A DNA stretch of 64,000 nucleotides from Herbaspirillum sp. CF444. Its GTDB lineage: Bacteria; Pseudomonadota; Gammaproteobacteria; Burkholderiales; Burkholderiaceae_D. Made by a program: the position numbers and the translations under genes. The notes under the pieces were generated by a model. It worked only from the letters and a program-made list of their open reading frames with translations. It made no database searches and was not told where the DNA came from. Shown one piece after another: positions 1-64,000 of the stretch (positions are counted from its first letter, which is position 1; the number at the start of each line of letters is the position of its first letter). The stretch covers positions 186,001 through 250,000 of the forward strand of contig NZ_AKJW01000058.1 of the NCBI RefSeq assembly GCF_000282135.1, read 5' to 3'.

Positions 1-485
1 TGGACCGTGTCGACGCCGGGCATGGCCTTCAACTTTTGCGCGATGTCGTCGACGCGGCTGGCGTCCATCGCATTCTGAAATCCGGAAAGTTTCAGGACAT
101 AACTGTCCGGCAACGGGTTCGAGCCCAGCGTCGCCAGCACGTCATTGAGGCCGGTTTTGCTCTTGAGCGAATCGAAAGCCTTTTCGCGTGGCGTGAATTC
201 GACCTTGGCCGTGCTGCCGCTGCTTTGCAGGATGCCGTTGATGGTCGTGCTCAGGGCTGTGGCCTTGTCGCGCGAGACGTCCATCTTCAGGAAGATGCTG
301 ATTTCCGGCTCGACGGCGAGCTGTTCCGACACCGGCCGCACGTTTTCCAGCACGGTCAGGCCGGCGAACGGCAGCGCCAGCGCAATCGACACCACCAGCA
401 CGTTGAGCACGAAGTTGCCCGGCGAGCGCAGCAGGTGGCTGAAGGCATCCGCCAGGGCGAAGAAATGTTGGCGCAGCCAGTTCAT
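1..485 (-). CDS. ftsX: Cell-division protein FtsX (N-terminal part, cut by window edge)
   Basis: Membrane partner of FtsE; the FtsEX complex acts at the division septum and signals to periplasmic peptidoglycan hydrolases. Reading from the ATG at 485, the protein starts MNWLRQHFFALADAF, followed by a hydrophobic segment at about residues 25-45 (NVLVVSIALALPFAGL) and then the extracytoplasmic domain with motifs such as SEQLAVEPEISIFLK. About 161 residues are inside the window; the rest lies to the left of base 1. The start overlaps the ftsE stop by 4 bases, which indicates translational coupling. Identification rests on the N-terminal pattern and the ftsE neighbour. Confidence 0.9.
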   Translation of the reverse strand, partial: MNWLRQHFFALADAFSHLLRSPGNFVLNVLVVSIALALPFAGLTVLENVRPVSEQLAVEPEISIFLKMDVSRDKATALSTTINGILQSSGSTAKVEFTPREKAFDSLKSKTGLNDVLATLGSNPLPDSYVLKLSGFQNAMDASRVDDIAQKLKAMPGVDTV

Positions 486-1174
486 TGCGAAATCTCCACC
501 GGATGGCTGACGCCGTTGTGCCAGCCATCGACGATGCGGCCGCGATCCAGGTACACGATGCGGTCGGCGCCGGTCAGGTATTGCTCGTCATGGGTCGAAA
601 TCAGGCAAGTCACGCCGACGCCGTGGAAAGACTTGAGCGCCGCCAGCACCTTGTTGGCGTTGTCGCGGTCGAGATTGGCGGTGGGCTCGTCGGCCAGGAT
701 GATTTGCGGGCGGTTGACAATGGCGCGGGCAATCGCCACGCGCTGCTGCTCGCCGCCGGAGAGCTCCTGCGGCCCCGACGCAGCCTTGTCGAGCAGGTCG
801 ACCTTGTCCAGCGCGGCGCGGGCGCGTTTCTCGGCGTCCGAACGGGCGGCGCCGGTCACGATCAGCGGCAGCATGACGTTGGCCAGGATGCTGCGGTCCT
901 GCAGCAGGCGCTGCTGCTGGAAGATCAGGCCGAGGTTGCGGCGCAGATACGGCATGCCGGAAGGCTTGATGGTGTTGATGCTCTGACCGTTGACGCTGAG
1001 CGTGCCGCTGCTGGGACGTTCCATGGCGGCGATCATTTTCAGCAAAGTGGATTTGCCGGCGCCGGACGGACCGGCGAGAAAGAGCAATTCGCCTTTCTGC
1101 ACCGACAGCGTGATGTCGCGCAAGGCGAACACGTCGCGCGAGTATTGTTTGGAGACCTTGGCGAATTCAATCAT
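482..1174 (-). CDS. ftsE: Cell-division ATP-binding protein FtsE
   Basis: ABC-type ATPase of the FtsEX complex, cytoplasmic face of the inner membrane. The 230-residue length is typical. Walker A is GPSGAGKST at about residues 35-43, the signature is LSGGEQQRVAIARA, and Walker B is IILADEPTANLD; the switch histidine follows in STHDEQYL. MIEFAKVSKQY at the start matches the usual FtsE opening. It is followed by ftsX with a 4-base overlap and preceded by ftsY (46-base gap), the classic ftsYEX order, so the three genes are probably one minus-strand operon. Confidence 0.96.
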   Translation of the reverse strand: MIEFAKVSKQYSRDVFALRDITLSVQKGELLFLAGPSGAGKSTLLKMIAAMERPSSGTLSVNGQSINTIKPSGMPYLRRNLGLIFQQQRLLQDRSILANVMLPLIVTGAARSDAEKRARAALDKVDLLDKAASGPQELSGGEQQRVAIARAIVNRPQIILADEPTANLDRDNANKVLAALKSFHGVGVTCLISTHDEQYLTGADRIVYLDRGRIVDGWHNGVSHPVEISQ

Positions 1175-1220
1175 CGTCGGTTGTTTGATCTTTTCTTTTT
1201 GGCTTACTTCAGCTTATTTG

Positions 1221-2282
1221 TCAGCTCAGCAACGCATCCACGAACTCTTCGGCGTCGAAGGCTTGCAGATCGTCGATCTGTTCGCCCACGCCGATGAAGT
1301 ACAACGGCACCGGCCGGGTCTTGGCGATCGCCGCCAGGATGCCGCCTTTGGCGGTGCCGTCCAGTTTGGTCACCACCAAGCCTGTCAGGCCCAGCGCGTC
1401 GTCGAAAGCTTTGACCTGCGCCAGCGCATTTTGGCCGGTATTGCCGTCGATGACCAGCAGTACTTCGTGCGGCGCGGTGTCCATGCCCTTGCCGATGACG
1501 CGTTTGATCTTTTTCAGTTCGTCCATCAGGTGCAGTTGCGTCGGCAGGCGGCCGGCGGTGTCGACCATGACGACATTGGTGCCGCGCGCCGTGGCCGAAT
1601 GCACGGCATCGTAGGCGACGGCCGCAGGATCGCCCGATTCCTGGGCGATTACGGTAATGTTGTTGCGCTCGCCCCAGATCGTCAGCTGTTCGCGCGCGGC
1701 CGCGCGGAAGGTGTCGCCGGCGGCCAGCAGCACGGACTGGTCATGCGCCTGCAAATGCTTGGCCAGCTTGCCGATCGTGGTGGTCTTGCCGGCGCCGTTG
1801 ACGCCTGCAATCATCATCACCAGCGGTTGATGGCGGCCCAGCACCAGCGGCTTCTGCAGCGGGCGCAGCATATCGATCAGCAGCGCGCGCAAGGCCTGGC
1901 GCACCTGGTCGGCTTCGGTCAGTTTTTCGTCCTTGACCTTCTTCCTGAGCGAATCGAGCAGGAACTGGGTGGCTTCGACGCCGGCGTCCGAGACCAGCAG
2001 GGCCGATTCCAGTTCCTCGTAGAGCTCGTCGCCGATCTTGGCGCCGATGAACAGCGTGGTCAGGTTGCTGGAGGTCTTGGACAGGCCGCTCTTGAGGCGG
2101 GCCAGCCACGAACGCTTGGCTTCGGGCGACGGTATGGCGATTTCGGCGGTTTCGACGATTTCTTCAGCGGCGGGCACCGATACCGGTGTCGGCGTTGCGG
2201 TCACTGCGGGAACGTGCGCCGGCGCGGCTTCCTTGGCGACGATGGGTTCTGGCTGGGGCTTTTTCTTGAAGAAACTAAACAT
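1221..2282 (-). CDS. ftsY: Signal recognition particle receptor FtsY
   Basis: SRP-type GTPase that docks ribosome-SRP complexes at the inner membrane. The start is set at the ATG at 2282 ([13 protein letters not shown]), giving 353 residues; an upstream in-frame extension to 2426 has no FtsY-like sequence. An acidic, Pro/Ala-rich A region (about residues 10-55) is followed by the N domain and the G domain, with [15 protein letters not shown] (G1), [20 protein letters not shown] (G3) and [11 protein letters not shown]. It is divergent from the M16 peptidase gene at 2445, with about 160 bases between starts to hold both promoters. Confidence 0.96.
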
Positions 2283-2373
2283 CGGATGCTGGGCTGATTC
2301 GTCGAATGTGGCTGCGGTGTCGGATGGGGGCGCGTTTCCCTGGTTTCCCGGCGGGAAAACGCAATGAACAAGG

Positions 2374-2379
2374 TACAAT
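2374..2379 (+). promoter_or_regulatory. Candidate -10 box for the M16 peptidase gene
   Basis: TACAAT on the plus strand, about 66 bases upstream of the ATG at 2445. No convincing -35 hexamer is seen at 16-18 bases, so this is a weak call from sequence only. Confidence 0.35.
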
Positions 2380-2444
2380 TGGCCCGGAATATTGCCGTCC
2401 GGGCACTCCTTGACTAGCCCCCGCATTCTATCAGAGCACAGCGA

Positions 2445-3836
2445 ATGAAATTGAAGATCAGCGCAATCCTGTCGACCGGTTTGTTATTCGGCTGCCTGGC
2501 GGCCATGGGCCCTGCCGTTCTGGCCCAGTCCGCGCCTTCCGTCGCCTCGGAGTTCGTGCTCAAAAACGGCATGAAAGTGATCGTCAAGGAAGACCATCGC
2601 GCGCCGACGGCGGTGCAGATGGTCTGGTACAAGGTCGGCTCCATCGACGAAACCAACGGCACCACCGGCATTGCCCATGCGTTGGAGCACATGATGTTCA
2701 AGGGCACCACAACGCACAAGACCGGCGAGTTCAGCCGCCTGGTCGCCGAGCTCGGCGGCCGCGAGAACGCCTTCACCAATCGCGATTACACCGCTTACTT
2801 CCAGCAAGTCGAGCACACCCGTCTGGAAGCGGTCATGGCGCTGGAAGCCGACCGCATGCGCAATTTGCAATTCGACAAGAACGAATTCGCCAAGGAAATC
2901 CGCGTGGTCATGGAAGAGCGCCGCTGGCGCACCGATGACCAGCCGCAAGGCTTGATGAACGAGGCGCTGAACGCCGCCGCCTTCGTCGCCCACCCTTACC
3001 ATCACCCGGTGGTCGGCTGGATGGACGACCTGCAAAACATGAGCATCGCCGACATCGAAGCCTGGTATCGCCGCTGGTACGCGCCCAACAACGCCACGCT
3101 GGTGATCAGCGGCGATGTCAGCGCCGACAAGGTCGTCGCGATGGCGCAGAAGCATTTCGGCGCCATTCCCTCCAAAACCATCGTGCGCGGCAAACCGCAA
3201 AACGAGCCGGAGCAACATGGCCTGCGCCGCGTCACCGTCAAGGCGCCGGCCGAAAATCCGTACGTGATCCTGGCTTTCAAGGTACCGACGCTACGCGATG
3301 TAGAAAAGGATCAGGATGCCTACGCGCTGGACGTGCTGTCCGCGGTGCTCGACGGCTACGACAACGCGCGCCTGAACGACAAGCTGGTGCGCACCGACAA
3401 GGTCGCCAACAGCGCCGGCGCCGGCTACGACGACATTACGCGCGGCCCGACCCTGTTCACGCTCGCAGGCAGTCCGACTGCCGGCACCACCACCGCGCAA
3501 CTGGAAGGATTGCTGCGCGCCGAAGTCACGCGCATTGCGAAGGAGGGCGTGTCGGAGCAGGAACTGCAGCGTGTGAAGACGCAACTGATCGCCTCGCAAA
3601 TCTACAAGCGCGATTCCATCTTCGGCCAGGCCATGGAAATCGGCGTGATGGAAATGTCCGGCCTGTCGCACAAGAACATCGACCGCATCGTCGACAAGCT
3701 CAAAGCCGTGACGCCGCAGCAAGTGCAGGCCGTCGCGCAGAAGTATTTCACCGACGACAAGCTGACCGTGGCCACGCTGGAGCCGCTGCCCCTGTCGGGC
3801 AAGAAGCTCGGACCGCCGCCGGGGCCGCTCAGGTAA
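2445..3836 (+). CDS. M16 family zinc peptidase, secreted, catalytically intact
   Basis: Pitrilysin-type periplasmic metallopeptidase of 463 residues. An N-terminal hydrophobic segment ending in AVLAQSA looks like a cleavable signal peptide. The inverted zinc motif HxxEH is present as HALEH at residues 78-82, with the third-ligand region in ALEADRM further on. Two M16 domains follow, the second containing the usual R/Y-rich segment. The paired gene at 4647 lacks the zinc motif, so the two proteins plausibly form an active/inactive heterodimer, as known for mitochondrial MPP and some bacterial M16 pairs. The substrate is not evident. Confidence 0.9.
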   Translation: MKLKISAILSTGLLFGCLAAMGPAVLAQSAPSVASEFVLKNGMKVIVKEDHRAPTAVQMVWYKVGSIDETNGTTGIAHALEHMMFKGTTTHKTGEFSRLVAELGGRENAFTNRDYTAYFQQVEHTRLEAVMALEADRMRNLQFDKNEFAKEIRVVMEERRWRTDDQPQGLMNEALNAAAFVAHPYHHPVVGWMDDLQNMSIADIEAWYRRWYAPNNATLVISGDVSADKVVAMAQKHFGAIPSKTIVRGKPQNEPEQHGLRRVTVKAPAENPYVILAFKVPTLRDVEKDQDAYALDVLSAVLDGYDNARLNDKLVRTDKVANSAGAGYDDITRGPTLFTLAGSPTAGTTTAQLEGLLRAEVTRIAKEGVSEQELQRVKTQLIASQIYKRDSIFGQAMEIGVMEMSGLSHKNIDRIVDKLKAVTPQQVQAVAQKYFTDDKLTVATLEPLPLSGKKLGPPPGPLR

Positions 3837-3930
3837 GCACCGGGTTTGTCGCAGTATTGACTTGACGATGTGACTTGATGATGTTTGTCCCAAAAACTAT
3901 CCGTGCATTGCACTCTTATGGAGGAAGAAC

Positions 3931-4602
3931 ATGCCAGTGATCGTCGTTGCGAACCCCAAAGGCGGCGTAGGTAAAAGTACTCTTTCCACCAACCTTGCCG
4001 GCTATTTCGCCAGCCGCGGGCATGGCGCGCTGCTGGGCGACATCGACCGCCAGCAATCGGCGCGCGCCTGGCTCAACATCCGGCCGCCGGCGGCGACGCA
4101 GATCGCCACCTGGGACATCAGCGAGGACTACATCGCCAAGCCGCCCAAGGGCACCACGCACGTGGTGCTCGATACGCCGGCGGGCTTGCATGGATGGCGC
4201 CTGAACGACGTCCTCAAAATGGCGGACAAGGTGATCGTGCCTTTGCAGCCGTCGATTTTCGACATCCTTGCGACACAGGATTTCCTGCGCCGTCTGGCGG
4301 AAGAAAAAGCCGTGCGGCAAGGCGAAATCGACGTCGGCATCGTCGGCATGCGCGTCGACGCGCGCACGCGTTCGGCCGATCAGTTGCACCGCTTCATCGA
4401 AGGCCTGAACCTGCCGGTGCTGAGCTATCTGCGCGACACGCAGAACTACGTGCAACTGGCGGCGCACGGCCTGACGCTGTGGGATATCGCGCCTTCGCGC
4501 GTGCAGCGCGACATCGAGCAATGGCAGCCCATCATCGACTGGGTCGAAGGCCGGCCGATTCCCGCGCCTGCCGTTGCGGCCATCGCCATGCCGCCGCAGT
4601 GA
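3931..4602 (+). CDS. ParA/MinD-like P-loop ATPase
   Basis: Cytoplasmic Walker-type ATPase of 223 residues. The deviant Walker A, NPKGGVGKSTLSTNLAGYF, begins at about residue 8; the Walker A' region is GDIDRQQSA, and Walker B is HVVLDTPAG. This is the orphan ParA class with no adjacent parB or centromere-like repeats, so plasmid partition is unlikely. It sits between two M16 peptidase genes on the same strand, 94 bases after the first and 44 before the second. A role in positioning a membrane complex is conceivable but is only inference. Confidence 0.88.
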   Translation: MPVIVVANPKGGVGKSTLSTNLAGYFASRGHGALLGDIDRQQSARAWLNIRPPAATQIATWDISEDYIAKPPKGTTHVVLDTPAGLHGWRLNDVLKMADKVIVPLQPSIFDILATQDFLRRLAEEKAVRQGEIDVGIVGMRVDARTRSADQLHRFIEGLNLPVLSYLRDTQNYVQLAAHGLTLWDIAPSRVQRDIEQWQPIIDWVEGRPIPAPAVAAIAMPPQ

Positions 4603-4646
4603 GCGTGGTCTCTACTTATCATTAAGATTATTTAGTCAGCATCAAG

Positions 4647-5963
4647 ATGAAAAAATATTGGTTGGTTTGTGCGACGCTGCTCGCTTGTTTTGCCGGGCAG
4701 GCGCAGGCGGCCCTGCAGATTCAGTCGTGGTCTTTGCCCAATGGCGCGCGCGTGCTGTTCGTCGAAAACCATGCAATTCCCATGCTCGATCTCAGCGTCG
4801 AATTCGATGCCGGCACGCGCCGCGATCCGGTTGGAAAATCCGGACTGGCGTCGCTGACCAATGCCATGCTGACGCGCGGCGCCTCTGTCGCCGGCGATGC
4901 GCCGGCCTTGTCGGAAGCGCAGATCCTCGATGGTTTCGCCGACGTGGCGGCGCAGCGCGGCGGCGGCGCCAGCCTGGATCGCGCCGGCGTCACCTTGCGC
5001 ATGTTATCGAGCGCGACCGAGCGTGACGTCGCAGTGGACTTGCTGGCGCGCACGCTGGCGCAGCCGAGTTTCCCTGCAGACTTGTTCGCCCGCGACCGGG
5101 CGCGCACCATCGCCGACGTCAAGGAATCGCAAACCAAGGCCGAGGACATCGCCAACAAGGCGTTCTGGGCTGCTCTCTATGGCGAACACCCGTATGCGCG
5201 CCAGGAAAGCGAAGCCTCGGTCGCCGCCATCACACGCGATGATCTGGTGAATTTCCATCGCATGCATTACGTCGCCAACCGCGCCGTCATCGCCATGATC
5301 GGCGACGTCACGCGCAGGCAGGCGGATCAGATCGCACAACGCCTGACGCAGCAGTTGCCGCAAGGCGCCGCGCTGCCGGCCTTGCCCGAAGTGGTCGCAG
5401 GCAAGGCGGCGGAGCAGCGCATTGCACATCCGGCATCGCAATCCCACATTTTGATCGGCATGCCGGCGCTGGTGCGCGGCGATCCGGATTTTTTCGCACT
5501 GACGGTCGGCAATTACATTCTCGGCGGCGGCGGGTTTGTGTCGCGTCTGACCAATGAAGTGCGCGAGAAGCGGGCATTGAGCTATAGCGTCTACAGCTAT
5601 TTCTCGCCGCTGGCGCAAAAAGGTCCGTTCCAGATCGGTTTGCAGACCAAGCGGGAACAGACCAATGAAGCGCTCGGCGTGGTGCGCAGCACGCTGGCGG
5701 CCTATCTGAGGGATGGCCCGACGGCGGCCGAGCTGAAAGCGGCCAAGGACAACCTGATCGGCGGCTTTGCCTTGCGTATCGACAACAATCGCAAGATTCT
5801 CGACAACCTGGCGGTGATCGGTTATTACCGTTTACCGTTGGATTATCTCGACACCTGGACGGCCAATATCGGCAAAGTCACGACCGTACAGATTCGCGAT
5901 GCCTTCAAGCGTAAAATTGCGCCCGATCAATTGACGACTGTCGTGGTGGGCGAGGCTGAATAA
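4647..5963 (+). CDS. M16 peptidase-like protein lacking the zinc motif
   Basis: Second M16 homologue, 438 residues, with a clear signal peptide (MKKYWLVCATLLACFAGQAQA). Where active members have HxxEH this one reads SGLASLTNAML, so the zinc-binding His/Glu residues are absent. The C-terminal half keeps the family features, including a glycine-rich stretch GNYILGGGGFVSRL and VREKRALSYSVYSYF. It is most likely the non-catalytic partner of the protein encoded at 2445. It ends 3 bases before rsmD, so both are probably on one transcript. Confidence 0.88.
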   Translation: MKKYWLVCATLLACFAGQAQAALQIQSWSLPNGARVLFVENHAIPMLDLSVEFDAGTRRDPVGKSGLASLTNAMLTRGASVAGDAPALSEAQILDGFADVAAQRGGGASLDRAGVTLRMLSSATERDVAVDLLARTLAQPSFPADLFARDRARTIADVKESQTKAEDIANKAFWAALYGEHPYARQESEASVAAITRDDLVNFHRMHYVANRAVIAMIGDVTRRQADQIAQRLTQQLPQGAALPALPEVVAGKAAEQRIAHPASQSHILIGMPALVRGDPDFFALTVGNYILGGGGFVSRLTNEVREKRALSYSVYSYFSPLAQKGPFQIGLQTKREQTNEALGVVRSTLAAYLRDGPTAAELKAAKDNLIGGFALRIDNNRKILDNLAVIGYYRLPLDYLDTWTANIGKVTTVQIRDAFKRKIAPDQLTTVVVGEAE

Positions 5964-5966
5964 AAT

Positions 5967-6605
5967 ATGAGCAAGACCGTAAGAAAACATGGCATCGCGG
6001 CGCATGGCCGCAGCGCGCACCAGGTCCGCATCATCGGCGGCCAGTGGAAGCGCACGCCGCTGCCGGTGCTGGATGCCGAAGGCCTGCGGCCGACGCCGGA
6101 CCGCGTGCGCGAAACCGTCTTCAACTGGCTGACGCATCTGATCGACGGCGACTGGGAGCAGATGAGCTGCCTCGATCTGTTCGCCGGTTCCGGCGCGCTC
6201 GGCTTCGAGGCCGCCAGCCGTGGCGCGCAGCGCGTCGTCATGGTCGAGAATCACACCCCGGCCGTGCGCCAGCTTGAAGCCAACAAGGAAAAACTGCAGG
6301 CGGCGCAAGTCGAGATCCAGCGCGGCGATGCGCTGGCGCTATTGCAGGGGCTGAGCACGCGTGCCACAACTGCAAACGGATTTCAGCTTATTTTTGCCGA
6401 TCCGCCGTATCATCAAAACTGGTTGGCGAAAATCATGCCGATATGCGAGCAGCTTCTGGCGAACCGCGGTCTGATGTACGTGGAGTCGGAACATTCGCTG
6501 GAGGGCGATGCGCTCCCGGACTGGATGGCGCCCTGGGAAGTTGTGCGGGCCGATAAGGCTGGCGTGGTGTTTTATCACTTATTGCGGCGCAAAAACATTA
6601 GCTAA
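5967..6605 (+). CDS. rsmD: 16S rRNA (guanine966-N2)-methyltransferase RsmD
   Basis: Class I SAM methyltransferase of 212 residues that modifies G966 of 16S rRNA. Recognisable motifs are RIIGGQWKRTPLPV, the RPTPDRVRETVFNWL block, the SAM site LDLFAGSGALGFEAASRG and the catalytic motif IV FADPPYH, which is N/DPPY-like as in N2-guanine methyltransferases. rsmD followed by coaD is a widespread gene pair. There is a short gap (3 bases) after the upstream M16-like gene. Confidence 0.95.
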   Translation: MSKTVRKHGIAAHGRSAHQVRIIGGQWKRTPLPVLDAEGLRPTPDRVRETVFNWLTHLIDGDWEQMSCLDLFAGSGALGFEAASRGAQRVVMVENHTPAVRQLEANKEKLQAAQVEIQRGDALALLQGLSTRATTANGFQLIFADPPYHQNWLAKIMPICEQLLANRGLMYVESEHSLEGDALPDWMAPWEVVRADKAGVVFYHLLRRKNIS

Positions 6606-6643
6606 TTCAGGCATAATGCGCGTTCTGATTGCTTAGCTGGTGA

Positions 6644-7144
<501 letters not shown>

Positions 7145-7215
7145 CTGATTTGTAATTGCCTTGTCCGCATCCTCTGCGGGCAAGGCAGGTTGTATGAGAA
7201 GAGAGCGGAGTATTT

Positions 7216-7473
7216 ATGGCACTGATGATCACCGATGATTGCATTAACTGCGACGTCTGCGAGCCTGAGTGCCCGAACGAAGCGATCTACATGGGGCCGC
7301 AGATCTATGAAATCGACCCCAACAAATGCACCGAATGCGTCGGCCATTTCGACGAGCCGCAATGCCAGCAAGTCTGCCCGGTCGCCTGCATCCCCTTCGA
7401 TCCGGCCTGGCGCGAATCCAAAGAACAACTGATGGTCAAGTACGAAACTTTGCAGGTTGCGGCCAAAGGCTGA
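7216..7473 (+). CDS. 2[4Fe-4S] ferredoxin, YfhL type
   Basis: Small electron carrier of 85 residues. The first cluster motif is CINCDVCEPECPNEA; the second is CTECVGHFDEPQCQQVCPVAC, with the 7-residue insertion between the second and third cysteines typical of the YfhL/Allochromatium-type ferredoxins. The rsmD-coaD-fdx order is common in proteobacteria. The gene has its own short upstream gap (71 bases) but no obvious promoter box. Confidence 0.93.
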   Translation: MALMITDDCINCDVCEPECPNEAIYMGPQIYEIDPNKCTECVGHFDEPQCQQVCPVACIPFDPAWRESKEQLMVKYETLQVAAKG

Positions 7474-7688
7474 AGGGCTCTCCACGTACATCCCCCCGGC
7501 ATCCTTGCCGCATCCGCCACATCCTCGTGGCGCCATAAGAAAATCCTGCTTGCTTATCGGTAGTCAGTATTTCTGTTGTGCCGTTCTGGCGCGGTATCAT
7601 CGTCGCTTGTCTGTTCTTTAGCCATTTCCTTCGTCTGTCGTTGCGCCGCTCTGCCGCGCTTCAATCCTCTTTTGTCTGGAAAACCGCC

Positions 7689-8303
7689 ATGCCCAATCAT
7701 CAGCGCCTGCGCCATTTCGTCACTTCATTTGCCGCCTTGCTGGAGCGTGAATCCGGCGAAGCCGGCATCATCCGCGAGGGATCATCGCTCTTGCGCGAAT
7801 TGGTCGCCGTCGACGACTGGTTGCCGGAAGCATGCGCCCAGCCCGATCCGGATCGTTATCGCCAATACCTGCTTCATGTCGACTCGGCACAGCGATTTTC
7901 CGTGGTGAGTTTTGTCTGGGGGCCGGGGCAGCAAACGCCGGTGCACGACCATACGGTCTGGGGATTGATCGGCATGCTGCGCGGTTCGGAATACTCGCAA
8001 TCCTATCGAAGGCAAGACGAAAATGCCGGCGCGCTCCAGCCTTTCGGAGAACCGATACAATTGACGCCCGGCATGGTGGAAGCAGTCTCGCCCAATGTGG
8101 ACGGATTGGACGACATCCATCGCGTGCGCAATGCCTACGACGACAGGGTATCGATCAGCATCCACGTGTATGGTGCCAACATCGGCGCAGTGCATCGTTC
8201 CGTGTATCAGCCGGACGGCACGCGCAAGGCATTCATTTCGGGTTATTCCAACACTACCTTACCTAATATTTGGGACCTGTCCCAGGAGACGACAACAAGA
8301 TGA
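7689..8303 (+). CDS. Cysteine/3-mercaptopropionate dioxygenase-type cupin
   Basis: Non-haem iron thiol dioxygenase of the cysteine dioxygenase type I fold. The start is taken at 7689 (MPNHQRLRHF), giving 204 residues; the frame is open further upstream, but that part looks like a spurious arginine-rich extension. The iron-binding histidines are in PVHDHTVWGLIG, with a third metal histidine likely in DDIHRVRNAY. The stop overlaps the rhodanese start by 4 bases (ATGA), so thiol oxidation and sulfur transfer are translationally linked. Bacterial members use cysteine or 3-mercaptopropionate; the sequence alone does not tell me which. Confidence 0.88.
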   Translation: MPNHQRLRHFVTSFAALLERESGEAGIIREGSSLLRELVAVDDWLPEACAQPDPDRYRQYLLHVDSAQRFSVVSFVWGPGQQTPVHDHTVWGLIGMLRGSEYSQSYRRQDENAGALQPFGEPIQLTPGMVEAVSPNVDGLDDIHRVRNAYDDRVSISIHVYGANIGAVHRSVYQPDGTRKAFISGYSNTTLPNIWDLSQETTTR

Positions 8304-9886
8304 GCATTCCTACCCGCAGCTTCCAGCAAGTCCGTGACGATCTTCTGGCGCGCCGCGAGATCGCGCTGCTCGACGTGCGCGAAGAGGCGCCGCACGCCGA
8401 AGCGCATCCGCTGTTCGCCGCCAACCTGCCGTTCTCGCATCTGGAGCTGCTGGCCTATGCGCGCATTCCGCGCCGCGACACCGCCATCGTCGTACTCGAT
8501 GACGGCGAAGGTTTGGCGGAACAATCCGCTGTCCGTTTCATCGCGCTCGGCTACCGCAACGTCAGCATCCTGGCCGGCGGCGTCAGCGGCTGGAAGGCCG
8601 CAGGCGGCGAGCTGTTCCAGGACGTCAACGTACCGAGCAAATCCTTCGGCGAACTGGTGGAAAGCAAGCGCCACACGCCGTCCTTGTCCGCAGAAGAAGT
8701 CAAGGCTCTGCTCGACGCCAAAGAAGACGTGGTCGTGCTGGATGCGCGCCGTTTCGACGAATACCAGAACATGAACATCCCGACCTCGGTCAGCGTGCCG
8801 GGCGCCGAGCTGGTGCTGCGCGTACGCGAAATGGCGCCGGATCCCCGTACCCGCGTCATCGTCAATTGCGCCGGCCGCACGCGCAGCATCATCGGCACGC
8901 AATCGTTGGTCAACGCCGGCATTCCGAATCAGGTGCATGCGCTGCGCAACGGCACCATCGGCTGGACGCTGGCGGGGCAACAGCTGGAGCACGGCAACAG
9001 CCGCCAGTTTCCGGTCGGCGTCGCCACGGAGACGCGCGTACAGGCGGCCGGCGATGCGCGTGCGGTGGCGGATCGCGCCGGCGTCAAACGACTCGATCGG
9101 CAGGGTTTGCAGGCCTTCCGAGCCGATGCCACGCGCACGACCTATCAGTTCGACGTGCGCACGCCGCAGGAATATGAAGCCGGCCACTTGCCGGGCTTCC
9201 TCAGTGCGCCCGGCGGGCAACTGGTGCAGGAGACCGAATCCAATGCCACCGTGCGCGGCGCCCGTATCGTACTGGTCGACGACGATGGCGTGCGCGCCAA
9301 CATGACGGCATCGTGGCTGGCGCAAATGGCGTGGGAAGTCTATGTGCTCGACGGCGTGACGGCGCAGCAATTGTCCGAACAGGGCCCGGCCAAGCGTGAG
9401 CTGCCGCCCGCGCCGCAGTCGGAAAAAATCTCGCCGCAAACCCTGGCCGCCTGGCTGGAGCGCAAGGACGGCACCGTCGTACTCGACTTCGCCACCAGCG
9501 CCAACTACGTCAAGCAACACATTCCCGGCGCCTGGTTCGCGCTGCGCTCGCAATTACCCGAGGCATTGAAAGCCGTGCCGCCGGCCGAGCGCTATGTCGT
9601 CACTTGCGGCAGCAGCTTGCTGGCGGCGTACGTGATCGGCGATCTGGCTGCGTTGACCGACAAACCGGTGTTCTTGCTGGAGGGGGGCGACAATGGCTGG
9701 AAGGCCGCCGGCTTGCCGATCGAGACCGGCGCAACCGCGCTGGCGTCGCCGCGCATCGACCGCTACCGCCGTCCATACGAAGGTACCGACAATCCGGCTT
9801 CGGCCATGCAGGCTTACCTCGATTGGGAATTCGGCCTGGTCGAGCAGCTCGGACGCGACGGCACGCATGGGTTCTACGTGATATAG
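8300..9886 (+). CDS. Tandem four-domain rhodanese-family protein
   Basis: Sulfurtransferase-family protein of 528 residues with four rhodanese-like domains at about residues 5-110, 125-235, 265-355 and 375-475. Only domains 2 and 4 keep a cysteine at the active-site position (C190 in NCAGRTRS and C436 in TCGSSLLA). Domains 1 and 3 have aspartates there (LDDGEG at 66-71, VDDDGV at 326-331). The alternation inactive-active-inactive-active suggests duplication of a two-domain unit. The start at 8300 overlaps the dioxygenase stop. It probably handles sulfane sulfur produced from thiols; the acceptor is unknown. Confidence 0.9.
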   Translation: MSIPTRSFQQVRDDLLARREIALLDVREEAPHAEAHPLFAANLPFSHLELLAYARIPRRDTAIVVLDDGEGLAEQSAVRFIALGYRNVSILAGGVSGWKAAGGELFQDVNVPSKSFGELVESKRHTPSLSAEEVKALLDAKEDVVVLDARRFDEYQNMNIPTSVSVPGAELVLRVREMAPDPRTRVIVNCAGRTRSIIGTQSLVNAGIPNQVHALRNGTIGWTLAGQQLEHGNSRQFPVGVATETRVQAAGDARAVADRAGVKRLDRQGLQAFRADATRTTYQFDVRTPQEYEAGHLPGFLSAPGGQLVQETESNATVRGARIVLVDDDGVRANMTASWLAQMAWEVYVLDGVTAQQLSEQGPAKRELPPAPQSEKISPQTLAAWLERKDGTVVLDFATSANYVKQHIPGAWFALRSQLPEALKAVPPAERYVVTCGSSLLAAYVIGDLAALTDKPVFLLEGGDNGWKAAGLPIETGATALASPRIDRYRRPYEGTDNPASAMQAYLDWEFGLVEQLGRDGTHGFYVI

Positions 9887-9926
9887 CGTATTTCTGCAGA
9901 GTAAATCGAGAACGGCGCGACCCGAT

Positions 9927-9932
9927 TACAAT
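9927..9932 (+). promoter_or_regulatory. Candidate -10 box for the EamA transporter gene
   Basis: TACAAT, 31 bases upstream of the preferred ATG at 9964. The ATG at 9931 would overlap this box, one reason to prefer 9964. No clear -35 hexamer is visible. Confidence 0.4.
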
Positions 9933-9963
9933 GACGGTCGCGTTTTCTTTTCTGCAGGACTAC

Positions 9964-10851
9964 ATGCAACCTATTTCGCCACGGGCCGTCGGTGCTTTGC
10001 TCGTCAATACGACCATCTGGGGCTTGTCCTGGATAGCCTTCAAATCCTTGCAGCAGCAGGGCATCCATCCGATATGGGCGACCGCGATCATTTTTTCGTT
10101 CTGCACGATCTGGCTGTTGCTGCTCAAGCGTAAATCCATTCCCGCACTGCGCAAGCATCCCGAGCTGCTGTACGTCGCGGTGGCATCCGGCGTCAACAAC
10201 ATTGCGTTCAACGGCGCCGTGGCCTTCGGCGATGTGGTGCGCGTGGTCCTGCTGTTTTATCTGATGCCGATCTGGGCCGTGATCCTGGCGCGCCTGGTGC
10301 TGCACGAACCGATCACCCGGCCTGCGGTGCTGCGTATTGCACTGGGGTTGCTTGGCGCGCTGATCGTGTTGTATCAGCCGTCCATCGGCGTGCCGCTGCC
10401 GCATGACCTGGCCGACTGGGTGGCCTTGCTCGGTGGTTTGAGCTTTGCCTTCAGCAATGTGATGTTGCGCCGTTTGCACGGCGTGGCCGATGGTGCGCGC
10501 TCGATTGCGATGCTGGGCGGCGGAGCAGTGCTGTCGCTGGCGTTGGGCGCTGCGCTCGCGGTGACCGGTGTGATTGCGTGGCCGGCTTCCATCGGCGCGC
10601 CGTCGGTGCCGACGCTGGCCTTGTGGTCGGTGCTGTTCATGATTTCCAACCTGTGCCTGCAATACGGCGTGGCGCGTCTGCCGGTCAATATCACGGCGGT
10701 TGTGATGCTGGTGGAAATCATCGTCGCCGCTGCATCGGCATGGTGGATGGGGGCGGCGGAATTGCGCGTGCAGGATTTTATCGGCGGCGCCTTGATCATC
10801 GCGACGCCATGGCTGATTCGCGACAAGCGGGTGCTGCCGTCAGGGCACTGA
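9964..10851 (+). CDS. EamA/DMT-family inner-membrane transporter
   Basis: Ten-helix drug/metabolite exporter of 295 residues with two EamA repeats. The repeat motifs are NTTIWGLSWIAFKSLQQ at the first helix, LFYLMPIWAVILARLVLHEPITR at the end of repeat 1, and VMLVEIIVAAASAWWMGAAEL at the end of repeat 2. The start is chosen at 9964 because GCAGGAC lies just upstream with good spacing. The substrate cannot be read from sequence. It is convergent with the GGDEF gene, with about 70 bases between stops and no strong terminator. Confidence 0.87.
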   Translation: MQPISPRAVGALLVNTTIWGLSWIAFKSLQQQGIHPIWATAIIFSFCTIWLLLLKRKSIPALRKHPELLYVAVASGVNNIAFNGAVAFGDVVRVVLLFYLMPIWAVILARLVLHEPITRPAVLRIALGLLGALIVLYQPSIGVPLPHDLADWVALLGGLSFAFSNVMLRRLHGVADGARSIAMLGGGAVLSLALGAALAVTGVIAWPASIGAPSVPTLALWSVLFMISNLCLQYGVARLPVNITAVVMLVEIIVAAASAWWMGAAELRVQDFIGGALIIATPWLIRDKRVLPSGH

Positions 10852-10922
10852 TGTAGAGCTCTAAGGTACATTCGTACTGTCTGCGCCGGCGCGCCTTGCC
10901 ATCGACGTTTTGTCAGTGGCCC

Positions 10923-12017
10923 TTAGTCCGCCAGCACGACGCGGTTGCGGCCGCTTTCCTTGGCGCGGTACAAGGCTTCATCGGCGCGGGCGACCAGCTT
11001 CTGGCGCGCCATGTCGGCCGGAATGCTGCGGTCCGGCGGCGTTTGCGCGGCGGCGCCGATGGAGACGGTGACTTTCAGCGCTTCGTCGGCGCCGGCGATC
11101 AGGATAGCTTGCTGGGCCACGCTGGCACGGATGCGCTCGGCAATGCGGGCAGCGTCTTGCACGGTCGCCTGCGTGAGCAGCACGATGAATTCTTCGCCGC
11201 CGTAACGGCCGAGCGAGTCGCTCAGACGCAATTCTTTTTTGATTCGTGTGGCCACTTCGCGCAACACGTCGTCGCCGCTTTGATGACCGAACTTGTCGTT
11301 GACGCGCTTGAAGTGATCAATGTCGATGAACAGGCAGGACAACGCGGAACGCTCGCGCTGGGCGCGGCCGATTTCTTCCTGCATGCGTTGTTCGATGTAG
11401 CGACGGTTGTTGACGCCGGTGAGCGGGTCGGTCAGGCCGATGTGTTTCAGGCGCTCGTTGTTGATGACGTTTTCGAGGCAAATGGCGACCACCGAGGCCA
11501 GGCGTTCGATGAAGTCGGTCGCCAGGTTGCCGGTAAAGCGTCCTTCGTGGGCGCTGCCCAGCGCCAGGTAGCCGATCGGCTTCTGATGGCGCATGAGCGG
11601 CAGCACCGCCACGCTGGCCGGCTGGTAGCTGGGAAACAGGGGAGTGTGCAGCGTCGGCTGGTACGGGCCCAGCGTCGGTTTGTCCTGAGGCAGCGACGTG
11701 CCGCCTTCGACATGGAACAGCAAATTGGGATATTCATCGAGACCGATCTGCAGGTCCTGCAGGATGCGGCGGATGTCGAAATCGTGGTCGATCAGGGTGA
11801 GGGTGACGATTTCCAGATTGAACGTGTTCGGCATCAGCAAGGATACCGTTTCAATCAGGTCGCGGAATTCGCCGGAGCCGATCAGGCGCAGGTCGAAAGC
11901 CTGATGGCGCTGCATGATCTGCTGGTTGATGCGTGCTTGCTCCAGGAGATCCTGCATCTCAGCATGCAACTGCTGATTCTCTTCGATCAATGCTTGAGTG
12001 TCGACAGCGCTTTTCAT
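10923..12017 (-). CDS. Diguanylate cyclase: DUF484/GAF-like sensor plus GGDEF
   Basis: Makes cyclic di-GMP from two GTP. In this 364-residue protein the N-terminal part starts with a coiled-coil segment (about 5-35) and continues into a DUF484/GAF-like domain (about 40-180). The GGDEF domain carries the active-site motif GGEEF at 273-277 and an intact inhibitory I-site RLSD (264-267), five residues upstream. It has no membrane segment, so it is a soluble sensor-cyclase. A possible functional counterpart, the EAL protein at 58801, is in the same window but far away. No operon partner is evident. Confidence 0.93.
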   Translation of the reverse strand: MKSAVDTQALIEENQQLHAEMQDLLEQARINQQIMQRHQAFDLRLIGSGEFRDLIETVSLLMPNTFNLEIVTLTLIDHDFDIRRILQDLQIGLDEYPNLLFHVEGGTSLPQDKPTLGPYQPTLHTPLFPSYQPASVAVLPLMRHQKPIGYLALGSAHEGRFTGNLATDFIERLASVVAICLENVINNERLKHIGLTDPLTGVNNRRYIEQRMQEEIGRAQRERSALSCLFIDIDHFKRVNDKFGHQSGDDVLREVATRIKKELRLSDSLGRYGGEEFIVLLTQATVQDAARIAERIRASVAQQAILIAGADEALKVTVSIGAAAQTPPDRSIPADMARQKLVARADEALYRAKESGRNRVVLAD

Positions 12018-12132
12018 CGTTGATCCGGTCTTGCAGCCGCTCTTTTTCCCTAACGTGGTGCATGCCGCCCACGTTCCCTGTTGCCCGCGGCGCCATATTC
12101 AATCGGCATCACGAGGGCGCACAAGCTTACCA

Positions 12133-13041
12133 TTACCGCGCTGCGGATGGCGATAGACCGGTAAAAAATCGTTCGCCCATTTCTTCCAGCCCCAGCGATT
12201 GCAAGACTTCCTGCAGGCGCTCGGTCGGTCGTTTGCGCGGCAGGTCCTTGTAGCGGGCGATGATCAGTTCGTTCTTCATCGAGTGTTCCCAGCCGACCAA
12301 TTCGGTGACGCTGACCTGGTAGCCGTGCGCTTCCAGTTGCAGGCAACGCAGCACATTGGTGACCTGGCTGCCGAATTCGCGCGTGTGCAGCGGATGGCGC
12401 CAGAGTTCGGTCAGCGACGTGCGGCCCAGCGACTGGCCCTTGTTGCGGTTGAGAACCGAAGCGACTTCGGCCTGGCAGCAGGGCACCAGCACCATGAATT
12501 GCGCCTGTTTTTTCAGCGCGAAATGGATAGCGTCGTCGGTCGCGGTGTCGCAGGCATGCAGCGCCGTGACCATGTCGATCTGCGCGGGCAGGGCGGGCGA
12601 TTCGATCGAATCGGCCACCGACAGGTTGAGGAAGGACATGCCGGGGAAGCCGAGGCGTCGTGCCAGCTCGCTCGATTTCTGCACCAGTTCTTCGCGGGTT
12701 TCGATGCCGTAGATGCGCGAGGCACCCTCCAGCGATTTGAAAAACAGGTCGTACAGGATGAAGCCGAGATAGGACTTGCCGGCGCCGTGATCGACCACGC
12801 TGACATCGGGATGCCGGCCGCGGATTTCCTGCAGCAGCGGCTCGATGAACTGGTACAGGTGGTAGACCTGCTTGAGCTTGCGACGGCTGTCCTGGTTCAG
12901 CTTGCCGTCGCGCGTCAGGATGTGCAGTTCCTTGAGCAGCTCGATCGATTGACCGGGGCGGATATCGGGAATGGCCGTCGCTGTACCGGCGCCTGCGGCA
13001 GCGCCGGCCGCCGCAGGTTTGGTTTGCTTCTTGCTGCTCAT
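12133..13041 (-). CDS. SAM-dependent methyltransferase, family-32 type
   Basis: Start set at the ATG at 13041 (MSSKKQTKPAAAG), giving 302 residues; the frame stays open upstream to 13581, but that part lies antisense to ychF and is not protein-like. An Ala/Thr-rich linker precedes the domain. The SAM loop is VVDHGAGKSYLGFIL, with an acidic strand-2 end in YGIETREEL. Then come ALHACDTATDDAI and VLVPCCQAE, a pair of motifs seen in the Methyltransf_32/TRM13-like group. The substrate is unknown; RNA is a reasonable guess from the family. It lies 29 bases downstream of ychF and is probably cotranscribed. Confidence 0.82.
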   Translation of the reverse strand: MSSKKQTKPAAAGAAAGAGTATAIPDIRPGQSIELLKELHILTRDGKLNQDSRRKLKQVYHLYQFIEPLLQEIRGRHPDVSVVDHGAGKSYLGFILYDLFFKSLEGASRIYGIETREELVQKSSELARRLGFPGMSFLNLSVADSIESPALPAQIDMVTALHACDTATDDAIHFALKKQAQFMVLVPCCQAEVASVLNRNKGQSLGRTSLTELWRHPLHTREFGSQVTNVLRCLQLEAHGYQVSVTELVGWEHSMKNELIIARYKDLPRKRPTERLQEVLQSLGLEEMGERFFTGLSPSAAR

Positions 13042-13070
13042 GGAATGTGCCGGTAGGTCAGACGAACTGC

Positions 13071-14162
<1,092 letters not shown>

Positions 14163-14191
14163 GACAAAATTCTTTCTTGATCAAAAGCGGT

Positions 14192-14197
14192 ATTGTA
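14192..14197 (-). promoter_or_regulatory. Candidate -10 box for ychF
   Basis: ATTGTA on the plus strand, that is TACAAT reading toward ychF, 30 bases upstream of its ATG. No convincing -35 is seen. Spacing is right for a short leader. Confidence 0.4.
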
Positions 14198-14437
14198 GCA
14201 AGTCGGGCCGCCTAACTATAGCTTTAGGCGCGGTTTGGCCGCTTGCGGACGCAGGCTTCGGCAAAGCCGGGAGGATCGTCGGGCAATTTGCAAAAACACG
14301 GCAAGAATGCCGCAACGCACCAGGAATGGTGCGCTGAAGTGTTTCCAATTTGTTTCTGTATGTTAAAAGGCGGGTCTGGCGTTGGTTTGTATTTACACTC
14401 GCTATGGCCTGGTCAAAAGCAATTGTTCTTTTTGCTC

Positions 14438-14443
14438 TACAAT
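14438..14443 (+). promoter_or_regulatory. Candidate -10 box for the mla operon
   Basis: TACAAT, 18 bases upstream of the proposed TTG start of mlaF. A ribosome-binding GGAG follows at 14453-14456. The -35 region is not clear. The rest of the 14163-14461 gap shows no gene. Confidence 0.4.
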
Positions 14444-14461
14444 GTCGCCTTTGGAGAATTC

Positions 14462-15277
14462 TTGGTACTCGTCTTGCCTAACATCGTAGAAATCCGAGAC
14501 TTACACTTTGGTTATGGGGACCGCCCGATCCTGTCGGGCCTCCGCATGGACTTCCCGCGTGGAAAAGTGATCGCCGTCATGGGCGGTTCCGGTTCCGGCA
14601 AAACCACGATCCTGCGCCTGATCGGCGGCCAGTTGCGGCCGCAATCCGGCAGCCTGGCCGTGGACGGCCAGAACGTGCCGACGCTGGATACCTCCGGACT
14701 CTATCTGTTGCGCCGCAAGATGGGCATGCTGTTCCAGAACGGCGCGCTGTTTACCGACATGACGGTGTTCGACAACGTCGCTTTCCCGCTGCACGAACAT
14801 ACCAATCTGCCGGAAGAACTGATTCGCGACCTGGTGTTGCTCAAGCTCAACGCCGTCGGCCTGCGCAATGCCGCGGCCCTGAAACCGGCCGAGATTTCCG
14901 GCGGCATGGCGCGCCGCGTGGCGCTGGCGCGTGCAATTGCGTTGGATCCGGCGCTGATCATGTACGACGAGCCGTTCGCCGGTCTCGATCCGATTTCCAT
15001 GGGCGTGACCGCCAACCTGATCCGCAAGCTCAACGACGCGCTGGGATCGACGTCGATCCTGGTGTCGCATGACGTCAATGAATCGTTCGCCATCGCCGAT
15101 TACGTCTACTTCCTCTCGGAAGGCAGGATCGTCGCGCAAGGCACGCCGGACGAGATGCGCGCCTCGCAGGATCCTTACGTCAAGCAATTCGTGCACGCCG
15201 AGGCCGACGGTCCGGTGCCGTTCCACTATCCGGGCCGCTCGCTGGCAGAGGACGTCGGCCTGGGAGGGCAGCAATGA
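14462..15277 (+). CDS. mlaF: Phospholipid transport ABC ATPase MlaF
   Basis: ATPase of the MlaFEDB complex, which moves phospholipids between the inner membrane and periplasmic MlaC. The start is taken as TTG at 14462 (MVLVLPNIVEIRDLHF): it sits 5 bases after GGAG, no ATG is near the conserved N-terminus, and the upstream open frame has no ABC sequence. Length is 271 residues. Walker A is GGSGSGKTTILR, the Q-loop is MLFQNGALFTDM, the signature is ISGGMARRVALARA, Walker B is IMYDEPFAGLD, and the switch is VSHDVNESF. It overlaps mlaE by 4 bases. Confidence 0.93.
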   Translation: MVLVLPNIVEIRDLHFGYGDRPILSGLRMDFPRGKVIAVMGGSGSGKTTILRLIGGQLRPQSGSLAVDGQNVPTLDTSGLYLLRRKMGMLFQNGALFTDMTVFDNVAFPLHEHTNLPEELIRDLVLLKLNAVGLRNAAALKPAEISGGMARRVALARAIALDPALIMYDEPFAGLDPISMGVTANLIRKLNDALGSTSILVSHDVNESFAIADYVYFLSEGRIVAQGTPDEMRASQDPYVKQFVHAEADGPVPFHYPGRSLAEDVGLGGQQ

Positions 15278-16053
15278 TTTCAGGTTTCTTCGCTGCAATC
15301 GGTCGTACCGTGCGCGAGTTCGTGCTGGGTCTCGGCTTCGCCGCGCGCATGTTCTGGACCGTGGTGCGTTCGTCCGGCGGCCTGTGGCGCCGTCCGCGTC
15401 TGATCACGGACCAGATCCACTTCATCGGCAACTACTCGCTGGTGATCATTGCAGTCTCGGGCTTGTTCGTTGGTTTCGTGCTGGGTTTGCAGGGCTATTA
15501 CACACTCAATAAATACGGCTCCGAACAGGCGCTGGGCTTGCTGGTGGCCTTGTCGCTGACGCGCGAGCTCGGTCCGGTGGTGACGGCCTTGCTGTTCGCC
15601 GGTCGCGCCGGCACCTCGCTGACGGCGGAAATCGGCCTGATGAAAGCCGGCGAGCAACTCTCCGCGATGGAAATGATGGCGGTCGATCCTTTGCAGCGCG
15701 TGATTGCGCCGCGTTTCTGGGCGGGTGTTGTTGCCATGCCCGTGCTGGCGGCAATTTTTAGTGCTGTCGGTGTGATCGGTGGTTATATTGTGGGTGTGCT
15801 CATGATCGGCGTGGACGAAGGCGCGTTCTGGTCGCAGATGCAGGGCGGCGTGGATGTCTGGAACGACATTGCCAACGGCGTGCTCAAGAGCGTGGTTTTC
15901 GGTATTGCGGTAACCTTTGTTGCCCTGTACCAAGGATATGAAGCCAAGCCGACGCCCGAAGGCGTCGCGCGGGCGACGACCCGCACCGTGGTGATCGCTT
16001 CGCTGATGGTGCTGGGACTGGACTTCTTGCTGACGGCGCTGATGTTCAGCTGA
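15274..16053 (+). CDS. mlaE: Phospholipid transport permease MlaE
   Basis: Inner-membrane permease of 259 residues, DUF140/MlaE family. Recognisable are the HFIGNYSLVIIAVSGLFVGFVLGLQ region, the conserved ELGPVVTALLFAGRAGTSLTAEIG block and the C-terminal KSVVFGIAVTFVALYQGYEA segment. There are about five membrane segments. ATGA overlap with mlaF shows translational coupling. mlaD begins 101 bases later. Confidence 0.95.
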   Translation: MISGFFAAIGRTVREFVLGLGFAARMFWTVVRSSGGLWRRPRLITDQIHFIGNYSLVIIAVSGLFVGFVLGLQGYYTLNKYGSEQALGLLVALSLTRELGPVVTALLFAGRAGTSLTAEIGLMKAGEQLSAMEMMAVDPLQRVIAPRFWAGVVAMPVLAAIFSAVGVIGGYIVGVLMIGVDEGAFWSQMQGGVDVWNDIANGVLKSVVFGIAVTFVALYQGYEAKPTPEGVARATTRTVVIASLMVLGLDFLLTALMFS

Positions 16054-16154
16054 GCAAGACGGTCGGCAGGTGAAAAGGCAAGTCTGCAACAAAGCGGGTC
16101 ACGATCATGCATTTCGCATCGCAGACTTCGGATTGATTTTTAGGATGGCAAGGT

Positions 16155-16631
16155 ATGCAACGTAAAACATTGGACGTGTGGGTGGGTTTGTTTGTCTTGC
16201 TGGGCGCAGCAGCTTTGATTTTCCTGGCGCTGAAGGCCGGCAACATGAACTCGTTCTCGTTTAGCCAGAAGACGTACGCGATCACGACCAAGTTTGACAA
16301 CATCGGCGGCCTCAAGGCGCGCGCGGCGGTCAAGAGCGCCGGCGTGGTGGTCGGCCGGGTCGATTCGATCAGGTTCGACGACAAGACATTTCAGGCATTG
16401 GTGACGCTCAACATGGACGAGCGTTATCAGTTTCCAAAAGATAGTTCCGCCAAGATCCTGACTTCGGGTCTGCTTGGGGAGCAATACATCGGTATCGAAC
16501 CGGGGGGTGATGTAAAAAATCTGGCGGCGGGCGACACGATCAAGCTGACGCAATCGGCGATCGTGCTGGAGAACCTGATCAGCCAGTTCTTATATAGCAA
16601 GGCAGCAGAGGGAAAGGATAATTCAAAATGA
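16155..16631 (+). CDS. mlaD: MCE-domain lipid-binding protein MlaD
   Basis: Single-span inner-membrane protein with one MCE domain, which forms the hexameric periplasmic ring of the Mla complex. In 158 residues the N-terminal anchor is VWVGLFVLLGAAALIFLAL (about 8-26), followed by the MCE motifs FDNIGGLKARAAVKSAGVVVGRV and LTSGLLGEQYIGIEPGG. The short C-terminal helix ends LISQFLYSKAAE, as in other MlaD proteins. The stop overlaps the mlaA start by 4 bases. Confidence 0.95.
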   Translation: MQRKTLDVWVGLFVLLGAAALIFLALKAGNMNSFSFSQKTYAITTKFDNIGGLKARAAVKSAGVVVGRVDSIRFDDKTFQALVTLNMDERYQFPKDSSAKILTSGLLGEQYIGIEPGGDVKNLAAGDTIKLTQSAIVLENLISQFLYSKAAEGKDNSK

Positions 16632-17341
16632 AAACCGCAGCTCGCATCAGTACGCTGGCCATGGTCGCCGCGCTCAGTGGTTGCGCAACGTCTAACAACC
16701 CGAACGATCCGCTCGAAGGTTTCAACCGCGCGATGTTCAGTTTCAACGATACGGTCGACAAGGTGGCGTTGAAGCCGGCCGCACAGGCTTATCAATTCGT
16801 CCTGCCCGAGTTCGTGCAGACCGGCATCGGCAACTTCTTCGGCAACATCGGCGACCTGTGGTCGGCCGTGAACCAGATTCTGCAAGGTCGTGTCGAAACC
16901 GGCGTGACCAGCTTCATGCGCGTCGCCGTCAATACCACTTTCGGCCTCGGCGGCGTGCTGGACGTCAGTACCGAAGCGCGCCTGCCGAAGCAGAAATCCG
17001 ATTTCGGCCAGACGCTGGGCAAGTGGGGCGTAGGCTCCGGTCCTTATGTCGTGCTGCCGTTGCTGGGCCCGTCGACCGTGCGCGACACCGCTGCTTTGCC
17101 TGCCGACTTCTACGGCGATCTGTGGAGCTACAAGAAGCCGGTGCGCTGGCGTAACGTCGGTTCCGTGGTGCGCGTGATCGACAAGCGCGCGCAGTTGCTG
17201 GATGCGTCCAACCTGCTGGAAGACGCCGCTCTGGACAAGTACGATTTCGTTCGCGATACGTATCTGCAAAGCCGCCAGTCGCAGATCGACGGCAACAAGG
17301 ACGATGGCAAGTCGACCAAGGAAGAAGTCGTCAAGCCGTAA
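16628..17341 (+). CDS. mlaA: Outer-membrane lipoprotein MlaA (VacJ)
   Basis: Lipoprotein that removes mislocalised phospholipids from the outer leaflet of the outer membrane. A lipobox LSGC ends the signal at about residue 19 (C19). It has 237 residues. The family signature DPLEGFNRAMFSFNDTVDKV comes directly after, then FFGNIGDLWSAVNQILQG, and KSDFGQTLGKWGVGSGPYVVLPLLGPSTVRD. Having mlaA inside the mla operon, between mlaD and mlaC, is the common betaproteobacterial layout, unlike E. coli where mlaA is separate. Confidence 0.96.
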   Translation: MKTAARISTLAMVAALSGCATSNNPNDPLEGFNRAMFSFNDTVDKVALKPAAQAYQFVLPEFVQTGIGNFFGNIGDLWSAVNQILQGRVETGVTSFMRVAVNTTFGLGGVLDVSTEARLPKQKSDFGQTLGKWGVGSGPYVVLPLLGPSTVRDTAALPADFYGDLWSYKKPVRWRNVGSVVRVIDKRAQLLDASNLLEDAALDKYDFVRDTYLQSRQSQIDGNKDDGKSTKEEVVKP

Positions 17342-17372
17342 CAGTGCACTGTCAGCAATACTGCTGGCTCAA

Positions 17373-17397
17373 GCCGGGCGCTGCAAATGCGCCCGGC
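17373..17397 (+). other. Perfect GC-rich hairpin between mlaA and mlaC
   Basis: GCCGGGCGC (17373-17381) pairs with GCGCCCGGC (17389-17397) around a 7-base loop. No T run follows, so it is not a standard terminator; it could attenuate or protect the upstream mRNA. The flanking 194-base gap has no gene. Confidence 0.5.
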
Positions 17398-17535
17398 GTC
17401 ACTTGAAAAAACGGGGAATGCCACCAACTGCTGTTTCCCGTATCCGTTTGGAACCGGCAACGCCATGCGGGCTCCAATTGTGGCAAAGTGGCCGCCGTGG
17501 TCGGCGCAAGCAGTTAATCAATGGATCTATAGACT

Positions 17536-18171
17536 ATGAACATGCTCTCTAAATTATTGGCAATCGCCCTGTCGGTTTCCGCACTGACATTCGCTTCTGC
17601 CGCTTCCGCGCAAGAAGCGCCGGACGCCCTGGTCAAGCGCATCAGCGAAGACGTGCTGAACACCGCCAAGAGCGACAAGGACATCCAGGCCGGCAACATC
17701 GGTCGCATTGTCGCGCTGGTTGAAGAAAAAATCCTGCCCTACGTCGACTCCGAGCGCATGACTGCGCTGGCAGCCGGCCGCTACTGGCGCCAGGCGACGC
17801 CGGAACAGCAAAAACAGCTGATGACCGAATTCCGCAGCCTGCTGATTTACACCTACTCCGGCGCGTTGTCGCAAGTGCGTGACCAGAAGATCGAATACAA
17901 GCCGCTGCGCGCAGATCCTGCAGACACCGAAGTCGAAGTCCGCTCGCAAGTGATCCAGTCGCGCGGCGAACCGATCCAGCTGAGCTATCGCCTGGAAAAA
18001 CTGGCGACCGGCTGGAAGCTGTATGACGTCAACGTCATGGGCGCATGGCTGGTGGAAGCCTACAAGGGCACGTTCCAGAGCGAAATCACCAAGGGCGGCA
18101 TCGACGGCCTGATCAAGAGCCTGTCGGACAAGAACAAGCAGCTGGCTGCCCGTTCTTCCGCCAAGAAGTAA
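17536..18171 (+). CDS. mlaC: Periplasmic phospholipid-binding protein MlaC
   Basis: Soluble periplasmic carrier that ferries phospholipid between MlaA and MlaFEDB. It has 211 residues, with the signal peptide ending in FASAASAQEA. Family features are the PDALVKRISEDVLNT opening, KILPYVDSERMTALAAGRYWRQATPEQQ, and the lipid-pocket segment GWKLYDVNVMGAWLVEAYKGTFQSEI. The C-terminus is Lys/Ser-rich. It is preceded by the hairpin at 17373 and followed 36 bases later by mlaB. Confidence 0.95.
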   Translation: MNMLSKLLAIALSVSALTFASAASAQEAPDALVKRISEDVLNTAKSDKDIQAGNIGRIVALVEEKILPYVDSERMTALAAGRYWRQATPEQQKQLMTEFRSLLIYTYSGALSQVRDQKIEYKPLRADPADTEVEVRSQVIQSRGEPIQLSYRLEKLATGWKLYDVNVMGAWLVEAYKGTFQSEITKGGIDGLIKSLSDKNKQLAARSSAKK

Positions 18172-18207
18172 TCGTCGCACTACGGTAAACCCACAGGAAA
18201 CCTTGCC

Positions 18208-18492
18208 ATGTTCAAACCAGGCGCCACGCTGACCGTCGACAATGCCACTGCCACGCTGGCGGCAGGCTTGCAAGCCATTGCAGGCGGTCAGTCGGCAATC
18301 GACCTGAGCGACGTGGCGACGGTCGATTCGTCCGCCGTGGCGACATTGTTGGCCTGGCAACGCGCGGCAAAACAAAAAGGCCTGGCTTTGCAGTTCGGCG
18401 TCCTGCCGGCCAATCTGCAAAGCCTGGTCGACTTGTACGGCGCTGCTTCCCTGCTGGGTGCGCCGACCTCGGCTTCAGACCGACATCACTGA
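18208..18492 (+). CDS. mlaB: STAS-domain protein MlaB
   Basis: Small cytoplasmic STAS protein of 94 residues that binds and stabilises MlaF. The STAS motif with the conserved serine is IDLSDVATVDSSAVATLLAW. The position after mlaC completes mlaFEDACB. Identification rests on the STAS pattern plus the operon context; the sequence alone would only give an anti-sigma-antagonist fold. Confidence 0.9.
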   Translation: MFKPGATLTVDNATATLAAGLQAIAGGQSAIDLSDVATVDSSAVATLLAWQRAAKQKGLALQFGVLPANLQSLVDLYGAASLLGAPTSASDRHH

Positions 18493-18592
18493 TCTCCTTC
18501 CCGTTGTCATCGGGCCATCAGGCCGGTAGTAAGCGTTCCCCTTCAGCGCCCCTCTTTGCTTTGCCGTTCCGGCTGCAAGATCGGAAATCCCC

Positions 18593-18598
18593 TATAAT
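18593..18598 (+). promoter_or_regulatory. Candidate -10 box for the ABC-2 exporter operon
   Basis: Consensus TATAAT, 92 bases upstream of the ATG at 18690, in the 197-base gap after mlaB. No -35 at standard spacing is obvious. Confidence 0.4.
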
Positions 18599-18689
18599 CC
18601 AACGTTTCGCCGCACCGAGTATTGCCTTGATGCAAAAGGCTTGCGGCATGTTTTGTTTTCTCACCGTGTCCTAAAAGCGCACCAAAAAA

Positions 18690-19601
18690 ATGGCTGCTCT
18701 ACAGATTAACAATGTCGAAAAACGCTACCAGTCGCTGCAAGCGCTGGGCGGTGTTTCGCTCTCGATAGAAGAGGGCGAGTTTTTCGGCCTGCTCGGCCCC
18801 AACGGGGCCGGCAAAACCACGCTGATTTCCATCATCGCGGGTTTGAATCGCGCCGATTCGGGTTCGGTCACCATCCACGGGCATGACGTCGTCAGCGACT
18901 ATCGCGCCGCGCGCACCAAGCTCGGCGTGGTGCCGCAGGAACTGGTGTTCGATCCGTTCTTCACCGTGCGCGAGACCTTGCGCATGCAGTCCGGCTATTT
19001 CGGCCTGAAGAACAACGACAAGTGGATCGATGAGGTAATGGACAACCTCGACCTGACCAACAAGGCCGACACCAACATGCGCGCCTTGTCCGGCGGCATG
19101 AAGCGTCGCGTGCTGGTGGCCCAGGCGCTGGTGCACAAGCCGCCCGTGATCGTGCTCGACGAGCCGACCGCAGGCGTCGACGTCGAATTGCGCCAGACCT
19201 TGTGGAAGTTCATCGGCCGTCTCAATCGCGAAGGCCACACTATCGTCCTGACCACGCACTATCTGGAAGAAGCGCAGGCGCTGTGCAACCGCATCGCCAT
19301 GCTGAAGCTGGGCAAGGTCGTGGCGCTCGATTCAACCGATGCGCTGATCAAGCGTATTTCCGGTTCGCAACTGGTGTTGCGCCTGAAGTCGGGCGGCTTG
19401 CCCGACAGCTTGCGCGCGCTGGCGACGCATCCCGAAGAATTGTTGTCGGGCTTGAAATACACGTTGCGCGTGAACGACTACAACGACGTCGAGCCGATTC
19501 TGTCGGCGTTGCGTCAGGGCGGCGCCGTCATCGACGACATGCAGCTGCAACAGGCCGATCTGGAAGACGTCTTCATCCAGATCATGGAAGGTGCCAAATG
19601 A
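18690..19601 (+). CDS. ABC-2 type exporter, ATP-binding subunit (YadG-like)
   Basis: ATPase of 303 residues. Motifs are GPNGAGKTTLISII (Walker A), GVVPQELVFDPFFTVRETLR (Q-loop), LSGGMKRRVLVAQA (signature), VIVLDEPTAGVD (Walker B) and TTHYLEEAQ (switch). The C-terminal 70 residues form the extra domain common in ABC-2 exporters. The stop overlaps the permease start by 4 bases. The pair lies between mla and bolA-murA, a conserved betaproteobacterial location. The substrate is not known to me. Confidence 0.92.
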   Translation: MAALQINNVEKRYQSLQALGGVSLSIEEGEFFGLLGPNGAGKTTLISIIAGLNRADSGSVTIHGHDVVSDYRAARTKLGVVPQELVFDPFFTVRETLRMQSGYFGLKNNDKWIDEVMDNLDLTNKADTNMRALSGGMKRRVLVAQALVHKPPVIVLDEPTAGVDVELRQTLWKFIGRLNREGHTIVLTTHYLEEAQALCNRIAMLKLGKVVALDSTDALIKRISGSQLVLRLKSGGLPDSLRALATHPEELLSGLKYTLRVNDYNDVEPILSALRQGGAVIDDMQLQQADLEDVFIQIMEGAK

Positions 19602-20362
19602 CCGGTTTTCAAACCCTGTTTTACAAAGAAGTGTTGCGTTTCTGGAAAGTCGCAACCCAGACCGTGACCGCGCCGATCATGACGGCCATGCTGTATCTGC
19701 TGATTTTCGGCCATGTGCTGCAGGATCGCGTGCAGGTCTATCCGGGCGTGCAATACACCGGCTTCCTGGTGCCCGGCTTGGTGATGATGAGCGTGCTGCA
19801 AAACGCCTTCGCCAACAGCTCGTCGTCGCTGATCCAGTCCAAGATCACCGGCAACCTGGTGTTCGTGCTGCTGACCCCGCTGTCGCACTGGGAAATGTTC
19901 GGCGGCTACGTGCTGGCGGCGGTCGTGCGCGGCCTGATCGTCGGCGCCGGCGTGTTCGTGGTGACGGCCTGGTTCGGTCACCTGAGTTTCGTAGCGCCGT
20001 GGTGGATCGTGATCTTCGCCTTGCTGGGCGCGGCCATTCTCGGCACCATGGGGCTGGTGGCCGGCATCTGGGCCGAAAAGTTCGACCAGCTGGCGGCGTT
20101 CCAGAATTTCCTGATCGTGCCGCTGACCTTTCTGGCCGGCGTGTTTTATTCGATCCATTCGCTGCCGCCATTCTGGCAAACGGTCTCGCATTTCAACCCG
20201 TTTTTTTATATGATCGATGGCTTCCGCTACGGCTTCTTCGGACAGTCCGATATCGACCCCATGATCAGCCTCAGCATCGTCGCCGTTTTCTTCGTCGTGC
20301 TGGCGACCCTGGCGGTACGCATGTTGAAGAGCGGCTACAAATTGCGCACCGGCGCACACTGA
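19598..20362 (+). CDS. ABC-2 type exporter, permease subunit (YadH-like)
   Basis: Inner-membrane permease of 254 residues. The start at 19598 (MTGFQTLFYKEVLRF) overlaps the ATPase stop; the longer upstream frame is a shadow of the ATPase gene. About six membrane segments are visible, with the ABC-2 motif region GVFYSIHSLPPFWQTVSHFNPFFYMIDGFRYGFFG near the C-terminus. It works with the ATPase at 18690 as a half-sized exporter. Confidence 0.92.
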   Translation: MTGFQTLFYKEVLRFWKVATQTVTAPIMTAMLYLLIFGHVLQDRVQVYPGVQYTGFLVPGLVMMSVLQNAFANSSSSLIQSKITGNLVFVLLTPLSHWEMFGGYVLAAVVRGLIVGAGVFVVTAWFGHLSFVAPWWIVIFALLGAAILGTMGLVAGIWAEKFDQLAAFQNFLIVPLTFLAGVFYSIHSLPPFWQTVSHFNPFFYMIDGFRYGFFGQSDIDPMISLSIVAVFFVVLATLAVRMLKSGYKLRTGAH

Positions 20363-20408
20363 CGGCCAAGGCCGTTTGCATATTGATTACCTAGTGAAGA
20401 GCCGCACC

Positions 20409-21910
<1,502 letters not shown>

Positions 21911-21959
21911 TCAGCTGCAACTCAGCCGCAGCTCAGTTTTAAATCAGCCGTACAAAAAA

Positions 21960-22613
21960 ATGACCCAGCAACTCACCCTCGCACTGTCCAAAGGACGCAT
22001 CTTCGAAGAAACGCTGCCGCTGCTCAAAGCCGCCGGCATCGAAGTCGCCGAAGATCCCGAGACCTCGCGCAAGCTGATCCTGCCGACCAACGATCCGGCG
22101 GTGCGCGTGATCATCGTGCGCGCCTCGGACGTGCCGACTTACGTGCAATACGGTGCGGCCGACTTCGGCGTGGCCGGCAAGGACGTGTTGCTGGAGCATG
22201 GCGGCGAAGGCCTGTATCAGCCTATCGACCTCAACATCGCCAAGTGCCGCCTGTCGGTCGCGGTGCAGGACGGTTTCGACTACGCCAGCGCGGTGCGCCA
22301 GGGCGCGCGTCTGCGCGTGGTGACCAAATACGTCAAGACGGCGCGCGAGCATTTCGCCGCCAAGGGCGTGCACGTCGACCTGATCAAACTGTACGGCTCG
22401 ATGGAGCTGGGCCCGCTGGTCGGCCTGTCCGACGCCATCGTCGACCTCGTCAGCACCGGCGGCACCTTGCGCGCCAACAAGCTGGTTGAAGTCGAGCACA
22501 TCATGGAAATTTCATCGCGCCTGGTCGTGAACCAGGCTGCACTGAAATTGAAGCGCGAACGTCTGCAACCGATTCTGGAAGCATTCGAAAAAGCCTCGCA
22601 GGCAAACGCATAA
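21960..22613 (+). CDS. hisG: ATP phosphoribosyltransferase HisG, short form
   Basis: First step of histidine synthesis: ATP plus PRPP to phosphoribosyl-ATP. At 217 residues it is the short HisG_S form, which lacks the C-terminal regulatory domain and needs HisZ. No hisZ is seen in this window. Motifs: [16 protein letters not shown], the [15 protein letters not shown] block, and [22 protein letters not shown], which contains the PRPP loop. It opens the his gene run. Confidence 0.96.
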
Positions 22614-22662
22614 ATACACATCAGCACCGGCAAGCATTGAAGGTCAGCAGCAAAGGCACATC

Positions 22663-23976
22663 ATGGGCATAGTCATCCGAAAACTCGATTCCACCGAATC
22701 CGGCTTCAAGTCGAAGCTGTCTGCCGTGCTGGCCTTCGAGGCCGGCGAAGACGAAGCCATCGATCGCGCCGCTGCGGGCATCCTGGCTGACGTCAAGACG
22801 CGTGGCGATGCCGCGGTGCTGGAATACACCAATCGTTTCGATCGTCTCACTGCCACCGATGTCGCGGCATTGGAAATCGGCCAGGATGAGTTGCGGCAGG
22901 CGCTGGCTGGTCTGCCCTCTGCGCGTCGCGATGCCCTGCAAACCGCTGCTGATCGCGTGCGCGCCTATCACGCGCGCCAGAAGCAGGAATGCGGCTCCGA
23001 CGGTTTCCTCTACACCGAAGCCGACGGCACCGTACTTGGACAAAAAGTCACGCCGCTCGACCGCGTCGGCATCTACGTGCCGGGCGGCAAGGCCGCCTAT
23101 CCGTCGTCCGTATTGATGAACGCCATCCCGGCCAAGGTGGCCGGCGTGCAGGAAGTCATCATGGTGGTGCCGACGCCGGGCGGAGTGAAGAACGAACTGG
23201 TGCTGGCCGCCGCGGCGATCGCGGGCGTCGACCGCGTCTTCACCATCGGCGGCGCGCAAGCCGTCGGCGCGCTGGCTTACGGCACCGACACCATTCCGCA
23301 AGTCGACAAGATCGTCGGTCCCGGCAATGCCTACGTCGCCGCCGCCAAGCGCCGCGTGTTCGGTACGGTCGGCATCGACATGATCGCCGGCCCTTCGGAG
23401 ATCCTCGTGATCTGCGACGGCAGCACCGATCCCGACTGGATCGCCATGGACCTGTTCTCGCAGGCCGAGCATGACGAGTTGGCGCAATCCATCCTGTTGT
23501 GCCCGGACGCCGATTACATCGCGAAGGTGGAAGCCAGCATCAACAAACAACTCGACGCCATGCCGCGCAAGGACGTGATCCGCACCTCGCTGACCGATCG
23601 CGGCGCGCTGATCAAGGTGCGCGACATGGATGAAGCCTGCGAGATCGCCAACATGATCGCCGCCGAGCATCTGGAAATTTCCGCTGAAGAGCCGCAGCAA
23701 TGGGCCGACAAGATCCGTCACGCCGGCGCCATGTTCCTCGGCCGTTTTTCGTCGGAGTCGCTGGGCGATTATTGCGCCGGCCCGAATCACGTGCTGCCGA
23801 CCTCGCGTACGGCGCGTTTCTCGTCGCCGCTGGGCGTCTACGATTTCCAGAAGCGCTCCAGCATCATCCAGGTCAGCGAAGCCGGCGCCCAGACGCTGGG
23901 CAGGGTGGCTGCAGAGCTGGCCTATGGCGAAGGCTTGCAGGCGCACGCGCGTTCTGCGGAGTATCGTCTCAAATGA
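22663..23976 (+). CDS. hisD: Histidinol dehydrogenase HisD
   Basis: Last two oxidations of the pathway, histidinol to histidine with NAD. It has 437 residues. Motifs are [48 protein letters not shown], the zinc/catalytic region [12 protein letters not shown] and the E-H pair in [15 protein letters not shown], followed by [23 protein letters not shown]. The downstream gene is a DNA methyltransferase rather than hisC. Confidence 0.97.
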
Positions 23977-24004
23977 CAACGCGCCGCGTTGAGCCAGGCC
24001 TGCG

Positions 24005-24796
24005 ATGAGCTGGCTCGACCGCGTTTTTTGCGAAGATGCGCTGGATGGCTTGGCGCGCATTCCCGATGGCCAGATCGATTTGCTGATCGCGGATCCGCCG
24101 TACGGCCTCGGCAAGGATTACGGCAACGACTCCGACAAGCTCGATACCGAGGCTTACCTGGCGTGGACCGAGCAGTGGATCACTGCCGCCATTCCCAAGC
24201 TCAAGCCGAACGGCAGCCTCTACATCTTTCTGACCTGGCGTTACTCGCCGGAAATTTTCGTCATGCTCAAGCGTCGCATGACCATGCTCAACGAAATCAT
24301 CTGGGACCGCCGCGTGCCGTCGATGGGCGGCAGCACCCGCAAGTATTCGTCGGTGCACGACACCATCGGTTTTTTTGCGCGCGCCAAGGATTATTACTTC
24401 GACCTCGACGCCATCCGCATTCCTTACGACGCCGAGACCAAGAAGGCGCGTTCGCGTTCTATCTTCGTCGGCGCCAAGTGGCTGGAAATGGGCTACAACC
24501 CGAAGGACGTCTGGAGCGTGTCGCGCCTGCATCGCGAGCACAAGGAGCGCGCCGATCATCCGACGCAAAAGCCGCTGGAAATCGTCGAACGCATGATCAA
24601 GGCGTCGTGTCCGCCGGGCGGCGTGGTGCTTGATCCCTTCATGGGCAGCGGCACGACGGCGGTGGCGGCAAGACGCTGCGGCCGCCGGTTTGTCGGCTTT
24701 GAACTGAACCCGGCTTATTGCGAATTGATCGCGCAGCGCGTGGCCGAACTGGATTCCACATCGACACAGACATCCCATGAGCAAGTCACTGGTTGA
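24005..24796 (+). CDS. DNA adenine-N6 methyltransferase, beta class, orphan
   Basis: In this 263-residue protein the catalytic motif IV DPPYGLG (D30) comes before the SAM motif [12 protein letters not shown] (D210), the beta-class order. HPTQKP at about 185-190 and [11 protein letters not shown] near the end are typical of small solitary or YhdJ/CcrM-like enzymes. No restriction endonuclease gene is adjacent. It lies 28 bases after hisD and its last 20 bases overlap hisC, so it is cotranscribed and probably translationally coupled with histidine genes. The recognition sequence cannot be read from the protein. Confidence 0.9.
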
Positions 24797-25880
24797 AAAC
24801 ATCATCCGCGCCGACGTGCGCGCGCTGTCGGCTTATCCGGTGCCGGATGCCGCCGGCTTCGTCAAACTCGACGCGATGGAAAATCCTTATATCTTGCCGC
24901 AGGCCGTGCGCGAGGAACTGGGGCAGCGTCTGGCCGAGGTCGCGCTCAATCGCTATCCGGTGCCGTCCTACACGCAGCTGAAGGCCAAGCTGTGCCGCCA
25001 CATGGGCGTGCCGGCAGGTTTCGACGTATTGCTGGGCAATGGTTCGGACGAATTGATTTCCATCGTTTCCGTGGCATGCGCCAAAGCGGGCGCCAAGGTG
25101 TTGGCGCCGGAGCCGGGTTTCGTGATGTATGGCGTGTCGGCGAAGTTCGCCGGCCTCGACTACATCGGCGTGCCGCTCAAGGCTGACTTCACGCTCGATC
25201 TCGACGCCATGCTGGCGGCAATTACCGAACATCGGCCGGCGATTACCTATCTCGCCTATCCGAACAATCCTACCGGTACGCTGTACGATGCGGGCGACAT
25301 GGAGGCGATCATCCGCGCCGTCGGCGACAATGGCATCGTGGTGGTCGACGAGGCCTACCAGCCGTTCGCGCAAGAGAGTTTCATGCCGCGCTTGCCGGAA
25401 TTCAACAATCTGGTGGTCATGCGCACCGTCTCCAAGCTCGGGCTGGCCGGCATCCGTCTCGGCTACATGGCCGCCGGCGGCGCCTTGTTGCAGGAATTCG
25501 ACAAGGTGCGGCCTCCTTACAATATCAACGTGCTGACCCAGGCCGCGGCGGAGTTCGTGCTCGACCATACGGCCGAGCTGGACCGGCAGGCGGCGGCACT
25601 GCGCCGCGCGCGCACGGACCTGACAGCGGCGATTATCGCAGTCGGCGGCATTGAAGTTTTCCCTTCCGCCGCCAATTTCTTGCTGATTCGACTGGCAAAT
25701 GCGGATAAAGTGTTTGCAGGACTGCTGCAACGTAAGGTATTAGTCAAAAATGCCGGTAAAATGCATCCATTGCTGAAAAATTGCCTGCGAGTCAATGTCA
25801 GCACACCCGAAGAGAATGCCCTGTTCCTGGCCGCGCTGAAAGACACGCTTCAAGAGCTCAGCCGGGAATCATTTTTGTAA
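24777..25880 (+). CDS. hisC: Histidinol-phosphate aminotransferase HisC
   Basis: PLP-dependent class I/II aminotransferase of 367 residues. Visible are [16 protein letters not shown], the [10 protein letters not shown] block, VVDEAYQPF and the PLP-lysine motif [12 protein letters not shown]. The start at 24777 lies inside the upstream methyltransferase gene (20-base overlap); the frame and N-terminal motif ([18 protein letters not shown]) support it. The downstream gap to hisB is 19 bases. Confidence 0.95.
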
Positions 25881-25899
25881 TGTCTGTTTTACCCTGATC

Positions 25900-26496
25900 A
25901 TGTCAACTCCACGAACTGCAGAAGTCGTCCGCAACACCAACGAGACGCAAATCCGCGTCGCGATCAACCTGGATGGCACCGGCCAGCAAAAGCTGGACAC
26001 CGGCGTGCCTTTCCTTGATCACATGCTGGACCAGATCGCGCGCCATGGTTTGATCGACCTCGACATCCAGGCCAAGGGCGACCTGCACATCGATGCGCAT
26101 CACACCGTGGAAGACGTCGGCATCACGCTCGGCCAGGCTTTTGCCAAGGCCATCGGCGACAAGAAGGGCATCCGCCGCTATGGCCATGCCTACGTGCCGC
26201 TCGACGAAGCGCTGTCGCGCGTGGTCATCGATTTCTCCGGCCGTCCGGGCCTGGAGTACCACATCCCGTTTACACGCTCGATGATCGGCGGCTTCGACGT
26301 CGATCTGACCAGCGAATTCTTCCATGGCTTTGTCAATCATGCGCAGGTCACGCTGCATGTCGACAACCTGCGCGGCATCAATGCGCACCATCAATGCGAA
26401 ACCGTATTCAAGGCTTTCGGCCGTGCATTGCGCATGGCGATCGAGCTTGATCCGCGCGCGGCGGGAACGATTCCTTCCACCAAAGGCAGTCTGTAA
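25900..26496 (+). CDS. hisB: Imidazoleglycerol-phosphate dehydratase HisB
   Basis: Monofunctional dehydratase of 198 residues, without the N-terminal phosphatase domain of the enterobacterial fusion, so histidinol-phosphate phosphatase must be encoded elsewhere. Metal-binding histidine motifs are [44 protein letters not shown] and the C-terminal [19 protein letters not shown] 75-base gap separates it from hisH. Confidence 0.97.
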
Positions 26497-26571
26497 TGTG
26501 AGCCGGCCGGCGGAACCGCTGCGATAGCAGGTTCCTTCGTTCGCACTTTCTGTGCTTTTGCATTCTTTACT

Positions 26572-27210
26572 ATGAATAAAATTGTTGTAGTGGATTACGG
26601 GATGGGCAACCTGCGCTCGGTCGCGCAAGCCCTGCGTCATGTCGCGCCTGAAGCCGATGTGCGCATTTCCGGCGAAGTGGCCGATATCCAGTCCGCCGAC
26701 CGCATCGTGCTGCCGGGCCAGGGCGCCATGCCGGACTGCATGCGTTGCCTGCGCGAGTCCGGTTTGCAGGAGGCCGTGATCGATGCGTCGCGCAACAAGC
26801 CGCTGTTCGGCGTGTGCGTCGGCGAGCAAATGTTGTTCGACTGGAGCGAGGAAGGCGATACGCCGGGACTTGGTTTGTTGCCGGGCAAGGTGGTGCGCTT
26901 CCGGCTCGACGGTCAGACGCAGGAGGACGGCTCGCGTTTCAAGGTGCCGCAGATGGGCTGGAACCGCGTCCATCAGAAGGCCGCGCATCCGCTCTGGGAC
27001 GGCATAGACGAGCAGGCTTACTTTTATTTTGTGCACAGCTATTACGCGCAACCGGGCCAATCGGCTCACACCGTGGGCGAGACCGTCTACGGCGAGCCGT
27101 TCGCCTGTGCCGTCGCCCGCGATAATATTTTTGCAACGCAATTCCATCCGGAAAAAAGTGCCGCTGCGGGTTTGCAGCTGTATCGGAATTTCGTACACTG
27201 GAAACCTTGA
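26572..27210 (+). CDS. hisH: Imidazole glycerol phosphate synthase, glutaminase subunit HisH
   Basis: Class I glutamine amidotransferase of 212 residues that feeds ammonia to HisF. Motifs: [16 protein letters not shown], the oxyanion region [11 protein letters not shown], the nucleophile cysteine in [11 protein letters not shown], and the His/Glu of the triad in [11 protein letters not shown]. The nucleophile elbow reads GVCVGEQ rather than the frequent GICLGMQ. It is followed by hisA after 83 bases. Confidence 0.96.
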
Positions 27211-27293
27211 TTTTTGCTTAATTTCTGTCCAACCGGCAAGTTGCGCAGCGATGCCGACTTGTTCTCTTTTTACCTAACGTTATTACCGTAGCC

Positions 27294-28100
27294 ATGCTGC
27301 TGATACCTGCCATCGACCTGAAAGACGGTCATTGCGTTCGCCTGAAGCAAGGCGATATGGACCAAGCCACCGTATTCTCCCAAGACCCCGCCGAAATGGC
27401 GCGGCACTGGCTCGCGCAAGGCGCCCGTCGTCTGCATCTGGTTGATCTGAACGGCGCCTTCGCCGGCAAGCCGAAGAACGAATCCGCCGTCAAAGCCATC
27501 CTCAAGGCGGTGCGCGATTTCGCCGTTGCCAACGACGTCGAAGAAATCCCCGTGCAGCTGGGCGGCGGCATCCGCGATCTCGACACCATCGAGCGCTACC
27601 TCGACGACGGCCTGTCCTACATCATCATCGGCACCGCTGCGGTGAAGAACCCCGGCTTCTTGCACGACGCCTGCAGCGCGTTTCCGGGGCAGATCATCGT
27701 CGGTCTCGACGCCAAGGACGGCAAGGTCGCCACCGACGGCTGGAGCAAGCTGTCCGGCCATGAAGTGGTCGACCTCGCACAGAAATTCGAAGGCTACGGC
27801 TGCGAAGCCATCGTCTACACCGACATCGGCCGCGACGGCATGATGGGCGGCGTCAATATCGAAGCGACCGTGCGCCTGGCGCAGGCCGTGTCGATCCCGA
27901 TCATCGCCTCCGGCGGCGTGCACAGCATCAAGGACGTCGAAGCCCTGTGCGGCGTGCAGGACGAAGGCATCGAAGCCGTCATTTGCGGCCGTTCGATTTA
28001 CGAAGGCACGCTGGACCTGAGCTCGGCGCAGGATCGCGCCGATGAATTGACGGAAGAGGCATCACCGGCGTCCGAAGGGTCCGACAGCGAACAATCATGA
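27294..28100 (+). CDS. hisA: ProFAR isomerase HisA
   Basis: TIM-barrel isomerase of 268 residues. It starts [21 protein letters not shown], with catalytic Asp in AIDLKDG, phosphate loops VQLGGGIRD and ASGGVHS, and the second acid in [10 protein letters not shown]. Length is about 20 residues above the usual because of an acidic, Ser-rich C-terminal tail ([17 protein letters not shown]); its role is unknown. It overlaps hisF by 4 bases. Confidence 0.96.
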
Positions 28101-28861
28101 CACTCGCAAAACGCATCATTCCCTGTCTCGACGTGACGGCCGGACGGGTTGTCAAAGGCGTCAATTTCGTCGAGCTGCGCGACGCCGGGGACCCGGTTGA
28201 GATTGCGCGCCGCTATGATGAACAGGGCGCGGACGAGATCACCTTCCTCGACATCACCGCCTCGTCGGACGGCCGCGGCCTGATCCTCGACATCATCGAA
28301 GCGGTGGCGTCGCAGGTTTTCATTCCACTGACGGTCGGCGGCGGCGTGCGCGCAGTCGACGACGTGCGCCGCTTGCTCAATGCCGGCGCCGATAAAGTCG
28401 GCATCAACACCTCGGCCGTGACCAATCCGCAACTGGTGGCGGACGCCGCGAGCAAATACGGTTCTCAGTGCATCGTCGTCGCCATCGACGCCAAACGTAC
28501 CGGCGAAGGCAAGTGGGAAGTCTTCACCCACGGCGGCCGCAACGCCACCGGGCTGGATGCGGTGGAGTGGGCACGCAAGATGGCGCAACTCGGCGCCGGC
28601 GAAATTCTGCTGACCAGCATGGACCGCGACGGTACGCGCAGCGGATTCGACCTGGCGCTCACGCGCGCGGTGTCCGAGGCGGTGGCGATCCCTGTGATTG
28701 CATCCGGCGGCGTCGGCGGCTTGCAGGATCTTGCCGACGGCATCAAACAAGGCAAGGCGGATGCCGTGCTGGCGGCGAGCATCTTCCACTACGGCCAACA
28801 CACCGTGCAAGAGGCGAAACGTTTTATGGCCGATCAAAATATTCCTATGAGGCTGGCATGA
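28097..28861 (+). CDS. hisF: Imidazole glycerol phosphate synthase, cyclase subunit HisF
   Basis: TIM-barrel cyclase of 254 residues that works with HisH. Motifs: [49 protein letters not shown] and [12 protein letters not shown]. It is coupled to hisA (4-base overlap) and hisI (4-base overlap). Confidence 0.97.
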
Positions 28862-29325
28862 GCATCAGTGCAAAATGGCTGAACAAGGTGAAGTGGGACG
28901 AAGTCGGACTGGTGCCGGTGATTGCCCAGGAAGTCGGCTCCAACGACGTGCTGATGTTTGCCTGGATGAATCGCGAAGCGCTGGCCAAGACCGTGCAATC
29001 CGGTGAAGCAGTGTACTGGAGCCGCTCGCGCAAGAAGCTGTGGCACAAGGGCGAAGAGTCCGGCCACTTCCAGAAGGTCCATGAAATCCGCCTCGACTGC
29101 GACGAAGACGTGGTTTTGCTGAAGGTCGAGCAGGTGGCCGGCATTGCCTGCCACACCGGCCGCCATTCCTGCTTCTTCCAGAAATTCGAAGGCAACGCCG
29201 AGACCGGCGAATGGCAGACCGTCGAGCCGGTCCTGAAAGACAACGAAGCAGCGGCGCTGGAAAAGGAAAAGCCGAAGCGCACGCGCAAAGCAACTCCCAA
29301 AGCCACACCCAAGGTCGAGCCATGA
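28858..29325 (+). CDS. hisI: Phosphoribosyl-AMP cyclohydrolase HisI
   Basis: Zinc hydrolase opening the purine ring of PR-AMP. The start is taken at 28858, overlapping the hisF stop. Of 155 residues, the catalytic part (about 1-125) has [29 protein letters not shown], the metal-binding [10 protein letters not shown] and the cysteine pair in [13 protein letters not shown]. The C-terminal 25 residues form a Lys/Pro/Thr-rich tail with repeated KATPK-like units, beyond the usual length of about 130. HisE is a separate gene, unlike the enterobacterial HisIE fusion. Confidence 0.95.
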
Positions 29326-29666
29326 GTGAAACACTGCGCCGTCTGGCCGAAGTCATCGAATCGCGCAAGCTGGCCAACGGCGGCAATCCCGAAAAGTCCT
29401 ACGTCGCCAAGCTGTTTTCCAAGGGCGACGACGCGATCCTGAAAAAGATCGGCGAAGAAGCGGCTGAAACCATCATGGCCGCCAAGGATGCGCGCGTGAG
29501 CGGCGACTCCTCCAAGGTGCTCTACGAATGCGCCGACCTGTGGTTCCATTCCATGGTCATGCTGGCGCAATTCGATCTCAAGCCGCAGGACGTGCTGAAC
29601 GAACTGGCGCGGCGCGAAGGTTTGTCGGGGCTGGAAGAAAAAGCAAATCGTCCCGCCGACGCATAA
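29322..29666 (+). CDS. hisE: Phosphoribosyl-ATP pyrophosphatase HisE
   Basis: MazG-like all-helical pyrophosphatase of 114 residues. The start at 29322 ([16 protein letters not shown]) overlaps the hisI stop. Motifs: [30 protein letters not shown], with the acidic metal-binding EExxE pattern, and [13 protein letters not shown]. It ends the histidine gene series; hinT follows after 56 bases. Confidence 0.96.
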
Positions 29667-29722
29667 AGAAAACAATAACCGGCGCAGGCGCCCATTTATC
29701 GAGACACCGAGGAGAAGCAGCT

Positions 29723-30106
29723 TTGGATAACTGTATTTTTTGCAAGATCGCCGCCAAGCAGATTCCGTCGAAGATGATTTATGAAGACGATGACGTCATC
29801 GCTTTCCACGACATCAACCCGGCCGCGCCGGTGCACTTCCTGATTGTTCCCAAAGAACACGTCGCCACGTTGGCCGATTGCGCGGAGAAACATGCTGCGC
29901 TATTGGGTAAAATGGCCTTGTTGGCGCCAAAACTGGCGCAGGAACAGGGATGCGGTTACCAGCTTGACGCGACCGGCGACAAGACCGGCGGTTTCAAGAC
30001 GCTTTTCAATACGGGCCCTGACGGCGGCCAAGAGGTGTACCATCTCCATATGCATGTGATCGGTGGCGCGCATCCGTGGCGGGCCAAGTCCGTGCTGCAG
30101 GGATAA
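29723..30106 (+). CDS. hinT: HIT-family nucleotide phosphoramidase HinT
   Basis: Histidine-triad hydrolase of 127 residues that acts on purine nucleoside phosphoramidates. The start is proposed as TTG at 29723 (MDNCIFCKIAAKQIPSK): it fits the conserved family start and lies after GAGGAG; no in-frame ATG occurs upstream near enough. The triad motif is EVYHLHMHVIGG near the C-terminus. The position between hisE and tatA is conserved in betaproteobacteria. Confidence 0.93.
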   Translation: MDNCIFCKIAAKQIPSKMIYEDDDVIAFHDINPAAPVHFLIVPKEHVATLADCAEKHAALLGKMALLAPKLAQEQGCGYQLDATGDKTGGFKTLFNTGPDGGQEVYHLHMHVIGGAHPWRAKSVLQG

Positions 30107-30194
30107 ACCGGCAATCCGGTGGCGCCCCTGGCAAGAATATTGCAATAAAGATTTATTTGAATACAGGGCACGCGTGTCCGCTTAGGAGAGAAAA

Positions 30195-30407
30195 ATGGGT
30201 TCGTTCAGTATCTGGCATTGGTTGATCGTTCTGGTTATCGTCATGGTCGTTTTCGGCACGAAGAAGCTGGGCAACATGGGTTCCGACCTGGGCAAGGCCG
30301 TCAAGGGCTTCAAGGATGGCGTCAAGGGCGAAGAAGAGAAGCCTGTCGCCAAGGATCAGACCACCATCGACGTGCAAGCCAAAGACAAAGAAAAATCCGG
30401 CAGCTAA
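30195..30407 (+). CDS. tatA: Sec-independent translocase subunit TatA
   Basis: Channel-forming Tat subunit of 70 residues: one membrane helix ([18 protein letters not shown]), an [23 protein letters not shown] amphipathic helix, then a charged tail. A good ribosome-binding site (AGGAGAG) is just upstream. It heads tatABC. Confidence 0.96.
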
Positions 30408-30552
30408 TACATGTCGTCGACACCCGCGCCGCCTTCCGGGTCGCGCGGGCTATCGTTGTTCCTGATGCCCCGGCGCAGCACTTGTTCTGCTGCGCTTTTG
30501 TTTCCAGGTCCGTGGCACTCACTTTCGCTTATTTCAGCTATCCACCCTCGCA

Positions 30553-31053
30553 ATGATTGATATCGGTCTTTCCAAGCTGGCTTTAATCGGCGTCGTCGCG
30601 CTGGTCGTGATCGGCCCCGAGCGTCTGCCCAAGGTCGCGCGCATGGCCGGTTCGCTGTTCGGTCGCGCGCAGCGTTACATCAACGAGGTCAAGACCGAGG
30701 TCAGCCGCGAAATCGAGCTGGAGGAATTGCGCAAGATGCAAAAGGATGTCGAAGAAGCGGCAAGCGACGTCCACAGCAGCATTTCCAAGAGCGTCGCCGA
30801 TGCCGAGAATTCCATCAATGAGGCCTGGAACGACAGCAACTCGGGTAGCAGCACCAGCTGGAGCAGCACGCCAAGTCCGGAAGCGCTGACCATCAAGGCC
30901 AAGAATTTCCGCAAGAAGAAGCTGGCGCGCACCTCGGCCGTGCCGTCGTGGTACAAGAACCAAAGCGGCCGCCGCACCCGCGTCATTTCTGCAGCAGCGC
31001 GCGTGGCCAAATATCGTCCGATCGGCGCCGGCAAATCCGCCGGCTTTTTCTAA
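30553..31053 (+). CDS. tatB: Sec-independent translocase subunit TatB
   Basis: Substrate-receptor subunit of 166 residues. It opens MIDIGLSKLALIGVVALVVIGPERLPKVAR, with the conserved Glu in the membrane helix and the GPERLP hinge; a long amphipathic helix follows (RAQRYINEVKTEVSREIELEEL) and then a Ser-rich, basic tail. Confidence 0.96.
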   Translation: MIDIGLSKLALIGVVALVVIGPERLPKVARMAGSLFGRAQRYINEVKTEVSREIELEELRKMQKDVEEAASDVHSSISKSVADAENSINEAWNDSNSGSSTSWSSTPSPEALTIKAKNFRKKKLARTSAVPSWYKNQSGRRTRVISAAARVAKYRPIGAGKSAGFF

Positions 31054-31095
31054 TCCCGATGGACTTGTTTTCCATCCCACTCCTGCAGTAATCCC

Positions 31096-31869
31096 ATGGC
31101 CGAAGAACAGAAAACGTCAGGTAGCGAAGATACCTTCATCTCGCATCTGATCGAATTGCGCAGCCGCGTGGTCAAGTCCTCGGCTGCCGTGCTCATCATC
31201 TTCCTGTGCATGATGCCGTGGGCTGCGCATATCTTCGATCTGCTGGCCGCGCCGATGATCCACGCGCTGCCGGCCGGCAGCAAGATGATCGCGACCGGCG
31301 TGATCACGCCGTTCCTGATTCCGGTCAAGGTCACCATGCTGATGGCCTTCATCATCGCCTTGCCGTGGGTGCTGTACCAGATGTGGGCATTCGTCGCGCC
31401 GGGTCTGTACACGCACGAAAAGCGCCTGGTCGCACCGCTGGTGATTTCGTCGTCGATACTGTTCATCACCGGCGTGGCGTTCTGCTATTTCTTCGTGTTC
31501 GGCGTGGTGTTCCCGTTCATCAACAACTTCGCGCCGAAGTCGGTGTCGGTGGCGCCGGATATCGACAGCTACGTCGACTTCGTGCTGACCATGTTCCTGG
31601 CGTTCGGCATCACCTTCGAAGTGCCGATCATCGTGATCGTGCTGGTGCGCATGGGCCTGGTGCCGCTGGCCAAGCTCAAGCAGATCCGTCCTTACGTCGT
31701 GGTCGGCGCGTTCGTGGTCGCCGCCGTGGTGACGCCGCCGGACATCATGAGTCAGCTGATGCTGGCCGTGCCATTGTGCCTGCTGTATGAAATCGGCCTG
31801 TTGGTGGCGCCGATCTTCGAGAAGGCGACACGCGCGCCGGAAGAACGCGAAGACGCCGTAGGCGGCTGA
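31096..31869 (+). CDS. tatC: Sec-independent translocase subunit TatC
   Basis: Core twin-arginine receptor of 257 residues with six membrane helices. Signature motifs are FISHLIELRSRVVKSSAA, the FVAPGLYTHEKRL loop and FGITFEVPIIVIVLVRMGL. It presumably exports, among others, the Rieske protein at 35392. A strong bidirectional terminator follows at 31887. Confidence 0.97.
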   Translation: MAEEQKTSGSEDTFISHLIELRSRVVKSSAAVLIIFLCMMPWAAHIFDLLAAPMIHALPAGSKMIATGVITPFLIPVKVTMLMAFIIALPWVLYQMWAFVAPGLYTHEKRLVAPLVISSSILFITGVAFCYFFVFGVVFPFINNFAPKSVSVAPDIDSYVDFVLTMFLAFGITFEVPIIVIVLVRMGLVPLAKLKQIRPYVVVGAFVVAAVVTPPDIMSQLMLAVPLCLLYEIGLLVAPIFEKATRAPEEREDAVGG

Positions 31870-31886
31870 TCCGGACCGCGACTCAA

Positions 31887-31917
31887 ATAAAAAGCCACTG
31901 CATGCAGTGGCTTTTTT
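31887..31917. terminator. Bidirectional intrinsic terminator between tatC and the DUF2461 gene
   Basis: The palindrome AAGCCACTGCA/TGCAGTGGCTT (31892-31913) is flanked by an A run on the left and a T run on the right, so it can stop transcription from both sides. It lies between convergent genes. Confidence 0.9.
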
Positions 31918-31947
31918 GTTGGTGCAGTGGAGGAAGTTAAGCGGAAG

Positions 31948-32634
31948 TTATTCCGGCACAACCAATGGAATCTGGCGCAGCCAGTGCACCAGCGGATAAG
32001 CGTCCTTGAAACCAGCCAGCACTTCCTTGCCGAGATCGGCCGGAATCTTTTTCTTGATGCTGCTTTCTTTCCAGACGATGAAATTTTTCAGTTTCACGTA
32101 TTCGATATGCGGGCTGTCGGCGTCGAAGCCTTTAGGCGGACGCGTCAGTTTGCCTTCTTCCTGCAAACCGCCGTAGTTGTCCTTGATGGACTTGGTCTTG
32201 ATCACCTTGCTGAAACCGGCGGCATCGGCGATGACTTGCTGGCGGATGGCGCGCAGGCGATCCGATGGCGGCATGTATTCGCCGCCGGCGATCAGCAACT
32301 GGCCATCGGCATCGATGTGGAAGTAATAAGCCGGGCCGCCGCCCGAGCTCGGTTTCTTCAGGCCGCTGGCGGTCAGCGACGCGGAGAAGTGCGTCTTGTA
32401 CGGGCTCTTGTCGTGCGAGAAGCGCATGTCGCGGTTGATGCGGAACAGCGCTTTCTTGGGATTGCAGCTGGCGAGGATGGGATCGAATTTGCTGATGTCG
32501 GCGATCAGTTTGGTCACCAGTTCCAGGAACTCGGCGCGCAGGATGTCGTAACGCGGCTTGTTCATGACGAACCAGGCGCGGTTGTTGTTCTCCGACAGCT
32601 CGGCGAGATATTGGGTCAGGTCGCGGATGTGCAT
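31948..32634 (-). CDS. DUF2461 (TIGR02453) family protein
   Basis: Conserved protein of 228 residues with no known reaction. Family features: LTQYLAELSENNNRAWFVMNKPRYD near the start, FRINRDMRFSHDKSPYKTHFSA and AYYFHIDADGQLLIAGGEYMP. No signal peptide or membrane segment is visible. It lies 40 bases downstream of the HtrA-type protease gene on the same strand and may be cotranscribed; a functional link is unproven. Confidence 0.87.
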   Translation of the reverse strand: MHIRDLTQYLAELSENNNRAWFVMNKPRYDILRAEFLELVTKLIADISKFDPILASCNPKKALFRINRDMRFSHDKSPYKTHFSASLTASGLKKPSSGGGPAYYFHIDADGQLLIAGGEYMPPSDRLRAIRQQVIADAAGFSKVIKTKSIKDNYGGLQEEGKLTRPPKGFDADSPHIEYVKLKNFIVWKESSIKKKIPADLGKEVLAGFKDAYPLVHWLRQIPLVVPE

Positions 32635-32674
32635 ACGCTTGCTTTCTTGTGTCTGTTCGTTGTGTTCGTCTTGA

Positions 32675-33844
<1,170 letters not shown>

Positions 33845-33869
33845 ATTGAAATAAAGATGAGGATGAAAG

Positions 33870-34640
33870 ATGACCCTGCGCACAGCAAATAGGGATGAAC
33901 TTGCCAAATACCTGGCGCAAACGCTGAATATCACACAATACCGCGATTATTGCCCAAATGGGCTACAGGTGGAAGGGCGCGCCGAGATCGGCCTGGTCGT
34001 CAGCGGCGTGACGGCGAGCCAGGCGCTGATCGAAGCGGCGGTGGAGCTGAAGGCCGACGCCATCCTGGTGCATCACGGCTATTTCTGGCGCGGCGAGGAT
34101 GCGCGCGTGATCGGCACCAGGCAAAAGCGCCTCAAGGCGCTGCTGACGCATGACATCAACCTGTTCGCCTATCACTTGCCGCTCGATGGTCATCCCGAGC
34201 TTGGCAACAACGCGCAGCTGGCGCGGCAACTGAGCCTGGTCGGCGAGGAGCGCTTCTGCGACGACAAGCTGGGCTGGTTGGGTAGCGTGCAGGCAGAAGC
34301 CAATGTCGCCACCGTCGGCGACCTCGCGCGTCTGATTGAGCGTCGCCTCGGTCGCCAGCCATTGCTGATCGGGGATCCGGATCAAGCGATCGGCAAAGTC
34401 GGCTGGTGCACCGGCGGGGCACAAGGGTTTCTCGGCGACGCGATCGCCGCCGGCGCCTCGGTTTACATCAGCGGCGAAATCTCCGAGCAGACCGTGCATC
34501 TGGCGCGCGAAACCGGCGTGGCCTACATCGCCGCCGGTCACCATGCCACCGAGCGCTACGGCGTGCAGGCGCTGGGCGCGCATCTTGCCGATCATTTCGG
34601 CATCCGTCATCAGTTCATCGATATCGACAATCCGGCCTGA
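33870..34640 (+). CDS. NIF3/YbgI-like GTP cyclohydrolase 1 type 2 homologue
   Basis: DUF34/NIF3 dinuclear-metal protein of 256 residues. Motifs: [24 protein letters not shown], metal-binding [37 protein letters not shown] and the C-terminal [21 protein letters not shown]. The function in bacteria is not settled. It is divergent from the HtrA-type gene with 25 bases between start codons, so the promoters must overlap or lie inside the neighbours. Confidence 0.93.
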
Positions 34641-34664
34641 AGCAAGCGATCAACCCCGCAATGG

Positions 34665-34691
34665 CAAAAAGCCCGCATCGAGCGGGCCTTT
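34665..34691. terminator. Intrinsic terminator between NIF3-like gene and mscL
   Basis: AAAAA, GCCCGC (34671-34676), loop ATCGA, GCGGGC (34682-34687), then CTTTT. A and T runs on both sides suit the two convergent genes. Confidence 0.85.
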
Positions 34692-34703
34692 TGCACGGCT
34701 TGT

Positions 34704-35135
34704 TTATTTTCTGAGCGAATCGCGGATTTCGCGCAACAGCACGATGTCTTCCGGTGGCGCGGCGGGGGCGGCAGGCGCTTCTTCCGCTTGATGCGAGGCC
34801 AGGTCGCGCGCCTTGTTGATCATGCGGACCATCTGGAAAATGATGAAAGCCAGGATCAGGAAGTTGATCAGGATGGTCAGGAAATTACCGTAAGCGAACA
34901 CCGCGCCGGCTTTTTTAGCTTCCACCAGCGTCAATTGGGCGCTCTGGCCGTTGAGCGGCAGATAGTAGTTGGCAAAATCCAGTCCGCCGAAAATCTTTCC
35001 GACCACCGGCATGATGATGTCCTGCACCAGCGATTCGACAATTTTGCCGAAGGCGCCGCCGATAATTACACCGACTGCGAGGTCGACTACGTTGCCCTTG
35101 AGCGCGAAAGTACGAAATTCTTGCATCATGCCCAT
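34704..35135 (-). CDS. mscL: Large-conductance mechanosensitive channel MscL
   Basis: Pentameric osmotic safety valve of 143 residues. Motifs: [31 protein letters not shown] (S1 and first helix), [13 protein letters not shown], and the second helix [24 protein letters not shown]. The C-terminal helix region has an AAPAAPP linker before [12 protein letters not shown]. Confidence 0.97.
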
Positions 35136-35330
35136 CTTTTTCTCCTATAAATTGTTGCAAAACGACGCAGTCGGTTATATCGTGCTTCGATTAAAAAGTA
35201 AATTGCTGGCAATTTATTGCACAATACAAAAAGCAGAGACATTTCTATGGAAGTACTTGAAATATTAAAAAAGTTCCATAAATCGCATTTCCCGAATTGT
35301 TATTCGCTTTAAAAGGCACTTCAGGTTAGT

Positions 35331-35336
35331 TATAAT
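35331..35336 (+). promoter_or_regulatory. petA: Candidate petABC promoter -10 box
   Basis: Perfect TATAAT, 55 bases before the petA ATG. TTTAAA at 35308-35313 is a 4-of-6 match to a -35 hexamer at 17-base spacing. The 256-base gap between mscL and petA is visibly AT-rich and has no gene. Confidence 0.55.
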
Positions 35337-35391
35337 CTAAGGTTGCTGGAAGTTCCGTTGAGTTTTCGTATTTTCACTAATTGGGGTTGGT

Positions 35392-36000
35392 ATGAGTAAC
35401 GAAAAACAGGTCGACTCCAGTCGGCGAGGTTTGCTCGTCGCGACTTGCGCGGCGGGTGGCGTGGCAGGACTGGCTACAGCAGGAGCATTTGTTTCCACTT
35501 TTCAACCATCGGAACGCGCCAAGGCAGCAGGCGCGCCGGTCGAAGTGGATATTTCCACCTTGGCGCCGGGCGAAATGAAAACCGTCGAATGGCGCGGCAA
35601 GCCGGTGTGGATTCTCAAGCGTACGCCGGAAATGGTGGAGTCGCTGAAAAAAGTCGACGCACAGGTCGCCGATCCGCAATCCAAGCGCACCGAATTTTCC
35701 ACCACTCCTGAATACGCGCTGAACGAATGGCGTTCGATCAAGAAGGACGTGCTGGTGGTCGTGGGCATCTGTCCGCATCTGGGATGTTCGCCGAGCTCGA
35801 AGTTCCAGACCGGCGCGCAGCCGTCGCTGCCGGACGACTGGCAGGGCGGTTTCCTCTGTCCGTGCCACGGATCGACGTTCGACCTGGCGGGCCGGGTCTA
35901 CAAAAACAAACCGTCCCCAGACAACCTCCAGGTTCCACGGTACATGTTTGACGGCGACACGAAACTGGTCATCGGCAAAGATGAGAAAGGCGAGGCGTAA
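35392..36000 (+). CDS. petA: Ubiquinol-cytochrome c reductase Rieske iron-sulfur subunit PetA
   Basis: Rieske [2Fe-2S] subunit of complex III, 202 residues. The N-terminus has a twin-arginine motif (SSRRGLLVATC) and one membrane helix, so it is a Tat substrate. Cluster ligands are in CPHLGCSPSS and CPCHGSTFD. The AGRVYKNKPSPDNLQVPRY region is typical. The stop is 2 bases before petB. Confidence 0.97.
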   Translation: MSNEKQVDSSRRGLLVATCAAGGVAGLATAGAFVSTFQPSERAKAAGAPVEVDISTLAPGEMKTVEWRGKPVWILKRTPEMVESLKKVDAQVADPQSKRTEFSTTPEYALNEWRSIKKDVLVVVGICPHLGCSPSSKFQTGAQPSLPDDWQGGFLCPCHGSTFDLAGRVYKNKPSPDNLQVPRYMFDGDTKLVIGKDEKGEA

Positions 36001-36002
36001 TC

Positions 36003-37451
36003 ATGGCCGCATTCCAAGAAAAACAATTGCCGAAAGACGCACCTGTATCCGCTAAAGCATTGAACTGGGTCGACGCCCGTTTCCCGCTGACTTCCACTTG
36101 GAAAGCGCATCTTTCCGAGTACTACGCTCCCAAGAATTTCAATTTCTGGTACGCCTTCGGTTCGCTGGCGCTGCTGGTGCTGGTCATCCAGATCGTGACC
36201 GGGATCTTCCTGGTGATGCACTACAAGCCTGACGCGAATCTGGCATTCGCTTCGGTCGAATACATCATGCGCGACGTCCCCTGGGGTTGGCTGGTGCGTT
36301 ACATGCATTCCACCGGCGCGTCGGCATTCTTCATCGTGGTCTACCTGCACATGGTGCGCGGCCTGCTGTACGGCTCGTATCGCAAACCGCGCGAGCTGGT
36401 CTGGCTGTTCGGCGTCGCCATCTTCCTGTGCCTGATGGGCGAAGCCTTCATGGGTTACCTGCTGCCATGGGGCCAGATGTCGTACTGGGGCGCACAGGTG
36501 ATCGTCAACCTGTTCGGCGCAATCCCTTTCATCGGCCCTGACCTGTCGCTGTGGATCCGCGGCGACTACGTCGTCTCCGACGCCACGCTGAACCGCTTCT
36601 TTTCGTTCCACGTGATCGCGATTCCGCTGGTGCTGATCGGCCTGGTGGTGGCGCACATCGTCGCGCTGCACGAAGTCGGTTCGAACAACCCGGACGGCGT
36701 CGAGATCAAGGAAAAGCTGGACGACAAGGGCGTGCCGCTGGACGGCGTGCCTTTCCATCCTTACTACTCCGTGCATGACGTGATGGCGGTTGCCGTATTC
36801 CTGATCGTATTCACCGCCGTCGTGTTCTTCGCGCCGGAAATGGGTGGCTACTTCCTCGAATACAACAACTTCATCCCTGCCGATTCGCTGAAGACGCCGC
36901 CGCACATCGCACCGGTCTGGTACTTCACGCCGTTCTACTCGATCCTGCGTGCGACGACATCGGATTTCATGGTGTACCTGATGGCCGGTATTGCGGCCTA
37001 CGTTGCGCTGCTGCTGGTGAAATCCAATCGCAGCGCGATCTTCAAGGTGGCGGCGATCGTCATCGGCGTGGCCATCATTGCCGGCATGGCGATTTTCGAT
37101 GCGAAGTTCTTCGGTGTCGTGCTCATGGGCGTGTCCGTCATGATCCTCGGCGGCCTGCCCTGGCTGGATCACTCGCAGGTGAAGTCGATCCGCTATCGCC
37201 CGAGCTGGCACAAATACATCTACATCGTGTTTGCGATTGCCTTCCTGGTGCTGGGTTACCTCGGCGTCAAGCCGCCAGGCGTCTGGGGCGCATTGCGCGT
37301 GGGTGAACATATCATCCTGAACGACATTGCCCAGACCGTAAGTCAAGTATGTACTTTCATTTACTTCGGTTTCTTCTTGCTGATGCCATGGTGGAGTGCT
37401 GCAGGACAGTTCAAGCAAGTTCCTGACCGCGTTACTTATCATCCGCACTAA
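36003..37451 (+). CDS. petB: Cytochrome b subunit PetB of complex III
   Basis: Eight-helix membrane subunit of 482 residues that holds both haems b and the Qo/Qi sites. Motifs: WYAFGSLALLVLVIQIVTGIFLVMHYKP, haem-ligand histidines in RYMHSTGASAFF and HMVRGLLYGSYR, later FFSFHVIAIP and AHIVALHEVGSNNP. The Qo PEWY motif appears as APVWYFTP, a variant. It is longer than the mitochondrial form by a C-terminal extension with extra helices, as usual in betaproteobacteria. Confidence 0.96.
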   Translation: MAAFQEKQLPKDAPVSAKALNWVDARFPLTSTWKAHLSEYYAPKNFNFWYAFGSLALLVLVIQIVTGIFLVMHYKPDANLAFASVEYIMRDVPWGWLVRYMHSTGASAFFIVVYLHMVRGLLYGSYRKPRELVWLFGVAIFLCLMGEAFMGYLLPWGQMSYWGAQVIVNLFGAIPFIGPDLSLWIRGDYVVSDATLNRFFSFHVIAIPLVLIGLVVAHIVALHEVGSNNPDGVEIKEKLDDKGVPLDGVPFHPYYSVHDVMAVAVFLIVFTAVVFFAPEMGGYFLEYNNFIPADSLKTPPHIAPVWYFTPFYSILRATTSDFMVYLMAGIAAYVALLLVKSNRSAIFKVAAIVIGVAIIAGMAIFDAKFFGVVLMGVSVMILGGLPWLDHSQVKSIRYRPSWHKYIYIVFAIAFLVLGYLGVKPPGVWGALRVGEHIILNDIAQTVSQVCTFIYFGFFLLMPWWSAAGQFKQVPDRVTYHPH

Positions 37452-37470
37452 GCCAGCCAAGAGGATAAAA

Positions 37471-38235
37471 ATGACATTGCTGAAAAGACTGATCTCGACT
37501 CTCGTGCTGCTGCCTGCGCTGGCTTACGCCAATGAAGGCGGGTATCCGCTGGATACGGCGCCAGACCGCACGACCGACGTCTCGGCCCTGCAAAATGGCG
37601 CCAAGCTGTTCGTCAACTATTGCCTGAATTGCCACTCGGCATCAGCCATGCGTTACAACCGCCTGCGCGATATCGGTTTATCCGAAGATCAGATCAAGAA
37701 CAACTTGCTGTTCACCGGCGAAAAAGTCGGCGATCTGATGAAAAACACCATGTTGCCGCAAGACGCCAAGGCATGGTTCGGCACCGTTCCGCCCGATTTG
37801 TCGGTGATTGCCCGCGCCAAGGCGTCCGAAGCCGGCAGCGGCCCGGACTGGATCTATACCTATCTGCGCACTTACTACAAGGACGACAGCCGCCCAACCG
37901 GCTGGAATAACATGGTTTTCCCCAACGTCGGCATGCCGCATGTGTTGTGGGAATTGCAAGGTATTCGCGCGCCAAAGTATGCAGAAGAGAAAGATCCGCA
38001 CGAAGAAGGCAAGACCATTCACAAATTTGTGGGCTTCGAACAGTTGAAACCAGGCAAGATGACCGCTGTCGAATACGACAATGCCGTGGCAGATTTGGTC
38101 GGATACTTGCAATGGATGGGCGAACCCGCGCAAAATACGCGTAAGCGCCTCGGCGTCTGGGTTTTACTGTTCTTGGGCGCCTTCCTGGTGTTGGCATGGC
38201 GTCTGAACGCTTCCTTCTGGAAAGAAGTCAAGTAG
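37471..38235 (+). CDS. petC: Cytochrome c1 subunit PetC of complex III
   Basis: Haem-c subunit of 254 residues. The start at 37471 follows GAGGAT and gives a signal peptide ending PALAYANEG. The haem motif is CLNCHSAS, and the methionine ligand is likely in FPNVGMPHVLWE. The C-terminal anchor is VWVLLFLGAFLVLAW. It lies 19 bases after petB. Confidence 0.96.
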   Translation: MTLLKRLISTLVLLPALAYANEGGYPLDTAPDRTTDVSALQNGAKLFVNYCLNCHSASAMRYNRLRDIGLSEDQIKNNLLFTGEKVGDLMKNTMLPQDAKAWFGTVPPDLSVIARAKASEAGSGPDWIYTYLRTYYKDDSRPTGWNNMVFPNVGMPHVLWELQGIRAPKYAEEKDPHEEGKTIHKFVGFEQLKPGKMTAVEYDNAVADLVGYLQWMGEPAQNTRKRLGVWVLLFLGAFLVLAWRLNASFWKEVK

Positions 38236-38256
38236 GCAGTGAAGTAAGTTTATTGT

Positions 38257-38275
38257 GTCCGCGCAGTCTGCGGAC
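38257..38275. repeat. Short inverted repeat GTCCGC/GCGGAC after petC
   Basis: GTCCGC, a 7-base spacer and GCGGAC. There is no T run. The same arms recur in the element at 41552, with a different spacer. Confidence 0.4.
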
Positions 38276-38335
38276 GTACGTATCGGGGTGAGGCGTACAG
38301 CGTCTCGCCCCCTTTGTTTCTAAGGCACTACAAAA

Positions 38336-38947
38336 ATGATGGTTCTCTACTCGGGCACAACCTGCCCATTCTCGCAACGTTGCCGCCTCGTTCTGTTTGA
38401 AAAGGGCATGGACTTTGAAATTCGCGACGTTGATCTGTTCAACAAGCCGGAAGACATCTCGGTCATGAATCCCTACGGTCAGGTGCCTATCCTGGTCGAG
38501 CGCGATCTGGTTCTGTACGAATCCAACATCATCAACGAATACATCGACGAACGCTTCCCGCATCCGCAGCTGATGCCGGCGGATCCGCTGATGCGCGCGC
38601 GCGCACGTCTCATGCTGTTCAATTTCGAAAAGGAATTGTTCATCCACGTGCACACGCTGGAAAACGAAAAGACCAAGGCAGCAGAAAAAGCACACGAAAA
38701 GGCCCGCGCAGAAATCCGCGATCGCCTGACCACGCTGGCGCCGCTGTTCCTGAAGAACAAGTACATGCTCGGCGATGAGTTCTCCATGCTCGATGTCGCG
38801 CTGGCGCCGTTGCTCTGGCGTCTCGACCACTACGGCATCGAACTGTCGAAGACCGCAGCGCCGCTGATGAAATACGCCGAGCGTATCTTCTCGCGTCCTG
38901 CCTACATCGAAGCACTGACGCCTTCCGAAAAGGTCATGCGTCGTTAA
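38336..38947 (+). CDS. sspA: Stringent starvation protein A, GST fold
   Basis: RNA-polymerase-associated GST-fold protein of 203 residues. An N-terminal thioredoxin-like domain ([25 protein letters not shown], then NPYGQVPILVERDLVLYESNIINEYIDERFPHP) leads into an all-helical C-terminal domain. The PHP motif is present as FPHPQ. It is followed by sspB, and preceded by petC as in many betaproteobacteria. Confidence 0.95.
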   Translation: MMVLYSGTTCPFSQRCRLVLFEKGMDFEIRDVDLFNKPEDISVMNPYGQVPILVERDLVLYESNIINEYIDERFPHPQLMPADPLMRARARLMLFNFEKELFIHVHTLENEKTKAAEKAHEKARAEIRDRLTTLAPLFLKNKYMLGDEFSMLDVALAPLLWRLDHYGIELSKTAAPLMKYAERIFSRPAYIEALTPSEKVMRR

Positions 38948-39088
38948 GCTGCGCGCTGCATTGTGTATTATCCTGTCTCGCCGGTTGATCCATCTCAATA
39001 GGACAATCGGCGAACGCATTTAAGATTACTGCTTTAAAGATTGCTGCGTTATTGCGCGGCGGTCCGTTTTTCCGGATCGGTTTTTTCC

Positions 39089-39577
39089 ATGCCAGAAGTA
39101 TCTACCAAACCTTATCTCCTGCGCGCCATTTACGAATGGTGCACAGACAACGGCTATACGCCGCACATCGCGGTGGTGGTGGATGCGCGCACACGCGTGC
39201 CCATGCAATTCGTCAAGAACGGCGAGATTGTGCTCAACATCAGTTTCGAAGCCACCAGCGGTCTCAAGATGGACAACGACGTCATCAGCTTCAGCGCTCG
39301 TTTCGGCGGCGTCTCGCGCGACATCTCGGTCCCGGTCGACAACGTCATCGCCATCTACGCGCGTGAAAACGGACAAGGCATGGCATTCGAAGCGCCGGCC
39401 GTGCTTGCCGTCGGCGAGCACGTCGATGATGAGCCGGATGCAGCACCGACGCAGACGCTCGGTCTTGCATCCGTTCCTGCATCCGGAAAAGTTGAAGCCA
39501 GCAGCGAAGAAAACCACGATAACGAACCGGAACCACCAAAAAAAGGTGGAAGACCTGTACTAACCAGAATTAAATAG
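39089..39577 (+). CDS. sspB: ClpXP adaptor SspB
   Basis: Delivers ssrA-tagged proteins to ClpXP. The start is taken at 39089 (MPEVSTKPYLLRAIYEWC), giving 162 residues; the longer frame upstream is not conserved sequence. Features: YTPHIAVVVDARTRVPMQFV, FSARFGGVSRDISVPVDNVIAIYARENGQGM, and the C-terminal ClpX-binding tail KKGGRPVLTRIK. A TATAAT box at 39580, just past its stop, probably belongs to the tRNA. Confidence 0.95.
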   Translation: MPEVSTKPYLLRAIYEWCTDNGYTPHIAVVVDARTRVPMQFVKNGEIVLNISFEATSGLKMDNDVISFSARFGGVSRDISVPVDNVIAIYARENGQGMAFEAPAVLAVGEHVDDEPDAAPTQTLGLASVPASGKVEASSEENHDNEPEPPKKGGRPVLTRIK

Positions 39578-39579
39578 GC

Positions 39580-39585
39580 TATAAT
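39580..39585 (+). promoter_or_regulatory. Candidate -10 box for tRNA-Thr
   Basis: Perfect TATAAT, 16 bases before the tRNA. The -35 at 17-18 bases upstream is weak. Confidence 0.5.
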
Positions 39586-39600
39586 CTCGTTCTCAGTTTT

Positions 39601-39676
39601 GCTGGCTTAGCTCATCTGGTAGAGCACCTGACTTGTAATCAGGGGGTGGCGGGTTCAAGTCCTGCAGCCAGCACCA
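39601..39676 (+). tRNA. tRNA-Thr, anticodon TGT
   Basis: Full cloverleaf. The acceptor arms GCTGGCT/AGCCAGC pair, the anticodon stem is CCTGA/TCAGG with loop CTTGTAA (anticodon TGT at 39634-39636), the T loop is GTTCAAG, the discriminator is A and CCA is encoded. Its 3' half is duplicated at 41343. Confidence 0.97.
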
Positions 39677-39682
39677 GTATTT

Positions 39683-39710
39683 AAAAGGCCCACCGCTCGG
39701 TGGGCCTTTT
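39683..39710 (+). terminator. Intrinsic terminator of tRNA-Thr
   Basis: AAAAGGCCCACCG, loop CT, CGGTGGGCCTTTT. A duplicate lies at 41396-41423. Confidence 0.9.
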
Positions 39711-39800
39711 TGTTTTGCTTCGCAACGCCCCTGTTTTGCGAAGCGGCCTGTTTTTTTGTGATTTTATGCAGTCGCTAAAACTGGATGATTTTTACTCGCA

Positions 39801-39831
39801 AAAAATAGCCCAAATTAATTGGGCTATTTTT
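39801..39831. terminator. Second hairpin terminator, bidirectional
   Basis: AAAAATAGCCCAA / TTGGGCTATTTTT around ATTAA. It could end transcription of the minus-strand gene at 39868. The version in repeat copy 2 (near 41511-41542) carries mismatches in the stem. Confidence 0.7.
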
Positions 39832-39867
39832 TGCTGATCACGTTAGCTTCGCTCACTTTGCGGACGA

Positions 39868-40329
39868 TCACGCAGGCCGCTTGGATTCTGGAGTTATCTC
39901 AGCAGTGCTGTCACGAAGGCCTACTTTCCGGTATATCCACCAGTAGGCAAGTCCGCTTGCGAGCCCTGATCCTAGATAGTTCAGAGAATCATAAAAACCG
40001 GACTGTACCCAACGAACAGATGTGAACGGTTGAGCAAGCTCGATCCAGAGAGGTATGGCGCAGATAAAGCCAGCTATTCCGTACTGCCACCATCGCGTTA
40101 GACGAAACTTCCAAAACAAGAGTGCAAGCGGTAAGCCAACGATCAGCGCCGCAATTATCGCGAGAGGGAAGCCAATGAACCACATCAGGGGCAAGGCAGC
40201 ACACCACGTCCCTGTTCCGTGGGCGAGCCCTACGCCGCAGGTGGTAAATGTGGCTCCAGTCACGCCAATAACGGCAGCGACCCCAAGCATCGACATAGTA
40301 CGGAACACTGACTTGGTAGTTGGACGCAT
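39868..40329 (-). CDS. Small membrane protein of unknown function
   Basis: I do not recognise this 153-residue protein. The start at 40329 (MRPTTKSVFRTM) is preceded by AGGAAGAAACA; the frame extends 10 codons further up without a better signal. About four hydrophobic segments: MLGVAAVIGVTGATF, LMWFIGFPLAIIAALIVGLPLALLF, YGIAGFICAIPLW and a weaker LNYLGSGLASGLAYWW. It is the last of three minus-strand membrane genes between the two tRNA-Thr repeat copies. Base composition looks lower in GC than the core genes. Confidence 0.65.
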   Translation of the reverse strand: MRPTTKSVFRTMSMLGVAAVIGVTGATFTTCGVGLAHGTGTWCAALPLMWFIGFPLAIIAALIVGLPLALLFWKFRLTRWWQYGIAGFICAIPLWIELAQPFTSVRWVQSGFYDSLNYLGSGLASGLAYWWIYRKVGLRDSTAEITPESKRPA

Positions 40330-40360
40330 TGTTTCTTCCTGTAGTGCTGCTGCGGGCATT

Positions 40361-40693
40361 CTATCGAGGTTTGCGAAACCACATTCCTAAAAAATACAGG
40401 ATCGGTAACGAGAGCGAAGTAAATATCAACATCGGAACCCTTAGGGGGCCAAATAGAGGGGGTTGTTCTACGATCCGGAGATGCTCTGCCGGAGGCTCAG
40501 GAAGAGTCCAGCCAATCACCAGGCTATAGCAAATAAAAAGCAAGATCAAAGATGCAGACGCAAAAAACCAAGGGTGATTGATTCGCCCCCAAAAGAAGAT
40601 CAAAGAGAGTGCTGTGTAAATAATAGGTAGAGCGAAGGCAAGCGCTAGTTCTAACTCTACTCCATCAGCAAACAGGTTTAACAAGTTATACAT
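40361..40693 (-). CDS. Small membrane protein of unknown function
   Basis: Not recognised; 110 residues. Three membrane segments are likely: LELALAFALPIIYTALSLIFF, FFASASLILLFICYSLVIGW and MLIFTSLSLPILYFLGMWF. A Pro/Glu-rich loop (TLPEPPAEHLRIVEQPP) lies between the second and third. It ends 31 bases before the next minus-strand start, so the two could share a transcript. Confidence 0.6.
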   Translation of the reverse strand: MYNLLNLFADGVELELALAFALPIIYTALSLIFFWGRINHPWFFASASLILLFICYSLVIGWTLPEPPAEHLRIVEQPPLFGPLRVPMLIFTSLSLPILYFLGMWFRKPR

Positions 40694-40801
40694 ATTCTCG
40701 AGCTAAGTCGTAATTGCGCTTGCCGCTGTCATTTTGGGGAATTGGTAACAACGACCGTTATTGACCGGAAGCAGACGTCTATTGGCCTATGCAGGACTCG
40801 T

Positions 40802-41107
40802 CTAAGTGGCTTTGCGGAAGAAATACCACGCAACGAGCAGTAGAAGAATTGCCGCTACTGAACACTGAATCATGAATACAGCATCTGCACCAAGCAGTGG
40901 CTTGTCCCCAGAGACGCTGGCAGGGTCTCTATACTCCAAAAATGTATTTGCGCCAGGCCCATAGTAGAGTGCCACCAAGGCATACATGATATTAAGGATC
41001 ACGGTCGAGAGAATGACAAACAACCACGGTCGACTGAGGCTGTTCCAAGTGATGCACGAAAAACCTATGGCGAGCAAGGATGGCAACGCGATGAACAGCA
41101 AAAACAT
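40802..41107 (-). CDS. Small membrane protein of unknown function
   Basis: Not recognised; 101 residues. Hydrophobic segments MFLLFIALPSLLAIGF, WLFVILSTVILNIMYALVALYY and FMIQCSVAAILLLLVAWYFF, with a loop GPGANTFLEYRDPASVSG. Size and topology resemble the neighbour at 40361, but no clear sequence similarity is visible. The upstream AGGGGATTC is a fair ribosome-binding site. Confidence 0.6.
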   Translation of the reverse strand: MFLLFIALPSLLAIGFSCITWNSLSRPWLFVILSTVILNIMYALVALYYGPGANTFLEYRDPASVSGDKPLLGADAVFMIQCSVAAILLLLVAWYFFRKAT

Positions 41108-41342
41108 GAATCCCCTCTTTTTTGATTTAGGTAATTAGCAGCTCCTGGTCGATTGCGGACGTCGGCGCTATGTTTGTCGCGCAACTTTATCAGGAACAGC
41201 CCCGTATTCGCATTAAGAACTGGAGATTCCGCTTCGCAATTCGCAATTGAGCCGAATGTAATTAGCCTTTGCGACCGGCTATAAATCCTTATTGCGAAGC
41301 AGAAAATAACCTAAGTTATTGATTTTTATGATTTCTACGTCG
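41108..41342. other. Non-coding spacer in the tRNA-Thr repeat interval
   Basis: No gene is seen. It holds CTGGTCGATTGCGGAC at 41145-41160, a partial copy of the GTCCGC-type element found at 41552 and 42146. Confidence 0.5.
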
Positions 41343-41395
41343 GACTTGTAATCAGGGGGTGGCGGGTTCAAGTCCTGCAGCCAGCAGCAGTATTT

Positions 41396-41423
41396 AAAAG
41401 GCCCACCGCTCGGTGGGCCTTTT
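41396..41423 (+). terminator. Duplicated intrinsic terminator in repeat copy 2
   Basis: Same AAAAGGCCCACCG / CGGTGGGCCTTTT stem as at 39683. With no tRNA gene before it, it probably has no dedicated transcript. Confidence 0.75.
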
Positions 41424-41551
41424 TATTTTGCTCCGCAATGCATTTTTTTGCGGAGCGGCCTGTTTTTGGTGATTTTATGCAGTCACTAAAACTGGATGAT
41501 TTTTACTCGCAAAAAAATAACCCAAACTAATCAGGCTATTTTTTTGATCTC

Positions 41552-41575
41552 GTCCGCTTCTGGCCGTTTGCGGAC
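41552..41575. repeat. Inverted-repeat element GTCCGC-N12-GCGGAC
   Basis: The spacer reads TTCTGGCCGTTT. A variant, GACCGC-TTCTGGCCGATT-GCCGAC, is at 42146-42169, with partial copies at 41145-41160 and 39857-39865. All lie in intergenic DNA of the accessory region. Confidence 0.55.
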
Positions 41576-41587
41576 AAGAATTGATAA

Positions 41588-42109
41588 TTAAATACGCATG
41601 CCTAACCAGATAACAGACTCTGTGGCGCTGGACACAGCGGTGCTTAACACTGCCTCAAAAACACTGTTGGTATTACGATGGATATCTGCTTTGTCATGAT
41701 GCTCTTGCTCCTCCTCTATGATGGAAGAGATTGCCGTAGTCGCATGAGTATCATCGGCCAGAAACTCCATTTGATGCCGTAAATGCTTCAGCACGACGCG
41801 CTCCACGGCGACCGTTGTAATAGATATTGCTCTCGCTCCCAGCAATCCCGTTCCGAGCCCCAGAATGTATCCGCCCACTGCGCATAACCAGTAACTTCTG
41901 CATCGCGCTAAACCACGACGGTTAAGTTCGGCAAGGAAGATATTCCTGTGACGTTCTTCATCTGCCTTGAAAGCTTGCAACTCAGGAAGCAAAGACTTCG
42001 CGGTAAATCGTGCCATGAGAATCTGAGCTGCATAGATGTTTATCGCGCCGTGCTCTCCGGCATGATTCACTTTCATTACCTGAGCAGCCAATTGAGCACT
42101 ACTAATCAT
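41588..42109 (-). CDS. COQ7/UbiF-like diiron protein
   Basis: Ferritin-like diiron protein of 173 residues, resembling demethoxyubiquinone hydroxylase. Metal ligands as in COQ7: E19 in VNHAGEHGAINIY, E51 and H54 in DEERHRNIF, a Glu in VAVERVV, and the C-terminal IIEEEQEHHD with the final Glu/His. The middle GGYILGLGTGLLGARAI segment matches the family's membrane-contact helices. It may be a second, divergent copy, since no other ubiquinone gene is near and it lies next to the tRNA-Thr repeat. Confidence 0.8.
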   Translation of the reverse strand: MISSAQLAAQVMKVNHAGEHGAINIYAAQILMARFTAKSLLPELQAFKADEERHRNIFLAELNRRGLARCRSYWLCAVGGYILGLGTGLLGARAISITTVAVERVVLKHLRHQMEFLADDTHATTAISSIIEEEQEHHDKADIHRNTNSVFEAVLSTAVSSATESVIWLGMRI

Positions 42110-42145
42110 TGAGTCTTAAGCCTTCTGAGATTTCTAAAAATAGAC

Positions 42146-42169
42146 GACCGCTTCTGGCCGATTGCCGAC
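42146..42169. repeat. Variant of the GTCCGC inverted-repeat element
   Basis: GACCGC, TTCTGGCCGATT, GCCGAC. It shares CGCTTCTGGCCG with the copy at 41552 and lies between the COQ7-like and LysR genes. Confidence 0.5.
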
Positions 42170-42253
42170 CTTCAGGTATGTGAAATTTGATTGGTGCATG
42201 CCTTTCTGCTCTCTTGACTCCTACACCAGCGCAGCCTGGATCGGGAGCTGATG

Positions 42254-43144
42254 CTAGACCGATCCTGACAAGTACTCAATCATCCATTGCCCGGCCGGAC
42301 CTAGCTGCTGATCCGCGCGATATGCGCCGCCCATGGCAAGCTTGGCAATTCGTACATCGAACTCAACAAGCCGAAGAATCTTTAACCGTCCTCGTGCAAT
42401 ATCATCCTCAACAAGATGCGCCGGCATGCTTCCCCATCCGAGTCCGGCTAACAGCATCGAATGTTTCGCACCCAGATCCGCAAGCCGCCACGTCTGACTG
42501 GATAACACGCTGTAATCACGTCCAGCTGTCATCGAGGAGAGGTCTGTCAATACCAACTGAACATACTGCTGCAAAATATGTGATTCGATGGGCCCGTTAA
42601 ATACTGCCAATGGATGGTGCGGCGCTACAACCGGGAGCAAGTCGACAGTGAGCATGTGAAAACGCTTCAAGACGGTCATGTCGGTAAATTGTGATTGCAG
42701 CAATCCGATCATCCCGGTGCCATCAAGCAATAATTCAACGGCAGCGCCTAACGGCTGTACATAAACGCGCGGTGGAACGGTCGGGAATCTCTCTCTGAAG
42801 GCCGTTAACGCTTTGACGACTGGCGGCATTGGAAACATGGAATCCAGAACAATCGTCAGTTCGGCTTCAAGCCCGCTGGCAAGGCTACGCGCGGAGTCGC
42901 GGAATGAATTGGCTTCATCTGCAATACGGCGAGCCCGCACCAGCAGGGCCTTGCCTTCCTCGGTCAAGGTTGGACGATATGCCGTTCGATCAAACAGCAG
43001 CAGATCTATCTGGGACTCCAGATTCTGAATTCCATAAGTTACCGCAGAACGGGCGCGATTAAGCTTCTTTGCGGCCTTCGTGAAACTGCCTTCGTCGACT
43101 ACTGCGAGGAATATCTGGATCTGGTCAAGAGTCAGTGCATACAT
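42254..43144 (-). CDS. LysR-family transcriptional regulator
   Basis: Regulator of 296 residues. The winged-helix domain is near the start (LDQIQIFLAVVDEGSFTKAAKKLNRARSAVTYGIQNLESQ), followed by the linker helix and a periplasmic-binding-like effector domain (about 90-290). It is divergent from the AzoR-like gene at 43296, about 150 bases apart, so it probably controls that gene and itself. An inverted repeat just upstream (43147-43180) is a possible operator. Confidence 0.92.
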   Translation of the reverse strand: MYALTLDQIQIFLAVVDEGSFTKAAKKLNRARSAVTYGIQNLESQIDLLLFDRTAYRPTLTEEGKALLVRARRIADEANSFRDSARSLASGLEAELTIVLDSMFPMPPVVKALTAFRERFPTVPPRVYVQPLGAAVELLLDGTGMIGLLQSQFTDMTVLKRFHMLTVDLLPVVAPHHPLAVFNGPIESHILQQYVQLVLTDLSSMTAGRDYSVLSSQTWRLADLGAKHSMLLAGLGWGSMPAHLVEDDIARGRLKILRLVEFDVRIAKLAMGGAYRADQQLGPAGQWMIEYLSGSV

Positions 43145-43146
43145 GT

Positions 43147-43180
43147 TCTAAATTATAGGCAGAGTTGAACTACATTTAGA
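43147..43180. promoter_or_regulatory. Candidate LysR operator, inverted repeat
   Basis: TCTAAAT (43147-43153) and ATTTAGA (43174-43180) with 20 bases between, immediately before the regulator's ATG. The arms are AT-rich, so chance or a hairpin in the leader remain possible. Confidence 0.35.
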
Positions 43181-43295
43181 TAGTTTTTTCGTCGCTGATT
43201 GTCCGTTAAAGTCGCCTTGAACATCGCTGCCATGGCACTGAACCCGCCAATGCATCGAGCGATCACCATTCAACGCCATGACAAGGACCTCCCCA

Positions 43296-43925
43296 ATGAC
43301 AAACGTATTGATGCTCCTCTCCAGTCCGCGACGCGACGCGTCGCTGTCAACCAAAGTTGCAACGGCACTCTCGAATCGGCTTGCGTCCGAGTTGAGCGCC
43401 GCCATCACGGTTCGCGATCTCGCAGTCGACTCGTTGCCGCATATCGATCCAGCGTACGCAATCGGCCGCTTTGTACCCGTCGCAGAGAGAACGCCTGCTC
43501 AAATTGAAGCAGTCGGCTTGGCCGAGACGCTGGTTGCTGAATTGAAGGCTGCCGATATCGTCGTGATCGCTGCGAGCATGATCAATTTCGGACCATCCTC
43601 AACCCTCAAAACCTGGATTGACTATATCGTGTGGCCAGGCGTCACCATGATCCCTTCGCACGAAGGCCCACGCGGCCTGATCACCGGCAAGAAGGTTTTC
43701 ATTGTCGCTGCCAGCGGAGGGATCTATTCGAGCGGACCGATGGCAGCAAACGATATGTTGGTGCCATATCTCAAGCAGATTCTGGGTTTTATCGGTTTAT
43801 CCGACTTCGAGACAATTCGCGTCGAGGCTCAGAGCTTCAGCCCGGAGGACGCTCGGAAGAGCGTTGACGCCGCGCTGACGCAAGTCGCCACTCTGAAACT
43901 CTCCGCCAACTCAACCGGCCACTGA
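43296..43925 (+). CDS. FMN-dependent NADH:quinone/azo reductase, AzoR type
   Basis: Flavodoxin-fold reductase of 209 residues. The start at 43296 (MTNVLMLLSSPRR) has AAGGA 8 bases upstream; the ATG at 43278 is less well placed. FMN-loop motifs: LLSSPRRDASLSTKVA, then NFGPSSTLKTWIDYIVWPGVTM and VAASGGIYSSGPM. The family reduces quinones, azo dyes and nitroaromatics. It is followed 15 bases later by a Rossmann reductase, probably one operon under the divergent LysR regulator. Confidence 0.88.
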   Translation: MTNVLMLLSSPRRDASLSTKVATALSNRLASELSAAITVRDLAVDSLPHIDPAYAIGRFVPVAERTPAQIEAVGLAETLVAELKAADIVVIAASMINFGPSSTLKTWIDYIVWPGVTMIPSHEGPRGLITGKKVFIVAASGGIYSSGPMAANDMLVPYLKQILGFIGLSDFETIRVEAQSFSPEDARKSVDAALTQVATLKLSANSTGH

Positions 43926-43940
43926 TAGAGGAACGCCCGA

Positions 43941-44534
43941 ATGACCTACGCCATCATTGGTTCCGGCAATGTAGGATCGGCCATCGCCGGACAATTCGCA
44001 CGCGCCGGAATCCCGGTGTCGATCGCCAACACACGAGGACCGGACTCTTTACAGGACCTGACCAAGAAATTCGGAGACATGGTCTCGGCCAAAACGTTGG
44101 AAGAGGCACTTGCCGCCGACGTTGTGTTTCTTGCGGTTCCTTTCACGGCCGTTGAAACGCTTGCTGCGGCGCTTCCGAATTGGGCTGGCAAGATCGTTGT
44201 CGATCAAACGAATGCCCACGGAGTGCCTCCTGAAGTGTCGGCTGGACGTCTTTCTACAGAGATTGTTGCCGGCTTGCTGCCTGGCGCCTCAGTTGTCAAG
44301 GCCTTCAACCAGCTCCCTGCGGCGGTACTGGCAAGGGATCCATCCCAAGACGGCGGCAAACGTGTCGTGTTCTTGGCAAGTAACGAAGATACGGCCGCCG
44401 AGTCGATCAGATTATTGGCCGTCCAACTAGGATTCTCTCCCATTTTCGTAGGACGCATCGACGAAGGGGGCCGCCTGCTGCACATCCCCGGGCCTTTAGT
44501 GCTGCATAACCTTGTCGAGCATCCGTGCAAGTAG
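43941..44534 (+). CDS. NADPH-dependent F420-reductase-like Rossmann protein (copy 1)
   Basis: NADP-oxidoreductase, coenzyme F420-dependent family fold, 197 residues. The dinucleotide motif IIGSGNVGSAIAGQFARAG is at the start. Then LAVPFTAVETLAAAL, VVDQTNAHG and VVKAFNQLPAAVL. It is related to the proteins at 45223 and 46918 but more distant; use of F420 itself is unlikely in this organism. It ends before a terminator at 44564. Confidence 0.85.
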   Translation: MTYAIIGSGNVGSAIAGQFARAGIPVSIANTRGPDSLQDLTKKFGDMVSAKTLEEALAADVVFLAVPFTAVETLAAALPNWAGKIVVDQTNAHGVPPEVSAGRLSTEIVAGLLPGASVVKAFNQLPAAVLARDPSQDGGKRVVFLASNEDTAAESIRLLAVQLGFSPIFVGRIDEGGRLLHIPGPLVLHNLVEHPCK

Positions 44535-44563
44535 ACTTTCGCACAAATCCGTAAAACTGAAAC

Positions 44564-44596
44564 AAGAAAGCCCGGATACAGGGTTTTCTTATTTTT
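44564..44596 (+). terminator. Intrinsic terminator after the AzoR operon
   Basis: AAGAAAGCCC (44564-44573), loop GGATACA, GGGTTTTCTT, then ATTTTT. The stem is ten pairs with one G-T. Confidence 0.75.
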
Positions 44597-44635
44597 CTAC
44601 GTCAGCTTCAGGTGCCGGCACGCTTGCCGTCTTGC

Positions 44636-45088
44636 TCACACGTCAGCGTCCGGAAATATACATCCGCCATTGCGAACCAGCGCCTTCACCTCTTCGCTCA
44701 CTTGCAGGGGATGCTTCCTGATTCGCGCAATGAATTTCTTTTGGCTCCGCACGTACGATTTCGCATCGTGCTGCGCGCTCCACAGGACGATGTTCAGCAT
44801 GATGGGAATAAGGTCCAGCCCCTTCTCGGTCAGCGTGTAGAAGTCCTTGCGCCCGTCATCGGGGTTGGGCGCCCGCGACAAAATTCCTTGCTCTTCTAGA
44901 AACGCCAGGCGGGAAGCAAGAACATTGGTCGCGATTCCCTCTTCCGATTTCAAGAACGCGCCATACGTCTTCTTGCCAGCAAAAACGATGTCGCGAATGA
45001 TCAACAACGACCACCGGTCGCCGAACATCTCCACGCCGTAGTTCACCGCGCAATGGGACCGAAGGTCTTCTTTACTCGTCGTTTTCAT
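44636..45088 (-). CDS. HxlR-family transcriptional regulator
   Basis: Winged-helix regulator of 150 residues. The family core is C-x-VNYGVEMFGDRWSLLIIRDIVF, with the conserved N-terminal cysteine at HCAVNYG, then FLKSEEGIATNVLASRLAFLEEQGIL and YTLTEKGLDLIPIMLNIVLW. Members often sense electrophiles or quinones through the N-terminal cysteine. It is divergent from the reductase at 45223, with two palindromic operator-like sites between them. Confidence 0.92.
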   Translation of the reverse strand: MKTTSKEDLRSHCAVNYGVEMFGDRWSLLIIRDIVFAGKKTYGAFLKSEEGIATNVLASRLAFLEEQGILSRAPNPDDGRKDFYTLTEKGLDLIPIMLNIVLWSAQHDAKSYVRSQKKFIARIRKHPLQVSEEVKALVRNGGCIFPDADV

Positions 45089-45103
45089 GACCGGATTTTA
45101 ACA

Positions 45104-45124
45104 TTACTTGCGCATTGCAAGTAA
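45104..45124. promoter_or_regulatory. Candidate HxlR operator 1
   Basis: TTACTTGC, GCATT, GCAAGTAA: a perfect palindrome with 8-base arms, centred at 45114. It shares the ACTTG/CAAGT half-site with the second site 32 bases away. Confidence 0.6.
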
Positions 45125-45134
45125 ATTTCAGTAT

Positions 45135-45157
45135 TTCACTTGCTTTTTACAAGTGAA
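45135..45157. promoter_or_regulatory. Candidate HxlR operator 2
   Basis: TTCACTTG, CTTTTTA, CAAGTGAA: a perfect palindrome with 8-base arms, centred at 45146. Centre distance to the first site is close to three helical turns. Confidence 0.6.
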
Positions 45158-45222
45158 GTGAATAGCATGACCTGCATGTTGAGCGCGGTCACCAGATCGC
45201 GCCGTTCACGCTAAGGAAATAG

Positions 45223-45870
45223 ATGAGCACGATCAGTATCATCGGCGCGGGGGCCATGGCCGCAGCGATCGCCGGCCTTGCCGCCAAGGCCGGACACAGC
45301 GTCGAGGTGATTAACCGCGATGCAGCCAAGGCGCGGGTGCTGGCCGAGCAGGTCGGCACCGGTGCGACGACAGGTACATTCGGCGCCGACCCGGCCGGGG
45401 ATATTGTCGTACTGGCGGTGCTATACGCCGCCGTTCTGGACGTGGTGAAGCAATACGGTGACAAGCTGGCAGGCAAGCTCCTGATCGATATCACCAACCC
45501 AGTTGCCGCGGACCTCGCGAGCTTTGTGACACCTGGCGACAGTTTCGGCGCGCAGGAGATCGCCAGGGTCGCCCCCGCCGACGCGGTGATCGTCAAGGCA
45601 TTCAACACACTGTTCTCCCACGTCCTGGCTGCCGGTTCATTTCAGGGTAGCCCGCTGGATGTGTTCATTGCGGGCAACGACGCGCAGGCGAAGGCACGCG
45701 TCGCCGTGTTCATCGAGAGCCTCGGACTACGCCCGTTGGATATCGGGCTGCTGCCCATGGCGCAGACGCTGGAGCACGTCTGCCTGCTGTCGCTGGGCCT
45801 GCTCGCCCACTCCATCAAGCACACCAACTTCTCAATCGGGGTCAGCCTTCCCGGCACAGCCCACCCGTAA
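45223..45870 (+). CDS. NADPH-dependent F420-reductase-like Rossmann protein (copy 2)
   Basis: 215-residue oxidoreductase with SIIGAGAMAAAIAGLAAKAG as the dinucleotide loop, VNRD-like second strand (EVINRDAAKA) suited to NADP, LLIDITNPVAADLASFVTPGDSFGAQEIAR, and IVKAFNTLFSHVLA. It is closely similar along its whole length to the protein at 46918, so the two are recent paralogues or repeated acquisitions. It lies first in a probable HxlR-controlled operon. Confidence 0.87.
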   Translation: MSTISIIGAGAMAAAIAGLAAKAGHSVEVINRDAAKARVLAEQVGTGATTGTFGADPAGDIVVLAVLYAAVLDVVKQYGDKLAGKLLIDITNPVAADLASFVTPGDSFGAQEIARVAPADAVIVKAFNTLFSHVLAAGSFQGSPLDVFIAGNDAQAKARVAVFIESLGLRPLDIGLLPMAQTLEHVCLLSLGLLAHSIKHTNFSIGVSLPGTAHP

Positions 45871-45906
45871 CACCACCTTCTCATATCACTTACAAGGAAC
45901 AGCACC

Positions 45907-46845
45907 ATGCGCGTTTTCGTTACTGGAGGAACCGGCCATATCGGTTCGTACATCATCCCTGAACTGGTCGCGGCCGGACATGAAGTTACCGGCCTGGCCC
46001 GCTCGGACAAGGCCGCAGATGCGGTGGCCGCACTTGGCGCCAGTGTGCGGCGCGGGGATATTTCCGACCTCGAAGAGCTCAAGGCAGCGGCGGCGGACGC
46101 CGACGGTGTCATTCACGTCGCGCACAGGCAAGACCTGCTTCCCTCCGGCGGGATCGACGCCGTGGCCGCAGCGGAACTCCGGATCATGCTCGCATACGGC
46201 GAGGCGCTGGCTGGAAGCGGCAAGCCGCTGGTCGTGTCGGGGAGCATCGGCGCGCCCGGTTGGGAAAAGCTGGGCCGACCAGCCACCGAGGAAGACCCGT
46301 CACTTCCCGGCGGCGATGCGTACAAGGGGACCCTGCGGGTTCGTAACGCGGTAGAGCTCGCCGTCATCGGCCTCGCAGAGCGGGGCGTGCGGTCGTCGAT
46401 CGTGCGGATTCCTACGATCGCGCACAGCACGACCGACGTCGGCTTCCTTCCATTGTTGATCGGGCTGGCGAAGGAAAAAGGCGTCATCGGCTATCCGGGA
46501 GAAGGCGTGAACCTGTGGCCGGCCGTGCACGCCCGTGACCTCGCCACCTTGTTCCGCCTGGCGCTGGAGAAGGGGCTGGCTGGCAAATATTGGCACGGGG
46601 TCGAAAGTGAAGGCATCCCGTTCCGCGCCATCGCCGAGGCCATTGGCAGCCGCCTGGGTGTGCCGGCCGTGAGCATACCCGCGGATGTGCTGATGCTGCC
46701 GGGCTACTTTGGCTTCCTGGCAAACCTGGTCACGCTCGATCTCCCGGCGTCGAACCTCATCACCCGCCAGGCCCTGGGCTGGGAACCCACTCAGCCCGGC
46801 CTGTTCGCCGATATGGACAACGGCCACTATTTCCCTGCCGCCTGA
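45907..46845 (+). CDS. NAD(P)-dependent epimerase/dehydratase-type SDR
   Basis: Extended or atypical short-chain dehydrogenase of 312 residues. The N-terminal loop VTGGTGHIGSYIIPELVAAGHEV is typical, followed by ARSDKAADAVAALGASVRRGDI. The usual YxxxK pair is not in canonical form: the region has VSGSIGAPGW and ALRV-like sequence (GDAYKGTLRVRNAVE), where YKGT may mark the tyrosine. The substrate is unknown. It sits between two paralogous Rossmann reductases. Confidence 0.85.
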   Translation: MRVFVTGGTGHIGSYIIPELVAAGHEVTGLARSDKAADAVAALGASVRRGDISDLEELKAAAADADGVIHVAHRQDLLPSGGIDAVAAAELRIMLAYGEALAGSGKPLVVSGSIGAPGWEKLGRPATEEDPSLPGGDAYKGTLRVRNAVELAVIGLAERGVRSSIVRIPTIAHSTTDVGFLPLLIGLAKEKGVIGYPGEGVNLWPAVHARDLATLFRLALEKGLAGKYWHGVESEGIPFRAIAEAIGSRLGVPAVSIPADVLMLPGYFGFLANLVTLDLPASNLITRQALGWEPTQPGLFADMDNGHYFPAA

Positions 46846-46853
46846 CCCGCGCC

Positions 46854-46882
46854 GTATTACCGGGGCATCGCCCCGGTAATAC
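46854..46882. repeat. Perfect 13-bp hairpin between SDR and copy 3
   Basis: GTATTACCGGGGC, loop ATC, GCCCCGGTAATAC. No T run follows, so it is more likely an mRNA-stabilising or attenuating hairpin than a terminator. Confidence 0.6.
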
Positions 46883-46917
46883 GTGACGAACAACCTGCTA
46901 ACTGACGAGGAAACAAT

Positions 46918-47559
46918 ATGAGCACTCCCATCAGCATCATCGGCGCCGGCGGCATGGCCGCGGCAATCGCGGGCCGTACCATCACGGCTGGTCACACAGT
47001 CGAGGTGATCGGCCGCGACGAGTCCAAGGTGCAGGCGTTTGCCGACAAGCTTGGCGCTGGCGCGACCACCGGGACGTACGGCGTCGCACCAACGGGCGAC
47101 ATCGTCATCCTCGCCGTGCCATACGGCAGTGCGGCGTCGGTGGTGGCCGATTTCGGGGCGGCGCTGGGCGGCAAGGTAATCATCGACATCACCAACCCGG
47201 TCACCCCCGATCTCTCGGGTCTGGTGACCCCCAGCGGCAGTTCCGGTGCGCAGGAGACTGCCAGAGGTCTCCCCGCCGGTGCGCATGTCGTGAAAGCGTT
47301 CAACACTCTCTTCGGCCCCGTGCTTGCCAAGGGTGGTCGGCTCGACGCGTTCATCGCAGGCGACGATGCAGAAGCCAAGGCCCGCGTTGCGACTTTCCTC
47401 GGGAGTCTCGGCCTGCGGCCTTTGGATATTGGCGCCTTGCACATGGCCCGGACGCTCGAATCGCTTGGCCTCTTGATGATCGGCCTGGCAAAAAACGGAG
47501 CTGGCACGTTCGATATCGCCATGCACGTCGATATCGGATTGGCGCGATTGGCGCGATGA
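46918..47559 (+). CDS. NADPH-dependent F420-reductase-like Rossmann protein (copy 3)
   Basis: 213 residues with SIIGAGGMAAAIAGRTITAGH, EVIGRDESKVQAF, GDIVILAVPYGSA and VVKAFNTLFGPVLAKGG. It matches the protein at 45223 in most motif blocks, including IDITNPV and SLGLRPLDIG. A ribosome-binding GAGGAA is just before the ATG. It may be uncoupled from the upstream SDR by the hairpin at 46854. Confidence 0.87.
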   Translation: MSTPISIIGAGGMAAAIAGRTITAGHTVEVIGRDESKVQAFADKLGAGATTGTYGVAPTGDIVILAVPYGSAASVVADFGAALGGKVIIDITNPVTPDLSGLVTPSGSSGAQETARGLPAGAHVVKAFNTLFGPVLAKGGRLDAFIAGDDAEAKARVATFLGSLGLRPLDIGALHMARTLESLGLLMIGLAKNGAGTFDIAMHVDIGLARLAR

Positions 47560-48064
47560 GCACGCAAGGGAACGTGCTCATCGTGAAGGAACTATTTGCA
47601 GCAACGGGCTGTGGCGATCTGCGAGGTGTGCTGGCGTTGACGGCCGACGATGTCGGGTGGGTCATTCCGGGCGAGTGGCCCCTGGCCGGCACGCACCGCG
47701 GATTGCATGTTTGAGCGCTGCAGGTGTCTGCGCAATGATCACGCCTCGTTCACCGAGTAAGCCTCTGATCTGGTTGATCAGGGCTGCACGTCGATGCACC
47801 AGCAATTTTTCAAAGTGACGCGTTGGAAAAGCTACACCGCAATCCTCATGTCCTTTCCAAGTTTCGACATAAGCGTTATGTGACTGAGGTTTCAGCAACC
47901 AAGAAAGACGTTGCCGCAGAGCGCTCAATTGCCCGCACCTGATTGTCTATCCGACTCCTGAAAGTAGAGTGAATGGCCCATGGCAACTTGGGTACGAGCC
48001 TATATCCGCCTTACTGTCGGCTTTATAAGCTGCTCATTACGACAAACCCAACATTGGACGCGTG
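47560..48064. other. Gene-poor gap containing an IS remnant
   Basis: Between the third reductase and the amidase there is no complete gene. It includes the transposase fragment at 47662-47928. The rest (about 47560-47660 and 47930-48064) shows no recognisable feature. Confidence 0.5.
47662..47928 (-). pseudogene. IS110-family transposase remnant
   Basis: An 88-codon open stretch contains RRAALINQIRGLLGERGVIIAQTP, very like the middle of IS110/IS1111-type transposases (R-x-x-LINQIRGLLxExGI). The catalytic DEDD domain and the C-terminal part are absent, so this is a decayed fragment. The N-terminal 45 residues do not fit the family, which suggests frame disruption. It marks an old insertion event. 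Confidence 0.6.
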
Positions 48065-48895
48065 ATGAAATTCATTTTTTTGACATTGATCTTGTTGATA
48101 AGCGGATGCGCCGTGACACCTTTTCCTATCGATCGCGGTGACTACAAAGCAGACCAAACGCATCCCGCTGTGGCGCAAAATGAAAGGATACGCTTCCTCG
48201 TCTTTCATTACACCGCGCTTGACGATCAGAAATCCATTGATGTCCTGACTGGACCCAATGTCAGCGCCCATTATCTGGCGCCTACCGTTCCTGCCATCGA
48301 TAACGGCAAGCCTGTCGCCCTGCAAATGGTGGCGGAAGAGAAGCGCGCCTGGCATGCGGGTGTCAGCAATTGGGGGAACCGCAGCAACCTCAACGATACC
48401 TCCATCGGCATCGAAATCGTCAATCCTGGCTATACCGATGAAGGAGCAGAAAGACGTTGGTATGACTATGCACCGGGGCAAATGGATTTAATCGGCAAAC
48501 TGGCTTTGGATATCATCAGTCGTTATCAGATCGCGCCCGAAAATGTGCTCGCGCATAGCGACATCGCGCCGCAACGGAAGTATGATCCCGGTCCGCGCTT
48601 CCCATGGCAGGCGCTGTCCAGGCAAGGTATCGGCGCATGGCCGGATGAGCTGGTCGTGGAAAAATATCTGGCGGGCAGATTGCTGCTAGAGCCCGCCTCT
48701 GTTGCCAATATTCAGGCTGCATTGGAGGAATATGGATATACCGTTCCGCAGACAGGGGTGCTGGATGAGGAAACGCGCAAGGTGATCAGTGCCTTCCAGA
48801 TGCATTTCCGGCCGCAGAATATAAGAGGAGATGCCGACGCCCAGACCGAGGCCATTGCATTGGCGTTGGTCGAAAAATACAAGAAAAAAAATTAA
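48065..48895 (+). CDS. Lipoprotein N-acetylmuramoyl-L-alanine amidase, AmiD-like
   Basis: Outer-membrane-anchored peptidoglycan recycling amidase of 276 residues. A GTG one codon upstream could also start it. Lipobox LISGC near residue 15; Amidase_2 zinc motifs are LVFHYTALDD (first His), AWHAGVSNWGNRSNLNDTSIGIEIV (second His) and VLAHSDIAPQRKYDPGPRF (third His and the Asp). The C-terminal PG_binding_1-like domain covers about residues 210-270. Confidence 0.9.
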   Translation: MKFIFLTLILLISGCAVTPFPIDRGDYKADQTHPAVAQNERIRFLVFHYTALDDQKSIDVLTGPNVSAHYLAPTVPAIDNGKPVALQMVAEEKRAWHAGVSNWGNRSNLNDTSIGIEIVNPGYTDEGAERRWYDYAPGQMDLIGKLALDIISRYQIAPENVLAHSDIAPQRKYDPGPRFPWQALSRQGIGAWPDELVVEKYLAGRLLLEPASVANIQAALEEYGYTVPQTGVLDEETRKVISAFQMHFRPQNIRGDADAQTEAIALALVEKYKKKN

Positions 48896-49477
48896 GCCTC
48901 CGGAGGTCGTTGCGAGCATCTGCTCTGGCTCTTGCACACTACAAAATGACCAGTCCTTTGATATGGCAGTCGGACCGGTGAGTACGGTTCTATATACGTC
49001 TGCGTCTCCGCCGATAGAAAACTAGAATTGGTCCCGTTTGTCGATCCCGTATTTTCTTCACGGATTACGTTCGGGGACCGTACAGGACCGAATCCCAGCA
49101 GCGGCCGTGCCGGAAACTTGCAATTTGGACCGCGTGGCGCCACCTTGTCGAAGAAGCTGCGCAGTGGTAAGGCCGGTTCAGTTGTGCGTGGAGCTACCAG
49201 CATGGTGCCGCGACCGGCGCAACAGGTGCCTTGCGCGATGCGGAAGATAAAAATTACCGTCCAGATCATATTAAACGGCGATTTTTATGACTGCTTGAAG
49301 CTGGGAGTCACAGTCAAAACCAGGCAAGGGAGTGGGGGAATTTAGGCGTAGGCCCATATTCCTTTTCGACCATGGTTTGCAGAATATCAAGAAGCGACAG
49401 AAGGCCATTTTGAAAAAGAAATCGGTTCTTTTTTCGGCGATATGTCTCTGTTAATTTAAGACTTAAGGTAGTAGCCA
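48896..49477. other. Non-coding gap of about 580 bases
   Basis: Both strands have open frames of about 100-125 codons here, but they lack good starts, family motifs or protein-like composition. I see no gene, RNA or repeat. Confidence 0.4.
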
Positions 49478-49951
49478 ATGTATTTTTCCAATGGAAAGAT
49501 GGAACGCCCCAAAAGGGTATTTCGTACTGGCGGCGTACGCATTTTTCGTATTTACCCCAATCGTCAAAAATTATTTTCTGTCGAAGTAAGGATCGCGAGA
49601 ACCAGTCGTCTTATGGAAGCTGATCTTGCGCGTTCTAAAGAATGGGGGGCTTCGCTCAAGATACAAAACGGTCTGGTTCTTAGCTTTCACTCCAAAGTTG
49701 GTCCTGCCAAACGAGCTCGTTCAGTTGTCGAGCCACGTATGCGTGTTGCGCAGTTGTTTCTGAGCAGGAGTAACGTGTATCGAAGACAAGTCAAAATACT
49801 GAGCAGCCAGGCTGCTCACGCGGCAATGGCTTGGGCAAGACTGCGCAAGATTGATCTACAAGAAGCGCGAGGAGAGGAAGTTTTTTGTGATTCAGTCGGC
49901 GAGATGGCGCAACAGCTAGATCGTATCTGCCGCATGGAAAAAATCTACTGA
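49478..49951 (+). CDS. Hypothetical basic protein
   Basis: Not recognised; 157 residues, rich in Arg, Lys and Ser, with no signal peptide or membrane segment. It starts MYFSNGKMERPKRVF; AAGG lies about 8 bases upstream. The C-terminal half is helix-like (SSQAAHAAMAWARLRKIDLQEARGEE). Its composition is less GC-rich than the core genes, consistent with acquired DNA. No operon partner is close. Confidence 0.45.
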   Translation: MYFSNGKMERPKRVFRTGGVRIFRIYPNRQKLFSVEVRIARTSRLMEADLARSKEWGASLKIQNGLVLSFHSKVGPAKRARSVVEPRMRVAQLFLSRSNVYRRQVKILSSQAAHAAMAWARLRKIDLQEARGEEVFCDSVGEMAQQLDRICRMEKIY

Positions 49952-50332
49952 CTATAGACGTCACGCTGACGGAACGAGGCCGCCCGGCAATTCCCAGGCG
50001 TATGCCATGGAATCAAACGGCAAGACAGCGTTTTTTTTGCGCCTGGTTTCTGGCCGATGGGCGTGTCCGAATTTTTGTGTAAACGGGCTTTCGTTTAATT
50101 CATGGAGATTCGTTTACCCGACTGGATGGTAAGCCGAGTTAACGTGGCTTTCCAATCTTGGATGGGCAGTGCCCACTTTGGCGACTGTCACGATAAAGCG
50201 GCAGAACAATAGCAAACCATATGGGCCGCTCGGAACGCAGTACCGTTCGTTGAGATCGATTTTTTCGTTGTTTACGAGGGTTATTGGGGCACTCATCAAA
50301 AGCATAAAAGCCACCGTAACGGTAACTATGGA
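49952..50332. other. Non-coding gap with a TGGGC-N3-GCCCA palindrome
   Basis: No convincing gene. It holds TGGGC AGT GCCCA at 50163-50175, resembling the palindrome upstream of the pilin at 52238. Confidence 0.45.
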
Positions 50333-51400
50333 TTACCGATAGGTCCCGGCGTAAGGAGCCACTGCGTCAACATTTTTGATTGTAATCAGAGGCGCCTCGG
50401 TACTGATTTTTTGTAGCGTATAGGATGGTACGAGATTGTATTTTTCAATGCGTTGCCTGAAACTCGCGTTCTCATAGAGGGTCTTTCTGATGTTGAACAC
50501 GGCGCGAGTGTCTTGCCTGAGCATGATCGCCAAAATGGCAACCGGCAGATAACCTTGCAGATAGGGCTGTTGGTCGACAGCAACCTGTACCACTCCCTTG
50601 CGAATGGCGTCAATGACCTTGGGCGAATAGTCGAAGGTGACAAAGAATATTTTCTTGTTGGTTGCGCCGGAGGTTTCAATTGCGCGAATGGCCGGCTCGG
50701 CCGATAGCGGTCCCAGCGCCAAAATCGCGTCCGGATAAGGGGGGCTACTCAACTTTCGTGCAATCTCGTTTTGCGCTGCAACCGGATCCTTTCCAACTTT
50801 CACCAGATCCCAATTTCCACTGTTACCAAGCATCTCGGCAAAACCGTTGCAGCGCGCCAGCGCGGAAGACGATGAGTCAAGATGGCTGATGCAGAGCAGG
50901 GAACGAACACCGGCCGCCTTTGCCAATCGGCCAACCTGCATGCCGGCCCGGTAATCGTCCAGGCCGATATGGGTGAAGGCTCCTACTGCTTTGGATTCCT
51001 CCTCGGTTCCGTTGTTAATGGTGATCAGGGGGACCCTGCGCCCACTGATGCCTTGCAGAGCAGGACCGGTCATCGAGAAGTCTGCCAGCGTGCTGATGAC
51101 GGCGTCATAGCCGGCGAGTTTTTCCAGCAACGGCTTCATGGCCCCGGTGCCTCCCTGGGGGGCGTTGAGATAGTCGGTACTCACGCCAAAATCGGCATCG
51201 GCGTCCTTGATCCCGTTCTTGACGACGTTCCACCATGGATCGCCATCGGGAGCATGGCTGACCATAGCGATGCGAAAGGTGTCGGCCCGGGTTTGAGTGG
51301 TCGTCCCCATCAAGGCAATTGCAATACATACCGCCATCGCGATGCCGCCTACGCCCGCCGTGCGTAAATTTGCCGGAAATTTATTGCCAGTCTTGATCAC
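50333..51400 (-). CDS. Orphan periplasmic sugar-type substrate-binding protein
   Basis: Peripla_BP_4 (ribose/galactose-binding) protein of 355 residues. A long N-terminal signal has its hydrophobic core at GGIAMAVCIAIALMG and likely cleavage after TRA. Family motifs: FRIAMVSHAPDGDPWWNVVKNGIKDADADFGV, YDAVISTLADFSMTG, PLITINNGTEEES, AFTHIGLDDYRAG and KKIFFVTFDYSPKVIDAIRKGVVQVAVDQQPYLQGYLPV. No ABC permease or ATPase is next to it. It could serve a distant transporter or act as a sensor component; the sugar is unknown. Confidence 0.85.
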   Translation of the reverse strand: MIKTGNKFPANLRTAGVGGIAMAVCIAIALMGTTTQTRADTFRIAMVSHAPDGDPWWNVVKNGIKDADADFGVSTDYLNAPQGGTGAMKPLLEKLAGYDAVISTLADFSMTGPALQGISGRRVPLITINNGTEEESKAVGAFTHIGLDDYRAGMQVGRLAKAAGVRSLLCISHLDSSSSALARCNGFAEMLGNSGNWDLVKVGKDPVAAQNEIARKLSSPPYPDAILALGPLSAEPAIRAIETSGATNKKIFFVTFDYSPKVIDAIRKGVVQVAVDQQPYLQGYLPVAILAIMLRQDTRAVFNIRKTLYENASFRQRIEKYNLVPSYTLQKISTEAPLITIKNVDAVAPYAGTYR

Positions 51401-52410
51401 GATTTCGTTCTCCCCAGATCGTGTTTCAGTGCAGGACTCAATGCAGTTGGTTGCTTTGATGCCGACTCGCTCTTTACTCAGTCTGTCGCATGGGCGATTT
51501 CGCAGTTACGGGATAAGGGGCTGCAAACTTAACTGTCCTTGAGTTTCATGATACATGCAATCTAATTCTGCATGCACGGAATACTGCCTCAATAAGATTT
51601 CGTCCATGTTGATGCCGGTCCGATTTCCGGGCCAATCCACCCGCCGAGATGGGCGTGCGCCGATTTGGTCGGCACGACGTGTTCTTTTGGGACGCATCAT
51701 GAAATTGCAGGAGTGCAAGTCGGTGCTGGCTCAATTGGTTGTTTCTTGCGGCATCTCCACGCAACGACAAGCCTGCTTCTCGATACAGGTGTTCGGTACG
51801 TTGATGATTCACGACCAGACCTCCATGGCGTCACATGACATGCAGGCATGGAGAAGCGCCCGGCAAAAAATAGATCTCCGAACGAGCATCGACAATTTCT
51901 TCAACAAGCAAGCTGTTTCACAAGAGCGTAGGTTTTGCCGCCAGGACGGCGCTCTATAACGAGCCCGGCTGTTCGTTGTTCATGACGTGCATCTGTCGAA
52001 GTTGCCAACTTCGTTCTGAAGCGCGCTTGGTTGCCGAAATTCTGCGTGCCCGATCCGGTTAAATATCCCAAAACTTCATGAGGATATTGGCTGGGGGCAA
52101 GTGGCCAAAGCCCGCGAAACCTCGGTAGTTCCCTTTGGGTTCTCTTTTGCCGTCGAGGCCTCTCCTCTCATGGCTCAGCGGCGGCATTCCTCGACAAACC
52201 CAATGCCAGAAAGGCTTCAGAAATGTTGACGAACGGAAATGGGCGATTGCCCATTAAGTATTGGGTCTGCGGCCTGTGCATTATTGGGCCGCGCGCCATA
52301 TTCGGCCGGGGCGTGGCGCTTCATACTTCTATTCATGCGGTGTGGGGGTGGCGACCACCCATCTGCTCCTCTTTTCGTCCGGTCGCACTTTTATAGCGAG
52401 GTTTTAATCC
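51401..52410. promoter_or_regulatory. Long intergenic region upstream of the fimbrial pilin
   Basis: About 1 kb with no convincing gene; the 134-codon open frame at 51555-51959 has no family features. Palindromes: CGAAGTTG CC AACTTCG near 52007 and AATGGGC GATT GCCCATT at 52238-52255. The size and palindromes suit a regulated fimbrial promoter. Confidence 0.45.
52238..52255. promoter_or_regulatory. Palindrome AATGGGC-GATT-GCCCATT
   Basis: Perfect 7-base arms, 156 bases upstream of the pilin start. Related sequences are at 50163-50175 and, degenerate, at 63891-63907. It is a candidate binding site for a regulator of the fimbrial cluster. Confidence 0.4.
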
Positions 52411-52941
52411 ATGAAGAAAATATTTGTGATGCTGGCTCTTGCATCGCCGTCTCTTGTATTTGCCGCAGGCAATACGATTACGTTCCGCGGGCAAGTTGCC
52501 AGCCAGACCTGTCAGGTATCTGTCGATGGAGAGGTTAATCCGGTCGTGTTGCTTCCGACGGTGACCAAGGCCTCTCTGAGCACGGCAGGTGCAATTACCG
52601 GCGAGACGCCATTTACCGTCAGAGTCGATGGCTGTGCGGCATCTGCCGCCAGTGATGTGGCCATCAAAACCATGTTCCTGGTCAACGCTGCGACCTCGGG
52701 TGGGAACATTCCCAATGTCGGAACCGCCCAGAATGTCGCGCTGCAATTGCTGGAAGGCACCGGCGGAAATCCGGTAAAAATGGTGGCTGGCGCACCTACT
52801 TCGGTGAAGGGGCTCGTGTTGAAAAAAGGAACTGATGTGGCTGCCGAGTATACCTTTGCCGTGCGCTATATCTCTGAAGGCGGTGCCGCGGGAGTCGGAA
52901 CGGTGATCGGTTCCGTGCAGTACGCATTGGACTACCTTTAA
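52411..52941 (+). CDS. Major fimbrial subunit (pilin)
   Basis: Chaperone-usher pilin of 176 residues. The signal peptide ends SLVFAAGN. The mature part begins NTITFRGQVASQTCQVSVDG, with the cysteine pair (C in SQTCQV and C in DGCAASA) typical of pilin domains, and ends in the beta-strand ISEGGAAGVGTVIGSVQYALDYL with an alternating hydrophobic pattern and penultimate Tyr. It is 327 bases upstream of the chaperone gene, separated by a hairpin that may lower downstream expression. Confidence 0.93.
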   Translation: MKKIFVMLALASPSLVFAAGNTITFRGQVASQTCQVSVDGEVNPVVLLPTVTKASLSTAGAITGETPFTVRVDGCAASAASDVAIKTMFLVNAATSGGNIPNVGTAQNVALQLLEGTGGNPVKMVAGAPTSVKGLVLKKGTDVAAEYTFAVRYISEGGAAGVGTVIGSVQYALDYL

Positions 52942-53268
52942 TACGACGGTCTACCTGCGTCACGGCTGGGTTAGCGGCTTATCTGCCGTAGTCGTGACGC
53001 CGCATTCGCTACTGTAATTCTGCTTAGGGCCTTTTGGCCGAAGTAATTCTTGGATTGGTCTTGTCTGCAGCCATCACTTCATTGCTGGCGTCGCGTATTT
53101 AATTTGTGCGCATTCTTGACAGGTTCCCCTCTATGTCGGTTTTTTTACTTCTTTCGCCTTCTTAAGACGGCGATTCAATTTGTCGCGCCAGGGATTGGTG
53201 TGGCTTCTTTGCAATAGCAGTCGCGGGCTCACTAAGGAGCAAAAAAATAAGGCAGAAAGGGAAATAAA
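52942..53268. other. Intercistronic region after pilin, with a large hairpin
   Basis: GCGTCACG (52957-52964) pairs with CGTGACGC (52993-53000), with inner pairing possible. No T run follows. It may stabilise the pilin mRNA or reduce read-through, giving more pilin than chaperone and usher. No gene in the rest. Confidence 0.45.
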
Positions 53269-54009
53269 GTGAAAAAAACAAGGTTAATTTGCGGGGTATT
53301 TATGTTGGCAATTTCAATGGCAAGCACTGGCGCTTTGGCCAGCGTGACGATGCTGGGAACGCGTGTCGTCTATTCGGGTGGCGTGAACGAGCAGGCTCTG
53401 CGTTTCACCAATCCGGACGATCATCCCAACTTGGTTCAGGTATGGGTGGATCGTGGTAATTCTGCAGCAGGCATGGACAATGGCGAACCACAGTTCATCG
53501 TTAGTCCGCCAGTGTTCCGTATGGAGGCCAATAGTGGTCAACTGGTAAGGTTGTCGTATGTAGGTGACCCACTGCCCGACGACAGGGAGTCGCTGTTCTT
53601 TCTTAATTTCGTGCAGGTTCCGGCGCTTAAGAACACTTCCGCCGATTTCAACCAGCTGGTACTTACCGTGCGCAGTCGCATGAAGGTTTTTTATCGTCCG
53701 CCGGGGCTGGCCAGCGATGCCGATGCCAGTATCGCGCGCCAATCTCTCTCGTTTTCCATGGAGAAAACCAGCACCGGCAGCAAAGTGGTTGCACGCAACG
53801 ATAGCGGCTACTACGTCGTCGTCCAGCGTGCTGAGGTTGAAATGGATGGGCATGCTATCGAGGTCGCTCGAGCCACCATGATTCCTCCCCGTCAAGAAGT
53901 CAGTTGGGTGCTTCCGCCAGCACCGGCAGGCAGCGGAAAACGTCGTCTGAAGTTGAAAATCGTCAATGACTTCGGTGGCGATGTCGAGCAGGAGTATGTT
54001 GTTCAATAA
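53269..54009 (+). CDS. Periplasmic fimbrial chaperone (PapD-like), first copy
   Basis: Donor-strand chaperone of 246 residues. It starts at GTG after AAAGGG; the signal ends STGALA. The conserved arginine and lysine-type site is in RVVYSGGVNEQALRF, then VQVWVD and FIVSPPVFRMEANSGQLVRLSYVGDPLPDDRESLFFLNF, the family fingerprint. The short F1-G1 region suggests the FGS type. The usher gene overlaps its 3' end. Confidence 0.93.
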   Translation: MKKTRLICGVFMLAISMASTGALASVTMLGTRVVYSGGVNEQALRFTNPDDHPNLVQVWVDRGNSAAGMDNGEPQFIVSPPVFRMEANSGQLVRLSYVGDPLPDDRESLFFLNFVQVPALKNTSADFNQLVLTVRSRMKVFYRPPGLASDADASIARQSLSFSMEKTSTGSKVVARNDSGYYVVVQRAEVEMDGHAIEVARATMIPPRQEVSWVLPPAPAGSGKRRLKLKIVNDFGGDVEQEYVVQ

Positions 54010-56614
54010 GGCGGTGTTCGCGAGCACCGGCTGGTTGGCATGGATGGTAGCTACTATGGCGGTATCGCTGCCAACCAGTGCGCATGCAACAACTCAGTCG
54101 GGCAGCAGCACGCAAGAAAAAAAAGTGTCGGAATACCGTTTTTTAGAGGGGTTGGAAATGGCTTCACCAATCAATAAAGGGACGTTGTCACGTTTCAACC
54201 GTGTGGGCAACATCGAACCTGGCACCTATCGGGTGGATATGTTCGTCAATGGCGTATTCCGGGAGCGCCGCAGCATTCGTTTCGATGTGTTCGAAGGTCT
54301 GGGGGTGGCGGCGTGCCTGTCGCGTCAAGACTTGGCGGTCATTGATCTGCGACGAGACCTCGTGTCCTCTGCCAATGATAAAGAGTGCAGCCGTATTGAT
54401 ACGGTGGCCTCCGGCGCTACCGCGACCCTGGATTTTTCTGCGTTGAAGTTGGTCGTCAGCGTGCCACAATCGTTACTCAATGTCGAGGCGCGTGGCTATA
54501 TCGATCCGCAGCAGTACGACGCTGGCAACTCCATCGGCTTCGTCAACTACAACGCCAGTCAGTACTATGCGCGCCTGGGTAACAGCAGTAGCAGTTCCAC
54601 CTTTGTCTCGACCAGCAGCGGGCTGAACCTTGGGCTGTGGCGTCTGCGCCAGCAAGGCAGCATGCGTTATGATGCGCAGCATGGCTTCGCTTGGAATCCC
54701 ATCCGAACCTATGCCAAGCGCGCCATCGCCAGATGGGGCAGCGAATTGACGCTGGGCGAAAATTTCACGTCAGGCAACTTCTTTTCCGGTATGGGTTATC
54801 AGGGGATCGAGCTCAGTTCGGACCCACGCATGCTGCCGGATTCATTGCGCGGCTATGCCCCTGTCATTCGCGGGACTGCTCGCAGCAATGCGCAAGTAAT
54901 CGTGGCGCAAAAGGGCCGGGAGATCTATCGCACTACGGTGGCGGCGGGATCGTTTGTGATCGACGACCTGAATCCCACCAGCTACAACGGTGATCTGGAT
55001 GTCACTGTGATCGAGGCCGATGGATCGAGGGTGCAGTTCAGTGTGCCTTTTTCGTCGGTGCCGGAGTCGATGCGCCCCGGGATGTCGCACTACAGCCTGA
55101 CGTTGGGGCGCACGCGTGACAGCGATGCCAAGGACATGTTCGCGGATGTCATTTATCAGTTGGGCGTGAGCAATTCGCTTACGGTTAATACGGGCCTGCG
55201 TTTGGCACGCGGCTACCAGTCGGTCGCCTTGGGCGGCGTCTGGGCCGGAAAAATCGGCGCGCTAGGTATGAATCTGAATTATTCGCGAGCCGAAATCGGA
55301 GCCGGATGGCGGAGCTCCGGATGGATGTCCGGTTTGTCCTATTCGCATAGTTTTGCACAAACGGGCACCACCTTCTCGATTGCGAGCTATCGCTATTCGA
55401 CGGCCGGATACCGTGAGCTATCGGACGTACAGAACGAACGTCAAAATAATGCCAGGGATGCCGTTATTTCTACGACCTATAAGCAACGCTCGCGTCTCGA
55501 TGTGTCGCTGAGCCAGCAGTTGGGCAGTAGGGGCGCCATTTATCTGTCGGGTCTGACGCAGAACTTCTACGACAGCCGCAGTCGGTTGACGCAATTGCAA
55601 CTGGGTTATTCGACCGTCTTCAACAATGCGATAAGTCTGAACATTGCATTTCAGCGCCAGCAGACTACCAGCGATACTTCAATGTGGACGCAAACAGTTG
55701 CGCCAACCCGTGGCTCTTCGCTGATGGTATCGATGTCGATTCCTTTGGGCGTCCCCGCAGGGAATCGGCCGACAGTCAGTACTTCGTTTACCCGATCGGG
55801 CAAGGAAAACATGCTTCAGACGCAGCTTTCGGGAATGTCTGACGGTGAGCGCCATGTGAATTATGGCGTCGGCGTTAATCATGCTTCAGGCGGTGGTCAG
55901 GACAGCATTAATGCCAATGCAGGCGCCCGGTTCGCCAATGCCGCCGTGAGTGTCAATGCCAGCCATGGCCCTGGCTATTGGCAGACCTCTGCCAATGCTC
56001 GTGGCGCCATTGCGGTACATACCGGAGGTATTACGTTCGGACCGTACCTGGGTGATACCTTTGCTCTGATCGAAGCCAAGGGTGCCGAGGGAGCCAAAGT
56101 CTACAACGGTCAAGGTGCCGTGATCGATGGCAATGGATATGCGCTGGTGCCTTCCTTGTCGCCTTACCGGCGCAATATGGTCGGCCTGATGCCCGAGGGA
56201 ATAAGCAGTAAGGTGGAACTGACCGACGGGCAGCGTAGCGTGGTGCCTTATGCCGGAGCAAGCCTGAAACTGAGCTTCAAGACCAGACAAGGTAATGCAA
56301 TGCTTATCAAGTTGATCCGGCCGGACGGCAACCCGGTGCCGATGGGTGCCGATGTGCTGGACGAAGCCGGCAGTATTGTGGGAATGGTGGGGCAGGGAAG
56401 CCAGGCTTACTTGCGCAGCGACAAGTCCAAAGGCCGACTCGCCGTTCGATGGGGCGACCATAGTAGCGAAAGCTGCGCTGTGACTTACGACCTCACCGGG
56501 CGCGATACTGCCAAGCCATTGATCCGCCTGGAAGGCCAATGCAGCCCAGGCCAGCACCTCATTGAATTTATGCCGGCTTCCATTGAGCGGCAAACTGCAG
56601 CAAGGGAGAACTGA
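53996..56614 (+). CDS. Outer-membrane fimbrial usher (PapC/FimD family)
   Basis: Assembly platform for the fimbria, 872 residues from the start chosen at 53996, which gives a normal signal peptide (core AVFASTGWLAWMVATMAVSL, end TSAHA); ATGs at 53966 and 53981 are alternatives. The N-terminal domain is YRFLEGLEMASPINKGTLSRFNRVGNIEPGTYRVDMFVNG. A 24-strand barrel region with plug follows (FIARLC-like repeats, DLNPTSYNGDLDVTVIEADGS), then C-terminal domains with GADVLDEAGSIVGMVGQGSQAYL. It overlaps the chaperone by 14 bases. Confidence 0.93.
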   Translation: MLFNKAVFASTGWLAWMVATMAVSLPTSAHATTQSGSSTQEKKVSEYRFLEGLEMASPINKGTLSRFNRVGNIEPGTYRVDMFVNGVFRERRSIRFDVFEGLGVAACLSRQDLAVIDLRRDLVSSANDKECSRIDTVASGATATLDFSALKLVVSVPQSLLNVEARGYIDPQQYDAGNSIGFVNYNASQYYARLGNSSSSSTFVSTSSGLNLGLWRLRQQGSMRYDAQHGFAWNPIRTYAKRAIARWGSELTLGENFTSGNFFSGMGYQGIELSSDPRMLPDSLRGYAPVIRGTARSNAQVIVAQKGREIYRTTVAAGSFVIDDLNPTSYNGDLDVTVIEADGSRVQFSVPFSSVPESMRPGMSHYSLTLGRTRDSDAKDMFADVIYQLGVSNSLTVNTGLRLARGYQSVALGGVWAGKIGALGMNLNYSRAEIGAGWRSSGWMSGLSYSHSFAQTGTTFSIASYRYSTAGYRELSDVQNERQNNARDAVISTTYKQRSRLDVSLSQQLGSRGAIYLSGLTQNFYDSRSRLTQLQLGYSTVFNNAISLNIAFQRQQTTSDTSMWTQTVAPTRGSSLMVSMSIPLGVPAGNRPTVSTSFTRSGKENMLQTQLSGMSDGERHVNYGVGVNHASGGGQDSINANAGARFANAAVSVNASHGPGYWQTSANARGAIAVHTGGITFGPYLGDTFALIEAKGAEGAKVYNGQGAVIDGNGYALVPSLSPYRRNMVGLMPEGISSKVELTDGQRSVVPYAGASLKLSFKTRQGNAMLIKLIRPDGNPVPMGADVLDEAGSIVGMVGQGSQAYLRSDKSKGRLAVRWGDHSSESCAVTYDLTGRDTAKPLIRLEGQCSPGQHLIEFMPASIERQTAAREN

Positions 56615-56616
56615 CG

Positions 56617-57972
56617 ATGAAGAAAATACTGCTGCGCCTAGTGGCGCATGGTTTAGCGTTGACGAGCCTTATCTTGGCCAGCCCCGCGCAGGCGCGATGC
56701 GAACGTAACAATTATTCTGCCTATCCCACTACACCTATCCTGGACGACGGCTCGGCGCAGTTCTGGTTCGGTCGGGTCAACCTGACCAATGTCGCTCTGC
56801 AGCCGGTCGGTACCATCCTGGGATCGGCGACGGCTACTGCCGGCCAGGCTCGTGGTATTAATGACGAGACTGTCATGTGGACCTGCGATATCAGCGACAA
56901 GGACGAGCTATACGAGGTGTTCGCCACCAACGGCGATGATCGGGTCGGTGGCTTCAGTGAGATTGGTACGAAGGATGGTTTGCCTGGGTTTTATCAAACA
57001 TGGTTTCCCTATGTGGCCATCAAAGTGACCCATGTGCGTTCGGGCAAGGTGTTCTCGCGGTTCTATCAGTCCGCCAAGCTGACGGAGTATGACTTAAGTC
57101 CAGACGGCAAAAAGATATTCATCAAGGCCAAGCATTTGAGCCCGGTCAAGGCGGAGATTGCCAGGGTGTCGACCGCCGACAGCACTGGGTGGCCAGGTAA
57201 CTGGTGTCCTGGAACCCCAGCGCTTGGCGGCGGCAACGCTGCGGTTTACACCTGCACGCAACCGAATGCGTACCTTTCATTTCGGGGGCCGGGCTATACC
57301 GACAACGATCCGGATGGCACCGACAGTGCACGACAATGGCGTTTTTTTCCGACCAACGGGGTGGCGTTCGGTATGCGTCAGGGGACTTCCCTGAGCAACA
57401 CGGCGAGCTGTGTGGTGCGCAATGCCACACCAGAAGTATATTTTCTGCCGATCACGATCGAAGAGCTCAAGCGCGGGGAAACACGTGAGGCAAATTTTGC
57501 AGTCCAGTTGGAGTGCGATCGCTCCGTCAACTCCGGTGTAGCTATCAACCAGACGGCTATCGGGATTCAAGTGTCTGCCGGTGCTGAAGCCAAAGCCCGG
57601 CAAATGGGATTGACGACGTCTGGCGGAGGCATTACGTATCTGTTGTCGGATAACTATGGCGCTGACTCCTCAATGGCCACGGGGGTGGGTATTCGCCTGA
57701 GTGACGGCGAGACCGGCCAGACCATGAATTTCCTGGCCAATTCGGCAATCACAGGCCAGGGCTTCGTGGCCAACGACGGTTCGAGATGGTCGGCGAAGAT
57801 GGGGCCTGACGCCGGCTGGTACCCGGCAACCCGAGGGGGAGGAGGGGCAGGCGGCAGCACGTTCGATGTCACGCGTTCATTTGCAGCCACATTGAGCAAG
57901 CTGCCTGGCGCCAACGTGATTACACCGGGGCGAATCCAGGCTAGCGCCTACGTCGTGGTGAAGGTGCAATGA
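56617..57972 (+). CDS. Fimbrial tip protein/adhesin, two-domain
   Basis: Secreted protein of 451 residues; signal ends ASPAQARC. The N-terminal part (about 26-260) has paired cysteines (C28, later TCDISD, NWCPG, YTCTQ) and looks like a receptor-binding domain. The C-terminal part from about 270 (ASCVVRNATPEVYFLPI through ASAYVVVKVQ) is a pilin-like domain ending in alternating hydrophobic residues for donor-strand exchange. It starts 2 bases after the usher stop and overlaps the second chaperone. The receptor is unknown. Confidence 0.85.
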   Translation: MKKILLRLVAHGLALTSLILASPAQARCERNNYSAYPTTPILDDGSAQFWFGRVNLTNVALQPVGTILGSATATAGQARGINDETVMWTCDISDKDELYEVFATNGDDRVGGFSEIGTKDGLPGFYQTWFPYVAIKVTHVRSGKVFSRFYQSAKLTEYDLSPDGKKIFIKAKHLSPVKAEIARVSTADSTGWPGNWCPGTPALGGGNAAVYTCTQPNAYLSFRGPGYTDNDPDGTDSARQWRFFPTNGVAFGMRQGTSLSNTASCVVRNATPEVYFLPITIEELKRGETREANFAVQLECDRSVNSGVAINQTAIGIQVSAGAEAKARQMGLTTSGGGITYLLSDNYGADSSMATGVGIRLSDGETGQTMNFLANSAITGQGFVANDGSRWSAKMGPDAGWYPATRGGGGAGGSTFDVTRSFAATLSKLPGANVITPGRIQASAYVVVKVQ

Positions 57973-58796
57973 TGCGGCTGATCCACTGGTTCTCTTGTGT
58001 ACTAAAGCGCATGGCGAAGCGCAGGCAGCTGTGTCTGGCTGCTTGGCTCATTGCTTGCTCCGGAGTAGCGCTGGCCGGGGTCATGGCTGATCGTACCCGG
58101 GTTATTTTCAGCGACGGTGCACAGGCGCAAAGCGTCACCCTCGTCAATACCAACGACTATCCGGTGATGCTGCAGATCTGGGTGGACAATGGCGAGGGAA
58201 GCAGTATTCCCGACACCATCGTATCGTCGATGTTCGTCATGCCGGCCGTATTTCGGCTGCAATCGCACGAAGTCAAGTCGATACGCGTGCTTTACACAGG
58301 GGACGTGTTGCCGGCCGGGCGGGAGTCGCTCTCGTGGCTCAATCTCTACGAGATTCCCATCCTCCCGGCCGGTGACCAAAACAATGACACACCGCGGGTA
58401 CTGCTTGGACTCAATACCCAAATTAAAATTTTCTATCGGCCTGAAGGTTTACAGGCGCCCGCAGGATCGATTGCAACGGCATTGGATTTCCAGATCAGGC
58501 GGAAAGACGAGCAATGGTTCGTCGTCTGCCACAACCGAAGCGCCTATTTTGCTTCGTTCGGAGGCATGGCTGTACAGGCTGGGGATCGACAATACCCGAT
58601 ACAGCAGTTGCCCGATATGATGACGCCGCCCATGGGAGAGGGAGTCTACCCGATCGCTGCAGAGGTTGGTGTCCGGTTCGATCGGATCAGCGCCAGCCTG
58701 AATTACACGCTGATTGATGATTCCGGAAATTTGGTGGCAGGTGCCGCCAAGTTGAATGCCGTCATTTCAGCCGATTCAGCAGCAAATAAGGAGTGA
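57969..58796 (+). CDS. Periplasmic fimbrial chaperone, second copy
   Basis: 275 residues with start MMRLIHWFSC and a signal core LAAWLIACSGVALAGVM. Chaperone fingerprints: RTRVIFSDGAQAQSVTLVNTNDYPVMLQIWVDNGEG, FVMPAVFRLQSHEVKSIRVLYTGDVLPAGRESLSWLNLYEIP and LNTQIKIFYRPEGLQ. It is only moderately similar to the first chaperone, so each may serve a different subunit (shaft versus tip). It overlaps the tip gene by 4 bases and ends 4 bases before the EAL gene. Confidence 0.92.
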   Translation: MMRLIHWFSCVLKRMAKRRQLCLAAWLIACSGVALAGVMADRTRVIFSDGAQAQSVTLVNTNDYPVMLQIWVDNGEGSSIPDTIVSSMFVMPAVFRLQSHEVKSIRVLYTGDVLPAGRESLSWLNLYEIPILPAGDQNNDTPRVLLGLNTQIKIFYRPEGLQAPAGSIATALDFQIRRKDEQWFVVCHNRSAYFASFGGMAVQAGDRQYPIQQLPDMMTPPMGEGVYPIAAEVGVRFDRISASLNYTLIDDSGNLVAGAAKLNAVISADSAANKE

Positions 58797-58800
58797 TGCT

Positions 58801-59658
58801 ATGAATGCAATTACCGAAACCAACTTCATCTATGCTGCGAGCCGTATCGAGCGCAGCCAGTTGCTCGCTGCGCTGCACGACAACCAATTCCATCCTTATT
58901 TTCAACCGATTGTGTGTGCTGATGGGGCCTGGCAGGGAGCTGAAATGCTGATGCGTTGGCATCACCCACGCCATGGCGTGTTACCTCCGGCAGAGTTCCT
59001 GACCCAGTTGGCTGAAGAAGGCCTGTTGGTCGCAGCAACGCGTCAGATTCTGACCAAAACGAGGAACACTTGGCGCGAAGCGACATTGCGCTTGAATCGG
59101 CCGTTCTTTCTTTCGTTCAATGCCTGCCTTGCACATTTGCAGAGTGCCTCATTGCCAAAGGAATGCCGGTCTTTTCTGAAACATATGGACGATCGCCAAC
59201 TGGGATTGATGGTTGAGATGCCCGAGCGCGGTGCAGATCTGACTGCTGACCATTGCGCAGCTCTTTTTTGCGAGTTGGGAAATGCAGGTGCTACCGTTGC
59301 CATTGACGATTTTGGGATTGGCGATGCACGACTGCATCAGTTTGCTTGCGGTCCCATCAGTTGCGTCAAAATCGACCGATCCTTCGTCGAGCAAATGGAG
59401 AGTAATCCCATGTATGGGCGTTTAATCGCAAAGATTGTCGATCTTGCGCGTGCATTTGGTGCGCATGTCACAGCAGAAGGAGTCGAGACGGTAGCGCAAC
59501 ACCGCCGGCTGCGGCGCCTTGGCGTAGGTCTGTTCCAAGGTTATTTGTTCGGAAAACCAGTAGCGGCCCCGGAATTCTTTACTTACCTGAATGCATCCGG
59601 GGCGCTCGTTTCAGGAGACGAACCAGAGTGCCAAATGGCCACACCTAATTTAAAATAG
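58801..59658 (+). CDS. Stand-alone EAL-domain protein (cyclic di-GMP phosphodiesterase candidate)
   Basis: 285 residues, almost wholly an EAL domain. The signature reads EML (E48-M49-L50) rather than EAL. Other catalytic positions look present: N in SFNACLAHL, E139 in MVEMPE, D169-D170 in AIDDFGIG, K190 in VKIDRSFV, and E226 in AEGVET. So activity is likely but unproven. No receiver, PAS or membrane segment precedes it, unlike RocR of the Pseudomonas system. It begins 4 bases after the second chaperone gene (GGAG site overlaps that gene's end), tying it to fimbrial expression. Confidence 0.9.
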   Translation: MNAITETNFIYAASRIERSQLLAALHDNQFHPYFQPIVCADGAWQGAEMLMRWHHPRHGVLPPAEFLTQLAEEGLLVAATRQILTKTRNTWREATLRLNRPFFLSFNACLAHLQSASLPKECRSFLKHMDDRQLGLMVEMPERGADLTADHCAALFCELGNAGATVAIDDFGIGDARLHQFACGPISCVKIDRSFVEQMESNPMYGRLIAKIVDLARAFGAHVTAEGVETVAQHRRLRRLGVGLFQGYLFGKPVAAPEFFTYLNASGALVSGDEPECQMATPNLK

Positions 59659-59712
59659 GAGCGTCAGGAGGCATCGTCCGGTACTGATGGTGCGATCATA
59701 GACGTGCCAAGG

Positions 59713-60426
59713 ATGAAAAACATGAACCTGCCTGTGAAGCACATGGGATACAAGATGGAGTCGAAACAAATGGGGCGTAGCAATCTTATCAGGGTTGGAA
59801 TCGCTGACGATTATCCGGTGGTTTTACGGGGCGTGGAGAGCATTCTCGCGCCTTGCTCAGACATGGTGTTGAGCTTCGCCGCGGAAAGTATAGCGCAGCT
59901 CATGGACGGGCTGACACATTCTCCGGTCGACGTATTGCTTTGCGACTATGCGTTCGATGACGATCCACAGGCCGATGGCCTGAACTTGCTCCGTAAGATT
60001 CGGCGTCATGCTCCAGAGATGCGAGTCATTTTTCTTAGCGCGCATGCACTTTCGCACATCATCTCTGGTGCACTTGAACTGGGAGCTGCCGGCTTTATTG
60101 GTAAAAACAAGACGGACTTCGTCAATCTTCCGCAGGCGGTGCGCAGCGTGTACGCCGGCAATATCTATTTGCCACAATCATTGTCGGCGCTGCTGCTGGA
60201 ACAGATCTTCACCCATCAGGCAGGCCAGGTAGGCCTGCAGAGTCTTTCAGAGCGTGAATCGGCAGTTGCCAGAATGATATGCGAAGGACTATCAATCAGA
60301 GCCATCGCTCAGCGTCTCCATCGCAGTCCGAAAACGATCAGTAACCAGAAAGTCGCGGCGATGAAGAAGCTTGGGGTCAGCAACGACGTCGAGTTGAGCC
60401 GGGTCTTCAGAGACTTGAACGAATGA
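59713..60426 (+). CDS. NarL/FixJ-type response regulator
   Basis: Receiver plus LuxR-type helix-turn-helix, 237 residues from the ATG at 59713; the real start may be later (59755 or 59770), since receivers usually begin just before IRVGIADDYPVV. Phosphate-accepting D78 lies in LLCDYAFDDDP, the switch Ser in FLSAHAL and Lys in GFIGKNK. HTH: LSERESAVARMICEGLSIRAIAQRLHRSPKTISNQKVAAMKKLGVSNDVEL (about 175-225). It resembles BvgA/FimZ/RocA regulators and is 10 bases before the kinase gene. Confidence 0.93.
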   Translation: MKNMNLPVKHMGYKMESKQMGRSNLIRVGIADDYPVVLRGVESILAPCSDMVLSFAAESIAQLMDGLTHSPVDVLLCDYAFDDDPQADGLNLLRKIRRHAPEMRVIFLSAHALSHIISGALELGAAGFIGKNKTDFVNLPQAVRSVYAGNIYLPQSLSALLLEQIFTHQAGQVGLQSLSERESAVARMICEGLSIRAIAQRLHRSPKTISNQKVAAMKKLGVSNDVELSRVFRDLNE

Positions 60427-60436
60427 GGTAGCACGC

Positions 60437-63400
60437 ATGCCTCGCCAGATCCTTGCGCTTTCAGAGCGCTACTATCGCCGCATGCTGTACGGATGCGCCG
60501 CCTTGCTGTCGGTGGCCATCATCTGTGCATTGTTGTTTCTAGGGTACAGCGCTTTCAGCCAATTTCGAGAGCGGCAAGTTGGGTTATTCATCAGCAAGCG
60601 AGAACAGATTAAGGCTGAAGCCGATCGTTTGGCTGCGCGAGTCACGCAATTCGCGGAAATGTACGGACGGCTGCAACGTCTGTATCAAAACGACATACTG
60701 TCGCCAGAAGGGTATCTGACCAAGCCGGAAGGAGGGGGGATTTTCACCACGCCCGATACCCTGACAGTGGTGCCGTTTTCAATTGTTGGCAACTTGACTC
60801 CCACGCGCGACCGCGCTTATCTGAGCAGCCTGCTGCAGTTGCTACGGCAGGCATCGGCTTTGCCGATCTTTAATCCTGCCGAGCCGGGCGTAACCCTCAA
60901 TGGCTATCTCTATACGTCAGATCATTCTTTCCTGGCGATTTCGCCGCCGCTGGCATCTGAAGAGGCGCGCATCGTCGGGCAGCAAGGTAGCCACACCTTC
61001 ATCGGCAATATGGGGTTGCAGGTTGACGCTGCATTTGCGCGCGAATTTGCTCGCGCCGCAGATGCGCAGGGCAGCGTAGGACACAAGGTGATCTGGTGGA
61101 GCCCATCAGGCAATGCACCGATAGCACGCGACGCTATTACCGGGCTGGCTGTACAGATCCCCCTGACTAACAGCCATGTGGCCACCGCAGTCTTCTCGGT
61201 GCCGGGCAAGCAGTTTCACCAGTTCTTCATGAGTAACGAAAGCGTGCCTGGACTGTTCGTGCTGGATGCAGGGAATAATGGACGTCTTCTGAGCGACTGG
61301 CATTTTCCTTTCGATAACACCGTTCTGGGCCATGTACGCGACAAGTCCGGACAAGCGGCGCGTGATGGCAATCACATCACTTATTTTCGGGTGGGCAGCT
61401 ATTTTTTTATTACCCAGAATATCGATGCACCCGGCTGGACAGTCGTCTATTCGTTTACATGGAGAGATATCATAGATGGTCTGCATGGTGACTTCACCAT
61501 CGGTGCATTTTGGGGTTTGTTCGCTTTGTTTTTTGTTTGGGCCGCAACCTTGTACTTCGACAAATTTGTCATCAGTCCCTTGCAGAAGAAGGCACTGGCG
61601 CTGATTGAAACACGCCAGTTCAGTCAGACCATCATCGATACGCTGCCGGTAGGAATCGCCGTGTATGCGTTTGGCACTGGCCAAGTAGTGCTGCAAAATT
61701 CCGTGGCGTCTCAGATGCTGGAACACTCGCTCATTCCACACAGTGAGTTTTATGCCCAGATCGTAAGGGAATGCAACCTTTTGGGGCAGCACTCGGAGAG
61801 TGATCTCGATCATTCGATGATCGAAGCGGAAATACGCCTGCGTGACGGTGGCGCCAGCTATCTCGGTTCGGTCTGGGCCCGCACGCGCTTTGCCGGTCAA
61901 GACGTGGTCTTGCTGGGCATGATCGATATGAATATGCACAAAGCGCACGAAGCGCTGGTGCTTGAAGCAAAGACCATGGCGGATAAGGCTAACCAGGCGA
62001 AGTCGATGTTTCTCGCACAGGTTAGTCATGAGATTCGTACCCCCTTGCATGGGGCCATTGGACATATGGAGCTGCTGGCGCGCGATGACTTAAAGGATCA
62101 GCAGCGTCAGCGCGTGGAGCTGATCAGGCATGCCTTCGACATGCTGATGAGCTTGGTCAATGACATCCTGGACGTCACTAAAATTGAGGCCACATCGATA
62201 GAGCTGAACAGCACCCTGGTCAACGTCAATGACCTTCTTGAAGAATGTGCGCAGCTATTTGCACCATTGGCGCTCAATAAGGGATTACAGTTCTATTGCC
62301 TGCCATCGCCGGCATTCGAAGAACCCCTGTTGGGGGATCGCCAGCGCTTGATGCAGATACTCCAAAACCTGGTCGGCAACGCGGTGAAGTTTACATCGCA
62401 CGGTGCTATCACCCTGGCGGTGACTCGGATGACCAGCGAGGATTTGGCCGGAGTTGTACGTTTCGAGGTCACCGACACGGGAATCGGTGTTTCACTCGCT
62501 GCCCGCCAACGTATCTTCGAATCGCTCGAACAGGCCGACGAAACTATTAGCAGCCGTTTTGGCGGAACCGGTTTAGGCCTTTCCTTGTGCCGGCGACTGG
62601 CTGAATTGATGGGGGGGCGCATTACCCTTACCAGCAAGGAGGGGGAAGGCAGCGTTTTTGGTGCCGAAATTCCTTTGGCTTCCACTGCATACCAGCCAGC
62701 GGCACAGACCCGGCCATTAAGCAATCGCGTGATAGCGCTGCATTGTCGGGTTGCCGTACTACGTGAGATGCTCTGCTCCTATCTGCAGCATTGGGGGGCT
62801 GAAGTACAAGTAGCGCCTTGCGAGGGGCACGTCGATATCGAACTTGTAGCACAGGATTGCGACGAGAAGCGGCTCGACTCCGACACTAAAGTAGTGTCGA
62901 TTCGGGCTGACGTTGTCAGGCACGGAACGACGCACGGAGGATCTGGTCAGGTCAGCGCTTTTGACCGCAAGTCATGGATTCTGGCCCTCGCCGATAGCGG
63001 CAGTGCGGACCTGCCTGCGATTCGAACTGAAGTCCCTGTGCCGAACGGGCGAGGCGACCTGGATATTCTGGTGGCCGAAGATGATCATGTGAATCTAACA
63101 CTGATCGAGCATCAGCTAGAGGCATTAGGTTATCGATCAGTACGTCTGACGCGAGATGGTGCCGAGGCGCTGGAGCAGTGGCAGTCCAAACGACCGGATA
63201 TCCTGATCACGGATTTGGGTATGCCACGGCTCGACGGCATTGCACTGGCCACCGAGATTCGCAAGCAAGACGCCCGCGCGGTGATCGTCGCTGCCACCGC
63301 GGTCAGCCACAGCAAATCAGACGATTTGCGTCTGAGTATTTTCAATGAAGTGATATACAAGCCGATCTCGATCAATACGCTGCAACGAATACTGGAAGGA

Positions 63401-63715
63401 CTCTGGCCTGTTTCCTCCGAGTCAAAATTCGAGAGTGACGGATGTGCGGCCAGCCTTGAGGAAGTTCTGCGGCAGGCGTTCTCCCAATCTTGGCCAAAAG
63501 AGAGGAGCAAGTTGATCGAGGCCATCGAGGACGGAGACACTCCCTTGATCATTCGTCTCCTTCATCGATTGCAGGGAGGGTTGCAGGCCTTGGGGCAGGA
63601 TGCAATGGCAGGGGAAAGTCTGGCTTTGCAGTCGGGGCTGGCCGGAGGCGATCTCGATGCATACAACCGTTGCAAGCAATGGATATCAGAGGTGGAGCGG
63701 TGGATTAAGCAGTGA
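60437..63715 (+). CDS. Hybrid sensor histidine kinase (HisKA-HATPase-REC-HPt)
   Basis: Membrane sensor of 1092 residues. One helix at about 16-38, a periplasmic domain of about 315 residues with no recognised fold, a second helix at about 356-378, a PAS-like region (about 390-500), HisKA with H531 in SHEIRTPLHG, HATPase with NAVKFTSHG, DTGIGV and GGTGLGLSLC, a degenerate receiver-like spacer (about 760-860), a receiver with D926 in ITDLGMP, and a C-terminal HPt with H1043 in LLHRLQGGL. A full phosphorelay could pass to the response regulator encoded just upstream. RcsC/BvgS/RocS-like architecture. Confidence 0.93.
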   Translation: MPRQILALSERYYRRMLYGCAALLSVAIICALLFLGYSAFSQFRERQVGLFISKREQIKAEADRLAARVTQFAEMYGRLQRLYQNDILSPEGYLTKPEGGGIFTTPDTLTVVPFSIVGNLTPTRDRAYLSSLLQLLRQASALPIFNPAEPGVTLNGYLYTSDHSFLAISPPLASEEARIVGQQGSHTFIGNMGLQVDAAFAREFARAADAQGSVGHKVIWWSPSGNAPIARDAITGLAVQIPLTNSHVATAVFSVPGKQFHQFFMSNESVPGLFVLDAGNNGRLLSDWHFPFDNTVLGHVRDKSGQAARDGNHITYFRVGSYFFITQNIDAPGWTVVYSFTWRDIIDGLHGDFTIGAFWGLFALFFVWAATLYFDKFVISPLQKKALALIETRQFSQTIIDTLPVGIAVYAFGTGQVVLQNSVASQMLEHSLIPHSEFYAQIVRECNLLGQHSESDLDHSMIEAEIRLRDGGASYLGSVWARTRFAGQDVVLLGMIDMNMHKAHEALVLEAKTMADKANQAKSMFLAQVSHEIRTPLHGAIGHMELLARDDLKDQQRQRVELIRHAFDMLMSLVNDILDVTKIEATSIELNSTLVNVNDLLEECAQLFAPLALNKGLQFYCLPSPAFEEPLLGDRQRLMQILQNLVGNAVKFTSHGAITLAVTRMTSEDLAGVVRFEVTDTGIGVSLAARQRIFESLEQADETISSRFGGTGLGLSLCRRLAELMGGRITLTSKEGEGSVFGAEIPLASTAYQPAAQTRPLSNRVIALHCRVAVLREMLCSYLQHWGAEVQVAPCEGHVDIELVAQDCDEKRLDSDTKVVSIRADVVRHGTTHGGSGQVSAFDRKSWILALADSGSADLPAIRTEVPVPNGRGDLDILVAEDDHVNLTLIEHQLEALGYRSVRLTRDGAEALEQWQSKRPDILITDLGMPRLDGIALATEIRKQDARAVIVAATAVSHSKSDDLRLSIFNEVIYKPISINTLQRILEGLWPVSSESKFESDGCAASLEEVLRQAFSQSWPKERSKLIEAIEDGDTPLIIRLLHRLQGGLQALGQDAMAGESLALQSGLAGGDLDAYNRCKQWISEVERWIKQ

Positions 63716-64000
63716 TGATTCGTCGTTGATGAAAAAAGCCCCGTTGGCGCTGGATAGCCAACGGGGCAAAAAGGTTGCATTGGTGGTTTAGTTAAGGGCG
63801 GGGGAACCGATGCAACCCGGGGGAGGCCTGCAGTCTAAATTGTGGACCAAGTGCGCTATCAGAATGTTACTGTCCGTGGAATGCCATTGAAATGGGCGAT
63901 CACCCAAGAGATGGCAAGACAAGGCTCATTGTCGCTCATCGCAAATCTCCGGCTCTCTAGAAATGTACGCTGTATGCGCTGGCGAGCCAGTATCCGACAT
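63716..64000. other. Right-hand end, no clear gene
   Basis: After the kinase stop there is a hairpin, then about 230 bases without a recognised gene. A 26-codon minus-strand frame (63859-63939) starts after GGAG and reads MSDNEPCLAISWVIAHFNGIPRTVTF in part; it may be a peptide gene or chance. Confidence 0.4.
63732..63773 (-). terminator. Intrinsic terminator for a minus-strand transcript
   Basis: GCCCCGTTGGC and GCCAACGGGGC form an 11-pair stem around GCTGGATA. On the minus strand the stem is followed by TTTTTT, on the plus strand by A residues, so it stops transcription coming from the right. Confidence 0.75.

Follow-up and report, generated by a model that had tools for sequence, protein, structure and literature searches.

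We identified in Herbaspirillum sp. CF444 a row of eight genes that encodes a chaperone-usher fimbria together with a stand-alone EAL protein, a NarL-type response regulator and an unorthodox sensor kinase; genomes have or lack the row as a whole, and it represents a compact version of a system already described in Pseudomonas. It is likely, in our judgement, to be a self-contained, laterally moving fimbrial unit equipped with its own control. The row lies in a window of 64,000 nucleotides (the whole stretch of DNA that was analysed; contig NZ_AKJW01000058.1), in which we distinguish the following features.

52239..52254, no strand assigned: putative operator 1, an exact ATGGG-N6-CCCAT that starts 172 bases before the pilin start
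52284..52299, no strand assigned: putative operator 2, with 2 mismatches; its spacing from operator 1 is 45 bases
52411..52941, + strand: major pilin, 176 aa, without a Pfam match; it shares 61-63% identity with the gene that opens the row in six relatives
53269..54009, + strand: periplasmic chaperone 1 (Pfam PapD_N, PapD_C)
53966..56614, + strand: outer-membrane usher, 882 aa (Pfam Usher, PapC_N, PapC_C)
56617..57972, + strand: tip subunit or adhesin, 451 aa, with a C-terminal Pfam Fimbrial domain; the tip gene is divergent, with 51-54% identity in six relatives
57969..58796, + strand: periplasmic chaperone 2 (Pfam PapD_N, PapD_C)
58801..59658, + strand: stand-alone EAL protein, 285 aa (Pfam EAL, 6e-52), a probable c-di-GMP phosphodiesterase
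59713..60426 (start uncertain: 59704, 59713 or 59770), + strand: NarL-type response regulator (Pfam Response_reg and GerE)
60437..63715, + strand: unorthodox sensor kinase, 1092 aa, with an N-terminal sensor region followed by HisKA, HATPase, Response_reg and Hpt (Pfam)
63738..63767, - strand: terminator-like hairpin, with a T tail on the minus strand only

All eight frames that a sequence-only reading had placed here are present on the + strand at these coordinates, with their domains recovered by Pfam. The five fimbrial genes follow a CupD-like order, namely pilin, PapD-type chaperone, usher, Fimbrial-domain tip protein and second chaperone, the pilin being recognised by homology to its relatives only. 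Adjoining them, the regulator and the kinase (HisKA, HATPase, REC and HPt) are conserved in seven genomes. The Hpt match, at 24.7 bits, is right at its cut-off of 24.6, and a weak PAS match falls below its own. Of the gaps of 4, 54 and 10 bases read earlier from the second chaperone onwards, the first (chaperone 2 to EAL gene) and the last (regulator to kinase) stand, whereas the 54 bases between the EAL gene and the regulator hold only if the latter starts at ATG 59713. The other candidate starts are GTG 59704 and ATG 59770; because the regulators of the relatives start just ahead of the peptide IRVGIADD, the start at 59770, and with it a gap of 111 bases, is likelier. The ribosome-binding site of the EAL gene lies inside the end of the chaperone 2 gene. 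As the earlier reading proposed to check, the five-plus-three block was sought elsewhere, and the row was found in the same order in six other genomes, so the arrangement is not due to chance; the regulator is 70-73% identical in these relatives.

A profile of the sensor region of the kinase found no relative in the PDB at E 0.01, matched only its own genome at E 1e-40 among 398 genomes of the phylum, and matched 18 of 392 genomes of the family, 7 of these matches being orthologues. Structure models of the sensor region and of the tip protein (mean pLDDT 47 and 41, respectively) were too poor to use.

Usher orthologues occur in 7 of 34 genomes, all scoring at least 1115 bits with the next best match at 537, and exactly these 7 genomes also have a kinase orthologue, at no less than 1010 bits, the next scoring 450 (32 of the 34 congeners were named among the matches listed); the co-occurrence statistics ignore relatedness. 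At one locus, the flanks are 11.7-13.0 kb apart in three genomes that hold the whole row (G007, G020 and G001), and only 1-85 bases (G033) or 52-64 bases (G012) apart where the row is missing. In two genomes, the block at that locus includes a porin gene. Further, the nearest relatives of the window genome by cytochrome b (99, 97 and 95%) do not have the row, which indicates that the window genome acquired its copy separately. A pattern-based scan of named genomes found five loci, and divergent ones would escape it. The five-gene fimbrial order, as annotated, is also found on plasmids of P. aeruginosa, Proteus and Acinetobacter, as well as on a Serratia plasmid with a 1-kb unannotated gap; no signalling genes were annotated beside the fimbria in these four plasmid neighbourhoods, for which the gene table is incomplete and which represent 4 of 2218 usher-matching records.

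The repeat ATGGG-N6-CCCAT stands ahead of the pilin gene in all seven carriers, as three tandem sites in the six relatives and as two in the window. At the loci of the relatives, 12 of 13 sites with at most one mismatch are upstream of the pilin, and none at this threshold lies inside the gene row. Operator 1 is one of only 4 exact matches in the 5.59-Mb genome and corresponds to the tandem sites of the six relatives, in which sites 2 and 3 are separated by 44-45 bases, as are operators 1 and 2 in the window. Matches with up to two mismatches, such as operator 2, are common by chance (29 in the 64-kb window). None of 19 permuted half-sites had a match in the pilin upstream regions of the relatives, and the 28 kb around the row in the window contain 6 matches to the motif versus 0-1 for each permuted half-site. 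A spacer control on the same 28 kb gave five matches for a gap of 11 and three for a gap of 4; with nine other gaps averaging 1.56 matches, six matches correspond to P 0.005 and five to P 0.02, and the clustering around the row is thus weaker than the genome rate suggests. Because the motif was first spotted by visual comparison of all seven upstream regions, and the left edge of the 28-kb stretch was fixed after the sites had been seen, the permuted half-sites and the sites in Xanthomonas sacchari R1 outweigh the match and the cluster in the window. In X. sacchari, which has a related kinase, regulator and EAL gene, the only two sites with at most one mismatch in 27 kb are located in the EAL/kinase and regulator/adhesin intergenic spaces. 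We conclude that the motif is a probable operator; its array ahead of the pilin in every carrier and its recurrence beside the X. sacchari regulator imply that the regulator probably controls the fimbria.

Two other accounts of control have to be weighed against this conclusion. First, the signalling genes could be mere neighbours of the fimbria, in which case the kinase-regulator pair would control other targets, and joint acquisition alone would account for the integrity of the block. Similar pairs are indeed found elsewhere: the X. sacchari pair is next to a trimeric autotransporter; in a congener (G019), a pair whose regulator has 56% identity and a nearly unchanged recognition helix is beside a chitinase and a secretin; and there are further settings with no adjacent fimbria. 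Yet the strict co-occurrence of usher and kinase, the short regulator-kinase gaps (8-29 bases in the six relatives), the putative operator array that precedes the pilin gene in all seven carriers and the lack of internal sites at one mismatch or fewer all point away from this account, which we regard as very unlikely. Second, another regulator of the host might bind the inverted repeats while the local one acts elsewhere. This would fit with the 1-7 exact matches found in each of the 34 genomes, carriers or not, and with the finding that no site with at most one mismatch occurs in the 20 kb around the close regulator of G019; against it, the sites of the relatives are confined, with one exception, to the pilin upstream region, and the same motif recurs at the regulator, kinase and EAL genes of X. 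sacchari, beside another adhesin. We consider this second account improbable, if a little less so than the first. Exact sites average 5.4 in the 7 carriers versus 2.4 in the 27 non-carriers, and this excess persists after removal of one site per carrier (rank test P 0.002, relatedness ignored). Several exact sites are common to carriers and non-carriers, and a wider regulon defined by exact matches found no support: in 15 chosen regions, most sites fell within frames from a mechanical listing or at genes unconnected with the unit, one of them preceding what we take to be rimP. Overall, the earlier proposal of a self-contained unit is supported by the conserved order, the co-occurrence of usher and kinase in 7 of 34 genomes, the presence or absence of the row as a block, and operator-like sites located before the pilin and not within the row.

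The EAL protein is probably a c-di-GMP phosphodiesterase. In an alignment, E48, N107, E139, E142, D169, D170, K190, E226 and Q246 are identical in the phosphodiesterase PdeL/YahA, and these nine residues, which we take to be those usually called catalytic, are kept in all five sequences aligned. The EML in place of EAL, remarked upon earlier, carries no weight, as PdeL/YahA has EVL at that position and the other aligned residues are intact. Loop 6 differs from that of PdeL, and activity may be lowered or retuned as a result. An EAL protein that lacks catalytic activity and acts through protein contact, or one that is drifting, would be consistent with the altered loop and with the loss of the gene in one carrier (G011), in which a deletion remnant is left and the fimbria and switch are kept. 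The gene is intact in the other 6 of 7 carriers. Its dN/dS of 0.09-0.23 (four pairs of relatives), however, indicates purifying selection similar to that on the chaperone and usher genes; together with the retained residues, this makes a silent or drifting protein unlikely. Among 369 genomes of the class, 22 matched the EAL profile, with the protein itself at 523 bits and the next at 158.5, and all matches other than its own were in frames of at least 592 aa.

The pilin and chaperone 1 genes are separated by 327 bases, a gap that the earlier reading did not mention. It contains a hairpin without a T tail (z -2.1) and a terminator-like match at 53182-53204, such matches being at chance level in the region (15 found versus 12.5 expected). 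A promoter scan gave no sigma-70-like site ahead of the pilin gene; directly before the regulator, at 59628-59656, it gave a weak promoter-like match. The gap and this match allow for uneven or separate transcription. The hairpin at 63738..63767, having its T tail on the minus strand only, probably terminates the convergent autotransporter gene rather than the fimbrial operon.

Under the control that we favour, the N-terminal region of the kinase would sense a signal and pass phosphate through its receiver and HPt domains to the regulator, which, once phosphorylated, would bind the repeats ahead of the pilin and turn on the fimbrial genes. Because the EAL, regulator and kinase genes share a close-packed row, presumably behind the same promoter, activation would also raise the regulator and kinase, giving positive feedback, as well as the phosphodiesterase, which would lower c-di-GMP. 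As the EAL protein lacks a receiver, transcription rather than phosphorylation would determine its dose, and it would most likely act to brake or uncouple sessile behaviour, as has been suggested for P. aeruginosa PvrR. We further put forward, as possible but more doubtful than the unit itself, that the row is a portable and closed cassette combining a switch with a brake: a single promoter with spaced operators would drive the fibre, its own activators, with feedback that could be all-or-none, and a phosphodiesterase that increases only when the operon is expressed, the enzyme not being phosphorylated. If so, c-di-GMP would fall in precisely the fibre-producing cells. In the window genome, the regulator might in addition govern a second fimbria and a row encoding a stand-alone receiver-like protein, with sites at 252277 and 261780 of this contig. 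Genomes with the unit, without it, or without its EAL gene (G011) form a natural set in which to ask why fimbrial operons carry c-di-GMP phosphodiesterases.

The sequence-only reading had called the signalling genes Roc-like and had held that Roc genes are not found inside fimbrial operons. The first view stands in part: by domain content, the regulator and kinase match RcsB/RcsC and RocA/RocS in type, but the EAL protein is not a response regulator. A Pfam scan of its 285 aa found no receiver, the domain that accompanies EAL in the Roc and Rcs/Pvr systems, and its control must, as that reading said, differ from that of RocR. Similarly, Pfam found in the kinase none of the SBP_bac_3 domains of which RocS1 has two as periplasmic sensors. 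The second view overlooked cupD-rcsBC-pvrRS (PMC2696094), cupB-rocA3-rocR3 (PMC12051241) and the EAL gene apparently co-transcribed with fim2 (PMC3419637). The plan of the Herbaspirillum row is close to the first two of these, a likeness to CupD/Rcs/Pvr and RocS/RocA that was judged by gene order and domain type, sequence being compared only between the EAL protein and the RocR structure entry. In P. aeruginosa PA14, cupD1-5 encode, in the same order, a pilin of 182, a chaperone of 248, an usher of 870, an adhesin of 448 and a second chaperone of 238 aa, and adjoin a NarL-type regulator (231 aa), an unorthodox kinase (1084 aa) and an EAL protein, encoded among rcsB, rcsC, pvrR and pvrS; cupD and its signalling genes are thought to have been acquired together, and cupD expression was not raised when pvrR was mutated (PMC2696094, PMC3842833). 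There, however, the signalling genes are oppositely oriented, PvrR has a receiver and PvrS is a second kinase, whereas the Herbaspirillum genes all run one way, with a stand-alone EAL protein and one kinase only. At the roc3 locus of P. aeruginosa and P. paraeruginosa, DNA-binding and EAL regulators lie beside cupB with remains of a RocS-type kinase; unlike in the Herbaspirillum row, rocA3 and rocR3 are divergent, the kinase is lost and RocR3 is a response regulator (PMC12051241). In the part of the Klebsiella report available to us, the fim2 cluster ends in Fim2K, a stand-alone EAL protein also of 285 aa, and appears to form one transcript; that part mentions neither a kinase nor a receiver-type regulator, both of which the Herbaspirillum row has (PMC3419637).

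The trio on the X. sacchari R1 megaplasmid (L104) comprises a kinase that is 40% identical over an aligned length of 1078, a regulator that is 56% identical with a near-identical recognition helix, and an EAL gene, together with the same operator motif. Its genes are not in one row, its adhesin is a YadA-type trimeric autotransporter and not a fimbria, and its EAL protein has a weak receiver match; at 30% identity, no more than for unrelated EAL domains of the genus, we do not regard the latter as an orthologue. In Bordetella, a NarL-type regulator, an unorthodox kinase and an EAL protein (bvgASR) likewise control fimbriae (fim), but BvgS has venus-flytrap sensor domains, and bvgASR is not known to form a single row with the fimbrial genes. 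In P. aeruginosa, the Roc and Rcs/Pvr networks are spread over several loci, with crosstalk, and the roles of the EAL proteins and the phosphorelay are hard to separate there; in Herbaspirillum, the same types of parts are gathered in a small unit that has a single kinase, a single regulator and a single EAL protein, along with an operator array that can be mapped.

All eight plus-strand reading frames that the sequence-only reading had placed at 52411-63715 (pilin, chaperone 1, usher, tip protein, chaperone 2, EAL protein, NarL-type regulator, and unorthodox kinase; here called the row) are there as described, and their products have the expected Pfam domains, except for the pilin, which has no Pfam domain match. 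Chaperone 2 ends at 58796, and its last codons contain the ribosome-binding site for the EAL frame, which starts with ATG 58801. The start of the regulator is uncertain, with candidates including ATG 59770 and 59713; the former seems likelier because the related proteins begin just ahead of IRVGIADD. Pfam assigns HisKA, HATPase, receiver, and HPt domains to the kinase, with a weak PAS match below the cut-off, and SHEIRTPLH, TDLGMP, and LLHRLQGG, recognizable by eye, contain what we take to be its phospho-acceptor residues. In a promoter scan of the region, which returned 3 sites against 8.3 expected from shuffles, the stretch upstream of the pilin had no sigma-70-like site, and a weak one lay at 59628-59656, ahead of the regulator. 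The gap of 327 bases between the pilin and chaperone 1 weakens the earlier claim of one transcript. The label "Roc-like" rests on architecture, not on the sequences of the Pseudomonas Roc/Rcs proteins.

Among 34 congeneric genomes (one per species), usher orthologues occur in 7 (at least 1115 bits; next best, 537). A family-wide search covering 392 genomes found kinase sensor orthologues in the same 7 (at least 1010 bits; next, 450); the matches listed for it included 32 of the 34 congeners, without G022 and G026. With 27 genomes counted as without and relatedness ignored, this co-occurrence has a Fisher P of 2e-7. EAL orthologues occur in 6 of the 34 (at least 298 bits; next, 127). The named-genome search was pattern-based, and the class and phylum searches were samples. 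The window occupies positions 186001-250000 of contig C58 in a genome of 5.59 Mb. Besides this genome, the row is found in H. aquaticum IEH 4430, H. frisingense GSF30, H. huttiense NFYY 53159, Herbaspirillum sp. AP02, and sp. GW103. Synteny of the eight-gene block holds for seven genes, with the order pilin-chaperone-usher-chaperone-EAL-regulator-kinase on one strand in five Herbaspirillum genomes, but not for the tip gene, which in all six relatives is inverted and divergent, upstream of the pilin. In the window, it lies between the usher and chaperone 2, the same place as in four plasmid operons examined and in CupD. The sixth relative, G011, has the same gene order, with about 44 codons matching the EAL frame left between chaperone 2 and the regulator; here the EAL gene has undergone a natural internal deletion (locus L064, about 6620-7645) within an otherwise conserved row. 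In the automatic lists for the extracted loci, the regulator (L036 and L042) and the pilin, chaperone 1, and EAL genes (L040 and L041) were masked by longer off-frame ORFs and were recovered by tblastn or frame reading.

The row moves as a block and, at one locus, is present or absent whole, by insertion or by deletion. The flanking genes, which we take from their resemblance to be MetY-like and catechol-dioxygenase-like, are 15.4, 15.7, and 14.3 kb apart in the carriers G020 (sp. AP02), G001 (H. aquaticum), and G007 (H. huttiense), and 2.6 and 3.1 kb apart in the non-carriers G033 and G012. These distances cover three carriers; in G004 (H. frisingense), the flank genes are on separate contigs, and no MetY match passing the threshold was found in G013 (sp. 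GW103). In alignments, carrier DNA resumes after 11.7 kb (G007), 13.0 kb (G001), and 12.9 kb (G020), and the bases left at the same place number 60, 1, and 85, respectively, in G033 and 52-64 in G012. The extra piece in G007 consists of the eight genes plus 0.1 kb past the tip gene and 0.3 kb past the kinase; it extends past the kinase by 1.4 kb in G020 and 1.7 kb in G001 and there includes a porin gene (complete in G020, matched in part in G001), with a porin at the same position in G004. The porin genes in the extracted loci are as follows.

L170 14611-15972, porin gene, convergent to the kinase gene, within the variable block
L043 13278-14489, porin gene, convergent to the kinase gene
L172 5203-6156, porin gene (partial match), convergent to the kinase gene, within the variable block

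The copy in the window was most likely acquired separately because the nearest genomes by cytochrome b (Pfam; G016, 99%; G009, 97%; G015, 95%) all lack the row, the row proteins are only 45-73% identical to those of the other carriers (86-87% by cytochrome b), the contig has neither flank gene, and the GC content of the window row is 0.553 compared with 0.603 in the window's initial 38 kb and 0.639-0.657 in the relatives' rows. In G011, the row lies 2.6 Mb from the MetY gene.

By comparing pilin upstream regions, we recognized the inverted repeat ATGGG-N6-CCCAT, a probable operator. Each of the six relatives has three copies with 0-2 mismatches, starting about 198, 163, and 118 bases upstream of the pilin (204, 169, and 125 in G011; 185, 161, and 117 in H. 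frisingense; first base of the start codon counted as -1), at spacings of 34-35 (24 in H. frisingense) and then 44-45 bases; the window has two copies 45 bases apart (52239-52254, exact, and 52284-52299, with 2 mismatches). Twelve of the 13 sites with at most one mismatch in the six relatives' loci lie in the pilin upstream region, and none was found inside the window row. Exact sites number 4 in the window genome (control, 1), and allowing up to one mismatch brings the count to 59 (control, 23). Six of these 59 lie within the final 28 kb of the contig, starting at window position 51649; the rate elsewhere in the genome predicts 0.27 there, and a first-order Markov model of the stretch predicts 0.95. 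Among 20 arrangements of the half-site letters, only ATGGG exceeded a single match in the 28 kb, and it alone matched the pilin upstream regions or two spaces in Xanthomonas sacchari, described below. When the gap was varied, the 28 kb yielded 6 sites at gap 6, 5 at gap 11, 3 at gap 4, and 0-2 at the others (P 0.005 for gap 6 when compared with the average over the other gaps), and the regions upstream of the relatives' pilins yielded 12 at gap 6, 2 at gap 7, 1 at gap 5, and 0 at the others. Because of these permuted half-site and gap controls, we regard the predicted array upstream of the pilins as firm and the wider 28-kb cluster as suggestive. Copies also lie near the following genes.

Contig C58 252392-256208 (3393-7209 in L004, an extracted stretch of that contig), second chaperone-usher set just past the window, 3 kb downstream, with pilin, chaperone, and usher
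L004 9204-12665, minus strand, gene for a stand-alone receiver-like protein (128 aa), then, on that strand too, genes for a PRTase-CE protein and a tip-like protein
Window 50333-51400, minus strand, Peripla_BP_4 periplasmic binding protein gene, pointing away from the operon

A one-mismatch copy (L004 3278) lies 115 bases ahead of the pilin frame of the second fimbria, which a convergent autotransporter gene separates from the row, and a site at L004 7651 precedes an OmpR-type regulator gene. The receiver-like gene (Pfam 22.6 bits, below the cut-off) has an exact copy 116 bases upstream (L004 12781), and the end of the third protein of its set, which has no Pfam match, resembles a fimbrial tip subunit by eye. 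The receiver-like protein could serve the receiver-less EAL protein. Another one-mismatch copy, at 51649 and thus 249 bases ahead of the Peripla_BP_4 gene, has the same sequence as a copy in H. frisingense; the product of the Peripla_BP_4 gene is conceivably a ligand-binding partner of the kinase. The one-mismatch copy at 63892-63907 lies in the intergenic stretch that follows the kinase, where a promoter would not be expected; its flanks resemble those of the pilin site, and it is perhaps a relic. In the 380 upstream bases checked, the third fimbria of the window genome, on contig C44, has no site with 2 or fewer mismatches.

Related regulator-kinase pairs occur in other settings.

L104 (X. 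sacchari R1) 10455-23530, plasmid set of EAL, kinase, and regulator genes beside a 1903-aa YadA-type adhesin gene, with the operator motif
L065 (G019) 8105-17135, related regulator-kinase pair beside chitinase and secretin genes
L066 (G218) 3476-17007, further chaperone-usher set with a MrkD-like tip, then, on the same strand, a more distantly related regulator and an unorthodox kinase

The X. sacchari kinase is 40% identical to the window kinase over 1078 aligned positions, and the regulator is 56% identical, with the recognition helix RSPKTISNQK-AAMKKLG the same except for one letter; its EAL protein has a weak receiver match, whereas that of the window has no receiver. The only two sites with at most one mismatch in 27 kb there lie in the EAL/kinase and regulator/adhesin intergenic spaces. 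Because these sites adjoin a related regulator and kinase beside a different adhesin, this one genome appears to tie the motif to the regulator and not to the fimbria. However, the G019 regulator is also 56% identical, with a nearly identical helix, and the absence of a site with at most one mismatch in 20 kb there counts against this tie. The chitinase and secretin genes beside the G019 pair indicate that several surface or secretion systems employ kinases of this family. No EAL match appears in the G218 set, which has a transposase frame of IS4/5 type in between.

The solved structures closest to the EAL protein by single sequence are YahA/PdeL and then PA3825, with RocR tenth of 38 (tenth of 29 by profile). 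The proposal that EML in place of EAL signals different control falls away, as YahA/PdeL itself has EVL in the signature. When aligned to YahA/PdeL, the EAL protein retains the residues that we take to be catalytic; loop 6 reads DDFGIGDAR compared with DDFGTGYAT in YahA. In four pairs, dN/dS is 0.09-0.23 for the EAL gene, similar to the values for the chaperones (0.11-0.27) and the usher (0.09-0.15). Because of the low dN/dS and the kept catalytic residues, the EAL protein is judged to be under selection in those carriers and is most likely a phosphodiesterase; in G011 it is evidently dispensable. For RocR3, the available part of the source describes changes in loop 6 and one catalytic residue and suggests compromised activity, with cup expression still lowered (PMC12051241).

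Overall, the best reading of these sequences is a fimbria that would have a phosphorelay of its own, with positive feedback by the regulator on the fimbrial promoter and a putative phosphodiesterase, the EAL protein, made together with the fimbria. Among the literature matches listed for Herbaspirillum fimbriae or c-di-GMP and for usher with EAL and hybrid kinase (titles and abstract starts), there was no published account of this unit. According to the available portions of the sources, cupD in PA14 is strongly activated by RcsB overexpression and halved by PvrR overexpression, with no rise in a pvrR mutant (PMC2696094), and RcsB raises pvrR and hence dispersal (PMC3842833). In similarly partial texts, roc3 adjoining cupB is another relative (PMC12051241), and fim2K is an EAL gene within an apparent fimbrial transcript (PMC3419637). 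The features that seem new are the arrangement as one co-directional row, an EAL protein without a receiver accompanied by a kinase and a regulator, the array of probable operators, and the finding that the row is present or absent as a block.
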